Assembly: GCF_037975245.1 (NCBI RefSeq)
Contig: NC_092580.1
Span: 2,392,501-2,456,500, forward strand
Direction: 5' to 3'
Length of the DNA: 64,000 nt
Origin: Apostichopus japonicus
Lineage: Eukaryota > Echinodermata > Holothuroidea > Aspidochirotida > Stichopodidae
Shown here: piece by piece, positions 1 through 64,000 of the stretch
How the letters are laid out: every line of letters begins with the position of its first letter
Numbering within the stretch: position 1 is the first letter of the stretch
Notes under the pieces: model-generated
The model's input: only the letters and a program-made list of their open reading frames with translations
Database searches by the model: none
Told to the model about the DNA's origin: nothing
Position numbers and translations under genes: made by a program

Positions 1-628
1 GTTTTTAGAATTTCAAAAACAGTGAATTAATATTAACATTTAGGCCTGCATTGAGGAGCCGACGTTATCTTCAGATAAGCATCAAAGGAGCATTCTAAAG
101 ATTAAGCATATTGTGAAGATGAATATGTTGAAACCAGATTAGCTATGGAAACATTGCTTGCACTTTCTACATTACTGTAACACATCAAGACTAAGATTCT
201 CCCTAAAGGATTCTTTAAGAGTGAGTGCACTATTCTCATTAGAGTGGTAACCCCTGACCTCTAGAGATAGGCATATACCGGTAGGCTATTAATAACGTTC
301 AAACTACACAATTGTGTACATAAGCAAATGTCATAATTGTTAATTACATGAATCTGTACCTAGTTCTATTGAACATTGCCCTGCACCGTACTTAGTTTAT
401 TGCTTGAATCATATCTAGTTTTCAGCGTATGAAGTCTCAATATGAGAGCAACCGTATACTCTTGTGCTTCTTGATTCTATACATATGACTGAAGATAAGT
501 TTACCAAAAAAATGTTTCTTCCTCTGCTTTGTCAATCATTCAGTTTATGGCTTATTTGACCCCGATGACCTTATCGTCGAAACACCTTCCGAGCAAAGAA
601 CATATTATTTTTACGAACGTTATGTACT
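1..628. other. non-coding flank
   Basis: No convincing exon, RNA gene or element was seen. Short open frames here lack splice signals, codon bias or family resemblance. Confidence 0.5.
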
Positions 629-1037
629 CAGGGGATAGGAAGCTTCCAAAGGGTGTGGGGGGGGGGCACGACATCAGAGGGGCACTTACTCATTCTACAA
701 CCACCACTCGTTATGCTATAAACCGATACACACCGGCCATATCACTTAAATATATATGATGTGTTAGTATGTTATCAATACTATTTATTGAGATTGTTTT
801 TTGCTAACCGTGCTACAAAAAGATATGGGATGCAATTTTAAAATAGCATGTACAGATTAAAAATAAATAACTAAAATAAGATATTAAAATTAACAAAGGC
901 TTAAGATATCCATAAGACAGTTCTTCATCAAAAGGGGCACATTTTATTTACCAGTAGGGCACATTTGCTATTTTGGAAAAAAGTGGGGCGGGGGGGGGGG
1001 GACGTGTCCCCAGTGGCACCCGGCTCCTACCCCCCTG
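629..1037. mobile_element. decayed hAT-type MITE
   Basis: The left end reads CAGGGGATAGGAAGC. The right end, read on the other strand, is CAGGGGGGTAGGAGCC, so the two form an imperfect terminal inverted repeat. The interior is non-coding and contains two poly-G runs (about 656-667 and 985-1000). The 8 bases outside each end (TATGTACT and GATGCATT) match at 5 of 8 positions, as expected for an old 8-bp target duplication of the hAT type. No transposase is encoded. The assignment rests on end structure only. Confidence 0.45.
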
Positions 1038-1363
1038 GATGCATTTGATTTCCATCCAACTATAGTTTGTCAGTATTGTGAACATGTACCGTATAAGGAG
1101 CATATTTAGCTTCGACCCCCTCTTCTTCTATGTCAATAATAAACATAAATCGAGACAAGTTTCTAGATAAAGCAGAAATAAGAGAGGGTTAATCAAGAAA
1201 TTATGTTTCTTTACTTCAGTGCATGTATGATTAATCAGAGTGACTCCCAACAGGCAAAGTCCAAACTATCGACTAATTGTCTCCACAGCGGCCTTTGGCT
1301 TTCTTTACCTTGGAGTTATATTTGATCCCATACACGAACATAACCTCCAAGCACGCTATCATG

Positions 1364-1403
1364 AACTACGGCATGCAGGATCATGATCCTGCATGCCGTA
1401 GTT
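1364..1403. repeat. perfect 40-bp palindrome
   Basis: Two 20-base arms are exact reverse complements with no spacer (left arm begins AACTACGGCATGCAGG, right arm ends CCTGCATGCCGTAGTT). Complementarity stops abruptly at both outer edges. It could extrude as a cruciform or act as a binding site for a dimeric protein; no function is evident. Confidence 0.9.
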
Positions 1404-4400
1404 ATAGTTGCTGCAGCAAATCGCCTTGAAGTATTATGTCCAGAATAACATTCATCTCTTTGGAGGAGATCCAAACATGATAAAACTATGTTTGGTTTTT
1501 CAAATCAAGTTTGGATACCATCAAATATATGTTACAAGCAATATGTACGAAATACAGTGTGTAAGTGCAGTAAGGTGCTGCTAAATGACAAACATGTGTC
1601 ACCCATAAATGTAACAACCTCATTAAATATAAAGATGAAAAAAACCCGAAGCGGAGCATACACCACGTGTTACCTTAATGCAAAGAACGAATGCTGTATG
1701 GGATTACAATGTATACTGTCCACATACCGTTGGAAAGACGAACAAAGTTTCAAAAAATGCCGCGTTAAAGTTTTGATGACGTCATTAGTTGATATACTTA
1801 GTTTCTCCTCCCAAAGTAACATTATACGATATTGTGAATGCTTTGGGGTAGAATGTACATAGTTTAGTAAATATAAGAGCAGTCCCAACCTTTCATCCCA
1901 CCCCCCCCCCCCCACTCCCGCAAACGGATCGCTTGAATCTGTTACAATGACCTGTAGACTGTTCGTAATCTTCTTTGATACCAAAAAAAAAAAAAAAACA
2001 GTTATATATAGGCTCGGATCTGGGTGAAATTGTGCACTTATAGCCGGTGCGGGAGGATAAAGTTGAAGAGTACCCTGACATGGGGGTTGTGCTATATGTC
2101 AGGTGCTCTTTCTCTTCTTGTAACAGGGCGTAATATATCAGGAAACTATAGGCCAGGTAACATTTAACATGTAACATTTAAGTTTAAAATATTAGAAGAC
2201 TATTTGGTGGAATGGCGGAAACAAAGTTATGCTGCTCAATGCCATATATAGCAAGCGAGCTTTAATCTTCTTAAATAAGCTTTTTGGTTACATTGCACAT
2301 GCACTCTTCTCTTTCACAACGAGCACATTGAAGAAAATCAGGTTTCAAAGCACGAGTTGTAGCAGCAAGGCGAGCCTACTGATAACGAGTGTATTATATA
2401 ATGTAAAACAAATGAAAAAGTAAATCAATGAAAAAACTTTTAATTAAACAGACCTCTAAATTTCTTCCAGATCCCTTCCCCACCCACCCCCTTCCCACTC
2501 ACTCCGTCATATGTAGGATGGCCCCATTTAGCAATGATTGCACAATTAAATATATGTTCTGGAACCGACAGACCTGACACACAGAACACTAAACACTGCA
2601 GTGTATAACCTTTAAATTGACTTTGGACTTAAATGTAGTATATTGGGTTGGTTGAGATAGGGTTTTTATAACGAAATGTTTGTGTAAAATAACCTCAGAT
2701 TACTGTCAATTTACGAATTGAAATGTCATATGCTTTCTGATTTCTGCCAAAACAAAAATGAACCACGGTATCGTACAGAAACTGTTTAAATCGTAATGGG
2801 GCAATAATATTTCCAATCTTAGAAAGGATTGAAAATGTTGGTGGACTCGGTTTCAAGTCCGAGACCAGGGTACCACGAGTCCGTGACAAGTCCGAGCCCA
2901 CAGTGGTCTTGAGTTCGGACTCGAACACTGGCAACTATATTATTCTATGATTGAGTCACAATAGAATTTTGCTCTTTAAAGTTAATATTTCAATTTACTA
3001 CTAACTCGCTTGATTTCAAACTTCTATATCAGGGTTTCTCTGTATGAGAGAGTTACTTCCACTATTATATTAGCAGTTCGTTTACTTACCTTTCCATCGC
3101 TTTCGGAACATTTCCAACTTAGCAATTTATTGAGCTACACGCGATCCCGAAACGTCAGATGCCCCTCTTGTAGATAAGCGTTATACAAATAAATGCCAAC
3201 AGGAACATCCTATGTAGGGACCTCAGAAACGACAACCGTAAAATGAAAGGAAATCAATGTTGTTCCCCTGTCGCCTTTTCCGGAAAATTACAAACGCATA
3301 AGGTCTGAAACCTGCAAGGAAGGAACGAGCAATATATTTTTCTATAATATGCAGGCACTTAACAATTTCGAACAAATCGAACTAAGTAAACATCAACGTC
3401 TAAATCCTTAAAATATTCTTCTTCTTTCGGTTGAGCTCAAAAGCAGCAAGCTATTACATATTGAACAAGCGCGGTCAACTTTGAATCAGGGCAACTTTTA
3501 AAATGCTAATTAGAGAGAGGCCTTTGGCCTACTGTGTAGCCCAGTGGAGCACCACCCCCCCCCCCCCGCCCCACGCTACCCCGTCTTGTTCCCCAATGTT
3601 AATATATTTGTTTAAAAATAATAATTCTGCATTAATAGCAAAATTATGTCAAAACTTTTCATTGTTTCAAATTTTCAGTCAAATTTTGCTGTGTTTGTAC
3701 AATCTGTAAATCTTCGACCTTCGACCTAATACACATCGACATCATTGCTCACAATCTTCCCCGTCCGTCGATAGCATACACGGTTCTGCCAAATAAAATG
3801 ACGACTCGCCCTTCTTATAGGACAAAAGGTCAATACAAAATCTGCACATGCGCATAACGTTACGTCAGTTCAGAGATTCGTGCATACAAAAATGTATTTA
3901 ATTAAAAAAGAACAGAGGAATGAAGTTTCCCAAAACTGATACATTTCTTTGGAAAGAGAATTTGGTAAAGTTTCCTTAGGACTGTTTGGGACAACACTGG
4001 TCAAAGCCTGCCTTCCTATATTTTCAAACTAACGTTGGTTTGGTCTTGTCACCAGACGCGAATTCATGAAGAAGAATTTGGGGTCTATATACGCCTCCGT
4101 TTTCAAATAATTCAGAATTATTTAAATATTAGTACAACCTTGCGTGAACCTTAGGTATCTATATACCTAATTCATGACCTTATAAATATGTCTCATAATC
4201 AATCGCTTCTTTTTCTTGGGGAGAACATTTCGACTTTTTATCATATATTATTTAAATTATTTTCGAAATTTCGAATTTGCACCAGAGTGCCAAACTTTTT
4301 TCGTCGAATTGGGACAAGTTGGTATCAACATTTCTCAAACTTTTTCGAGACAAAAAAATCGAATTAGTAAGATGTCGAAATTTCGACATATTTTTTAACT

Positions 4401-5149
4401 TTCAACTATTTTTTCAGAAAATATGGACTACTTTATTCACAATTTTTCACTATATTTATAAATAACGACCTGCAAATTGTTTCATCTCAAGAAAAAGGGA
4501 TGTGACTAAACAATTGACAACATCATAAAGCTTCCACTACGTATTATATAGTGTTATCACCGTGGGTGACAGTCTTTTTACCTTTGTTTTAAGTGGCCCG
4601 TCCGCTTGTGAGTTCTCAAAGACTAAAACGCACCGCTTTGAATAATATAGATATTTACACTTGCATCAGGGAAATTGTTATGGAACTCCATGCTTGCTAT
4701 ATACCAGGACATACTTAATGTACGTATTCATGGTGTCACTTTTCACGTGGATAAGTGGTTGCCATGGTAGTATACTAGATCACTATCGGCCTAACCATCT
4801 CGTTACTACAGTAGTAAGTGCGGAATCCTAAAGGATGAGTGTTAATGCCACCAAACCCGGCCAAATATATAGGCTACATTGTGGGCTTCTAGAGCATGAT
4901 GAACTATCTATATAAAGCAGCCTCGTAAACTCACTGCCTGTCCTTCAACGTATACATGCTTCCTCGCTCTCTATAATCATCGCCCCTTTTCTCTTTTTTT
5001 ACAAGCCATGTCCTAGAGCTAAATAACTGATAATAAAGACGTCGCCATTATAGGAGTTTTCATATATAACAAGTGGATAATTGCAGCCAATTTTTTGGTC
5101 ATTGCTTCGAGATATATACTTTATGTCACTCCAATATATGTTCATACAG
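1404..5149. other. non-coding interval
   Basis: No supported gene. It contains poly-C runs near 1902-1914 and 3548-3561, a poly-A run near 1983-1998, and a short patch near 2850-2930 in which AGTCCGAG-like words recur on both strands. The open frames are short and lack exon signals. Confidence 0.45.
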
Positions 5150-5450
5150 GTCACCATCTCAGGACAAAGTAGCTGGGGCACAATCAGTCGCTATGCATCT
5201 TCTCTCAGACAAGAGCAAACCGCTGTTTAAAAAACCTACATGGTCATGCAACCCGTTTGGCCTTCCATATAAGATTCCGGCGGATGCAACAAAATTAGCT
5301 GAATATTTCGCCGAGGCCATCGGTTGTCCGCCTCTTGACATCACTTGCTTCCGTGAAAAGGAGGAAGCCGAGGTACTGGCAGCGTCTCAATCAGCTCAAT
5401 CAAACATCATTAACCCTCTGGAGCTATTTCAGTTCTTCGAAATTTTCAGA
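5150..5450 (+). pseudogene. orphan carboxylesterase/cholinesterase-family exon, frameshifted
   Basis: After an acceptor-like tatgttcatacag the frame reads VTISGQS, the start of the family's nucleophile-elbow motif (GxSxG). One extra base near 5171 then moves the reading to the next frame, which continues as AGAQSVAMHLLSDKSKPLFKK, then a segment ending AEYFAEAIGC, and on to PLELFQFFEIF. These are the usual sequences following the catalytic serine in type-B carboxylesterases. No exon for the N-terminal oxyanion region or the Glu/His catalytic partners was found nearby on either strand. The right boundary is uncertain; GTGGTA near 5450 is a weak donor. The piece is either a pseudogene fragment or a live exon carrying a sequencing error. 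Family assignment is fairly sure, status is not. Confidence 0.65.
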
Positions 5451-8400
5451 GTGGTATTACAAAGATGCTTAATTGCATGTAATTAAGTTTCATTTTTGCT
5501 TTTGTTCGGAAATATACCCGGTTGTATTAAACCTGAGCAAAGAGGTCTCTTTGAACTGAGAATACGGCTCAGTAGTGCATAAACCATTTCAAATGAATAA
5601 CTTATTAGGTCCGCAAATGTAGGCTTACAATCGTGGCGTCTATTAGAGAGCTCTCCGCTCATTGAATAAAAACCACGACATGATTTTATGCATCGTAATG
5701 TTATGTATTTTGATAACATTTCATTCATACAATTATTGTGTATATTCAAGGCATATTACCTGCACATATTAAACCTTTATTAGTAACTACAATTTTCAGT
5801 TCCAACTTCCATACGGATGGAAAGAAAAAGAGAAATTACCCATAAATCAATCATAACAAAGATGATATAGCAATTCGTTATTCCATATTTTGTATGGAAC
5901 ATTTACGTTTCGTATAGGGCTACTGGAAACATAGTTTACGATATAGCCTTAATTATTCATTTCTGTGTACTTAGTTGTACAGTAGAATCTCACAACTTGT
6001 GTCCAGGAACCATCACATAAAATTGAAAACTAGCAGATCAAACTGCCATAAGGCACTGAAACCATTTACTGTGTGAATGCATTTTAAAGTTACTCGCGTC
6101 TTACAGTATAATCTTAATCTCACTTTTGATCAACTACTTAAAATATATTTGAACAAGTTACTACAAGCCTCTGGTATAGACCTATTCAAACATTACTTCT
6201 GTCCAAATATTCATTTTGCATGTCAATTGATGTAGGCCTAAGTCAAGACAAAAACCAATGGAATCCAACAGGTTTAAAGGAAAACAAAACAGAAGAAAAT
6301 CATAAATAAATCAAAATGATGGAATCTAAAAGTTTTGAAAAATCAGCAGAAGTAACAATTGAAAAAAAAAACAATGAAAAAGGGTTTAGTTTGACGAAAT
6401 ACAGCAGAATATATCAGAGACATAAGTAGCAATATAATGCACACACTATGGTAGACAATTGACATTGAAGTAACAGTTTTATTGAAGCCTTTGTGAACAT
6501 ACACGACGTCACATACAACATATGAATACTGTACTAACAAGCACTGTACTAACAAGCCTTTCATCGCAGCTCTGTAGAGGGTCTGCAGATTCACTAATGA
6601 TAATGTATGTTTTAGAGGGAGTCCTTCTGTTTCCCTGTTGAGGTGCTCATGTGTGATGGGGATATACAGGGCAACTTGCTATTATATACATTGACTGCAT
6701 TAGTAGTTCACAGCTTTGTAACCAAATAAAAGTCATTTGTTATACAGTTTCAGATACTGTTCCATCAATGAATGTATAGTAATATCATTCAAGAAGATGA
6801 GACTGTATTGTCATGAATTGGAAAGGGGTAAATAGATGCAACAATGCGGCACTGAGAACTAAAAAGTCAATAAACTCTCAAATGAACACATTTTAAAACT
6901 AAATGCAACACAAACAAAAAAGAACTCCCAATCACCAAACTTCTTTGGAAGAAACTTACCAACATATTGTCAATTCAAACAATATTTAAGGAAAGTTCCG
7001 TTCTTAGTCTGCAACGAAACAGTGCAAGAACAGAGCAGTCATGATTTATCCACATATGTAGGGGGCTATCCTACTTGAACTGTTTCAAGAGAAAAAATAT
7101 CAACTCAATAGATTTTACAAGATGTTTTGCAGTAATAATAGATATGATTTCAAAGAAACATCAGTCATTTATTAATTTAGGCTGATTTGATTTTTGATCA
7201 ACTTTTATTTGCTGAGAATTGTAGCAACTGCTTAATCTTTTTGAATGAATTACAAGTCCCTTTAATATCAGGGGTGCTTAAAAAACTATTTGTTTGTTTC
7301 TAAGCAGAATCTGATAGAATGATGGTAGTTGATAACCACTTCCCAGTGAAGACATTATTAAGAGTGCAGTTGTTTAGGTTTCATAACAACTACAGTACAG
7401 TTTTATATTTGTAATTGAAACCAGTAAATGTCTTTTAATTTCTTAAATTATTCACACTGCATGTAAACATAGTTAGGAGTAATAATATTTACATGATTTT
7501 CACGCAGTAATTAACTTACAATGGATACTTATGTTTGCAAGAATTCTGGTAAAGAAAACTAAGGGCAATTCCTAAGCACTAATAATTTATAATTTTTTGG
7601 TCTACTTTTAATTACATTGATTAATAAAGAATATAAATTTCATAGCACCTATTCAAGTGTAGCATGAATGTCAATTTTGAAGGGATCTTAGAGTCATTGT
7701 CTACACACACAAAAACTGATTGTTAACTTATATCTGAAATTTATACGACAATTACAGCCAGAAATTTGAACGGTTCATCAGCAATTAATTTTTCTGTTTT
7801 TTTTTAAATATTATTTTGTATTTGTTCAACCTTCTCAGATTAACTTTGCTAAAGATACACTGGTCAGCCAAATTGCTAGAAGACAATCATGAGAACTTTA
7901 CTATGAGCAAGTTAGAAACAACAGGACTAGAAATTTGATATAACAGTGTAGGCGTTGGTACTGACTTGTATCCCACTGGATCTTAGTAAATTGTTTCAGT
8001 ACTGGTAGGATTAGTTGAAATGAACCAAACATTTAATTAATTTTTGAGCAGCTGCCACTTATTTACGGGGAATCCCATATTTTGGTAATACAGTTGAAAT
8101 ACAAGGTTAAAGAGTTGTATGAAAGAAGTGAAACCCCCAGTGGAGTTCCATTTGATACCTTTGCTTTAGGGTTAAACTAGACATGTATTGTTTGTAATTT
8201 CCAGTCATCGTTGTGACTGAGGATCAACGCCTTGATTGTTACTGTCCTGTGGCCAGGTTAAATTTAGCTCACTTAGTCAACTTAAAGGAGCATTCTCATG
8301 TTGAAATAACAACTCAATCCATTGGCAAGGTACCTCATGTAAATATGCAAACGTGACTAGTGCTAAAGGAGCCTTCCAATTTCTTTCAACCAACCAATAA

Positions 8401-8575
8401 GTTGTCATTTGTTTCACCCAATCTCCACCCATGGGCGTCACCACACCAACACCCTAACCACTCCAGGCTTTACATTTTAGTAGTATGAGTGGCGAAAAAC
8501 ACAGATGACAGAAGGACTTAAGATTTTCAAGGTATGATCTTGAGGTGTAGTTGAAGATAGCAGACTTGGACGAGA
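5451..8575. other. non-coding interval
   Basis: AT-rich sequence with no exon-like frame, no clear repeat array and no recognisable element seen. Confidence 0.45.
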
Positions 8576-9104
8576 TGCATCAATGCCTAAATGAGTTGGA
8601 GAAGGAACTGGCGGAGGCAAAGAAGGGTAGTTCCGAACGCCCGGGAGTAGTCTACCTCTTGGTCTACCCAAGGAGAAGAAGTTACGATCGTTCTCAGGGG
8701 TAGAAGATCAGGATGTGCTTTCCATTATTGAGGAAGCGAAGGCAGCTCTTTGACTTTATTGGAAGGACTGGATATTGAAAGGCCAGGATGCCTCGAAGTT
8801 TATCGTTGCACATCTTGAGGGGTGTGCTAGACATGAGGTTAGGCAGAGGCCACAGGGTGAGGTATCTGATCCAAGGAAGCTTTTCAACCTCCTTCAGGAG
8901 ACTTTTGGAGAGAGGCACTCCCTTAGCTGCCTTATGACAGAGATGTGCAACAGAGTTTAGAGGGATGGGGAGTCAGTGTCCGCCTATGTCTTCACCTTGA
9001 TGAAGCTTTCGGAACAAGTTGAAAGCTCGAAAGCAGATGTAGAAGGTACCCTCAAAGAGCAGTTAAGAGACGGCCTGTTAGATATGGTCCTCAGGAGGCT
9101 TTGA
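8576..9104 (+). pseudogene. broken gag/PNMA-like capsid gene
   Basis: A gag-like protein is recognisable across several interruptions. First comes a charged, coiled-coil-like stretch (NELEKELAEAKK, about 8590-8625), then after a frame change KEKKLRSFSGVEDQDVLSIIEEAKAAL, then DASKFIVAHLEGCARHEVRQR, PRKLFNLLQETFGERHSL, ESVSAYVFTLMKLSEQ and KEQLRDGLLDMVLRR. This order matches Ty3/gypsy capsids and the PNMA/Arc-type domesticated capsids. In-frame stops follow KAAL (TGA, about 8751) and CNRV (TAG, about 8958), and there is a frameshift near 8650. No zinc knuckle, protease or LTR was found next to it. It differs in sequence from the intact gag at 12860, so it comes from another lineage. It lies just beyond the 3' end of AMT. 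Confidence 0.65.
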
Positions 9105-9239
9105 TGTTTCTCTATTGTGCTATATCTATGGATCTGACTAATTGATCTGTATATAGTTGGGAGCATGGCCAGCTTTAATGTTTCCTATCATGCTATATCT
9201 ATGGATGTGACTCATTGATCTGTATAACGTTGGGAGGAT
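9104..9239. repeat. two-copy direct repeat, ~74-bp period
   Basis: The segment starting ATGTTTCTCTATTGTGCTA recurs 74 bp later as ATGTTTCCTATCATGCTA; both continue with TATCTATGGAT, GATCTGTATA and GTTGGGAG. It lies in the 3' flank of AMT. Confidence 0.7.
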
Positions 9240-9416
9240 GGCATCAGCCTTTATACTGTTAATTTACTTTTTGATGAAAAAAATGTGATTGATATGATTT
9301 ATGTAAATCAGACCAGACTAAATGGGATGCTGAGGCAGGTTTTGGTTTAAGCATGTTAACATCTCACTCAGAATTAGCTGGTATCATGGCAGGAATGAAT
9401 CAAACTTTTGTAATGC

Positions 9417-9422
9417 TTTATT
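9417..9422 (-). terminator. AATAAA signal overlapping the AMT stop codon
   Basis: On the minus strand the end of AMT reads AAA TAA AGC, so a canonical AATAAA hexamer spans the stop codon. No other canonical AATAAA was seen in the next ~200 bases downstream. If used, the 3' UTR would be only about 10-30 nt. Confidence 0.4.
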
Positions 9423-12400
9423 TGGGATTATAATAGTTGGTTGGAACAAATGGCATTTTCACTACTTTTGAGGGATAGGCCTTATTCCTGACCTTGACAG
9501 TCACCTCACTGCCAGGTTTGGATACTTTCAGAGGCAGGTAGGCCATCATTACATTCTTCTTTAGGATCGGTGACGGACCTCCACTGGTGACTGCTCCAAT
9601 AGTGACGCCTGCCTCATCCATGACTTCACTGCCAGCTGAGAATTAATGGACAAGGAAGGATGTGGTCAGATGAAATATCAGACAAATCTGCTTAGAGGAG
9701 CCTAAGAGGAGGAAAATTTTGGTGCAACAATCGTGTGAGAACTACTGTAATTTGAACATCGTCAAAAGTAGACACTGAAAGTTTGATTATTTTTTTAATC
9801 CACATTGCATTAAAAGTTATTGACATAAGCCTACTGTAATTTTAGTGGAGATGGTTGCTTGCAAACACTGCAAAGAACCCAGGGTAAAATGTTGGATCAA
9901 GTTTTTGAGGATTTGCGAATCTGTAGATGAAACACCAAAGTTCAAACAGGCATATGTACATGCAGTAGCGAACTGTGTAGAATTTAGCCAGAGATGTGCA
10001 CGCTATAGGTACAGGGATTTTTGAAGAGTTGGTTGTTGCAAGGTCGAGGCATGGAGCTGCTACAGAGTTGACGAGAATGGAAGTACAAGGGCGGATCAAA
10101 GAGGGGCTGGGGGTAAAATTTGTTGAAAGGGCAGAGTGGGCCAGACGGTCGAAATTAGGGGCGGGCCAGGCCACCCCTGTAAAACAGCAAAGCTAAGGCT
10201 CTGGGCTATATGCCCTATATATTGTGTAGAACATTCATAATGTATAGGCGGTTATATGATCGCATCTTTACAACTACACTAGCGAATGTAGGTCGTACAA
10301 TAAATAAATTAGTCATACAATAACTGGTGTTCGATCGGACACAGCTTTCTGGGGGGCTTGCGTCCCTGGGACGCAAACTATTTTCTCTAGTAACATTACT
10401 GACATAAAGAGCAAATGATGGGACCAGTACTGTTAAGGCAGCTGCAATGATGACTCATTTTAGAACCCTGTATTATACTGGCAAGGAGGCTTATCTCACT
10501 CCTAAAAGTATTGTAAGCCCTTCTTTATTCTGCTCTAATACCTTTCCCCTTCTCAGTTGTTTTTTTACAGGACTTTTTGTTCCTTTTACCCAACATACAC
10601 TGAGCCTATTTCAGGCTACCCCAAGATCTCTTCTGCTCACTGACCTCTCTGATTACTTTTTTACATTTTCTTTATTCAAAGGAAAGTAGAATATAGAAGA
10701 TATCTTGTAGGCCTTATGTTCAAGGTCTGTCCATGAATGACTTGTACTACAAATTATGTGCAGTACAGGAAACTTAATTAGAAACATGAGATCAGAATGA
10801 TACACATATATCTATATTGGAAGTTTCTGATGACAAAACTAAGCAAGTTATATAATCTAGTATTATAATCGTGGTAGCAAAGATGCTTACAAACAGATTG
10901 TTAACAATGCTGATTCTAACTGATAACATCTGCAGGAATGCAATCTTTTGAGGTGAAGTCCTTGAAACAGTGCATTTATCTGTTATCATACTGTATGTTA
11001 AGTCATTATCATTACAGTTTGTGTAAAAACATTACAAAGTGGTCTCATTCCATTTTTCTGCTCAGAATGGAAGTAGACAAATAGCAGTTCAAACTCTTCT
11101 TAAGTTGTGAAATGATCTTTGTGTAAGTAATGCAGATGCTAGAATGTTCACAAACAGCTTGATGGCCACACTGCCTTTCTGGATGTGAAGTCTTTACAGA
11201 AGTTTCACACTGTGAACCCTCACAGCCCTGACCAGTATTTGAACTCCACAACTTACAAGTGTTCTTGGATATGGAGTATCATATAGTAAGTATGATGTCC
11301 ATCCAAGTAGCCATATGTAAAGTTGTTGTGTTTATTACAGGATATTAAAACAACATATATCTCCAGATGATTTCTCGAGACTTATTCTTTTGATTTCATG
11401 TCTCAATTATGCAACCTCTTTGAAACTTTTCCTTCTTAACATCTTGTGTACAGCAGTTGGCCACAGTTGCACTCCTTTTGACCTCTCAACATCATCAAAA
11501 ACAGTACCTAGAGTTTCTTGTACTCTATATGGGTCATGCACACACCAAGTGTGAGGTTCTTTGAACTTTCCCTTCTTGAGATTATATTACAGATAATAAA
11601 AGTACATACACCATCATGACAGCAAATGTTATGATTGTCATTAAAAGTGACCATGCACAAGAGACAGTCACATTTTTTGCATGAGGTGGACTCTGTTTAA
11701 GGACAGATTTTTATACTGTGACATAATACATAGCATGAATAGCACTGTACTTTTAACCTGCATGTTACTACTGTAACATGGTCAGCTCTTACATAAAGTT
11801 TTCTTTTGTACTATAGTTTTACTTGTTTATTAGTATTAGTGTACTGTGCAGGGTCACTGTACAGAGGTCTATACATTTGTACAGTATATATGTATGTTGT
11901 CTTGTGGTAGTGAAAAGGGGGATTAAAATCTCTCCTTCTGGGTTGCTAAGCAACTATCTTTGTTCTTCCTGGAATTTAGCCCTCACAGGAAATGGGGTCT
12001 GTGTATATATATTATAGGAACAAAGGGAGTTTTGAGGGTACAGTATAGGGAGTTAGGCAGTTGGCCATAAGTATTGGAGTAAGACAGTTGCACAAGAGGA
12101 GATATATAGTTTTAATGCTGGATAGTTTGTTTTAAACCTTAATTTACAAATCAAGTTACTGTAGTCCTTATTATTTTATGGAAGGAGTCATATTCACCTG
12201 ACAGTCTGGGACACTATTTACTATAAAGAATATTATTTACTTAGAGGATATAATTTTACCATAAAGGATAGGCCGGGACACCATTTGTTATAACTGACAT
12301 TATTTTACCACAAAGGATATACACATTATTTTACTGGAGGATAGCCTGGGACTCTATCGCTTATTAATTAAAGGACACTATTTCGTTGGGATCAGACATT

Positions 12401-15400
12401 AAACCATTTATCTGTTCAACTCTTTCTGATGTCGTGGAAGACCTGTACCTGATGTCACCAGCACGCAAACTCACCAGAACAGCTTTATAAATTAAGTGTA
12501 TTTACTTTACTTTTGGGTGCGCACCTCACTACTGTAAGTTGTTTTATTTAATTCTTTGACTGGGCCCAGATCAGCTATACTGTATATTGTTTGTTATTCA
12601 TAATTATAATTTCTTTTGATCCAATTCAGTTGAGTTTTCTATTTTTTATGTGTCTTGCTCTGTGTTTGGTCCTCACACCAAACCCAGAGTTCTCTGATCA
12701 AGAAAAACATTTATTTTCAGTGGCAAACACCCTTACATAATTGGTAGTACGAGTGGGGTTTCTTAAACTGATCAGAAAGACACAGCCTATAACCAACTGT
12801 AGTGGAACAAATTAAATTTCAGAGATATTTATATATATATATTTTATATTTTATTATTATTGGTCACAATTCTCACCATGAATGATAATATTGCTACCAC
12901 TAGTACTAACACAGGGGGCCAACACGCAATGTCATATATGTTTATGCCAAATGTACATATTCCTACTTTTACGGGTCACCCCAAAAGTGTTAATGACCCC
13001 TCACTTACTGATTGGGTTGCGGCTGTTAAAGCAGCCTATCATGCATTTAATACACCAAACGACCAAAAGGCTGCATTAGCTATCAGGTACTTAGGAGGAG
13101 AGGCTAAAAGGGAGGTTTGCGTTGTAGAGGATGCCGACAGGAACACTTCGGACAAGGTATTCGAGTTACTAGAGCAAATATATGGTGACAAAACCCCTGA
13201 AAATACTCTCATGGCCACATTTTACTCACGGGGTCAGAGAAGTGAGGAGACTATCAGACAATATGGACTTGGTTTGCGGGAATTGCAAAATCGAATAGTC
13301 TCACGATTTCCAAATACAATAGTGAACCCAGACAGGGCCCTAAGAGATCGCTTCGTGGCAGGTATTAGAAACAGTGCCATACAGATGGAACTCCGAAGGG
13401 AGATTCGAAAGAAAAATAGCATGACATTCGAGGAGGTGAAGCAGGAGGGTATTCATCTGGAGGAAGAGTTCCTGGTAGAACCAGCACCAACGATCAACCA
13501 AACTATGGCAGCAACAGTGCAACAAGTTCGTAGGGATGAACCGGTTGATAATCTAGTATCTCTGGAGCGTAAGCTGATGGTATGGCAGCAAAAGATGGAG
13601 GATTCCATTAAAGGCTTACAACAGGAAGTGATTAGGTTGAAGGGGTCTCCAGCAGAAACAAGGGGGTATAGAGGACGACCAGATGACCAGTACTCACCCG
13701 ATGGCCGACCAGTTTGCAGGTATTGCAAGATTGCTGGACATATTGAAAGAGTTTGTAGGAAAAAGATGGCTGCCAGTCAACAAGTAACTTCTCCACCCGC
13801 ACAGCAACATCATTTAAACTAGTGAAGTCCAAGGTTGCGAGCCAGACTGCGGATGACTCTATGTGTAAATTACAAGGCTCAGAAAACAGAACACTGTCAC
13901 CACCCGGCTTAAAGGCAAGACTTGTTGGTGATTACCTGACGATTGACATCATCATTGACGGTGTAAGGACCACCTGTCTTATTGATACTGGTTCACAGGT
14001 TACAACCATCTCAGAGGACTTTTTCACCCGACAACTGACTCGGAGAGATGTTCAAAAAGAACCATTACATTGGTTGAAATTGACAGCAGCCAATGGTTTA
14101 GCCGTTCCATTTCTCGGGGGTGCTGAGATGTCAGTGGAAGTTGCAGGAGTTAACCTAGAGGTCTTTGCATTAATTGTCCAAAATGAACCAATACAGGGGG
14201 TACCATGTCTGTTGGGCATGAATGTGATATCTCAGTGCCAAGAGATATTGTTCCATCATTGCGCTCCACGATTCCTCAGTCATCTTACACCCAATGTCAG
14301 GAATACGTCAGTCCTATTTCAATCTACAACTATGCAGCTAGACCCGCAAGAGTCACAGCCATTGCCCATAGACAGCACTGGAAGGATTGGACGAGTGACC
14401 ATCAGGGGGAATGGTCCCATAACAATAAAGGGCCATGAGGAAATTTTGATTGATGCCTGCTGTAATGAGTTGAAATCTCACAAACGACCTATTCAAGCTT
14501 TGCTGGAGCCGATGCCCTCAGATCGCTATAATTTGCCCCACAACATACTGGTCGCCCGAACACTCGTAATTGTCAATAATAACCGAGTAACTGCCCGTGT
14601 GGTCAATGTAGGTGATCACGACATAACCTTGCCTAAAGGTGCTCCACTGGGTGAATTATTTCAGGTAGAAGTGTTGCCATCGTCAGCAAAAGAAGTTGAA
14701 ATTCAACAAACAGGCCCAAGTACTCTCCAGGTTGGAATCCAACAGCAGCATGTTTCCACTTCAACGGTCATTAACAATTCTGACCAAATAGTACCTGATG
14801 TTGATGTGAACACCAATGACTTGACAAAAGAGCAGACACAGAAGCTGCAAGAATTCCTGTGCTCCCACCAGCAAGTATTTTCACAACATGACAGTGATTA
14901 TGGCTGTACAGACACGATCATGCATACTATTCCCACAGGTGACGAGTTACCCAGCCGAGAACGCTATCGCATGATCCCACCAAAATTATACAAAGAGGTC
15001 AAAGAACAACTCCAAGTCATGTTGGATAAAGGGGTAATCAAGGAGAGTTACAGCCCCTGGGCAGCGCCAATGGTGTTGGTGAAGAAGGGAGATGGGACCA
15101 TAAGAATATGTGTAGACTACAGAAAGTTGAATGATAAGACCAGAAAGGACGCTTTTCCACTACCCAGAATACACGAATCTCTCAATGCACTTAGCAAAGC
15201 TAAATTATTTTCTACACTAGACTTGGCCAGTGGCTTTTGGCAAGTGGAAATGAGCCCAGAGGACCAACCCAAGACGGCATTCACAACACCCATGGGATTA
15301 TACGAGTTCAACAGGATGCCCTTTGGACTCTGTAATGCCCCAGCAACATTCCAGCGGCTGATGCAAGGATGTCTAGGAGACCTCAATTATGAGTCAGTGC

Positions 15401-18400
15401 TTCTCTACATAGACGATATTATTGTGTTTTCTGAAGACTTTGATACGCACCTAAACCGGCTAGGGACAGTATTGAGTCGCCTCCACCAACATGGACTGAA
15501 AGTAAAACCGTCTAAGTGCCATCTGTTAAAATCTTCAGTGCGATACTTGGGCCATGTAGTATCAGCTGATGGTGTTGCTACTGAACCTGATAAGTGCAAG
15601 TCTATCGAGGAATGGCCAACGCCCAATAGTGTTAAAGATGTAAGATGCTTCTTGGGATTGGCTGGATTTTACCGTCGGTTTGTTCAAGATTTTTCAAAGA
15701 TTGCAGCTCCGCTACATGGTCTCACACGAATTCCCAAGAACGAGAATAAACATCCAGTGAAATCTAAATTTGAATGGACTGAAGAGTGTCAAGATGCATT
15801 TATCAAGCTGAAATCGTGTCTGTCATCACCTCCAATTCTAGCCTATGCTGACCACAGTTTGCCATTCCTATTGTATACAGATGCAAGCAATTTGGGTCTT
15901 GGTGCTATACTAAGCCAAGTACAGGGAGAGCAAGAACGAGTCATTGCTTACGCAAGCCGTAGCCTACGAGAGTCGGAGAGAAATGACAGGAATTATAGCG
16001 CATTCAAGCTGGAGTTGCTTGCAGTGACTTGGGCAGTCACCCAGAAATTCAAGGACTATCTGATGGGAGCAGAAGTCACCATCTACACTGACCACAACCC
16101 ATTAGTACATCTACACTCCGCTAATCTTGGAACCATCGAGCAACGGTGGGTTGCAAAACTCTCCTGTTTCAATTACAAGATTAAGTATAAACCTGGTCGA
16201 AATAATGCCAATGCTGACGCACTGTCCCGATATCCACATGTACTTAATAATTCTGGGGACGCCGATGAAGACGAGATGATTGCTTATGCAATGCAGCTGG
16301 AAGCTGCTCAGGGCAGTGAGACATTTCCGGGTTATACAATGGAAGAACTCAGGTTCAAACAACAAGGAGATGTTACAATTAAAGAGGTTGTAGACAGGTT
16401 AAATGAAGGGACCAGACCCGCTGTTCATGGTACGTCAAAATCTTTCAAAGTCCTCTGTAACCAGTGGCAGAAATTGAAGATGAAAAATGGGCTTCTGTTC
16501 CGAACATACAAGGAGAAAAGGGGTGCTAGGTGCCAAGAGCAACTTATTGTTCCAGAGGGCCTCCAAGCTGACATTCTCCTTGCCCTGCATGATAATGCCA
16601 ATCACCCTTCGTCAGAGCGGACACTGGCTTTGCTGAGAAAAAGGTTCTACTGGCCAGGAATGACCTCGGATACTAAGGCATATTGCCAAAGATGTGAAAG
16701 ATGCAGCTTGAGGAGACCACCTGCTCCTAGCACCAGAGCCCCAATGGTACCCATCAAGACATCAGCCCCACTAGAGCTACTTTCAGTCGACTTCCTGAAG
16801 TTAGATGTTTCCTCTGATGGGTATGAGAATGTCCTTGTGATGATAGACCATTTCACTAAGTTGGCTGTGGCAGTGCCTACCAGGGATCAGACAGCAGTAA
16901 CGACAGCAAGGGTACTCTGGCAACAATTCTTCACAAAGTATGGTTGTCCTGCCAGAATCATCTCAGATCAGGGAAGAAATTTTGAATCGATTGTGGTAGC
17001 TGAATTGTGCAAATTGTATGGGATACAGAAGAGCAGAACATCACCATATCATCCTGCCGGAAACGGGGTTTGTGAAAGACTAAATCGTTCACTTATCAAC
17101 ATGGTGCGTTCCCTGCCCGAAGAGAAGAAGAATAAGTGGCCAAGTCTGTTACCAGAAATCACGTATATATACAACAACACGCCACATTCCTCCACTGGTC
17201 ACACACCCTTCTACTTAATGTTTGGTCGGGAAGGCAGGCTTCCAATTGATTTGACCTTTGGACTGAATGACAACCAAACGGAAACTTCCAGCAGTGACTG
17301 GGTTATCAACCATTGGAGACGCCTGCATGATGCACATCAGCTGGCTGAGAGGGAGATGAATAAGGCATCCCAGGTGCAGAAACACAACTTTGACAAGAAA
17401 GCGAAGGCAAAACAGTTGTGTAGGGGCGAACGAGTACTGTTGCAGAGACGAGACTTTAAGGGGCGTCACAAGGTGAAAGACCACTGGTATCCTACCCCCT
17501 ATATTGTTGTAGAACAAATAAACCCAGATATACCGGTGTATAAGGTCAGGCCTGAAAGCGGCAGTGGAGATGAAAAAATTGTACACCGCAATAGGTTGAA
17601 GCCATGTACCATTGACTTTACAACAGATGAAGTAGCGGAACCCACCAATGAACCATTGTCTGCACCAGAGGAAGAGGTCACCCCTCTAATCGCAATCCCC
17701 ATCTTGGAGCCACCAGTTATCCCAGTACCTAATCATACACATGATGAAGAAGTTCTACCTGAACCTGAAGTTATGGGAAATAATGACCAATCGAAACCAA
17801 ACCACGCCCGAACCTCCACTCCTCCTAGGGAATATGATTTGCAGCCTGTTAGGGAATCTAGACGGTTAAGAGGGTTATCCCCATTACAAAATAATGGCGT
17901 AAATACATTGCATTGTGTGTTGACCCCCATTACCATCAAGTCTTCGTGGTTAGAACATGGGTTAAAAGTTGCAAAATCTCAAGATTATTTCATGCATAGT
18001 GTATTAAACTGTATCAGTGATTAATTTGGTATGTTGCTGTACATAGTATTTCATTTCTTTAGTTTGCCTTTGAGTTGTATTATTTCTTTTGTTGCTATTC
18101 CAGTGTTCAGTGAGAGCAGTCTCAAAATGTTTTTGTACTTTAGTTTATTGCTCATTTTGTTGTTGTTGTCAAGTATGCCAACTTTAAGCAGGAGGGAGAT
18201 GTAACATGGTCAGCTCTTACATAAAGTTTTCTTTTGTACTATAGTTTTACTTGTTTATTAGTATTAGTGTACTGTGCAGGGTCACTGTACAGAGGTCTAT
18301 ACATTTGTACAGTATATATGTATGTTGTCTTGTGGTAGTGAAAAGGGGGATTAAAATCTCTCCTTCTGGGTTGCTAAGCAACTATCTTTGTTCTTCCTGG

Positions 18401-21400
18401 AATTTAGCCCTCACAGGAAATGGGGTCTGTGTATATATATTATAGGAACAAAGGGAGTTTTGAGGGTACAGTATAGGGAGTTAGGCAGTTGGCCATAAGT
18501 ATTGGAGTAAGACAGTTGCACAAGAGGAGATATATAGTTTTAATGCTGGATAGTTTGTTTTAAACCTTAATTTACAAATCAAGTTACTGTAGTCCTTATT
18601 ATTTTATGGAAGGAGTCATATTCACCTGACAGTCTGGGACACTATTTACTATAAAGAATATTATTTACTTAGAGGATATAATTTTACCATAAAGGATAGG
18701 CCGGGACACCATTTGTTATAACTGACATTATTTTACCACAAAGGATATACACATTATTTTACTGGAGGATAGCCTGGGACTCTATCGCTTATTAATTAAA
18801 GGACACTATTTCGTTGGGATCAGACATTAAACCATTTATCTGTTCAACTCTTTCTGATGTCGTGGAAGACCTGTACCTGATGTCACCAGCACGCAAACTC
18901 ACCAGAACAGCTTTATAAATTAAGTGTATTTACTTTACTTTTGGGTGCGCACCTCACTACTGTAAGTTGTTTTATTTAATTCTTTGACTGGGCCCAGATC
19001 AGCTATACTGTATATTGTTTGTTATTCATAATTATAATTTCTTTTGATCCAATTCAGTTGAGTTTTCTATTTTTTATGTGTCTTGCTCTGTGTTTGGTCC
19101 TCACACCAAACCCAGAGTTCTCTGATCAAGAAAAACATTTATTTTCAGTGGCAAACACCCTTACACTACGATAAACAGCAGCCAGCACAGATGTTTTTCT
19201 GCTTGAGATAATGTCTTTTAAAACAAAGTGTCCACATTTTGGGCTCCAGAGACTTAAAACTACTTTACCCTCCACAAGAAAAACAATAGACTAAGTACTG
19301 GAATTAATGTACTAACTATGTAATCCATCTCAATTTCCTGCTTATGATATTGTGCTCACAATGCTTTGCACATGTGGACCTCCATCGACCCTAAATGACC
19401 TTTGACTTGCACTAAAAACACTGGACTTCTTGTACTGAATATAAAGCATCCATCTATATGAGATCTCTCTGTATTTTTCCTGCCTGTTTACATGGTTGCA
19501 CATTTTGACCTCTGCTGACCTCCAATGGTCTTTCTCATCAACTAAGAACATGATAACCTAGTGCAGCCTTTGTGGCATATATCCCCATACACTATGTATG
19601 TGGCATATATCCCCATACTATGTATTTGGCATGTATCCTCATACACTATGTATGTGGCATATATCCCCATACACTATGTATGTGGCATATATCCCCATAC
19701 TATGTATTTGGCATGTATCCTCATACACTATGTATGTGGCATATATCCCCATACACTATGTATGTGGAATATATCCCCATACACTATGTATGTGGCATAT
19801 ATCACCATACTATGTATCTGGCATATATCCCCATACACTATGTATGTACTTCATGTTAGTTGCATTTGTTTCATGAGATATTGTTGACAAGCATAGTGCC
19901 ACACACACCGACCTGACTGCATACGTCACTTGCCTAACTAAGGCAAGTAACCAAAAAAGAAATTCCTACACTTAATAGTTTGAACGTTGCAACCACTAAA
20001 ACTGAAATTTGGTCAAGAAATATATGTTGTCATCACATACAATGATGAGCTTAGAATTGAGGAAAGTTACTGTTTTCTATTCAAGGTAACAAATTCTGAT
20101 GGAATTCATTGCTTGAACTAAAAGTGGATGAAACTTCATTCTCTTGATAAAAGTAAAGAAGATATGCTTACGTCTAGCGGGTGCTCCCGTGGATATTAAA
20201 CCCACTCTTCTCCTGGTGGGTTTCTCCTTCAACTGAGTCAAAACATGAGCTGCCCCAGGAAAGTCAGCTAACTTTCTTCGTCGTTTGGCTGAATAAGAAA
20301 AAAATTAAGGGGGATTAAAATCTGTCGAAAAAAGTCATATGTCATTGTTCACTCCTTATGATATCTATGTACATTAATTACATACCTAACATCCAAAACT
20401 TGTATATTTGTGTAAATTTGTGACAATTTTGTGTAAATTGTAACTTTGGGTACGCTCATATATAGATGTTTTGCATGCGAATGCCATTGAATATTTGCCT
20501 AACTTCAATGTTTCTGTTGTGTTAAAGATTAGATTTGAGTGACATATATTTTGAGCTACCTAACCTTCCCCTTAATGGTTGGGTATTGTACCAAAACATT
20601 GTTACAAGTTCAATAAGAGATTACTACAGCTTAAAATCCAACATCGATTCAAGTTACTAACCGACTGTCCAGGAAAGATTTGCTTCTATTGGGGTGGTGG
20701 TGTCATCAATGTCGTTTCCATAGAGACAGAGTCCTGCCTCCAGTCTGAGGCTGTCTCTTGCAGCGAGTCCAGACAATCGTACAGAACCAGCCTTTGAATC
20801 TAACAGTTTACTAACTAAGGAGACAACCTCAGATTCCGGAACAGATATCTACAACGAACAGAATACCAGGAGAATTATTTCCAGTATTCAAATCAAGAGT
20901 GACTGCTTTTCACAATTTGGGGCTCTAATGACCTTGAATAACATTTAACTTGGACTAAACACAGCGAAGGAATCAATGTTCTAATCAATGTGTATATCTG
21001 TATGGAAATCAGTAGATCTGTTCTAGAATCCACCTGGGGATATCATATTGACACATTTTTCATATATATTGGTACTCAAATGACACTACACTTCAACCAA
21101 AAGTTCTACAATGCTGAAATGACAAACATTTTTATTGTGGTTTTGGAGGTAGCACGTTGTTACAAGCCAGCTGTCACATACATTAGCACTCACATGGTAC
21201 ATGAACAAACTTACACATGCCAGTGCAATGGCATACTGTTGTAAAAACCAGAGATGCAAACGCTTCTAAACCTACGAACAAACAACCAGTAAAGCATGTT
21301 GAATGAGATACTTGAGGATACGGATATTTGTGGTACTAGTTCCCTCTAGTACTAGTGGTGCTAACTAGTGGTACTAACTTGTGGTACTAACTAGTGGTAC

Positions 21401-24400
21401 TAACTAGTGGTACTAACTAGTGGTACTAGTTTCCTCTAGTACTAGTGGTACTAACTAGTGGTACTAGTTCCCTACTAACCTCAACACCATCTTCTCCTGT
21501 GTAGCCACATCTGGTGATCCTGCAATTTGGAATTCCAAAAATTGTTGCTTCTGCAGTTGTCATGAAAGTTAACTTACTCATGTCAAAGGAAACACCCTCC
21601 TGGATAACCTTAGCTGCTGCTGGACCTGCAAACACAATGAAACATTTTAAGAGAAATTATGCTTCACTTGATGGTATCTATATTACTACCTTATTCTAGC
21701 ATGATAAATTAATGCTGTTTTACGTCAGGATTACAAACACTATTCAAATTGAAGTAGACAAAATAGTTTCAAATCTGTTATCACTTTCAAATCTTTCATC
21801 AACATTAAACGTCATCCTTCTACAAACTATAGAACACGGTTGTGTCACCCCTACAACTTTAGATTTTAATAAATCTTGTTTAGGTTGTATTTCCCATGTA
21901 TATCTCTGCTGCAGGTTTTGCCTAAATTGAATCTGCCAGATGATCTGTGACATCCCTGACATATTCTTAAGTTTTTCTTTCTTAAAACATCATGTCTAAG
22001 AAGGTCACATTAACAGGTTTTTTGGACCCAAAAAGAATCTCCAAATCCCAGTGTCTCTTCTTGAGGATTAGTGCTTACAAGGGTTATCTCACATGACCTC
22101 AGATGGCATTGCAAATGGCTCTTTAGAGTTTAACAGGACTAAATCCAATAGGTAATTTCCTTTACATGCATGTCTAGCAAATTCTCAATCAACCACTATT
22201 CAGCAATCTTGGAAAACAATTAAATGGAAAATGCATATGGCTGGCTTCCTAAGTCCATTTTGTTAATTAACACACTAGACTGTATAGTATGCATTTACCT
22301 TGCACAGCAATCAATGCTCTGTCTGAAATCGGGACAAAGGTGACATCGTGACCTTTGGCCTTAAATTCAGCTAGACGTTCCTGAGGAAAAAGTAACACAA
22401 GAGTTTTTTCTTATCACAAGAATGCATGTCTCATACAAATTCAAGTTCGCATGAAGTAGAAAACATTCAATTCTAAGCACAGAAAGCTATATTTAATAAG
22501 TATATAAAATGCAAGCCTATGTTGAATGAAAGAGTATAGCACATTTCATTTGAATACGCAAATACAAAAGCTCTAATAAACCTACCATATTGTAAGGTAA
22601 ATGTCTGTAAAAAAGGGAACAGTGTGTTTTACATTGTTAAAATCAGGTTAAACTAGCTTGGGAAAGAATATGAAACAAAATTCTAACAAACATGCTTTAC
22701 ATTGCTATTTACAAGAATCCTCAAAGTATGCAAACTAGATGTTTAGAGTACAACTTATATTAACTACAAATACAGTGGGTGAAATAAACTCTCCAAAATT
22801 AAACTGGTGATTTTACTACAGAAGTCATAGTCATTGTCATATTAAATCTTAAAATCATGATTAGTCCTCAAACTTTGTTCACCTACATTAATATGAGCTT
22901 GGTCTTTTTCTGCACATCCAGCGTTAGACACGATGTACAAGTAATCCTTATCTGTCTTACTGATGATGAGGTCATCAATGATGCCACCATTATCATTCAA
23001 GAGTAGACTCAGACCGCCCATGTTCTCTTTGAATCCCTCTACATCAGCTAAAACAAAAACAAACAACATTTCAGGCTGTGTTAGATGTTTGAACCCGTAA
23101 AAACCTGTTGAATTAATAAGAAAACTATAACGTTTCGTGGTTATCATGCCTAAACATTTTCATAGTGCGGGTATTAAGCCATAAGTGTTAATATACATGA
23201 ACTTGTGCTGACCAAAATGCAGAGGATTATCTATTGACTACTGGGCAACATATAAAGAAAGGTATCAGGAATCAGTTATCATGTTGACGAAGCATCAACC
23301 ATTTACGTCACTGGTAAGGATTTTACAGTATAGAATTGTTATTCCAATTCTTAATGCAAATCCCTTTTGAAATTTGTTATCATAGACTGAGAGCTCTACA
23401 AGAGATTGTTTACCAGCAAAGAGGGAAATATTTTGACAATGTACAAGTCATCTGGTATAAATCACAAAACAAATTGTCAACTGGAGACCAATTGAGATAA
23501 CCTTTTGACCCCTTGAGCCAAGTTTTCCACCATTTGAAATAGTCTGTTGACCCCTTGACGCGCCTGAGTGCGCTTAAAGCAATACTACATATCCTCATTC
23601 CTTGAACTTTCCTGGATGACTCTGTGTTCTCTTAAAGCCTAATTTAAGAGCCTTTTCACAAAACTTCACTGAACTGAGTTTGACCCAGGTATGTTCACCA
23701 AGAGCAATATTGGAAAATTGACAGATTTATTGTAGCATAAATTTTAGAGTTATCATGTTTAAAAGGTTTCAGACTTTGACACCTGTTGACCTGTTTTGAC
23801 CTCTATCAATTTCAATCATGGGGTATTATGATATGCATAAGGAGGAACATGGTTGTAACAGGGTCCTGTTACAGTTGTTAGTGCACAACTAGATAGCTTA
23901 CAACACGCGTTACTAATGGTTCGCAAGTTTAAACTTGATGTTGAAGTTTACAAACAAATTTTGTCCAAGTTGTGCATGACTGTAAATGATTGCACAATGT
24001 AATCAGCGTACAATTTCGGAATATATTATTAAACTTACCAACTGTTAAAGATTCTATAAATTTCACTCTGTCTTTGCCATACATCTTGCTCTGTAACATA
24101 TGTGAAACATCAAAGATGGCTGCATGCTCTCTGCACTGTCTGTGTTCCTTGAGAACACCAGTCTCATATTGAACTGGCATAGACCAGCCAGCAAAGGGTA
24201 CCATCTTGGCTCCATGTTCAACATGAAAGTCATATAGAAGTGTTTTCCTCAATGGAGCCTGTCAAAATAACAAACGTTTAAGTTAATATCGAAAGAAGAC
24301 CTAGTTGAAAGCCTTGTGCCAGTATATAGCTTAGAATGCAAAGTATAATAATATATGTAATCATTTTATGGATGATATATTGCACCTACAGTCTCTTTAT

Positions 24401-26751
24401 AATCTAAATATCTACTGTGCTCATGCAAGTTATGGCATGTAAATTTGAAATCTCCAAATCTGTTCCCAAAATAAAAATACAGTTTGGAACAGCACATTTT
24501 TGTGACACACTGCATCATTTTATAATAGTTAAAGTTCTAGTTAGTGCTTGTCAGCAATCTTACTTTGTCAAATACAACAGAACCAGGAGTCCCAGTCTAA
24601 AGCCCTACAGAAAATCCAGATGCGAAGTGCTTTAAGGATTTTATGTCATGAAATGTACTGTACTATAAAATTTCAAAATCGGCTTCCCTTTTTGAATGAT
24701 AATCGTAACCTTCGTAGTCATGCAGGCAAAAGATTGTGTGTGAGTGTGACGCCTTGCTTGTAAAGACGATATCTTAAGAAGAGAAGCTTGGAATAATGTC
24801 ATATATCGTGGTAGGAGAACCACATTGAGAAGAAGTAGCCTATTGATTGTAGAGGTCAAAGGTGATTTGGGGTCAAAATGTGAAAACCTTGTAAACATGA
24901 TATCTCAATCTGAAGGAAAGCTGGCACCAATCTTATATTTCGTGTGTAGGAGTACCAGTCCACATTGAGTAGAAGAAGCCTATTGTTTTGAGAGGAAGTC
25001 AAAGGTCATTTGGGGTCAAATTGTGATAACCTTGTAAATATGATATCTCAAGAAGGGAAGCTTGAACCAATCTTATATTTCGTGTGAATGAGAACCCATC
25101 TGGTAGAAGAAGCCTATTGCTTTTGGTGGAGGTCAAAGTTAATTTGGGGTCACTAGGGGTCGAATTGTGAAAACCTTGTAAACACTTTATCACAAGAAGG
25201 GAAGCTTGGGCCAATCTCATATTTAGTATGTAGATGTGACACGTTAAGTACAAGATGCCTATTGTTTTTTGTGGAGGTCAGAGATCACTTAGTGTCACCA
25301 GAGGTCAAATTGTGGAAACCTGTCTCATAATCTACCTTTTCTCCAACAGACCAGCATATTAGATAACATGCGTAGGAAAGGTTGTTGGCAATTAGCTTAT
25401 GGGCATCCGTAGAAAATAAATTGCCTTTAGCTACACTGTGCCACCGACTGCATACTTCATTGCATTACAAACAACGTTGCTATTGGAATGAACGATACCG
25501 ATATGAATCATATGTAGGAATAAGGCCTATGGTATATCTTTGCTATCGTTTAAGTTTTCCATCGTATTTTGCAATTTTGTCAAGATTCAGTGTCAAATAA
25601 AACTTCAGGTTTAGAAACTTTACGTTGGGGAAATGACCAGGTTCCGTTTACAAAAATTACTGTCGCCTAGTTCGATCTTTATCAATGACCAATCTCAACG
25701 CGAATTATCTGTGTAAAATGGTTCGCTATCTGCATGTGCATTATGATGGGGAAGTTTTCATGTGCGGAGATTGTTCACAAACTTCACGGAGCATTTATAA
25801 CCAGCGAAAAAATCATTTAAAATCTAAAATAACAATTTATTACTGGAAACGGTTTCAGCTTACGAAGTACGTAATGTGTTTTAAAGGCAGTCATAAATAA
25901 GTTGTGTTCATATATTAATTTCTCAACCAATTAAAAAAGTTTATTAAACATCGATATCGAGGCGGCTTAGTTATGCGCTGGCAACCCCTACAGAGTATAG
26001 TCCTAGCAACCCAGGTAGACTACTAACAATAAACATTGGACATCCCCATCTGAAGTAAGAGCATTAAATTACTATTGCCTAAAAAGCAAACTTGAACAAG
26101 TTGTAGGCTAACCGTCTTATTCCAAGTTTTGCGATATTAAATGTCATAAGTTAATGACACAAGACCCCTTCTTATAAGAGTTAATCTGCAGAAAACAAAT
26201 CCACAATACAGGATTATCTGTCATTTTGGTAAAACATTTTCGACAACAAAGTATGGAACTGCCAAGTTGTTTAGGCTTCATTGTGCCAACACTAACATAA
26301 CAACGGAAGAATTAATGCCCAATAATGCACAATCTGGCCGGTGAGTTTAATCTGATCTACGCCTAAATTTATCAAAATTTCCACATGCACCTTAATTTCA
26401 GGCAATCTTACTTTCACTTAGAAAGAATATCATCATCAATTTCTAATTACATAACAGGTCACAAGAACTGAACAAGGGACCTAGGCCTAGGCCTACATAG
26501 GCTAAACTGATATAGTGTACCTTGAAAGACAACACAGTAGTAATGGTAATGGAATATGGAAAGGCTACAGCAGCCTTGTCAACCTGAATTCATGTGACCA
26601 CGAAAGCATACTGAACGAAGGATTGGTTACTCACTCCATTTCCAGAGCTGTAACACAATTTGCTAAGCCGACCTAATTTACAATGGGTTACTCTTAGCAG
26701 TTGGTTCGATAAGATTTTCTTGCCGATCATCTGTACAGACAAACTATTCAT
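9418..26751 (-). CDS. AMT: aminomethyltransferase, mitochondrial (glycine cleavage T-protein), complete 8-exon gene
   Basis: The T-protein of the mitochondrial glycine cleavage system. It releases ammonia from the aminomethyl group on H-protein and passes the one-carbon unit to tetrahydrofolate. Coding exons on the minus strand, 5' to 3': 26751-26635, 24258-24039, 23047-22887, 22380-22299, 21625-21480, 20848-20662, 20288-20172, 9635-9418. All junctions are GT-AG and the phases close, giving 415 aa. Residues 1-39 form a basic, hydroxylated presequence without acids ([17 protein letters not shown]...), typical of mitochondrial import; an upstream in-frame ATG at 26835 is less likely. Family landmarks: [18 protein letters not shown] (89-93), GGIIDDLI (about 133-140), [30 protein letters not shown] (about 269-288), KRRR, and the C-terminal [10 protein letters not shown]. 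Length is close to vertebrate AMT. The last intron (9636-20171) is inflated by a gypsy element in opposite orientation. Confidence 0.95.
9640..11767. other. AMT last intron, segment proximal to exon 8
   Basis: No exon seen. Near 10085-10180 a G-rich patch (GGGCGGATCAAAGAGGGGCT...) resembles a worn hAT-type MITE end. The rest is AT-rich and unassigned. Confidence 0.45.
11768..11771. repeat. target-site duplication CTAC (left copy)
   Basis: CTAC lies immediately before the TGTAAC start of the 5' LTR and again at 19166-19169 directly after the TTACA end of the 3' LTR. This is a 4-bp target duplication (5 bp, ACTAC, if the LTR is taken to end one base earlier). Confidence 0.85.
11772..12737 (+). 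repeat. 5' LTR of gypsy element
   Basis: 966 bp, starting TGTAACATGG and ending CCCTTACA, with TGTAA/TTACA terminal inverted repeats. A TATATATATTATA stretch near 12003-12015 could be the core promoter. Internal short repeats (GGGACACTATTT-like words, about 12207-12390) occur in the second half. The 64-codon open frame inside is not thought to be coding. Confidence 0.95.
12742..12762 (+). other. putative primer-binding site
   Basis: Four bases after the LTR the sequence reads TGGTAGTACGAGTGGGG, beginning with the TGG expected opposite a tRNA CCA end. I could not match it confidently to a named tRNA. Confidence 0.45.
12860..13822 (+). CDS. gag: Gag polyprotein of gypsy element
   Basis: 320 aa. 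The structural capsid/nucleocapsid protein that assembles into virus-like particles. The N-terminal ~200 residues have the gag/PNMA capsid pattern ([55 protein letters not shown]). A charged, coiled-coil-like segment follows ([20 protein letters not shown]). A perfect CX2CX4HX4C zinc knuckle ([14 protein letters not shown]) lies near the C-terminus and is expected to bind element RNA. Translation may begin at 12860 or at the second Met (12878), which has the better CACC context. The frame ends at TAG 13820-13822, directly after a slippery heptamer leading into pol. Confidence 0.93.
   Translation: MVTILTMNDNIATTSTNTGGQHAMSYMFMPNVHIPTFTGHPKSVNDPSLTDWVAAVKAAYHAFNTPNDQKAALAIRYLGGEAKREVCVVEDADRNTSDKVFELLEQIYGDKTPENTLMATFYSRGQRSEETIRQYGLGLRELQNRIVSRFPNTIVNPDRALRDRFVAGIRNSAIQMELRREIRKKNSMTFEEVKQEGIHLEEEFLVEPAPTINQTMAATVQQVRRDEPVDNLVSLERKLMVWQQKMEDSIKGLQQEVIRLKGSPAETRGYRGRPDDQYSPDGRPVCRYCKIAGHIERVCRKKMAASQQVTSPPAQQHHLN
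13813..13819 (+). promoter_or_regulatory. -1 ribosomal frameshift slippery site T TTA AAC
   Basis: TTTAAAC lies in exact X XXY YYZ register with the gag frame (TTA 13814-13816, AAC 13817-13819) and is followed at once by the gag TAG. Slipping back one base continues as CTA GTG AAG into pol, whose frame is open from 13759. A short complementary pair (GAGCC 13839-13843, GGCTC 13876-13880) could be part of a stimulatory structure; that is inference. Confidence 0.85.
13819..18024 (+). CDS. pol: Pol polyprotein of gypsy element (PR-RT-RH-IN), made by -1 frameshift
   Basis: About 1400 aa in the -1 frame relative to gag; there is no ATG at its start, so it is read as Gag-Pol. Numbering counts GTG 13822 as residue 1. 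Aspartic protease: IDTGS at 54-58, with LLGMNVI downstream. Reverse transcriptase: [27 protein letters not shown] and the YIDD catalytic box (529-532). RNase H: D687, E731, D757. Integrase: zinc motif H923-X4-H928-X26-C955-X2-C958, then the catalytic triad D990, D1049, E1085 with D,D-35-E spacing. A GPY/F-like module follows ([18 protein letters not shown]), then an acidic/proline-rich tail. All catalytic residues are present and no internal stop occurs, so the enzyme set looks functional. Confidence 0.95.
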   Translation, partial: LVKSKVASQTADDSMCKLQGSENRTLSPPGLKARLVGDYLTIDIIIDGVRTTCLIDTGSQVTTISEDFFTRQLTRRDVQKEPLHWLKLTAANGLAVPFLGGAEMSVEVAGVNLEVFALIVQNEPIQGVPCLLGMNVISQCQEILFHHCAPRFLSHLTPNVRNTSVLFQSTTMQLDPQESQPLPIDSTGRIGRVTIRGNGPITIKGHEEILIDACCNELKSHKRPIQALLEPMPSDRYNLPHNILVARTLVIVNNNRVTARVVNVGDHDITLPKGAPLGELFQVEVLPSSAKEVEIQQTGPSTLQVGIQQQHVSTSTVINNSDQIVPDVDVNTNDLTKEQTQKLQEFLCSHQQVFSQHDSDYGCTDTIMHTIPTGDELPSRERYRMIPPKLYKEVKEQLQVMLDKGVIKESYSPWAAPMVLVKKGDGTIRICVDYRKLNDKTRKDAFPLPRIHESLNALSKAKLFSTLDLASGFWQVEMSPEDQPKTAFTTPMGLYEFNRMPFGLCNAPATFQRLMQGCLGDLNYESVLLYIDDIIVFSEDFDTHLNRLGTVLSRLHQHGLKVKPSKCHLLKSSVRYLGHVVSADGVATEPDKCKSIEEWPTPNSVKDVRCFLGLAGFYRRFVQDFSKIAAPLHGLTRIPKNENKHPVKSKFEWTEECQDAFIKLKSCLSSPPILAYADHSLPFLLYTDASNLGLGAILSQVQGEQERVIAYASRSLRESERNDRNYSAFKLELLAVTWAVTQKFKDYLMGAEVTIYTDHNPLVHLHSANLGTIEQRWVAKLSCFNYKIKYKPGRNNANADALSRYPHVLNNSGDADEDEMIAYAMQLEAAQGSETFPGYTMEELRFKQQGDVTIKEVVDRLNEGTRPAVHGTSKSFKVLCNQWQKLKMKNGLLFRTYKEKRGARCQEQLIVPEGLQADILLALHDNANHPSSERTLALLRKRFYWPGMTSDTKAYCQRCERCSLRRPPAPSTRAPMVPIKTSAPLELLSVDFLKLDVSSDGYENVLVMIDHFTKLAVAVPTRDQTAVTTARVLWQQFFTKYGCPARIISDQGRNFESIVVAELCKLYGIQKSRTSPYHPAGNGVCERLNRSLINMVRSLPEEKKNKWPSLLPEITYIYNNTPHSSTGHTPFYLMFGREGRLPIDLTFGLNDNQTETSSSDWVINHWRRLHDAHQLAEREMNKASQVQKHNFDKKAKAKQLCRGERVLLQRRDFKGRHKVKDHWYPTPYIVVEQINPDIPVYKVRPESGSGDEKIVHRNRLKPCTIDFTTDEVAEPTNEPLSAPEEEVTPLIAIPILEPPVIPVPNHTHDEEVLPEPEVMGNNDQSKPNHARTSTPPREYDLQPVRESRRLRGLSPLQNNGVNTLHCVLTPITIKSSWLEHGLKVAKSQDYFMHSVLNCISD
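18190..18199 (+). other. polypurine tract
   Basis: AGGAGGGAGA lies immediately before the 3' LTR, the expected primer site for plus-strand DNA synthesis. Confidence 0.85.
18200..19165 (+). repeat. 3' LTR of gypsy element
   Basis: 966 bp; I found no mismatch with the 5' LTR by eye. It starts TGTAACATGG after the polypurine tract, ends TTACA, and is followed by the CTAC target duplication at 19166-19169. Confidence 0.95.
19575..19848. repeat. 28/26-bp minisatellite with higher-order structure
   Basis: Ten units of the type GCATATATCCCCATACACTA + TGTATGTG. Lengths run 28-26-28, 28-26-28, 28-28-26-28. The first 82-bp trio is repeated exactly by the second, showing duplication of a multi-unit block. 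It lies in the AMT last intron, 410 bp beyond the gypsy element. Open frames across it are a by-product of the repeat. Confidence 0.93.
21331..21475. repeat. 13-bp tandem repeat abutting an AMT splice donor
   Basis: Repeated TGGTACTAACTAG units, some interspersed with TAGTTCCCTCTAGTACTAG. The array ends a few bases from the exon 5 donor of AMT (minus-strand GTTAGT at 21479-21474). Each unit read on the minus strand contains GTTAGT, the same hexamer as the donor. Confidence 0.88.
24758..25321. repeat. four tandem copies of a ~131-145 bp AGGTCA-rich repeat
   Basis: Copies begin TTGTAAA at about 24758, 24889, 25032 and 25176. Each runs through GATATCTCAAGAAGGGAAGC, a CCAATCTTATATTT-like segment, AGAAGAAGCCTATTG, and a block with AGGTCAAAGGT and GGGGTCA words, ending GTGAAAACC. 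It lies in AMT intron 1. Diverged copies of the same unit occur elsewhere in the window. Confidence 0.88.
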
Positions 26752-28032
26752 ATTGGTCTTGAAAAGTGTCGTCGAACCGGGTAGCACTAATAATATTGCA
26801 GGGTAGACGTATTTCACGAGATCGTATTTCACCACATTGCTGGCGGGTGAAAATCACATGTTATCACGAGCAATCTGATTGCAAACCTATTTAGGAAAAA
26901 AAATAATCGCCACCAGGTCCCTGGTACTATCACAAATTGCTTTGGGTATTATCCCATCGAATTTAAGATGACCTAAAGAGATCACTCCATAGTACTAAAC
27001 AGCGGAGGGAAATGTGACGTGCTCCCAGATGCTACTTGCGTGTTATTAAACCCGTTGTCAGTTCGACGATAAGCGAGGTCGCGGGGGGGGGGGGGGTCGG
27101 GGTGGGGCCCAGAGTTCGAGGTGGAGGGAGGGGGCAAGTTTCGCGGGCGACCAGTTCGGTCATATTAGGTACTTTTGCAATATGCCACATTCCCAAACAG
27201 TGATAGCGGTACTTTTATGAATGTTTCTTTACCCAAATTGAGCAGTTTATCCCCGAGTTCCATCGGCTAAATTGTTGAACGGATAGTCTAATTACTACAA
27301 ATATGAACTTGATATTTTGAAGAGAAAGTCAATCGCGTAGCCAGGATTTTATATTAGGCGGGTGAGGAGGCTTCAATTTATTGACCTGTCAACGAGACCC
27401 TTTGCGCCTTTGCGCGATCCCTGCGTGGGATCCAGGGGCCCGCCATATGGCCCCTGGTAGTGTCCACGGGCGAAGTCCCTGGGAGCTCTACAATATGGTG
27501 TAGTTTAGAGCTTTCAAATATTATCTATAGTCGACCGAGATTTTAGCCATGTGAAATTATATTAAAATGTTCAAAATACTGCACATATATTGATTCGGAA
27601 GTTGGGTAGAAATTATTAATTGGATAATAACTCAATCAACATAGAACCGTAAATCTATGGTGCTGGCTTAGTCCAATCCGTGGCAGTGTGGCAGTACCCA
27701 GTAATGAAAAACAACAATATGATGGTGTCACAGACAGTGTGATACTTACAAGTTTGAAGTTTACAGCCGACAGCAGATTTGCCAGTTTTCTGTAACTGTT
27801 TTCTGTAACTTCTGAACTTGAACTTTGCGGTGTGAGATCTCTCTCGTTTTCCAAATTCTCCCCAATCTTGGTCCCCATCCCTGTATCTCGCTTCCTATCG
27901 TTGCTCTCTCTTTCTCTTTACTCTCTTTGTTTTTTTTTGGGGGGGGGGGTTGGGGGAGGGGGTAACCGCCCCATCGTTCCTCTTGTCACAATAACCCACG
28001 GTCCTGGACGGCATAAATATGGAATCATTGCG
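26752..28032. other. AMT upstream region and intergenic DNA
   Basis: 5' flank of AMT. It includes poly-G runs (27083-27096; 27940-27949), a worn MITE-like start (TCGCGTAGCCAGGATTTT, about 27333), and a CCAGGGGCC / GGCCCCTGG inverted repeat at about 27432-27458. No TATA box or exon could be assigned with confidence. Confidence 0.4.
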
Positions 28033-28225
28033 CAGTAATATAATAATAAATAAGTTCTTAATATAGCGCCAAATACCAAAAGGCCCCGAGGCGCTTTACA
28101 AAACCTAAAACAAATAGAAATAAAAAGACAGAAAAATCAAAGGAATAACAATTCTAGAAAACACATAAACGAAAATTAAACAGTAGCAAGGAATACCATC
28201 ACATGGAGATCATAATTATGACGCA
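28033..28225 (-). mobile_element. 3' tail of a CR1/L2-like LINE (minus strand)
   Basis: On the minus strand the sequence reads TTTTGTAAAGCGCCTCGG, then GGCGCTATATTAAG, and ends in an A/T trinucleotide-like tail (TTATTATTATA). The same GTAAAGCGC ... GCGCTATAT ... TATTATT arrangement closes the coding-bearing fragment at 37190-37715. Only the 3' end is present. Confidence 0.6.
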
Positions 28226-28436
28226 TTCCCGGCCTCTGACGTAAGTTTTATTTTTATGACATACGTAATACATGATGGCACAGTACCAGTATACGTATAT
28301 ACGGCTCTACACAATATAATACAGGCGTCGTATATATAGACAGCACTGTAAAGTCATTGCACACAACGCCATTTGTTGATCAGTATTGGAAAACAAACAT
28401 TGTCCTACATAGACTGACATCCAATTCCCTTCTCAG

Positions 28437-31242
28437 CTGGTCTGTGTCAGTTTCCATCAGAAATTTTCTCGTCGACTACAGGAAGAGATATTTAGTATGT
28501 GCTGAGTAATAATCGAAGGTGTGTTTTTGCTTTTTCTGTTTGGGCTACCGCCTAAATGAAAGAGGCATTTTCTATTCCTTTTTATTTATTTGCTGTGTCA
28601 TGGCTCAACGAAATGGGTTCCGCGAAGCGGAGATAAGATATTGCGAGATATCATAGGCGTACAGTAGGAGAGGAACTGGGCGTTGGGGTGGGTAGGGGAG
28701 AACAGAGGGGCATCTGTCCTTCCCCACTTTTCAAAGTAGGAGCAAGTGTGTGTTTCAATTCCGTCTCTGTGTACTTCACGACAGTTTATTATTAATCAGG
28801 ATCATTTCCTTAAACTTAAAGGGTGTGAAGACTCACTCACAAAGAAGCGTCTCATGCCGGTAATCTGACCTAGTTTTGGATGCATGTAACAGAAGTGTTA
28901 TACACCACCATCGATCCCAGAAAATACACACATATCTTGCTACCGTCGGTAATTAGACACTAGTGTACTGTCAATACATACAGCTACGGTCAATACCCAC
29001 AACACAGTGTGCATAGCAGCGATGGACATCTCAGGTCTAGATATTTTCTATAACAAGGTATCACGTTTCATTACTGTCTGCAATTTGTAGCGACAAGAAG
29101 AAAACTTCACTTGCAAGCAACGGAAAGTTAACTTTTTCAGAGCGCGGTTTGGGGCGAGTCTTCAATGCCTTTAACAATAAGTGTGTATAATCGGTGAAGT
29201 GATGACCTCTCCCGTCATGCTAATGTAATTGTTTTTGCATGAAATTATACTAACTTAAGTAACCATGTCCTTGCAACTTTATATGAGAAGATTTCATGAA
29301 AGCTGTTGTGAGGCAGGGTTTTAATTTTAGGTGAACTTACTTATGTCAGGTTAGCGTGGGTGCCTTTACAGGAGACTATTCTGCCGAGGGTTAAGTCCAA
29401 AATATTGAGATTATACAGGTAACAGTTCAGGAGAAAAATCGCCTACTTTTCTTCTTGTGATAAACTATTGAATTGTTTTGATTCCAAATTGAGAAAATTA
29501 GATGGGATGAAGCTTGAAACGTTTGACTATAAAGGGAGACCTAAAAATATGAGAATTCAAACGATACATCCTAACGGGACGAAGACTAACTGAGAACTCT
29601 CAAGTACAAAAATATGCTTCTCTGAAGTCAGGCAAACTGGAATAATCAGCATGCAGGCAAACTTAGCTGGTTGGCTGAAGTGCCGATAGCGACCAATAAT
29701 AGTAACTCTTGATTGGACAATAGATTACGCACAGCTGATTACAAATATAATGTCATGTCAAGCACATATCTCACGCAGAAAGATGCACAACAACGCGTCA
29801 CTAGTCACTGGGGAAGAAGCATTTGTGGTATGTAATGGACTGTTGCAAGTAACTATGAAAAGGAAAAAGTGATTGAGATACTTGCATTAATTGTTAATGA
29901 GAGTAATAGTTAACACCTTCAAAAGGGTTTGCAACTATCCTAGGACCTTCGAATTTCAACACTAATATTGCATATACATTTCTTCATTTCAGCCACATCC
30001 TGGGTGGCTCGCAAGATAGGGGAGTGCCTCGGTTGTGTGGACAAGAAAGATGCAAGCGATGTTGAAAAGGAAGGCCAAGGAGGCAACTGTGTATTCAGTT
30101 CAGAAAAAAGTGGCGGAAATAAGGAAAAAAGTAAGTACATCTTTAAAACATCCTTTGAGTACAACATCTGAAAACCTAATAAACACAAGAAATTGAAGGT
30201 TGGATGAACATGAAGTTGTCCTCATAAATGCAAAAATCTTACTGATAGTATTTTGATTCATCAATAGTGAAAAGGTTGAAATCCTGTCTGCATTATTATA
30301 TGTTCAAATGAACTGTGACAAGGAATCACTAAACCTTTGGTTTTTTGGTTGAAAGTCCTCTAAATCAATGTAGATTTTGCCTGCAAATCTACTTCCCTGA
30401 GAAGCAACCTACTGGATGGCCTCTATTGTAATGTAGTGTGGATCATATCAAAACAAAATGTAAGGCAAGTCCCATCAGACTTCATAGCTTAACAGCTGAT
30501 GACATTGTTCTAATGTTTCACCTAGTCCCTCCCTTCCAAGCCCCTTCATATGAAGGTTTAAAGTGGAGCCAAAAAAGTGTCATATTTTCTTATACTCCAC
30601 ATGTTAAAAATCCCCCCCCCCTCCAAATATACTCAAATCCCTACCAAAAAGTTGGTCAAGAGGGGAATTCTCCCTGCCCCCCTTCCCTAAATTTTCCAGC
30701 TGGCGCTAACCCTGATCACAAGAAGCATAATGTGGGCGGAGCTCAAAAGTCATTTGAGTTCACAAGGGGTAAATTTGTGAAAACCATATTTTACACAATA
30801 TTTCAACAAGCACAGATGTCATATTTAGTATGTTGATGTATCACATGCAAGAAACCTGTTATTGAGGTCAATGGTCATTTCAGGACAGCCTGTGTCATTG
30901 CAAATATATTGTTTGTTACATCACACTGCTTTTCACTGTATTACTAAAAACATGTATGTTGTACACCCTCACTATACATTATGTCAGATTCAATGAAGAA
31001 AACTGTTTACATCATCGAAACCACAATGCAATTTTGCATTCTGGTTAAGAACTTGTTTCCTGTTTGTACCAGTTGTAAGTTTTCATTGAAGAACATTAGG
31101 AGTTATTCTATTTCGATCATTTAAATTTTACAAGTAAAGTTTTTGTATCATATGACTTTATTTCACACAAATTTGTCCTTTATTCTTTTCAGGTTGCAAG
31201 CAAGGGAGTGGTGCACCCCCGTACTACTATCGAGGTGGATGA
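28437..31242 (+). CDS. small unrecognised gene, 3' exons; candidate selenoprotein ending Gly-Gly-Sec-Gly
   Basis: Two well-bounded terminal exons: 29993-30130 (acceptor TTCTTCATTTCAG, donor GTAAGT) and 31193-31242/31248 (acceptor TATTCTTTTCAG). Joined, they read TSWVARKIGECLGCVDKK, an acidic/lysine-rich stretch, SCKQGSGAPPYYYRGG, then TGA, GGC, TAG. A phase-compatible upstream exon is 28437-28494 (reads LVCVSFHQKFSRRLQEEIF, donor GTATGT); the start-codon exon was not found. The protein is small, cysteine- and lysine-rich, and carries a PPYY motif that could bind WW domains. If TGA (31240-31242) is a stop, it ends at GG. If it is decoded as Sec, it ends GG-U-G, the type of C-terminus known from SELENOS. 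A SECIS-like structure downstream at 31763-31870 favours the latter. An AATAAA at 31307-31312 would give a short form without it. No family recognised. Confidence 0.55.
31240..31242 (+). other. in-frame UGA, possible selenocysteine codon
   Basis: The codon follows GGT GGA and is followed by GGC TAG, so readthrough adds only Sec-Gly. It lies about 550 nt upstream of the SECIS-like core. Confidence 0.5.
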
Positions 31243-31306
31243 GGCTAGATATTAACCTCTCATCATCTCCAAATGATAATTGTCTGAGAAGAATGCACCT
31301 GGTAGA

Positions 31307-31312
31307 AATAAA
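31307..31312 (+). terminator. AATAAA polyadenylation signal
   Basis: Canonical hexamer 65 nt after the TGA of the small gene. Use of this site would exclude the downstream SECIS-like stem-loop from the mRNA, so alternative polyadenylation could switch between a Sec-containing and a truncated product (inference). Confidence 0.45.
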
Positions 31313-31762
31313 TCATACAAATTAATTATTATGCAAAGACAATGGCAATGTCAACTGACCAGTAAATAATTCTGTGATTATCCTTCTTTGTATTACAAAA
31401 CTGAGTTCCATGCAGTACTGTAAGATTGCAATACTACTAAATCATATTTTTTGTCCCATTTGGTTGTACCGAATGGTTTATTTTCAAAATCTATCAAACA
31501 TATAGAAACTGTACATGTCAAGTATGCCATATATATATTTATAACAGCCAAGAGATCAAGGATTGTCTTTAAAGTGCAAACACAGGAGCATATTACCACT
31601 GTTTTACACCCTTTTTTTTAACACCCTGCATTCTTGTGAAAGAATAGCTATAAATCCAACCTGCTTATCATGGAAATACCAACTAACACAAACAAATCTG
31701 TAGTTAAACAAACATAGCATATATGTCTTTAAAGGTGCATTCTGCTCATATATTTCTGTTTG

Positions 31763-31870
31763 TGATTATTTCTATCATCACTCAACCATATGACGGCAAA
31801 GACTAAAACTCACTTACGTGAAAAGTCTTTACTTGAAGTTTCTTTGAGTATTTGAAGATAGAAATAATCA
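31763..31870 (+). promoter_or_regulatory. SECIS-like stem-loop (form 2)
   Basis: Lower helix: 31763-31776 pairs with 31857-31870 (14 Watson-Crick pairs, TGATTATTTCTATC with its complement). A second lower helix, ACTCAA 31780-31785, pairs with TTGAGT 31844-31849. The core has ATGA at 31790-31793 opposite TGAA at 31834-31837, placing G-A/A-G tandem pairs as in the SECIS quartet. Helix II is 31795-31804 with 31824-31833 (10 positions; one C/A mismatch, one G-U). The apical internal loop starts AAAAC (31805-31809), supplying the conserved unpaired AA about 11 nt above the quartet. A mini-hairpin TCAC-TTAC-GTGA (31810-31821) caps it, the form-2 hallmark. All parts are nested and correctly spaced. 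Confidence 0.72.
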
Positions 31871-33319
31871 TGATCATTTATCTCCTTCATCTTTCTTGAT
31901 TGGTTTCTTTGGGCTTTAATCTCTTTATAATTTCATTAATTTTCTCGTAATTCCAAATATTGTACCAGAATTCTGTTGGTGTGACTGCTTTGTTTTATAG
32001 AAGCATGGAAAGGCTATTCAGGATTTCATTCCTTTGATCATGTGTAGATCATACTCTGGGACTCCTCAAATTCCATTTTTTTTTTAAAGAACCAAATCTT
32101 GAACTCTCAGGAGCACAAAAAGTTTTGAGATATGTTCACCTAAGTTTTGGCAAAACTGTGGAAGTATTGCTGTAGGTTAACCTGAACTGAATAAGTAATT
32201 ATGCAAATTCACTTTAAAACTCAATAGGAGTTTTTACTTCATTATTCAGTACATCATCTTGGAAACACCTTAATCAGCATACAAGTTTATCTGGTCACAT
32301 TTCGGGTCTATAATCATTATATTTAGTCTTTCTCACATTTTTCAGGTTTTCCCTCCTTTAATTGATGATTTGGGGTTTGTTGGTTTAATCTAATTGCATC
32401 ACCATTTATGATAAGACAATCAGAAATTCACTAGTTTGCTGCTGGTATGTGAAATGTTTGTTTTGGAAGTTTACAGGTGATCCTAAATTATCAACACACT
32501 CTACAATCATGAATTCTAGGAGTAATTATGTCTTTCAGTGTATATGTTCACCATGTAGCGTAATATATTTAGATTTTATGTAAAGAGCAGTGGAAAAAGA
32601 TACAAGTATGAAATATCCTTTATTGGGAAAGAGAAGCTGTATATTGGTTTCCCTCTATAATAGCTATATGCACACAGGGGGCTGAAGGTGGGGTCACCAG
32701 TACAGGTGTCTGGAAGGGTGCACGAGTGGATGAAGTAACACCCTCACATTACCACCAGGATGTTGGGGAACAAGAGTGATGGTTACAGCATTGACAGTAT
32801 TCAGATGTTATTCAGTTACACTCTTCTTTTGTGGAATAGTCACTGACTATTTTTAAGTAACTTTGACTGTGTATACAAGAAGTGTGTGTGTTGGGGGGTG
32901 GTTTTGGGGTGTGGGGGTTGACATTCTTGACTATAACAAACTTAGCAAGTACTTGATACAGTTAGTTAATTGAAAAGTGAAGTACTGTTAAACAAAATAT
33001 TAATCATTTTCTAGTTAAAGAGATTTATCATAACACTTCTTTATGATAATGTAGAAAGAATATTCAATATTGAATACACTTACGAGTACATACTTGAAGG
33101 GATGTTTTGGTCTCAGTTTTTATGTGTCCATTCAGAGCAGCTTTTGCCTTGATAGTGGTCCTTTTCTTTTTCTGTTTTGTTTCCTTTGTATCGCTGAAAC
33201 ATTCAGCAATCTCATAGCAGCAGAATCCATTACAAGTCATTAGAAGGACTTACAACTTAATACTAATAAGATGAAAATGATCTTTAATAGAGACATATTG
33301 TTGAAAGTGTAATCTAAAC
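31871..33319. other. intergenic interval
   Basis: AT-rich; no exon pair or element recognised. A T/G-rich run (GTGTGTGTTGGGGGGTGG) lies near 32883-32900. Confidence 0.4.
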
Positions 33320-33600
33320 TGCGCGTGGATGTGACACTTGCTTGTAAACACTGTAACTCTGTAAACACTGTGAGTTCATAGTGGATTACCTTCATACTTG
33401 GTATCTTGATCCATCTTATTGAGTACAAGAACCCTTTTCTTAAACACGATAACTCAAAAAATACATCTTTCTGAACTTCATACAAGTATGTAGATTCAAC
33501 TTGTTGAGTACAGGGACTCTATTGAAATTGGTGGAGGTCAAAGGTCATTTGTGGTAAACATAAGTCAAAGTTTGTAAAGTCTTGTAAACATGATAACTCA
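33320..33600. repeat. dispersed AGGTCA-rich repeat, ~2 copies
   Basis: Diverged copies of the unit seen at 24758-25321: TGCTTGTAAACACTGTAACTC, TTGAGTACAAGAACCC, then GTGGAGGTCAAAGGTCATTT. A perfect DR1-type AGGTCA-A-AGGTCA lies at 33535-33547. Confidence 0.75.
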
Positions 33601-33610
33601 TGTACATATT

Positions 33611-33800
33611 CAGGCGCGTATCCAGGATTTTCTAACCCGGGGGGCGCGAATTACTATCTAAGCGGAGCGCCACCATCGGTTGGCGCGCAACGTACAAGAA
33701 AATTTCTGGTTTTGATACCCCCCAGATCACCGGAAACGGCACTTCTCGGGCTTGAAATGACCAACCAGATGTACACTTTTTGCCTGAGAACCAAGTATTT
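33611..33800. mobile_element. hAT-type MITE, left end
   Basis: CAGGCGCGTATCCAGGATTTT followed by the family's internal words (TATCTAAGCGGAGCGCCACC, TTGGCGCGCAACGTACAAG, CAGATCACCGGAAACGGCAC). The right end is not clear. Confidence 0.6.
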
Positions 33801-34295
33801 CCTAATAGTTTTTTTTCCATCCATAACCTTTTTGAAGATTGTCAACCCGGCACACGTCATGTTCGACCTGATCGCATCTCCTGTGGGTCTTTGCTTTTGT
33901 AGGTGATTCTACGTCGCGGCCCACAATACCATCAGCCCCACTTTTCAAGGTTTTAAGCCCCATATTTGTTCCGAATTTGAAAATTCACATTTCTCGTGAA
34001 TAAACTCACTTCAAAACATACCCATAATGTTGTACAAAATTTCATCTATGGACAACCAATATAGGAAAACTTCCTTCAACCCCTAACAGACCGGTCAAAA
34101 TTGCACGAGTAGAGGGAAGTGTGATGCAGAATGTTGGTCAGAAATTTTCGAAAATTCAGACACAGTTAATTTATTGGTGTAGAAATATTAAACCTCTTAT
34201 AACGGCTATTATAAAACTTGGTTGAAGGAAATGAAAAAATAGCAGATATCTCCTTCAACCGAACACTACACACATAGGCGTAGGAGGAGCGGCGG

Positions 34296-34645
34296 CAGTG
34301 GCGGAGCTAGGGGTATTGGTCAGGAGGGGCGAGAATGGTCTGTAGGGGCGCTTTCGACACTATCTAAGCGGAGCGCCACCACTGGTTGGCGCGTAGCGCA
34401 CAGACAATTTTTGAGTAAAGATACTCCCTAGATCGCTGGAAATGACCCTTTCAGGGCCTGGCTTATTTGCAGAAAAACGAAGAATAGGGTGTCATCGCCA
34501 AATTACACCAACAAAATGTGAGAAATGTCAATAAGTAGATGAGAGCGCAATAAAAAAGTCAATAATCACGAATAAGTAAAAAGTGGTAAAGAGCTGAAAA
34601 AGGTGCCAGCAGTCCATTTGAGTCCGTATGGACGCTCCGCCACTG
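34296..34645. mobile_element. hAT-type MITE with 8-bp target duplication
   Basis: 350 bp. The left end CAGTGGCGGAGC is matched by the reverse complement of the right end (GCTCCGCCACTG). Flanks AGCGGCGG and CGCGGCGG agree at 7 of 8 bases. The interior shares ATCTAAGCGGAGCGCCACCA and TTGGCGCGTAGCG with neighbouring copies. No transposase. Confidence 0.78.
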
Positions 34646-34865
34646 CGCGGCGGGGGTGCAGCCCCTAATTCGCCATTACTAATGTAAAAGAAACTTTTGA
34701 CATTATTGGACCTCCATGCTTTTTATACATCTACATGAGACATGTCGTTGTTTACATTAGCATCCCGCGGTATACTGCGCAATTTTAACGGACCGTACGG
34801 TACATGATTGCATGCGATGTAATAACCGATGCTTGCATATATGATATTGACAATGACACGTTGAA

Positions 34866-34882
34866 CGCGCGCTTCGCGCGCG
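34866..34882. repeat. alternating CG inverted repeat
   Basis: CGCGCGC-TTC-GCGCGCG: 7-bp arms of alternating purine/pyrimidine, able to form a hairpin or Z-DNA. Confidence 0.8.
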
Positions 34883-35000
34883 AAAAGTTTTGGTTATTTT
34901 TTCAGGCAAGTCGGACAGTTTTGAGGATTTTCATCCTGGAACGCCATTTTCATGCTCACTGATATGATGTGATATCTGCTGTTTGCGTTACAAATTCGAA

Positions 35001-35474
35001 CAGGCGCGTAGCGAGGAATTTGCCAAGGGAGGGGCGAAGCCTGTAGGCAAATTATCTAAGCGTAGCGCCACCATAGGTTGGCGCGAAGCATACAAGAAAA
35101 TTTTGGCCGAAAATGCCTCCCAGATCGCTGGAAATGGCACTACCCAGGACCATTTGTTATCGCGAAGCGTACAAGCAAATTTTGGCCGAAAATGTCTCCC
35201 AGATCCCCGGAAATGACACTTCCCAGGCCTTGTAAGTTGTATCTATCATCTGTAATGATGTCACTGTTCCTCTTTCTCTTCCCGGTGTCTTCGCGTTTTT
35301 CTTTTACTCCCTCCTTTTCTCCTTCTTCTCTCTTTCTTCTTTTTCTTTTCCCTCCCTTCCTCTCCTCCTCCTCTTTTTCCCCTCTTTTTTCCTTTTTTCT
35401 TCTCTTTTTTTTCTCTCCTCTTTTTCTTACCCGGGGGGCGCGAGCCCCCAACGCCCCCCCTGGATACGCACCTG
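35001..35474. mobile_element. hAT-type MITE with internal duplication and polypyrimidine tract
   Basis: Starts CAGGCGCGTAGCGAGG; the right end read backwards is CAGGTGCGTATCCAGG. A ~67-bp block (CAAGAAAATTTTGGCCGAAA ... CCCAGATCGCTGGAAATG) is present twice. A ~165-base, almost pure C/T tract fills about 35265-35429 of the interior. The right end resembles the subfamily at 33611 more than its own left end, and no 8-bp flank match was found, so it may be a hybrid of two copies. Confidence 0.65.
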
Positions 35475-35659
35475 ATATTGGTGGAACTTCAGACATAGTA
35501 TGTAAAACCAGCTTAACGAGTGGAAGAACCTTCCAAAGTTGGCCTTGTAAATATTACGTCACCATTCACAAAGTCACACTATCCGATATCCAGGCAGTCA
35601 CCCACCAGGCCATTTGCCTTATATAATTTACTCCTGTAGTAACATGTACAAGTTTATTT

Positions 35660-35733
35660 GCACACATACTCACGCGCGCGCATACACGCACCACACACCC
35701 TCGCATACGCACATCCATACACACACCCTCACA
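35660..35733. repeat. CA-rich microsatellite
   Basis: Degenerate CACA/CACGCGCGCGCATACACGC repeats followed by CACACACCCTC units. Simple sequence. Confidence 0.8.
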
Positions 35734-36439
35734 AAAATGTTACTTAATTTCCCCTGCATTGTACATCATATAACCGTAGTAACCCCTCCCCCCTCCCAAG
35801 AATGGGCACTACCCCATCAAGAGTCAGTTTTTCAGTGGAGTGTCACGATTGACGTGATGTGGAAGGACGGGGGGGGGGGGGGGGTAGGGGGTGTAGTACC
35901 ATTTTTGCAAAAATAGCTTACAATACAATTATATGCCGTCCCTCGTTACAGAATAGGCAAACAAAGTGGAAATCTTTGGTACGGGTGGGATAGTGTGCCG
36001 GTACGGATGCGCAATAATGACTTCAGCAAGAAATGTTTATTGTACTGGATCTTTGACTTATCATTGATAATGAATTTAATATCACTAAAAAAATATTACG
36101 CAGCGGGTGTGGTAACGTCGACTGTCCTGATTAACAAGTGTTTCCAAATATGAGCTGAGAGGCCTACTCAATAGTCCTCATTTTCTCATAACTACCATTT
36201 TTGTAAAATGGCGTTTGTTAGACTCCTTAATTATCATGTGACTAAGATCCAACAGTTTCTCAATTGATCATATCCACAAGACCTAACCAGTCTGCCCAGT
36301 ACTAGTAACGTACACGACAGATACGATCGATCCTAAGTACAACACAAAGTCAACGCTACCGTAACGTACTTCATACATTCTGGATTAGTTAATTGCACTA
36401 AACTTGTCACATTCTAACGATATTGTGCAGAGTTTCGAG

Positions 36440-39400
36440 ATGGCTTTTCGTCCAGTGTTTCAAGTTTTTGCTTGTTACATTACTGTATGCTTCCTATTAT
36501 GCTACTCTGAAGCTGGAGATAGTGTTCCGTTTATAACATGGTCAAATCAGAAGTGAGTGAAATAACAATAATAGTACTAGCCTACGGCCTAGACCTAACT
36601 TACTACTTACAATACTAGTACTAGGCTTAGTATTAGTAAGTACTAGACCTATGTAACTAAATCTATCGCCTAGCCTATCACTATCTCATTAGTTTAAGTT
36701 GTCCATTAGTGGTTGTCACATCTGATCATTGTCAATGAATGTACCAAATCTTACAAAGGTGTGCAGTATGAGTATATGGTTAAGTAACTTGGGCCTATCC
36801 TATCCCTGGGCCTAACACAGGTAGTCTTTACACTTTACAGGTCCCAAATTATACTAGTTTGCTAATTAGTAATTGCTAGAAGTTTTCAAAAAGTACTCTC
36901 CTGGAGGTCTTTACTCTCCAAATTGTTCTCAGACATTTTTAACTTGCACACAAGATGACTGAATGTTCAAGTGAGGAAATTATCCTTTCCTCGAAAGGTT
37001 GTAATAAAAACAGTTGAAGAATTTTGACCAAAGGTGAACATATTTGAATATCTAGCATACTTGGGACCAATAAATCATACCTTAAATTAAAAGTGGAGCT
37101 ATCATGGATCAAGTCCATTAGTCCATTATTTTGTCCCGTCATTGACAACATACGTACTATTGCAAACTATGTGTGATAAAGGGGTAAGCTTCAGCGCATT
37201 CAAAACACTGCTGCCAGATTAGCTACCATAGTCACAGATCTATAACAGATCCCTAACATACTCTCCACCAACTTCACTGGCTTCCTGTGTCTGAAAGAAT
37301 AAAGTACAAACTTCTCACCCTCATCTACAAAGCCATCCATGGTTTTGCCCCAAACTTTATTTCCAACTAACTTACCTTAAATTTTCCAACTCGCTCACTC
37401 ATATCTAATGCACTATTCTCCTAAAACCACCAAAAGTTAATGCTAAGATGTACGGTGAGCCTTCCTTTCAATTCTGTAGCCCCCAAACTCTGGAACACTC
37501 CCCAACCACAGTAGGAGTGCCCCTGCATAGACAATTTTAAAAGTGTCTTAAAAACTCACTTATTCACGTGCTATCCTCATTGGACCTTGTACTTCGATCC
37601 ATTTGTGTATCTTTAAGTTTTTTGTTCTATTATGCTGTATTTTTGTACTCATTTTGTTTTTGTAAAGCGCATAAAGGCTGACGGGATTATGCGCTATATG
37701 TATTATTATTATTAAGTACAGTATAATATTAACAATAATATTATTACTCCAAAACTTGAGAAGCTACTCTTTTGCATCACTTATAGCACATATATATAAC
37801 TCGTTTGTGATCATATTGTGGTGTAACTTTGTCCCTACATACTGAACACCTAGAGTTTGTAATGGTTTGTTCAACAACAGAAGTCAGTTTTCTATCACCT
37901 CTTTATTCCATACATTTTGTTAGTTGCAGTGGGTAGGAAAACTAATTTTGAAATGAAAAGCTTATTTGTAGAGGGATGCACATAGATATATCAGTAGTAA
38001 GAAATTTATTTCCAATCATTGCTGTACTGTATGTGTGTTGGTATGAAGCAGTCACTTACATGTATCAGTAATCTTATTTGCAGAAAACATCAGAAAACAG
38101 AAACTACCCGAATCAATTCAAGTTATGTAACATCAATGTCTCTTTCATTTCATCGTTTTCCAGATACTTGGAGGACATCCCATCCCAGTCTGTTGGCCAG
38201 ATAGTGGACAGAGACTTCTTATTATCAACATGCATCCAAAAAATCATGGAAAATGAACAAAACCAAGTTGTCATAGTCTTTTATTTTAATCAGGTAATGA
38301 CAGAAACATGTACATTAATACCTCTATGAAACCACCACTCTTTCTGCAGTGATAAATGAGTAAAAAACAAGTCTTGGTTTTCCCTTTAATGTGTGCAACC
38401 ATGCCTAAGCATGGAATTCTGCACTTTCAATAATCTGTACTTTGTTGGTCAGTGGAAGACCATCTCTTCATGTTGATTGTTTAGTTGATGTCTACAACAC
38501 ATGCTTAAATAAGAGATGTAATCTATGAAACTATTCACTTCGATAGTTGGTAACATTACAGCCAAGTTCTGAAACAAGCCAACCTCCATTCGTGGAATGA
38601 GAGACTGAATGTATTTGTTTCCTATTGTGAGAATTCATCATCTCCTTTAGAGAGAATGTTGCTTCTGTTGTTATAGTAACCAATAAATCAAAGTTTGTCA
38701 CTACCTATCTTTCCACAGTTGAGTATCGATGACATTTCCAGATATGGAGGTGCTTATTTACAGAATAGTGAAGGAGGAAGTTTGAAGAACTTTATGGTAT
38801 GTAGCATTTTCATAAATGTTTGGAAATTATTATAGCTCTCCAAATTGTCTTGTAAAGTTGTAAGGTTCACTTTAATATTCTAAATGGTAAACTGTTGCTT
38901 TTAGAACATGTTGCCATTGAAGAGCTACTTGTTTAGCTAGTGTTCTTCTGACTTTGCCTAGATCATGTAATACCATATATTTTGTTTCATTTAGTGTTTG
39001 TGTCTTTCCCAGTATGAGTTGTATACTGAATTCTTCACATGCAGCTACAAAAAAAAGGTAGAGAACTTAGTAGTGAAACTTCATTAAATCATTGACTCCA
39101 TTGCTATATCATGTGAAAGTTCAAACACTTAGCTGGTGGTATTAATAGCTGTTTCTTTTACTGGGGTTGTCCACAGTACCTTGCATTCAGAGAATCAGTA
39201 TTCACTACATTGTCATTCTTTGCAATCCAAAAAGGTGCAAGAAGGGATTCCAAGGGAGATATATATTTAGGCTGACCACCACCCCCCCCCCCCCGACCCC
39301 CTCCCCACATTTCATAAACTTACCACACTGTGTTGAGTAAATTGTTAACATTTAATGTGTTACATCAACCTGTTTTTTACTGAAATCTGATGTTTTGACA

Positions 39401-42400
39401 TCTTGCAGCTAGTTGGAAATGATTGGCAATTTTATAGATGCTGTTGTACCTGTTTGTTATATGCTGCTTCTTATTTTGATCATTTTAAGGAACATGAGAA
39501 TCTATTCTATTTAGATGGTTCAAATGAAGTTTAGTAACTTGTTGATAATGTGGTGTAAGTTAACAGATTGTGATTGTCTCCTGATTACTGGGTGAGATCA
39601 AAGATTGGCTACGAGTCCTGGAGAGATGAATGAGATACTTTGATTCTCTCCTCTTCTTTCCTCTTCTTTCCTCCTTGATGTTATTTAGCATTCCTACCAA
39701 AATTCTGCGTCCCACCTAACGATGGAAATGGTCGAGCCGGTTCCTTTGAAAGCTATAGAAGAAAAGGCTGTAGGACCGACCATAAAATACACTAAAGGGT
39801 GGTCATCTGAACTGGTTGAAGATCAAGAGAATGTATTGTTGATTCCATTAGAGCTCTCAACAGACAGGTACAGTATACATAGTTTAGTTCAATGTAATTG
39901 TACTTTTATTACATATTACAAACATGCATTTTTAAGGATATTTCCACACACAAACAGTTTCTCTGTTAAATACGTTTCCTTGTTCTTGGAATGATGATTT
40001 AAAGCAGCTGATTGTTTTTCATACTAAAATAACTTGTCTAGTGGTGGACTTTGAACTAGTTGAAAAAACTGTATGAAAAACAGTCTCTTTTCATATACGT
40101 GGTGGAAAGCTTAATAATGTCAGATGGTGAAGCCTGATGCAATTATGACAATAAAATGTTCAAAAGACTCGAAGAAACGTAACAACAAATTTCTAGAAAA
40201 TATAATATCAAAGGTAAGTAGCTGGATTCTGTTGGTGAAAGTTATGGCTACATTTTCAAATTATGCTTTTGATCATACACTTATCCTTACTCTAGTTCAA
40301 GTAATTTATGTTGGATTAAGGTCTTTGTGTGAAAATTTGCATGTGAACTCCTTACACACAAAGAAATGATCATAATCAAAGTTGTTCATTATTTAAGTGA
40401 TTATGTTATATCTATGGATGATTGAAGTAAGGTTTTCAACTCTGCTCAACTTTGAGATTCAAGTTATGGTAGATTCTGATATAAATGAAACTCGACTGTT
40501 TCCCATCAAAATTGTTTAGGTATGAAGTATCCATTATAGCTTATATCACCATAAGACATCTTATGCACTTGAGATGTCACTCATGATTGTCTCTCCTGTT
40601 TCTTATAGAGCTGTCTCTCTTCAGAATGCTGATAATTTGATTAAGAAGTTGATTGATGAAGTAGTAGCTATGGGGAAGAAGTTTACAGCTATACTTACTG
40701 CAAGCCATCCAAGCAAGGTATAATCTACTGCAAGTTTATGATCAGAAATGTTCATAGAATAAGGTGTCCTGTTCTTTGGTCTGTTCTTTTTGGTTACAAT
40801 GCCAAAGTCTCAGTAACATTTGCAAATCGTACTGGCGTGTGTTTGTGACGGCCAGCTTGTAAACACAGTATCTCTTCAATGTCATGATGTCATGCCTGAT
40901 TGGTAGATGCCCAATGATGTGCAGCTGTGCCAATTGTTCCCATCTCATGTATATTGATATGTGGGCGAGACTTAACGTAAAATTCTCATAATGGCAATAT
41001 CTCTTGAACAGTATATCCGATTTAGTTGATACTTGGTATGGTGATGTCAGTTGATGATAGGGTTACATGGTCATCATACAACCAAGGAATTCATTCTCAT
41101 TAGTATTCATTAATGGACGTGGTTAGAGTTTTATCACATTAAAAAGCTTGTAAACATGATATCTCATCAACCATAAGTTGAAGCAATGTCATGTACTTGG
41201 TAGATGCCCCATGATTGAAATGGGTAGAGGTCGACAGGTGTCAAAGTCTGCAAACATTTTAAACATGGTAATTCAATAATTAAAGCTACAGTTAACCTGT
41301 GAACTCTTGAATGCGATGATTTTCTTTCATGAACATAGCTTGGTCAGTTCAGTTTAGTTAGTGAATGGGCTCTATATTAGTCTTCAACAAAACATACAGT
41401 CAACCAGGAAAATGAAATCTGTTGAGTATCTTTAGCACAGCAGTGCCTGTTATCAGTTTTCATCCTTTGAGCTTCAAGGTGGCAACCTGTTATCTCAAAT
41501 GGTAGAAAAAATTGGCTTTAAGGGGTCAACAGGCTATCTGAAATGGAGTCAAAATTTGCCATTTTTTCTGACTTTTGACAGTGTATAAACAATGTCATGT
41601 AGAGCTCTCACAAATATTGAAAGCGATGGTCGGAAGGTGGTGGAGCTGATTTTAATAATACATCTACGCGTCTATATTATTATTTCACATCAGAAGACTT
41701 CTTTTCTGGATATTGAAAGATTTTGTAAATTCCTTACCAGTGAAAGAAATGTTTGATGCCCACAAGGAGTGATATACGTAAGAGCTGTTCATCTCGGATC
41801 TATTCTGGTTCTCACTTAATTCCTGGGTAAATGTAATTCACTTGCTCTACATTGTTCACATAGTGAGCAAATTGAAGGGCAAGAAATCACAAAGCCTGCT
41901 TGTGTTTAAATCCTGTCCCAGCTGGGTTGCATCACTAAATGAAACTGCATGCAGTTTGTAACCCTACAGCCATTACATTTGGTAGATATTGTTACCACAA
42001 ACACACAAGTACCCAGTATATGGCTCATTGATAGAGATTTTGACAGCGTTTGCTTTTGTATCTATTTATTTCAGATCTCAGCTTCGAGAGACCAGGAACC
42101 ATTGATTCAAATGGGACGACATTTGTTGCAAACTACAGATGGTGGCATCAACACATCATACTCTCTTGTCCACTTCAATGATTCAAACTGCCATGGCCTC
42201 TTGTATGTCGCAAATATAGCTGTGGCTGTTCCCGGCAACGATGCATGGTTAAATGTCTCCAACGGCCCTTGGGATACAGCTACGTCAAAGTGTACCAAAA
42301 ATTCAACAACGTAAGAATCGTGAACAGAGAAATTTCATGTTTAGAGTATTACTACTTCTTTTATACGAGTGTCTGAATGGCGGTTACAAATGTACCCTGA

Positions 42401-45400
42401 TAGGTTGACTTTAAGCAGAATTTTAGTCTATGTTATAGTCTAAGATACAAAGATCAATTTGAGTGCTGGTAAATGTTTACATAGCTATTACAGTTTTCAA
42501 GATATTCACCCTCTAAAATAATTTAAATCTCAGGAATGATCTTTTAAGGCTGCACTGATGGTGACGTCCAGTTCCTCCCTCGGTGAAGGCATAAATATTC
42601 ATATTAGTCCATGATTTTTATAAATTCTAATCACTCAAGCAAAACATTTTCTTTAAGCTGCATATAAACAAAAGAGCATCCTTGGGATGACATTGGATGA
42701 AAAGTTGTAATTATTTGTAAACATGTCATTTGGAGCCATAAAAGTCATGTTTTTCCTATCACAGTTTTGTGTTGCATCTGGTGAACTGACCTGATGGTCT
42801 AACGGTCCAGTTGCTTTGATGAATCTCCACTGTTTATCCTGGGTCATTTCTCACATATTAAAAGTGTTATATCAATACAAATTGGATTGATAGCAGTGTT
42901 TTAATCGGTCTACAATATATCATAATCAATTTTCTGCCTGAAGTCATTCTTGGAGAGGAGTAGTTTTTCAAGAAGTTCTATTTTTGGCATGTAAAAGAAT
43001 GATATGATCTAAGCCACCTGGTGAATTTTTTTTATTCAATTCGTATATGCCATTTTCTTTGTTTTGTACATGTAGACAATGCAGCCTGGGTGATATCATA
43101 GAATTATGGATAAACACTGTATGGTATCCTCTTGTCTTGACTTTGAATATTACTGCAGAGTTTGTGAAGTTAAAACAATAGCAATGAAAATTATTGTATC
43201 TATATTTTGATGCATCCCAACATTTAGAGTAGAAAAATTTACTTGCTGGTTACTGGCAACATGTGTGTTCAACACATGTCCGAGTCTGTTAACCTTGTAA
43301 ATGTGATATCTGGTCTCTTTATGACTAGACCCAATGTTGTATTATTCATGTGTATTTTTCTGTCTGCAGATTTGTCATGAAAACTACAGGGAAAGAAGTT
43401 GAGAGTTTCATGCTGACGTAAGTGTGCTAAGGAAGTCTTTGCATGTAACTTATGTCATTTTGAAAGGTAGTCTGAGATGACAAAATTTCTGTATTTCCAG
43501 AATCGGGGGTCGTCTGGCAGACAAATAATGGTTTACATTAAATTCACTTGCATTGTATCGTAACTAAATACCCCCTTAAACACGCCAAAATATTGCTCCT
43601 GGGATCCCGGTGCTGATTTTAGGTTCTCCCAATTTATTACACAAATAAAGTGAAACTCAACTGTACTGTATACATGTGTACGCCAAATGTTACCCTCTGG
43701 GTACAGTTATATCAAGACTAAATATTGTTCATTTCTTCTGTTGTTTGACTGTTTTTCAACGAAAAAGGCCTCACATCTGCATTGCATATTAGAAACAAAC
43801 ACAATTGATGCTGTGTTATGTTTAGTCATGATCAATGAAAACATTTCTTAAGCTACATGTACAGTATGCATCTGTACAGCCCTACAATCGTATCAGTGCA
43901 ATGCCCCATTGAATAAACTGCTTATGCTTTGAGTGGTTGTAGAATTCATGAAAGCATTTGATTGGGCACATTCACAGAAAGTTCCAAGATTCAACAATGG
44001 TTCACAATACTGTATACTTGGCAAATCAAACATTTCCTACAAAGAACTTGTATTGTTACCATGGCTATCCATGTCCTTATTGCTTTCCTCATCTACATGT
44101 TTTGTTCCTCAGTACTGACCACAGCTAGATATCTGTGTTTGGAAAATTTGTCAAACAACATCTATCACCCCATAATCACCCCATAATATTATCTCACCAT
44201 GTCTGTTGCTCGAATCATGGATGAAACACATATTGTTTGATACTTTCAAGTGTGGAAAGTTGCTGTGCAGTTTAGCATGGGATGGGCTTTGTGACTGGGT
44301 ACTGGGTAGTCTTCTGGGTGCCCAATCCCATTACTGAAGTTACTGGGTAGTATGCTTTACAGTCGGTCTCCTGGGTACCCAATCCTATTACTAAATAAGT
44401 TTTTCTACCATTCTAAGTTACGTGTTATCAAAAATCATGTTTCATCTTTTTATGGAGTAAACTCACCATTTAATGAATAGATGACTGGTAGTATATACTT
44501 TCGAATTCTTGCGAAATAACATTCAGTTTTGTACTTGGTGGTCAAATCTAACCTACCAAAATGGCCATGTTCATATTCAAGAAAGTGCGGAAGATCAGAT
44601 CTCCAGCTAGAGATCAACCACTTTAACATCCTGATTAAACTAAAGATAGGCATAGCCATATGTTACACTGGTAGGGGTAAACTTGTCTCTGAGGGCACAC
44701 AGTAGGCTATCTTGTTCAATGTTCTCTGGCATAATATTGCCAGAATTTGAATATTTTTCAACAAGAGGGATATTTGATATATTTAATTAACTACTTTAGG
44801 CTCCAAATGGTTGCTTGTAACTTACAAAAATGGCATGATTTTACTTTTCATTATCACTAATAGGGACTACTAACTTCGGTAAAAGGGACCTTTCCAAGGT
44901 ATAAAAACAACATTTTGTGGCCACATGTTTCCAGTGTCAGAATTTTGTCCCTAAACCAATCAGAATGCCTGATCTACTGTTGAACCTGAAACCTTGAAGA
45001 TAGAGTATGTGAACTATGTCTCTGACATGCACACAAAATGGCAGCTTCTCAACAATCTGATCATGGAAAGTTGACCTTTGTTAACTTATCTGAGGTGAAC
45101 AAGATCAAGCGACATCTAGACATCTTAACTATTTATAATTTAATTTTTCAATTTTTATATTCCACAGTCTCAGCAGCTCAAGTAGCAGCTACTTTTGGAA
45201 CTTTTTAAGCAGTTCAGCCAAATTTACAGTAGAGGGAAAAAGTTATGATGTAAACTTCAAAATTAATACACCTCAAACACCTCAAAAGTTCTCATTCCAT
45301 TGTGGGATCGAATCCTTTGGAACCAAGGAAGGTGGCAGGGTAAATCTGACAAACTTCCAGGTTAGTGTGAAGACCAAACTCTATTATAGATCTGTTAACG

Positions 45401-46023
45401 GTGTTATCCAAAGAATGGAATCGTATCACCCTTAGAGCACCAAACTCTATTGTCTGTTACCGGTGTCATACAAAGAATGGAATCGTATCACCCTTAGAGC
45501 ACCAAACTCTATTGTCTGTTAAAATAGCTCACGATGTTAGGTTAGTAGCCTACAAACAGCTTACGATGTTAGGTTAGTAGCCTACAGGTTAATTAATGAG
45601 AATCACACACTCACTTCCCTATTGTATCTAATGTTGGTAAGATGAACTTTATTTGAGGAACTTCAATAAGAACCTCATCATCATTGCAAATAAACTTTCA
45701 GTTTCACATGATATAAATAATTTTGTTTAATAGTCGTATGCAACATTTAGTCGTTCATTTCTATCCACGTTTCAATAATCTTTACACATTTGTATTTTCT
45801 GGTTCAGGTCCAGCCGTTCAACGTGAGTGATACGCTACCTAAATTCTCCAGAGCGAATGACTGCGTCGGTTTCTTCACGCCAGGAATCTGGATGGGTCTA
45901 GTCATCACTCTGATTTTAGTTTTAATTCTCTATTTTGGTGTCTCTATGTTAGCAGGTTTAACAGTAATGGATCAGTTTGATGACCCTAAAGGTAAAACAA
46001 TAACTGTTAATGTGTCCGAATAA
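36440..46023 (+). CDS. ATP6AP1: V-type proton ATPase accessory subunit S1 (Ac45), complete 9-exon gene
   Basis: A type I membrane protein that assists V-ATPase assembly and targeting in the secretory and endolysosomal system. Coding exons: 36440-36552, 38164-38293, 38719-38796, 39689-39867, 40609-40717, 42075-42310, 43370-43417, 45168-45360, 45808-46023; all GT-AG with closing phases, 433 aa (vertebrate form about 470). Residues 1-~25 are a signal peptide (MAFRPVFQVFACYITVCFLL then CYSEAG). The lumenal part carries sequons including NTS, NDS, NVS, NST and NLT, and paired cysteines. The most diagnostic part is the C-terminus: ANDCVGFFTPGIWMG, one transmembrane helix (about 389-411), and a short cytosolic tail with MDQFDDPKGKTI, the family signature. 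Intron 1 holds a LINE fragment; intron 8 begins with a tandem duplication. Start chosen as the first ATG before the signal peptide. Confidence 0.94.
37186..37715 (+). mobile_element. 5'-truncated CR1/L2-like LINE fragment
   Basis: Encodes the C-terminal end of a LINE ORF2 with in-frame stops: LQRIQNTAARLA, then HQLHWLPVSERIKYKLL, TLIYKAIHGFAPNFISN, and further on PSFQFCSPKLWNTLP-like sequence. It ends with TTTTGTAAAGCGC, GCGCTATATG and a TATTATTATTATT tail typical of CR1/L2-group 3' ends. It lies in ATP6AP1 intron 1, same strand, and is dead. Confidence 0.8.
39281..39305. repeat. C-rich homopolymer tract in ATP6AP1 intron 3
   Basis: A run of about 14 C followed by GACCCCCTCCCC. One of many poly-C/poly-G runs in this window; the exact lengths may be unreliable. 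Confidence 0.7.
40835..41290. repeat. dispersed AGGTCA-rich repeat, diverged copies
   Basis: Shares GCGTGTGTTTGTGACGGCC, CTTGTAAACACAGTATCTC, CTTGTAAACATGATATCTCA and AGAGGTCGACAGGTGTCAAAG with the unit at 24758-25321. In ATP6AP1 intron 5. Confidence 0.65.
45373..45592. repeat. local tandem duplications in ATP6AP1 intron 8
   Basis: ACCAAACTCTATTRT ... CGTATCACCCTTAGAGC occurs at 45373 and 45439, with a partial third copy at 45501 (periods 66 and 62). A second motif, CACGATGTTAGGTTAGTAGC or TACGATGTTAGGTTAGTAGC, then occurs twice about 30 bp apart. The block starts 12 bp after the exon 8 donor. Confidence 0.85.
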
Positions 46024-48170
46024 AACTACGATGTGGCAACCACAACTCGTAATTGGTAAAGTACTACAGTTACTTAAATGCAAATAGTCAGACAAGGAAT
46101 GTTGGTTTACCCGTATAAGTTATCTTCTTGTTATTTAAGCTACGTAGCAATGGATATTTTGGGGGTATTTAGTTCCTAGAGTAATTAACACACTATAAAC
46201 ACCAACCACTGGTATGTACTGTACTGCAAAACACAGTGGCAGTGTTTTCACTTAATGCTACCGTTTGTCAAACTGATAGCAGTAAACTTATCAGTTATAT
46301 TCAAACCTGGTGCTTTGCAGTGAATGGTATGTTCCAAAAATTCATAACAAATTTAAATCTATTATTTGGAAAAATTGTAAATTAGGGGGAAGAAATCTTT
46401 CTCTGAGCATTTTAAACCGCAGTGAAATTGTGCAATAACAATATTCTGTAGAGATGGACACCTGTGAACACAGAAAAGAACTTGGTTTCTAAGTTGTGAA
46501 AGTTTTATGTATTTTGATAGTTCTGTTTTGTGGATCTCACAGTCTGTATTAAGTGTAATTTGAAGTGTTAAACTGTGTAATGTTACAAATTGTTATATTC
46601 TTGAATAGCATTATCTTTTTTGTTTTACTCAATGATTGTTTCAAGATAAAGATGATTAAGTAACATCTTTTGTGATAATTCAGACAATGTAAACTGGTGG
46701 AGGGTACTATAGGTGCATGTCTCAACTTATTCTTTCTTATGTATTGCACAGCATGTGAAGTACCTATAGTGACATTCCAATGGTTAATTTATTTATAATA
46801 ATGCATTCGACTTTAAATTTAAGTTTCATGTCTGGCAAGCAGTTAGTAAAATTTTTAGACCTGTTTAATACCAGGTTGTTGTTTTTTTAAAACATATTTC
46901 TCTATTCACTGAACAGTGATTTGAATTACCTGACTGTACCTGTTTTTAAGGCTCCTGATTTTTGTACAAAAGTCATAAAAATTTGAAAGGATGTCCATGG
47001 CATTTAATGAATCTCAAAAATAATATTTAGAAATTCCTATTTCCAAGCCTTAAAACAATACAAAAACACAAGATACTAAAAATGAAAGAATAAGTCACAA
47101 GACTGTCTAGATTAAAACATTATAATGATTGACAATGTAAAACTTGAATAGATTTAATATTTGCTGTTTGAACATTTTTTGTCTTGGTGGTAGTTAGCTG
47201 GATGGATATGTGATATCCAACAAGCAGTGTTAAGTATAATTTGTTATTACTTGCTATGTGGATAAATCATGTGATTTGGAAGAGGTGGATTGATAGATCC
47301 AGAAAGAACATTTACAAGTAGTCTAGATTAAAGAGAAATTATATGAAATAACATGTTAGGCTTGTTAGCCTCAACTAAGTATGCATGTGTCCTAGTCTCC
47401 TTTGTGAAGATGAAGTTTTAATATTTTTGTGTTCAGGTATTGTTATGTCTGTGTTATGATTCAGGTGAAAAATATAAAATCAATATTTTGTATGGCTTAT
47501 TGTTTATGATGTAATTTATGAGTATCATTGTTATCGTTGAGGCACGTTGTTATGATTACCAATGGAGATTGCATTATGGGATCCTCTGTCAACTTTCCAT
47601 GATTAAAGTAGCACATCTGTAGATTAGATAGCTCCATTAATTGTATATACCATTGGCGGACAATGGGACACTTATGTTCAACACCGTTTGTTGAAAATCC
47701 CATCTCAATATCTTGTCCCTAATCAAGATACGGTTGATTGAATGGAACTTACTTTAACTTAACTCTAAATTCTTTCCTGGCGTAGATCACAGTAGGTGGT
47801 CTGTGATTTCACAATAGCAAATGGTTCTAAAAAGCTTTACTTTACTATTATAATCTTCATGTTGATTTAGCCTTGAAACTTGGTACAATTGGAATGTTTT
47901 TTGGTTTTCTTAAGCCGTCACGGTTCTCTGTATTTATAATTTCATCAAATTTGAACTAGTTCTAGCACTAAGAATGAGTGACACAATCAGTCTTGTCACT
48001 CTATGCAAATACAAACACTATCAGATTTTTGGCACTATAATAAAAAGCACAGATTGATTAATACAAACCAGCTTAGTATTTGTGACTTTCTCTTCAACAC
48101 TAAACAATATAGGAGGCACGTTAAACAGCTACTTTACATTTCATCATATTTTCTGTAAATTAAATGTAAA
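46024..48170. other. ATP6AP1 3' flank and intergenic DNA
   Basis: Probable 3' UTR followed by AT-rich sequence. ATTAAA hexamers occur near 47112 and 47329, but no clear canonical cleavage site was singled out. No further exon seen. Confidence 0.4.
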
Positions 48171-48171
48171 G

Positions 48172-48221
48172 CGGTCGCCCCTTCGCCGCCCCCCCCCCCC
48201 CCCTTGGCTACGCGCCTGGCA
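48172..48221. mobile_element. hAT-type MITE, right end only
   Basis: GCGGTCGCCCCTTCGCCGCC, a C run, then CCTTGGCTACGCGCCTG, the same right end as the intact copy at 49749-50071. The left part is missing. Confidence 0.7.
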
Positions 48222-49748
48222 GGAGCCGTGCAGGACTCGATCGGGAGCTCTCTTTCTGACCATTGCATGTACGTTGTTTACATAGAAACTTGATTCAAAG
48301 ATACCACTCCGCACTATCTCTGGAAAACGGTAGAAAGAGTTGGGTTGTGTTTGTTAGATTGGCCCTGCAAACATCCCATCTTCTTCGATTTTATTCTCTA
48401 TCGCATGATGAACTTACTTCCGCTTACCTTTCCTTCGGTGGATTGTCTCATCTTCCCCTTTTACAATCTTTGAAGAAAGGTTGCATATGCATACACATTA
48501 CTGGCATTGTTTTCAACCTTGGCACCCAGCATATTTCAAAACAGATTAAATGTTATATGATATACATGCCCATACTTAATGTAACATTTTCACAAATGGA
48601 AGGGTGGGGCAGAGGACGTGGTATGAAGGGTTGATTTTATCTATCTTTGTTGTTAACTCAACGGTGTTGGCAATGGAGCTAATGACATAGCAAAGTGTAT
48701 ATATATTTATCTGTCTGCATGTCTATCTGTTGAAGGCTGATTGTTCGTAGGCCATTCACTCATGGTCCTGACGAAAGTTTTCGAAGTTTTTTTGCTCGTG
48801 TCATGGACTTCATGAAAGTAAACAAATATAGTAGGTCAAAGGTGAATAAGGGGGCAAGACAGGTCGAAACAGTATTTAATCTGATCTAGATGGAAATTTG
48901 TCGGTTGGTGAAGTGGCGCAAAACTCTTATATGAATTAGGGGCCAGATGTCGTTTTTCAGGTCGTAATTATTTGAAACGTGAATAGTTTTCAAACGAATC
49001 TTCTTCATTTGGCGTTTATTTAATTTTGACCAAAGTTGGTAACAATAAGCAGCTGATAGTGGGTTAAAAATGACACAGTAATAACAGTTCAAAGGTCATA
49101 TGAAGTTCGTGGCAGTCAAATGGAACAACGTTTTAAACCTGCCCTCTCCCAGAGACTTGTTTATTTTTTCAGCAACTTGGCTTACCTTCAGTTCACTTGA
49201 AGTGACACAATAGTTCGAGTATATATTTTTGAGTATATAATAGTTTTAGAAATAGTTCGACTTCATTTCGAGCAGGTTACAGGGAAAAACATGTAGCTTG
49301 TAAGTTCTGCCATCGGTCTATAATTTTTCTTAAAAAGTAGTACTCAGACTGTCGACGGTGTGCCATACGAATCACATGCATCTACAAGCTTTTATACGCC
49401 AACATCTTGCTCACCCTGTAAATACATGCAACGGTAGCAGCCTGGTGAACAGGAGGCTATGTGCAACGTATGGGATACCAGAAACATAGGACCTCAAGAA
49501 CTTAAACAAATCTTACAGGCCTATACGGTACTTAGTATGTGGATCCACCGTCCGTATGAGCAATTCGTGAAAAAGGGTAACTTTAGTTCTGATTCCTTAG
49601 CTGCAGGGTCCACCATACTTAGAACTTACAACTGTATGTTGCGCGTCATACCATGATTAAAAATGAAAGTATTTACGGGGATTCTTTCGTGCTCCTATCA
49701 TGTAAGCTTGAAGGGAAGAAGGCCTACTTCCAAATTTCCTGCTTTGAT

Positions 49749-50071
49749 CAGGCGCGTAGCCAGGAATCTGCCAAGGGAGGGGCGAAAATGTAGGCAAATT
49801 ATCAGAGCCGTAGAAACGGCATTGCAAACTATCTAAGCGTAGCGCCACCATGAGTTGGCGCGAAGCGTACAAGAAAATTTTGGCTTAAAATGCCTCCCAG
49901 ATCGCTGGAAATGGCACTTCCCAGGCCTTGTCAGTTGCATCTTAGCATTTTCTCTTTTGAAATTACTAGCCATATCATAAAAACATTAAACAAAAATTAA
50001 AAAATATGATCAAGGGGGAGGCGCCCCCTTCGCCCCCCCCCCTCCCCCCCCCCCCCTTGGCTACGCGCCTG
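49749..50071. mobile_element. complete hAT-type MITE with 8-bp target duplication
   Basis: 323 bp. Left end CAGGCGCGTAGCCAGG; right end reverse-complemented CAGGCGCGTAGCCAAGG. GCTTTGAT stands immediately before (49741-49748) and after (50072-50079) the element, an exact 8-bp duplication typical of hAT transposition. The interior has GGGAGGGGCGAAAATG, CTAAGCGTAGCGCCACCATG, TTGGCGCGAAGCGTACAAG and a C-rich right end. No coding capacity. Confidence 0.9.
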
Positions 50072-50677
50072 GCTTTGATGATGCGAGATTGTTCGACAAG
50101 ATACTGAGAAAATATTTCTTTTCAAAAGAAAGAAATTCTTTCGCAGTCTGGAATAAAAGAAGAAGTTTGCGGAAAATATGCAACTTTTTTTGATGGAAAT
50201 AATGTTCTTCTTTTTTCTTCTTTTCTCTTTTGCACCAATGTTCGGAATTGTGGAGTCCACACCGACTACAGCTGCTAATTGGTTGATTATGAACACAAAA
50301 GACAGATGAACAACACAAACACATTCACTCACGTACTTCCCTGGGAATTGTTGTTTACCCATCATGCTTTCTCCAGTCTGCGCACGCGTTGTTCTCCTTT
50401 GTTAGATCCTGACACTGGATGCATGTCGTAGGAAAAGTGAACGTACATAATTGTGTGTCACGTATGCTGACATATATCGTACACACAGTGCAAATTACAT
50501 ACACATCAATGTACTGAGTTTTTTCACAAAAGCACATGGCGGCTTCACAAAATCATGTACTCTGTTGTTTTTAAACCGTTTCCGAATGATTCTGGAGCGA
50601 TTTTTGTGTGGATTACTTAGACAGTTATCCTGATGTATGATACATTCTAGCAAGTACTACTTAGATTACGAATCATC

Positions 50678-53600
50678 ATGGGAATTGCTGGATTTTTGGA
50701 ATATATTCAACGTTCGTGCCCACAAGCGTGTATAGGGGTAGACGTAGGGCAGCTGGCGCGAAAGCGATTGGAGAACACTGGTCGAGGAAGAGGCAAAGCT
50801 TTAGTTGGTCAAGATCCTCTCATTTTACTCGTTGATGCAAACAGTTGTTTACATCGTCTGTATGGAGGCAGCTTCACAGATTGGGTTTGCGGAGGTCAAT
50901 GGAATAGTATGTTCCATTTTCTCGACAATTTGGCTCGTTCTAGTCGGAGTAATAACATAAAACTGGTCGTGTTTTTCAATGGTAGCTTGGAGAAGAGCCG
51001 TACACAACAATGGTTTCAACAACAAGAAACGGACAAGAATACAGCGTACCAAGTACTGAGTCATGTGTACCACAGGTGCAGCTCACCTGGAAAAGCACTT
51101 TGGTTTCCTCCAGTTGCTCTCGGTAAATGATACTTGATAGCCTGTATTCTAAAGCACTTGTACATAGGCCATGCGAATATTAATACCTTAGCCTTTCCCC
51201 ACATGATATTGTAAGAAAAGGTTGGGCCTGGCTCTCTGACTGTCTGAGTTTGAGGTAGTGTAGGCCTCGGCGAGAGGCCAAAATAGGCTATGTCTAAACT
51301 GTGCTAGCATACAAACAGCACGGCCTAGCCTAGACCCAATTAGTAAGGCTATTTGAAACGTTGGTATATATTTGCCTTTCGCCGATAATTGTCTAGTACG
51401 GCTAGGCTAGAATCATCACATAGGGCCTATTATGCCAAATACTAATATCAGCATTAGAGGGTTTCAGTTACTCTCGGCACAGGTCCTGTAAATTAAGCTG
51501 GTCCCTTTCCTCACACAAATATCTTGTGTGGAAAACAACTTGCATTTTCACCTACATATACATTATATGTTCTTCAATTTTAGAAAAACAAATCCAAGAT
51601 GATGAAAATAACCTGGGAAAGTATTAGAGAAAGTTGAGAAGGATGGTAGAACCATCTCGGTCTTCTGAAAAATACTCCCTAGTAATACTAGATGAAATTT
51701 ATGTGAGACTAAATTATTCCGTACGACGGCTCAATTTACCGGTTTTCACGAGCTTGTCAAAGATAAGGTTTAAGAGGATGAGAACTATTAAGTTAGGCTG
51801 TTGTGGAACAAAATTATTATCACCTGTATTCCTTGTGATCAAAGTCGTACACATTTCAGATTCAACCTCTGATGATCAATTTCCCCAATAAAGAATGGAT
51901 AAATGTGAAATAGAATGCATCTTGCCAAAACATTAGATGTTTTCTTGGCTTTCAGGTTCATTGCAACTGTCAATTTGCTGTTAAGATTTTCACAAGCCAT
52001 TTTTAACACTCGGTGTCTAGGCAACAATATCAGATATTTCGGTCTATGAAAAATATATATACAGTACGTATATATATGGTAGATACAAAATTGGAATTAA
52101 AAAGACTAAACATCCTGCTAACCACAGAAATATTTAAGAATGGATGTGACTTGTGGAAATTTTTTGATGCTTATTTTCTGTTTGTCAGATTGGTGAAGTA
52201 CCACTTATGTAGGCCTAGCCTAATATTACCATGTGATACTAGGCCTTAAGCTGTTGCACTGTTCTTTTAAAGTATAACATTCTAGGCAGTGTCTCTGTGA
52301 TGCACTTTTATCCTTCAACTATTTGATTTTGCTGAAGGATTGATTGTTATCTGCCAAGGTGTATCAAACTGAGATAAATTTATAATTGTAATTATAGTAG
52401 TTTTTTTATAGTTTGAGTGAAATCACACAAAGTGAGGCTCTAGGCTATAAGCAATTTTATGATAATAGCTCAACTTTAATAGCATAACTTTAATGCTATA
52501 ATTGTGTTCAATGGTTCAAACAACTTGTAGTATTCAAAGTACAAACTCTATATTTCCTTTTTGGTTTTGAAGATAAACATAACCTATTCAGTCATGCAGG
52601 CAGACGAGTGTGTTTGTGATGCCTTGCTTGTAAACACGATATCTCAAGAAGAGAAGCTTGGACCAATCTCATATTTAGTCTGCAGTTGTTATAATAACGT
52701 TAATTACGTTAATTATAAGAAGCTCATTGTTTTGTGCATGCACAAGTCGCGAAAAGTGACTTCTGTGATATTTTCCGACTCTGAAAGTTCATAATTCAGT
52801 CTTTGTACCAGGTAGAGAGCTCAAATCATGAATCTGCACTCAATTAAACTGCACATCATCTTTATTTTTGTGGTTATGGTCACCAAAGTAGTCACAATCT
52901 TTGCACCATGATCGCTCGTTGTCGAAAGGTAGTCATTTGAGCACTACAGATGCAAGAATGTTTCCAGACAATGGGTAGGGACTATTAGTCAGGGAATTTT
53001 GGAATTTAGCATCATTGTCTATTTTTAGCATGAACATTTCTGTAATGGAGTGTTATTAACCCGGTACCTTGGGGTTGATTGTTATGATATATATTTTCAA
53101 ACAAATTCAATGATCTGTAGGATTGGGAAAAATGTTGGTTCTTTTTCAGAAGTTGTGGTTTTCTGAAAAGAAGGAATGAAAGGTTTTCTTCAAAAATGTG
53201 TTTTGTTATGTTTTCCGTTGACCTAGTTGTGAGTGTGTACTTGTGGTTTGTTTCTCAAAAAAAAAAGGTTGCGTCCGACTGCCAGCAATTTGAAGATTTT
53301 GTGTCCCTGGCCAAAACATTTTGTCCTGGATGCAGAATCCTGTGCTTGTTGTAGCAATGCTGAGCACCATGTATCTGCTTAAGTGCTATAACCTTTGTTC
53401 ACAGAAACTAGTATTGATGTTGTAGATCTGTACTATGGAGACTTGCACAGGAATCATAGTTGCGAGTGAATTTTGTTTGGGAGATTCCATTTTTTAGTCA
53501 CGGTTGCCAAATAGTGAGTACTTACAGTAGAAACATATTTGTCAAGGCCTGAGAAGAAGCCTGTTGTCTTTGGTAGAGATCAGTCTGTGTATGCTGAATA

Positions 53601-56600
53601 CAATCAAAGTTTCTCGGTCATCAGCAGCCAATGTGAATATTGTACATAAACACAGTATCTCCAGGGAGGGAACCACAGCAGATTTCATATAAATTGGCTT
53701 ACGGAATCCTCATAGTAAGTGCAAGGTCTCTAAAGGTTTTGGTTGGGGTCAAAGGGTCATTTAGAACCAGCTGAGCTGAAAAAATTAGAATCTTAGAAAG
53801 TAGATCTCCAGAACCTGAACATCCAGAGACACAACATTCCCAATAGATTAATGTAGTATAACTCCTTACACAATTCTGGAACAGGTCAATGGTCATTTTA
53901 GGTGAGCAAAGTTTCAACCTGAAACCCTCAAAAATACATAATGTCTCAAGATTCTGCAGGTAAATTACAGTAGATCTCAAATTTGACTTTTTGTCCAGTT
54001 TCAAGTTTAGTCCAGTTAAAAGTGCCTACTTGAGCATGCTTGGCCTTACACATCAATTTAAGACCTGACCTCTAATCCCCCCCCCCCCACTCCCCAATTT
54101 TCATTGCACAGGCTGCTATTGTCAAACAAAGCACCTTTGCTACAAAAGTGATGAGAGATACATGTCCAGTAGTTGTTTAGAGGTGGTTACCAGAGTTTTT
54201 CAAGGTATCTTGTAAGAAATGTTTAAGTTTGTAATAATGTTCACCCAGCAATATAGATACAAGAAATGTCCAGTTTTTCAACACTGCAATTATGGTGCAC
54301 AGCAATATATGTTAATCATGGTTTTAGCTGCCCATAATAAATATATAAATAGAAAACTTGCCCTGGGTGTCATTGAAGTCTTTACTTCTATTATTTTAGC
54401 AACATTTGACTGATACACCCGTTGCATAATCTTAAAGTAGTCAAGATTATGATTACTTTGCCAAAGTAATCGATAACGATGACTTCAATAAATGTAATGG
54501 ATTACGGATTACCATAATCCCACGCCTGCTTGCTACTGATCTTCATTGGACTGTCACAATTGACAGCCCTGGAGAGCATCTGATGGTCTTTTCAAGTCTT
54601 AACTGCTGTTTACCCATAATCAGGAGAAGATACTGTTCAAAGATTAATTCCTTGGCATGACCTTCAAGGTCAAGGAGATTTTGTTTTAATATCTTTTCTT
54701 GAGTGCTCTACATCATGGGTATGACATACAGTAGGTTCTGAAATTTGCCTATCTGAGGAACATATTGAAAATGATAATTGTTGAGGTAAACTTTCAATGG
54801 TTAATGTTGCAGCTTGGAATGTTCTCTTTTCCAAAGTTTCTGTACAATGAGCCAAGTCAGTCAGTAGTCAAGAAACAGCAAATTTGTGTAGACAAATTAG
54901 CTTTGTCACATGTGGTAAGTCTGCAACAAACCCTGCTATGCTTGCTATGAAGACAAATATTCATGTAAAGAAAACTTACCTGCTTGTAACCACAACAAGC
55001 ACATTTACAGATATATACAGTTCATAATAACTTAACTTTCATACTATCATATGTGCATACACAAGTATATACAGGTAATAGCTCACTGACAGTATGGTAG
55101 AATGGATCTCAAGTTGTTCTTATACCTGTATGTAGACAGTAGTATTGTACTGTAAATTACCAATGGAAAACTGACTGGGTAAATATAAATATATTTTAGA
55201 GATTAAATAGATGAAGAAAGATTTGGCTAAAACAGGATTTGATCCAGTTACCCCAGTATTACAAGTCCTGTGTTTTACTAGCCTATCCAGCCCCTAGTTG
55301 ATTGTAATCCCTCGGGAGTGTGGTGAGTAACCATTCCTTTGCTTATCTGCTATTTGCTTATCTGAGGTCACCAGAGGTCAAAAACTGAAAACCTTTTTAA
55401 CACTATCTCAAGATAGGAAGCATGGCTACATTTCATACTCATCATGTTGATGCATCATGTTGAGAAGAAGAAGCCTGTTGTTTTTTGTGGAGGTCAAAGG
55501 TCATCTGAGTTCACCAGATGTCAAACATTGTAAAACAAGATATCTCAAGATAGGAATCATGTTTTTTTTTGCTTATTTGGCATGCAGATGCGTTATTTGA
55601 ATAGACGAACTCAACTGTTTTTGGAGGAGGTTAAATATCATCTGGGTCACCAGCGGTCAAACTCTGAAAAGCTTTTAAACATGACATCTCATAGTAGAAA
55701 TCAGGACATTTTATATTATTTTCTGGTGAACAACAGAAGTCTATTGTAATGAAGTCACTTCAACCGCTAATGCATTTTTTCATTCTGGTTCTTTATCAGT
55801 CTTGCACAGTTTCTGTAATCACTCTCAAAGATGATGCCAAAGCTAATTTAGTCTGTGAATTGACTTAATACTCTGCCCTCCAAACTTGTATACTGTAACC
55901 ACAGCCAATACTTGTGTACAGTGTTTGGTAGCTTTTTCTCCTGCTTTGGTTGTGGTTCATGATGAGGATCAAGGATATCCTGTCAAGAAGTGTTCCTGTT
56001 GTGCGGTGTTTCATGTAATTTGCAGGAATACAAGCTCTGAGACACATAGTGTAACGACTAGTGAGATTACAATCAGTGGTTTGTGTTACAAGTGTTCGAG
56101 TCAGAATCTCTCCCAGGTCCAAACTTTACTGTGTATCTTCTTCCATTATGGAGAACTGGAAACAAACCTGCAGGATTTAACAAACCTGCAGGTTGCAGGT
56201 TAACAAGTTAGCAAGTTAACAAACCTGCAGGATTACAGGAGAATGAACCATGTATTGTAGGTTGATAAAGGACTGTGAGCTTCTGTATTGCTACTGCACT
56301 GGATTAAAAAAATATAAACAGTTTGATGTTGCACATGTACATCAATCGGGGATGTGCCTATGATCATTTTTCCATAAATTTACCATTTTTTAATGACATA
56401 ACTGTTTTTACCAAAGTTTGGAAAGTAAAGTGAGAGGCATTTGAAATCCTTATGCAAAATCCTTTATTGGTTATTACTGTACTGTAACCATTTACAAGGT
56501 GGGACAGCAGTGACTCACAATTATGTTGACAAACCAAAGAGTTTCAATGTGTATGACTGTTGTTGAGAACTTTTGCCAACTGCTATGCAATGTACAGTAC

Positions 56601-59600
56601 AGGTTGATAAATTGAATGCAATTAGTAATAATACTGTAGCTTTTTTCCCACAAAGAAAACAATAATTAAGCAATAATTTTGCAATCTTTCCTTAGTAGCA
56701 TTTTGTAGCTATTCAGCAACATTTTACATCCAAATATCCAAATCCTCGCTAGCAAGCACCATGAGAAATGTTCTTGTCTGTGAAGGATATATATATACAG
56801 TATGTATATATACAGTATATATCTATGCATTTACTGTCAGAGATAACCATACAATTGAGCCTAACTAATAGTAAGGTTCATTTGCTCTGTACATACCCTG
56901 ATGCATATATATATGCAACTTCCATATACAGTATATATATCTATGCATTTACTGTCAGAGAACCATACAATTGAGCCTAACTAATAGTAAGGTTCATTTG
57001 CTCTGTACATACCCTGATGCATATATATATGCAACTTCATTTGTAATTAGATTCCATCTCTGTCTTATCACAAGTCTTTCTGTTGCTTTGAAAATGGGCG
57101 ATTAATAATTCAGCTCAGAGAACTTGTATTCTTTCTTCTTTTGGCGCACATTATTCCTGATGAGGGTTTTTGCTTAAATAATTTTTACTATTTTTGCATT
57201 TAATTCTCTTTGCTAGTCTGTCAGTGATAATGAGATGTATCAACAGTATCATGTAGGTAATTGGGATAAGTCCCTTCTCCAGATTCAGATCATGCAGTTG
57301 ATCTTCCGGAGTTATACTCCAGCTGAATAGGTGACTCAAAATTAGTCAGGCATCAGAACTTGCTAGGTGATTTCACTGAAAGTGCTTGCTTGGCTCATAG
57401 CCAAGTTTTACACATCATTATAGGGAACTGAGCTGTCTCTGCTCAAGGAGAAATCGGCAAATGTAACTGTAGAGGTATGTGGTTAGCACGCTTGCAGCTT
57501 GGTCACATTTTGTAGCCTGGAGAACTCTGTGTTACTTATCAGATTGTTGGTTGCACCAGTTGGGAGGGATGTGAGCACAATGTCGATTTGGTTACAGGAG
57601 TATAACCTGATTTTGTACCTACCTCTGATTGCTCGTTAGGAGCACATGATAGTTGTTGCAGCCCGGTCAACTGGAAAATAGCTAATGTTTCTTCAATGGA
57701 CCTCGTACCAACCGTTTGGTACAGAATCTTTAACTCTGACATTGTCTTAATGCATTGCATGCTGTACAGTACATAGTAATCCATATTCTATGAAATGTTT
57801 ACCCACAGTATTGCTTCTAACCGTCCAGTAATATTCATGAGAAACATACTTCTGTAACAGTACTGTACTTTCAAATATATATCATTGGACTTGCATGTCC
57901 TATAAATTTGCAGACTTTGCGTCTGGTTTGCTCAAAGGTCTTGTACAAATATTCAAGTATGTTATGAGCAGTTTTATATTATACATAATCACTTTGCACT
58001 TGGGGGGGGGGGGGGTTGGGGTTGCTCTAGAAGGTAGAACACATTAACAGAATTGCACAGCTGATGCATGAGTTTTTGATTTTGTGCCAAAGACCTTTGT
58101 TTGTGGAGAGGATAGGTCACTTAGAGGTCAGCAGGGTGTTTTGAACTTCATAGTATGTGGATCCACTGTTTTCAGTACAAGAATGAGATTGTGTTCTCAG
58201 AAGGTGAGGGGTCAGCAGAGGTCAAAGTCTGAAAGCTATAAATACATGCCCAAAAAATACATACAAAACTCCAAAGCTAAAGGTTGGATGATTTAAACAT
58301 GGATGTGGATCATACTGTATACCTTATTGACTCAAAGAACCCTTTGTTTACTGTGGAGGTGAAAGGTCAACAGAGGTCAAAGGTGGTAAATATGTAAACC
58401 TAATATAACCAAAAGTAAAGCTTGGATGTGCTTCAGACACTTTACTGAGTACAAAATCCTTCTATTTCCTGTGGAGGTCAAAGGTTGATAGAGGTCAAAG
58501 TTTACACAATAACTTCAAAAGTACTGTGTGGATGACTTACTGTACTTCATATTTGGCATGTTGATACACCTTATTTAGTACAAAAACCTTGTGTGCATCA
58601 AATGTTCTCGCATAAAATGGGGCCAAGAATCACTATTAAGGCGTCAGATCACTAATCTACAATTTTGTTTTGTTTTCATTCCTAGATACATGCATCCGCT
58701 TGGCACTGCGACAGTGTGGTATTTCATGCGTAATCAGTATGCACGATCACAACCGGGAGATCATGAACGCCCTCTATGAGACAGGGGGACACGCCGTCAT
58801 GACTCAGAGTGCCGAGTTTGCTTTTTTCAACCCGCCACAGCTGTTCTCATCTCACCGTTTCAAGTTGTCGATGAGGGGGGAGATAACATCCCAGCAGTTT
58901 CACCTTGAAGAGTTTGCTAAAATGCTAGATCTGCCATTGGAGAGATTCATCGTCATGGGGGCTTTACTTGGTAGGTTATCTAGCACTTTGTGTGAAGCTG
59001 AGTGGTGTGCAATGCAGAGATAATTCCAATAGACAATCTCTCCCGAACCTCGTTAAATATGTTGTTCTGAAGAAACACATTTCAAATGTTTGTTACATGG
59101 ATAGCACACTGTGGTCCCTTTCTGAGATTTTAGTACTGAATGCTTGTATATTGATTTATGAATTTGCTTTTATTGATCAACAAAATATCTAACAGAGCTA
59201 GCAGCCCTTGCTGTTGCAGTTTCATAGTCTTTAATATACATGCACCTCCTTGTCAAATTATGCAAAATGGTAATTAATAAACAATGAGACTGTATTTTGA
59301 GCTGACACAGGTTTGTGTGGTACAGGGACTTTTGTTTGTAAAGTGAGAGATGCGACCTTTTCAAAAGCATACCATGGTGTCAGCATATTTGTGAACAGTA
59401 GAACTTCCGAGCAAAGATCAAATTTGCTCATGTCTTTGCAAAAGAACCAAAACTGTTTGTAGACCTTGAGTATATAATTGGTATTGTATGGGTTATATTA
59501 CATGCCAAAAGTTGTTTAGAGCATGCTAAGGTCTGTGGCACATACTCAGTTAACATACTCTTAGGCTACTGTACGTACTGTATAACTGCCAGCTGGTAGT

Positions 59601-62600
59601 TATCACCAAGTGAAATAAGATAACATCATTTAGTTGTCATGCCTTAGCGAGATGCATACTTACTTTCATAACTACATGCTATTAATAACCATTTCTTTGA
59701 CCAGTGTTAGCAAAGTTGTGTATGCACTAAGCAAAATAGTTATGCTGGGGTTACTTGCAAATGAGTGAGACCTACTTTTGTTATTAGTTTTGAACTTTTG
59801 ATGCCTTGTACAGTATCTCAAATGATGGCATCGCAGTTGAACTATACAAGATATCAAAGATTGATTTATATTACGGATATTCAGATCTTTACCAACAAGA
59901 TCTGTGTAGGTGTGTCTATTTACTTTCTGGGTCTCAGTACTAACTACTAACTACTAACCTACCATTTTTTTTGCAATTAGGTAACCACATCCTCTCTGAT
60001 GATGACCTGTCACAGTTCCACTGGTCACTTTTGCACTCTGACCATCCATTAAGTGACATGAAGGTGAGTTCGAAGAAACCAAACATTCTCATCAAAGAGT
60101 ATTAAGATTTGACCAAAACATTTAACACAATCTGGCAGCAGTCTTCTATGCAATCAAATTATCAACTTTTTACTGAACTGTTAAAATCAAATGCTGGTAT
60201 CCAGCCATTGTGATAATTAAAATCATACTCTTCCTACAGTATGGCACTTTGAAGTTTATTCTGTTTGTTCTAACATGATGTATTTTCAGCCATGTGTTTA
60301 TGTAATTAGCACATATATTGGCGTTGCAGTTGTTTGAGGCTTAATTCTTGTACAGTAGCTGTCATAGGTTAATAAGAGCGAATATTTGTTATTAGTTATT
60401 CATGTATTTCAAATTCTAGCAATTGGTCTATGTTGCTAAGCTTGTTTTAGAGCTCCTTCACACATGTCATACAGTAGCTGACATGTTATTACTTGGTCAT
60501 AATTTTATTGCTTTGAGATATCTTCACATTAATTTGCTGCATTTGCTAATCTTGTAATATCATCCATACACTCCGGTGTCTTTTAAATTGTTCTTTCATG
60601 TTAGTCAATGTATAAACAAAGTTTTGAAAAGTGTTAAACTATATACTGTAACCTGGTTGGATATTCAAGGATCACTTAAGTGTCACATCTCTAAAAATGT
60701 ATATTTTAGATGAATCATTTCAAGGGGCTTAGTCCCTTTTGGAATTTAACTTATACAGAACCTTTCCATATTTATATATCGATGTAATAAGTGCATGTAT
60801 ATGTAGGAAGTCTTAACACCAGGAGCTATGACACCATACATACACTAAGAATGTCCCTGATGTGATCCTGAACAGTACATTGATTTGTAGCTTCTTAAGC
60901 TCCTAAAGCATCCTGATAAGGGTATGTTGTTGTGGAGAGAGAGAAGATTGTTTGCATATTATTGGGTAGTACAATGTCAACAGTGAAGTAAGTCTGTTTT
61001 GTCTTTTTGTCAGGAGCGGTCACCACATGGAACTCTCCCACCCATGGACGTCATATTCAAGTCATTGGTCAATTATGTACGTGCTATCCCAAACATATTT
61101 GATCTGGACGCCATCGGTAACGACGTCTTCAAGACTTCGGCGAGCCGTTTCGAGAACAAAGTTCAGAGGTTAAAAGCATCGGTTGAATATTACTACTCAT
61201 GTACCAAGGATGCATGGACTAGGCAAAGAGGCAAAGGTATGCAAGCCACAGGGTCATACATTTGAACCAATGCTCACAGTTTGTTTCAGAATGTTTGGTG
61301 TGTTGCCACTGGTGATTCATTCCTTCTACCATCTGTAAAAAAAAGTTGACAAAGGTCAAAGTCTGTAAACCTTGTAACCACAATCTAAGAAGATAAAGCT
61401 TACAGTAGCACAGTACTGTGATCATTTAACCGCCATAGAATTCTTTGCCACGATCTCAGAAATTAGCACACAAAGTGATCAATGACATTTTGTACACTTT
61501 CAAATGCATGTGAAAATCGTACACATCTGACCGCAGGAATTTGTCATTAATGAAGCAGAGAATGAAATGGACACTGGTGAAATGTAAGATACAAATTTTT
61601 CGAAAGCCGTTGTGAGAAAAAGGTGGCTCCAATGTAAACTAAACTACATAGGGTTAAGGTACATTCTCCGCAACAGAAAGTCTAACTATGCTTACAACAT
61701 GCAGTGTATAAATTTAAGAAAGTTCAAGTGGTTGTCCCCAGGACAACCAGCTCAACAAGTTTTGGTTGTCCTGCAGTGGAAATATGTATAAGTGGACCAA
61801 CTTGAAGTTGGGGGTTTGAGTATATTGGAGGGGGGGGAGTTTAACACGTGGAGTATAAGAAAAAATATGATACTGTCTGGCTCCAAAAGCTCCGCTTTTA
61901 AATCTTCTTATCAGCAGGACTGGGCTTGGAAGGGAGGGACTAGGTGAAACTCATACAGGCCCCAGTGATTTCCCATCGTAGGTTTTGCTATTTAGACAAA
62001 TATGCATGTCCAAAATTGTCCTCTCCTGTACAACCTTTGAGCACTTTATGAGTGCAGTGTAAGAAAATATGCAGTTACAGTAGTTTACATGTAGTTGAAA
62101 ATGTATGAGGTAACATGTTTTTCTATAGTTTTGATCATGAGATATTTTATTTAAAATGCTTAACATATTTCTACAAAAATGTTAGAACATAAAATTTAAA
62201 TGTCTGTGGAACAGAACAAGACCCAAAGCCCTTCATAAAAGAATACTCCAATTTGGAACCTCCGTGAAACAAACTTGTGTACCATGATTGTGAAACAGCT
62301 CACCCTACTGTGATGACATCACAGACTACTGTACAGTACCTGTTGAGATTCACTTTTGGGAGTAAGGAGAGGCTCAGCTGTCAACAATAATTTACATTCA
62401 ATCAACCATATCTGGGAGTTAGGAACAAGATATTTGGCTTAAAACAAACCGCGTGGAATACTTCTCTTGTGAGGATGAATGTTGCATTGTCTGTCACTGG
62501 AAATATATTTGTCGAACACTGCATGAGGGAGGCTAAGTGTCAAATCCTTCAGAGTTGAATTGTTAAGCCCAAAAGCTGATGTATTTTTATTTATATTGTG

Positions 62601-64000
62601 ATAATTATTTTTGCAGGTCCAAGATACAACTTCCATACAAACAAGAAGAACACAGCTAGGGGACCAAGGCAGCCCAAACAAGTATGTATAGATTTATAGG
62701 TAGTTTCCAAGTAGATTAATAAAGCATTTGTGAACATTTGAAACTGAAGCAAATCAAGTCAGATAACATAAGCATGAAAGGATTGAGATTAGTAATTAAT
62801 TTGATCGACCGGTTGTAAGAGTTGCAAGTTCTCTCTTTATGGTTCTAAACAAGGACTTTGTAATTTGATTGAGACTTGAACAAATGTTGCTTACAGTAGT
62901 TGCTACTAATAAGCAAGGAGCAGTACTTAGTAGTCAATATTGATTTAATGTGAGTTTGTCATCAAAGTTGTAACTCATCAGAAACCAAACATTTCATGGA
63001 TGCCACATGTATAAGCTACCATATTGGTTTTGGCTCATAATTTATGAAATCGTTATAATTATTATACCAAAATGAGGTGAAATGCATGTGGTAAGATTTT
63101 ACACATGGCAAACCTTCACAGACCTCCACAGTATGATAGAAGAATAAGTAACGAAAATTTCAGAATAACTTTGCGGTCCCGCAACATGCTAAGCCCAAGT
63201 AACGTTAGATATTTGTTGTCCAAATTACTACGTGAAAAGTTGATTCATTAAATGATAGGTCTAGGCCAGTACCTAAATTGATAAGTATGTTATTCAAAAT
63301 AAGAACACAGACACCAAAATAATGTGGTTTCTTTTCTTTGTTTCAAATAGCAACCCATAGGTATTTTTTATTATGTCCGGGATTCCCAGGAATGATACCG
63401 AAACGAATGTAATAACCAGTTGCTTTACCATTTCTAGTAGTATTTACACCATTTGTGATCAGGACTAGTCATTACCGTGATTGGGATACTGTGATTTACT
63501 TGACTACCGGGATCCCGGACAATGCTATTGGTTAAGGTCAAGAGAAAGTATGAAAGCATTGTAAACAGGTCCACATGAATGCAAGAACCTTGTTAATCAT
63601 GGACTTCAGAAATGATCAAAACCTGAAATCTTTTCTGTACTGTTTACATATTCTGAAATGAACTGTGGCTTATTTGGCATTCTGATTTATCTTTTGCAGA
63701 AGCAAAGCAACAACGGTGACCAGAATGTGGTAGGAGCTGATGGAGATGTAAGTCATTAGAGTAATAGTACTCTCATTTTAAGTTTGCTTTTTGGCCGTTG
63801 ACCTTCTTTGACACAAGGTTAGCAACCTATATAATATTTAATATTTGTATAATTCCTTCATGGTATCATTAGTTTGAGATTTTGGAAAGTACCTGTGATA
63901 AATAATTCATGGATGCATAGAGAAAATTGCAGGTGTCTGCTGTTGACACATGTAATCACATGTGATCTGTTTACCCTTTTTGCATCCAACTGTTTCAGGT
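50678..64000 (+). CDS. FAM120A: FAM120-family protein (constitutive coactivator of PPAR-gamma-like), N-terminal six exons, runs off window
   Basis: Family known in vertebrates as RNA-binding/scaffold and coactivator proteins with an XPG/FEN1-like N-terminal fold. Exons: 50678-51122, 58686-58970, 59981-60063, 61014-61236, 62617-62681, 63700-63747; all phases close, 383 codons. A TTTCAG acceptor at 63993-63998 suggests another exon from 63999. N-terminus MGIAGFLEYIQRSCP starts the XPG-N domain, with LLVDANSCLHRLYGG (D53) and VVFFNGSLEK, where the catalytic Asp of active FEN/XPG enzymes (FDG) is Asn101, so nuclease activity is unlikely, as in the known family. Later segments: TCIRLALRQCGISCV, AEFAFFNPPQLFSSHRFKL, GALLGNHILSDDDLSQFHWS, VNYVRAIPNIFDLDAIGNDV. 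Exons 5-6 are a basic, Gly/Asn/Gln-rich linker. Vertebrate members reach about 1100 aa, so most of the C-terminus is outside. Invertebrates usually have one ancestral copy, so A/B/C cannot be distinguished. Confidence 0.92.
52590..52690. repeat. dispersed AGGTCA-family repeat, partial copy
   Basis: CATGCAGGCAGACGAGTGTG, CTTGTAAACACGATATCTCA, AGAAGAGAAGCTTGGACC and CATATTTAGT match the unit in AMT intron 1 at near identity over about 90 bp. In FAM120 intron 1. Confidence 0.75.
53560..54000. repeat. dispersed AGGTCA-family repeat, diverged copies
   Basis: AGAAGCCTGTTGTCTTTGGT, ACATAAACACAGTATCTCC and TTGGGGTCAAAGGGTCATTT recall the repeat unit; strongly diverged. Confidence 0.55.
54451..54471. 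repeat. short inverted repeat
   Basis: GATTACTTTG-C-CAAAGTAATC, perfect 10-bp arms, inside a block of GTAATGGATTACGGATTACC words that runs to CCACGCCTG (about 54540). Possibly the end of an unclassified element. Confidence 0.7.
55370..55700. repeat. dispersed AGGTCA-rich repeat, ~2 copies
   Basis: Repeats AACACTATCTCAAGATAGGA, AAGAAGAAGCCTGTTG and TGGAGGTCAAAGGTCATCTG. A perfect DR1-type AGGTCA-A-AGGTCA lies at 55491-55503. In FAM120 intron 1. Confidence 0.75.
55886..56203 (+). other. open frame with PHD-like C4HC3 cysteine pattern, status unclear
   Basis: One open frame inside FAM120 intron 1 spaces its metal-ligand residues as CVQC, 22 residues, CSCC, AVF-H-VI-C, 20 residues, CYKC. This C4-H-C3 order fits PHD-type zinc fingers, found for example in some LINE ORF1 proteins and transposon proteins. 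No splice signals or flanking element were identified and the start is unclear. It may be a transposon relic or chance. Confidence 0.25.
56808..57036. repeat. 118-bp tandem duplication
   Basis: CTATGCATTTACTGTCAGAG ... ACCATACAATTGAGCC ... GTACATACCCTGATGC ... ATATATGCAACTTC occurs twice, starting about 56823 and 56941, differing by a couple of bases. In FAM120 intron 1. Confidence 0.9.
58000..58014. repeat. poly-G tract
   Basis: A run of about 14 G in FAM120 intron 1. Confidence 0.75.
58090..58590. repeat. dispersed AGGTCA-rich repeat, several diverged copies
   Basis: Recurring GTGGAGGTCAAAGGTTGATA, GAGGTGAAAGGTCAACAGAG and GAGGTCAAAG words, with TTTGGCATGTTGATACACC and TTTAGTACAAAAACC between. 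In the 3' part of FAM120 intron 1, just before exon 2. Confidence 0.65.

Follow-up and report, generated by a model that had tools for sequence, protein, structure and literature searches.

Does the UGA near the end of a small gene in the sea cucumber Apostichopus japonicus encode selenocysteine (Sec), and does the product belong to a known selenoprotein family? Automatic annotation tends to close such genes at the UGA and would miss them. There are few animal selenoprotein families, and a new one, if true, would extend the animal selenoproteome. We analyzed the surrounding 64,000 nucleotides of contig NC_092580.1 (positions 2,392,501 to 2,456,500, forward strand; hereafter the window), for which a first-pass annotation had proposed a candidate selenoprotein with a Gly-Gly-UGA-Gly-stop C-terminus and a form-2 SECIS-like hairpin downstream. 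UGA context, splice structure and SECIS each withstood a separate test, supporting this reading, and we conclude that this is very probably a genuine animal selenoprotein gene in which UGA 31240 is recoded.

The last exon ends in GGT GGA TGA GGC TAG (31234–31248), exactly as had been reported, i.e., an in-frame UGA is followed by one more sense codon and then a stop, giving GG-U-G upon recoding. The motif GGNGGNTGANNN-stop was found a single time in the window on both strands (128 kb of strand). Two exons read directly from the sequence are separated by an intron at 30131–31192, the splice sites of which stand at the top of the window ranking and have matching phases (Table 1). Of 7581 AGs, the acceptor of the last exon ranks in the top 4 and that of the internal exon 29993–30130 in the top 40; the donor of the internal exon is in the top 20 of 7700 GTs. 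Splice-site weights were rough values and served only for ranking. Translation of the spliced exons is uninterrupted in frame 2 as far as the final GG-TGA-G-TAG; stops interrupt the other two frames, 0 and 1.

The first coding exon is provisional. Four exons running from an ATG to a phase-1 donor with a score of at least 1.5 were listed between 25 and 30 kb, and the longest was taken. Its donor ranked within the top 172 of the 7700 GTs and scored 2.83, compared with 6.07 for a 5-residue alternative at 26325–26340. Upstream of it lie a CCAAT at 29693 and an ATTGG at 29712. Upstream exons carrying a transmembrane segment were also sought (phase-1 donors scoring at least 4, 20–30 kb); the search yielded two open stretches of at least 12 residues, neither with an ATG nor hydrophobic, and both were rejected.

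Table 1. Features of the candidate selenoprotein gene (window positions).
Feature	Positions	Strand	Basis
First coding exon, provisional and possibly wrong (MSSTYLTQKDAQQRVTSHWGRSIC + 1 nt)	29755–29827	+	longest of the listed candidates
Internal coding exon, with codons split after 1 nt at both boundaries	29993–30130	+	read directly
Last coding exon, ending ...CKQGSGAPPYYYRGG-U-G-stop	31193–31248	+	translation and acceptor rank
UGA, proposed Sec codon (penultimate residue)	31240–31242	+	sequence
UAG, proposed true stop	31246–31248	+	sequence
Form-2 SECIS with extended lower helix	31763–31870	+	fold; Rfam SECIS_1 match 31781–31848
Quartet, 5' side, UGAC, non-Watson-Crick	31791–31794	+	SECIS_1 alignment
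Unpaired AAAAC, start of apical loop	31805–31809	+	SECIS_1 alignment, fold
Quartet, 3' side, UGAA, tandem G.A/A.G	31834–31837	+	SECIS_1 alignment

A form-2 SECIS is defined by a NUGAN/NGAN quartet, a helix II of about ten positions, AA in the apical loop and an additional cap helix. Alignment and folding together found all of these parts in the element about 550 nt 3' of the UGA on the same strand, i.e., within a few kilobases. The fold confirmed the place of the nested hairpin that had been described there and its 14-bp lower helix (31763–31776/31857–31870), which is A+T-rich, has no mismatch and lies outside the part scored by the Rfam model SECIS_1 (RF00031). Inner helix I (31778–31785/31844–31855) follows with eight pairs and a bulge. 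The ten-position helix II of the first-pass annotation folded as nine pairs with one C-A mismatch (31795–31804/31824–31833), and its unpaired AAAAC and capping mini-hairpin were recovered, the latter as 4 bp (31810–31813/31818–31821). The energy model has no quartet and draws two weak pairs beside its site; the claimed quartet was assigned from the SECIS_1 alignment, where UGAC faces UGAA. The element shares quartet, apical-loop AA, helix lengths and additional cap helix with the Rfam family, and it differs from it in the long perfect lower helix and in a score slightly below the curated cut-off.

The covariance model search that had been suggested for this region gave 33.4 bits with E 4.7e-5 over 341 bases, 1.6 bits below the gathering cut-off of 35. 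Corrected for 4227 families, E was 0.0088 for the 64 kb, and the match ranked first of seven Rfam matches (E ≤10). The second was a tRNA with E 0.01, which is above its own cut-off, whereas the SECIS_1 match is not. The folding energy was −34.7 kcal/mol (z −3.68), equaled or surpassed by 1 of 200 dinucleotide shuffles. A loose scan for SECIS pattern and pairing (1731 shuffles) was discarded; it returned many comparable places and did not discriminate.

Might the fold nevertheless be fortuitous or a decayed relic, at an ordinary small gene ending in ...RGG-stop? The score under the Rfam cut-off and the many matches of loose pattern scans would agree with this. Moreover, a repeat in three copies of the same genome scored 31.2 bits with SECIS_1, a further match near retroelement-like sequence scored 24.7 bits, and sub-cut-off matches (E ≤10) also arose in 4 of the 14 prokaryotic genomes used as controls; chance SECIS-like elements therefore exist. 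However, the family-corrected E value in the window, about 0.02 by interpolation for the whole genome (671.6 Mb), the additional 14-bp stem with its z value, and the presence of quartet, AAAAC and cap all argue against chance. SECIS and UTR showed no second copy in the window and the other searched loci of the genome. A chance fold is therefore very unlikely in our view, and the case for a true SECIS is strong through the combination of covariance model, long lower stem and context.

Sec use by the host is evident elsewhere in its genome, where SECIS matches of similar score follow genes of families that include selenoproteins. SECIS_1 matches were found 3' of an AhpC/TSA-like gene (35.2 bits; the gene itself 25 bits at a Pfam cut-off of 26), of a thioredoxin reductase gene (32.7 bits; Pyr_redox_dim 27.3 bits, above cut-off) and of a SelP_N gene (28.8 bits; SelP_N 58.8 bits). 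The thioredoxin reductase gene ends in SGC-TGA-G-TAG, and its SECIS follows 781 nt later. SELENOK is located on the same contig as the candidate, about 10 Mb off, where an exon matching SelK_SelG (37 bits) is followed after 3 kb by the UGA-containing tail ...PPPAAGGG-TGA-GR. In 60 kb of other loci, both strands, GG-TGA-G without a following stop occurred at two chance places besides SELENOK. The SELENOK region had no Rfam SECIS match at E ≤10, and an energy-filtered scan of it gave several weak shapes, none convincing. The vertebrate SELENOK 3' UTR is reported to sit in a separate exon (PMC3316567), and for this reason the SECIS of SELENOK may lie outside the searched region.

At the candidate locus, last exon, UTR and SECIS are held by one CpG-poor block (30138–33611, 18 CpG in 604 C) without a CpG-rich break. 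On the right, the block is bounded by a cluster of repeats, and this boundary hence need not coincide with the gene end. SECIS action can extend over kilobases, and a genuine SECIS could serve the recoded UGA of another gene upstream, with the GG-UGA gene ending at its UGA. Plus-strand upstream exons were covered only for phase-1 donors able to join 29993, which leaves room for such a gene, and an AATAAA at 31307, 5' of the SECIS, could end the GG gene ahead of it, at least in some transcripts. After the SECIS, a search for four poly(A) hexamers gave no occurrence before 33999. Yet the last exon has one of the window's best acceptors and lies about 550 nt 5' of the SECIS in the same orientation. 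The UGA in it has a SELENOK/SELENOS-like Gly-Gly-UGA-Gly context, and together with the stop one codon later this motif was found once in 128 kb of strand. We hence regard a second gene as the owner of the SECIS as highly improbable. Sequence, splice signals, and SECIS fold and score are direct observations, and from these we strongly infer that the element belongs to UGA 31240.

Provided that the first exon is correct, the predicted protein is 88 residues long. It is basic and Cys-containing, and ends in ...CKQGSGAPPYYYRGGUG, i.e., in a Gly-Gly-Sec-Gly C-terminus of the SELENOK/SELENOS type; the UGA-terminated form ends in -GG. The Cys nearest to Sec87 is Cys72. With the provisional first exon included, the protein matched no Pfam family at E ≤1, had neither a SelK_SelG nor a Selenoprotein_S domain and matched no PDB chain, and its top 19-residue hydropathy mean was 0.86, which is low for a transmembrane segment. 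The absence of Pfam and PDB matches and the SELENOK gene elsewhere in the genome agree with the initial suggestion that the protein may be new.

Human SELENOS has a Gly-Gly-Sec-Gly tail. The candidate shares this end and the penultimate Sec, which is Sec188 in SELENOS according to a published study (PMC3628699); there the proposed partner Cys precedes Sec by 14 residues, compared with 15 for the nearest Cys here. It differs from SELENOS in having no Pfam match, no transmembrane segment seen and 88 predicted residues versus 189. SELENOK also has Gly-Gly-Sec-Gly close to its C-terminus, as in this genome's own copy, but the candidate lies at another locus, stops one residue past Sec, and has neither a SelK_SelG match nor a transmembrane segment seen. 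The vertebrate SELENOK stop codon is reported to adjoin a splice site directly (PMC3316567), whereas no GT follows the candidate's stop. Thioredoxin reductase, including the copy described above, likewise has a penultimate Sec followed by Gly-stop; in contrast, the candidate has no flavoprotein domain and its Sec is not adjacent to Cys.

Instead of founding a new family, the selenoprotein could still be a divergent homologue of SELENOK or SELENOS. The common tail, the basic, Gly/Pro-containing stretch before it and the 11-mer GGTGGATGAGG, common to the candidate and the genome's SELENOK tail, point in this direction, and we allow for a distant relationship because the N-terminal exon is provisional. 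On the other hand, the lack of a Pfam match, a SELENOK already present at C20:12.6 Mb and the low hydropathy maximum make such a homologue unlikely.

For a recoded UGA 31240, we infer the following course. One mRNA would extend from about 29.75 kb to past 31.87 kb. In the presence of selenium, the form-2 SECIS in its 3' UTR would direct Sec insertion at the UGA, and the penultimate Sec would probably form a mobile redox tail at the C-terminus, for which Cys72, 15 residues before it, may be the partner; for SELENOS, a Cys174–Sec188 pair has been proposed (PMC3628699). If Sec is not inserted, translation would end at the UGA and expose a -Gly-Gly C-end signal, leading to destruction by CRL2-KLHDC2 as with truncated SELENOK and SELENOS. 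CRL2-KLHDC2 is reported to read the -GG ends of failed human SELENOK and SELENOS, and the truncated forms are destroyed (PMC12035522).

A survey of six marine invertebrates, none an echinoderm, gives 178 selenoprotein genes in 21 families (PMC3473315). In open-licence literature, neither an echinoderm selenoproteome nor this protein's family appeared among the titles of the matches listed. To our knowledge, SelK and SelS alone among the surveyed families have Gly-Gly-Sec-Gly-type tails. Tentatively, the gene may be the founding member of an undescribed family of small soluble selenoproteins, perhaps restricted to echinoderms or holothurians, with a tail independent of SELENOK/SELENOS that combines a redox function with a -GG degron against the selenium-free form, possibly together with a bridge in the UTR. 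A third Gly-Gly-Sec-Gly protein would offer a test of whether such an end is under selection for redox chemistry, for quality control when Sec decoding fails, or for both. The bridge is a predicted 18-pair helix (31281–31300/31733–31752), the length of which alone is not significant, since a perfect helix as long as its 11-bp core was found in 640 of 12270 shuffles. It may loop out 432 nt including the AATAAA at 31307 and thereby bring the SECIS near the UGA.

The small gene ends, as the first-pass annotation had described, with a last exon reading GGT GGA TGA GGC TAG, which we found by direct reading of the window. Joined in phase, the middle and last exons translate to TSWVARKIGECLGCVDKKDASDVEKEGQGGNCVFSSEKSGGNKEKSCKQGSGAPPYYYRGG-UGA-G-UAG, and the remaining two of the three frames carry early stops. 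When every GT and every AG in the window, counting both strands, was ranked with simple position weights, the donor at 30131 was within the best 20 of 7700 GTs and the acceptors at 31193 and 29993 were within the best 4 and 40 of 7581 AGs, respectively. The splice phases agree throughout. The most plausible first exon, i.e., the one that gives a product of 88 residues, has a mediocre donor (best 172 of 7700), and there are three very short ATG-initiated rivals (2, 5 and 7 residues), of which the exon at 26325 has a better donor. We therefore treat the N-terminus of the predicted protein as provisional.

The hairpin that had been noted about 550 nt downstream of the last exon is present, and its reading as a form-2 element was borne out: it is a form-2 SECIS. 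The covariance model SECIS_1 (Rfam RF00031) aligned to it end to end with 33.4 bits, under the gathering cut-off of 35 bits. Counted over the local stretch alone, the match has E = 4.7e-5; over the whole window, corrected for all 4227 Rfam families, it has E = 0.0088 and was first among the seven matches listed. In this alignment the quartet is U31791 G31792 A31793 C31794 over U31834 G31835 A31836 A31837, and the apical loop begins with AAAAC and is capped by a hairpin of 4 bp. Beyond the part that the model scores, the element has a perfect 14-bp lower helix. Its folding stability corresponds to z = -3.68, with 1 of 200 shuffles equally or more stable.

As a control, SECIS_1 was run on the whole A. 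japonicus assembly, with 150 of 13789 candidates scored and matches up to E 10 listed. There were at least seven such matches; the window element is missing from this list, which is therefore incomplete. Three matches lie behind genes, one of them AhpC/TSA-like and presumably a SelL- or SelU-like gene. The thioredoxin reductase, the only one of the three in which the Sec codon was read, reads ...SGC-TGA-G-TAG 781 nt ahead of its SECIS; two pieces of it matched Pyr_redox_dim with 23.8 and 27.3 bits (cut-off 25.3). The three 31.2-bit matches look like a single repeat, which may be a yardstick for false positives or a SECIS dispersed by a mobile element. Above 28 bits, four distinct sequences were listed, three behind genes of selenoprotein-including families and one repeat, and the 33.4 bits of the window element fall within their range. 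Prokaryotic control genomes gave matches in 4 of 14, none over the cut-off, which is in line with a listing that extends to E 10. Interpolation from the search table gives about 0.02 chance matches expected genome-wide at 33.4 bits.

Features of the window (window coordinates) and related loci on contigs (C) of the A. japonicus genome
Feature	Location	Strand	Remark
First exon, provisional	29755-29827	+	
Middle exon	29993-30130	+	
Last exon	31193-31248	+	UGA 31240-31242, UAG 31246-31248
AATAAA	31307		between UGA and SECIS
Predicted 3' UTR helix	31281-31300 with 31733-31752		18 pairs
SECIS element	31763-31870	+	
CpG-rich stretch	24623-30114		161 CpG in 1023 C
CpG-poor block	30138-33611		18 CpG in 604 C
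Dispersed repeats inside intron	~30515-30657; 30720-30839		resemble 61950-61795 (77%); 25107-25237 (69%)
~100-nt dispersed repeat	33653-33754; 34359-34460; near 35053; 49828		roughly 75-82% alike; at CpG-rich right edge of CpG-poor block
Two long overlapping open frames	12803-18024		
Carboxylesterase-family gene piece	5070-5486		
SelK_SelG exon (L009, L014)	C20:12599669		37 bits
SECIS_1, 35.2 bits (L002/L016)	C8:41632870		downstream of AhpC/TSA-like gene (25 bits, Pfam cut-off 26)
SECIS_1, 32.7 bits (L003/L017)	C15:1838191		downstream of thioredoxin reductase
SECIS_1, 31.2 bits (L004, L005, L006)	C1:9620961; C12:26115497; C16:40436256		apparent single repeat, at least three copies
SECIS_1, 28.8 bits (L007/L018)	C2:21904338		downstream of SelP_N gene (58.8 bits, cut-off 23.2)
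SECIS_1, 24.7 bits			near apparent retroelement tail; no Pfam match for the nearby piece

SELENOS ends in Gly-Gly-Sec-Gly, and SELENOK has the same tail plus one residue. On both strands of the 64-kb window GGNGGNTGA occurs seven times; just one of these, at the candidate gene, has a stop after one further codon. Without the stop requirement GG-TGA-G is not rare: 60 kb of other loci, both strands counted, contain it three times, including once in SELENOK. The SelK_SelG exon of this genome was the best of eight matches up to E 10, among which one further match was marginally over the cut-off; a putative SELENOK tail, ...PPPAAGGG-UGA-GR, was read as a separate piece about 3 kb downstream of it. 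This SELENOK and the candidate gene have in common the 11-mer GGTGGATGAGG, which spans the recoding site.

Unsupervised segmentation of CpG content, with identical breakpoints at three transition settings, placed the last exon in one CpG-poor block with the UTR and the SECIS. For an invertebrate whose gene bodies are methylated, such a block has the appearance of a transcribed body. Its right edge coincides with a repeat cluster and is for this reason not read as the gene end. We infer that the UGA is recoded and consider the candidate very probably a selenoprotein gene.

A long-range helix is predicted in the 3' UTR, starting about 40 nt past the UGA and ending about 10 nt short of the SECIS, which would loop out 432 nt including the AATAAA. 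Its 11-bp core has predicted pairing probabilities of 0.79-1.0, and five SECIS pairs checked within the full-UTR fold have 0.63-1.0. Because 640 of 12270 shuffles contained an equally long perfect helix, we regard it as a lead rather than a result. Use of the AATAAA would yield a transcript without the SECIS and only the -GG form of the protein.

The predicted product is small and basic (pI 8.8), with cysteines at positions 24, 36, 39, 57 and 72 and Sec87; its predicted form has no transmembrane-like stretch. Cys72 precedes Sec87 by 15 residues, and for SELENOS it has been proposed that Cys174 and Sec188 form a selenosulfide (PMC3628699). The C-terminal Sec may be redox-active in a Cys-Sec pair. 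Without Sec insertion the predicted product ends in -RGG. KLHDC2 is described as recognizing truncated SELENOK and SELENOS with -GG ends, leading to their degradation (PMC12035522); the -GG end could likewise act as a built-in degron when Sec insertion fails.

The predicted protein matched neither a Pfam family (E up to 1) nor a PDB chain (E up to 10), and its C-terminal 63-residue part has no second copy in its own genome at E 0.001. By the family names in the table of a survey of six marine invertebrates, only SelK and SelS, to our knowledge, have such tails. The survey, with no echinoderm among its six species, lists 21 selenoprotein families (PMC3473315). The candidate protein may represent a new family, in the sense of no match in the libraries searched (Pfam and PDB), or a very distant SELENOK/SELENOS relative.

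Elsewhere in the window, the overlapping open frames look by eye like Ty3/gypsy-type gag and pol, and the carboxylesterase piece matched Pfam COesterase with E 3.7e-7.
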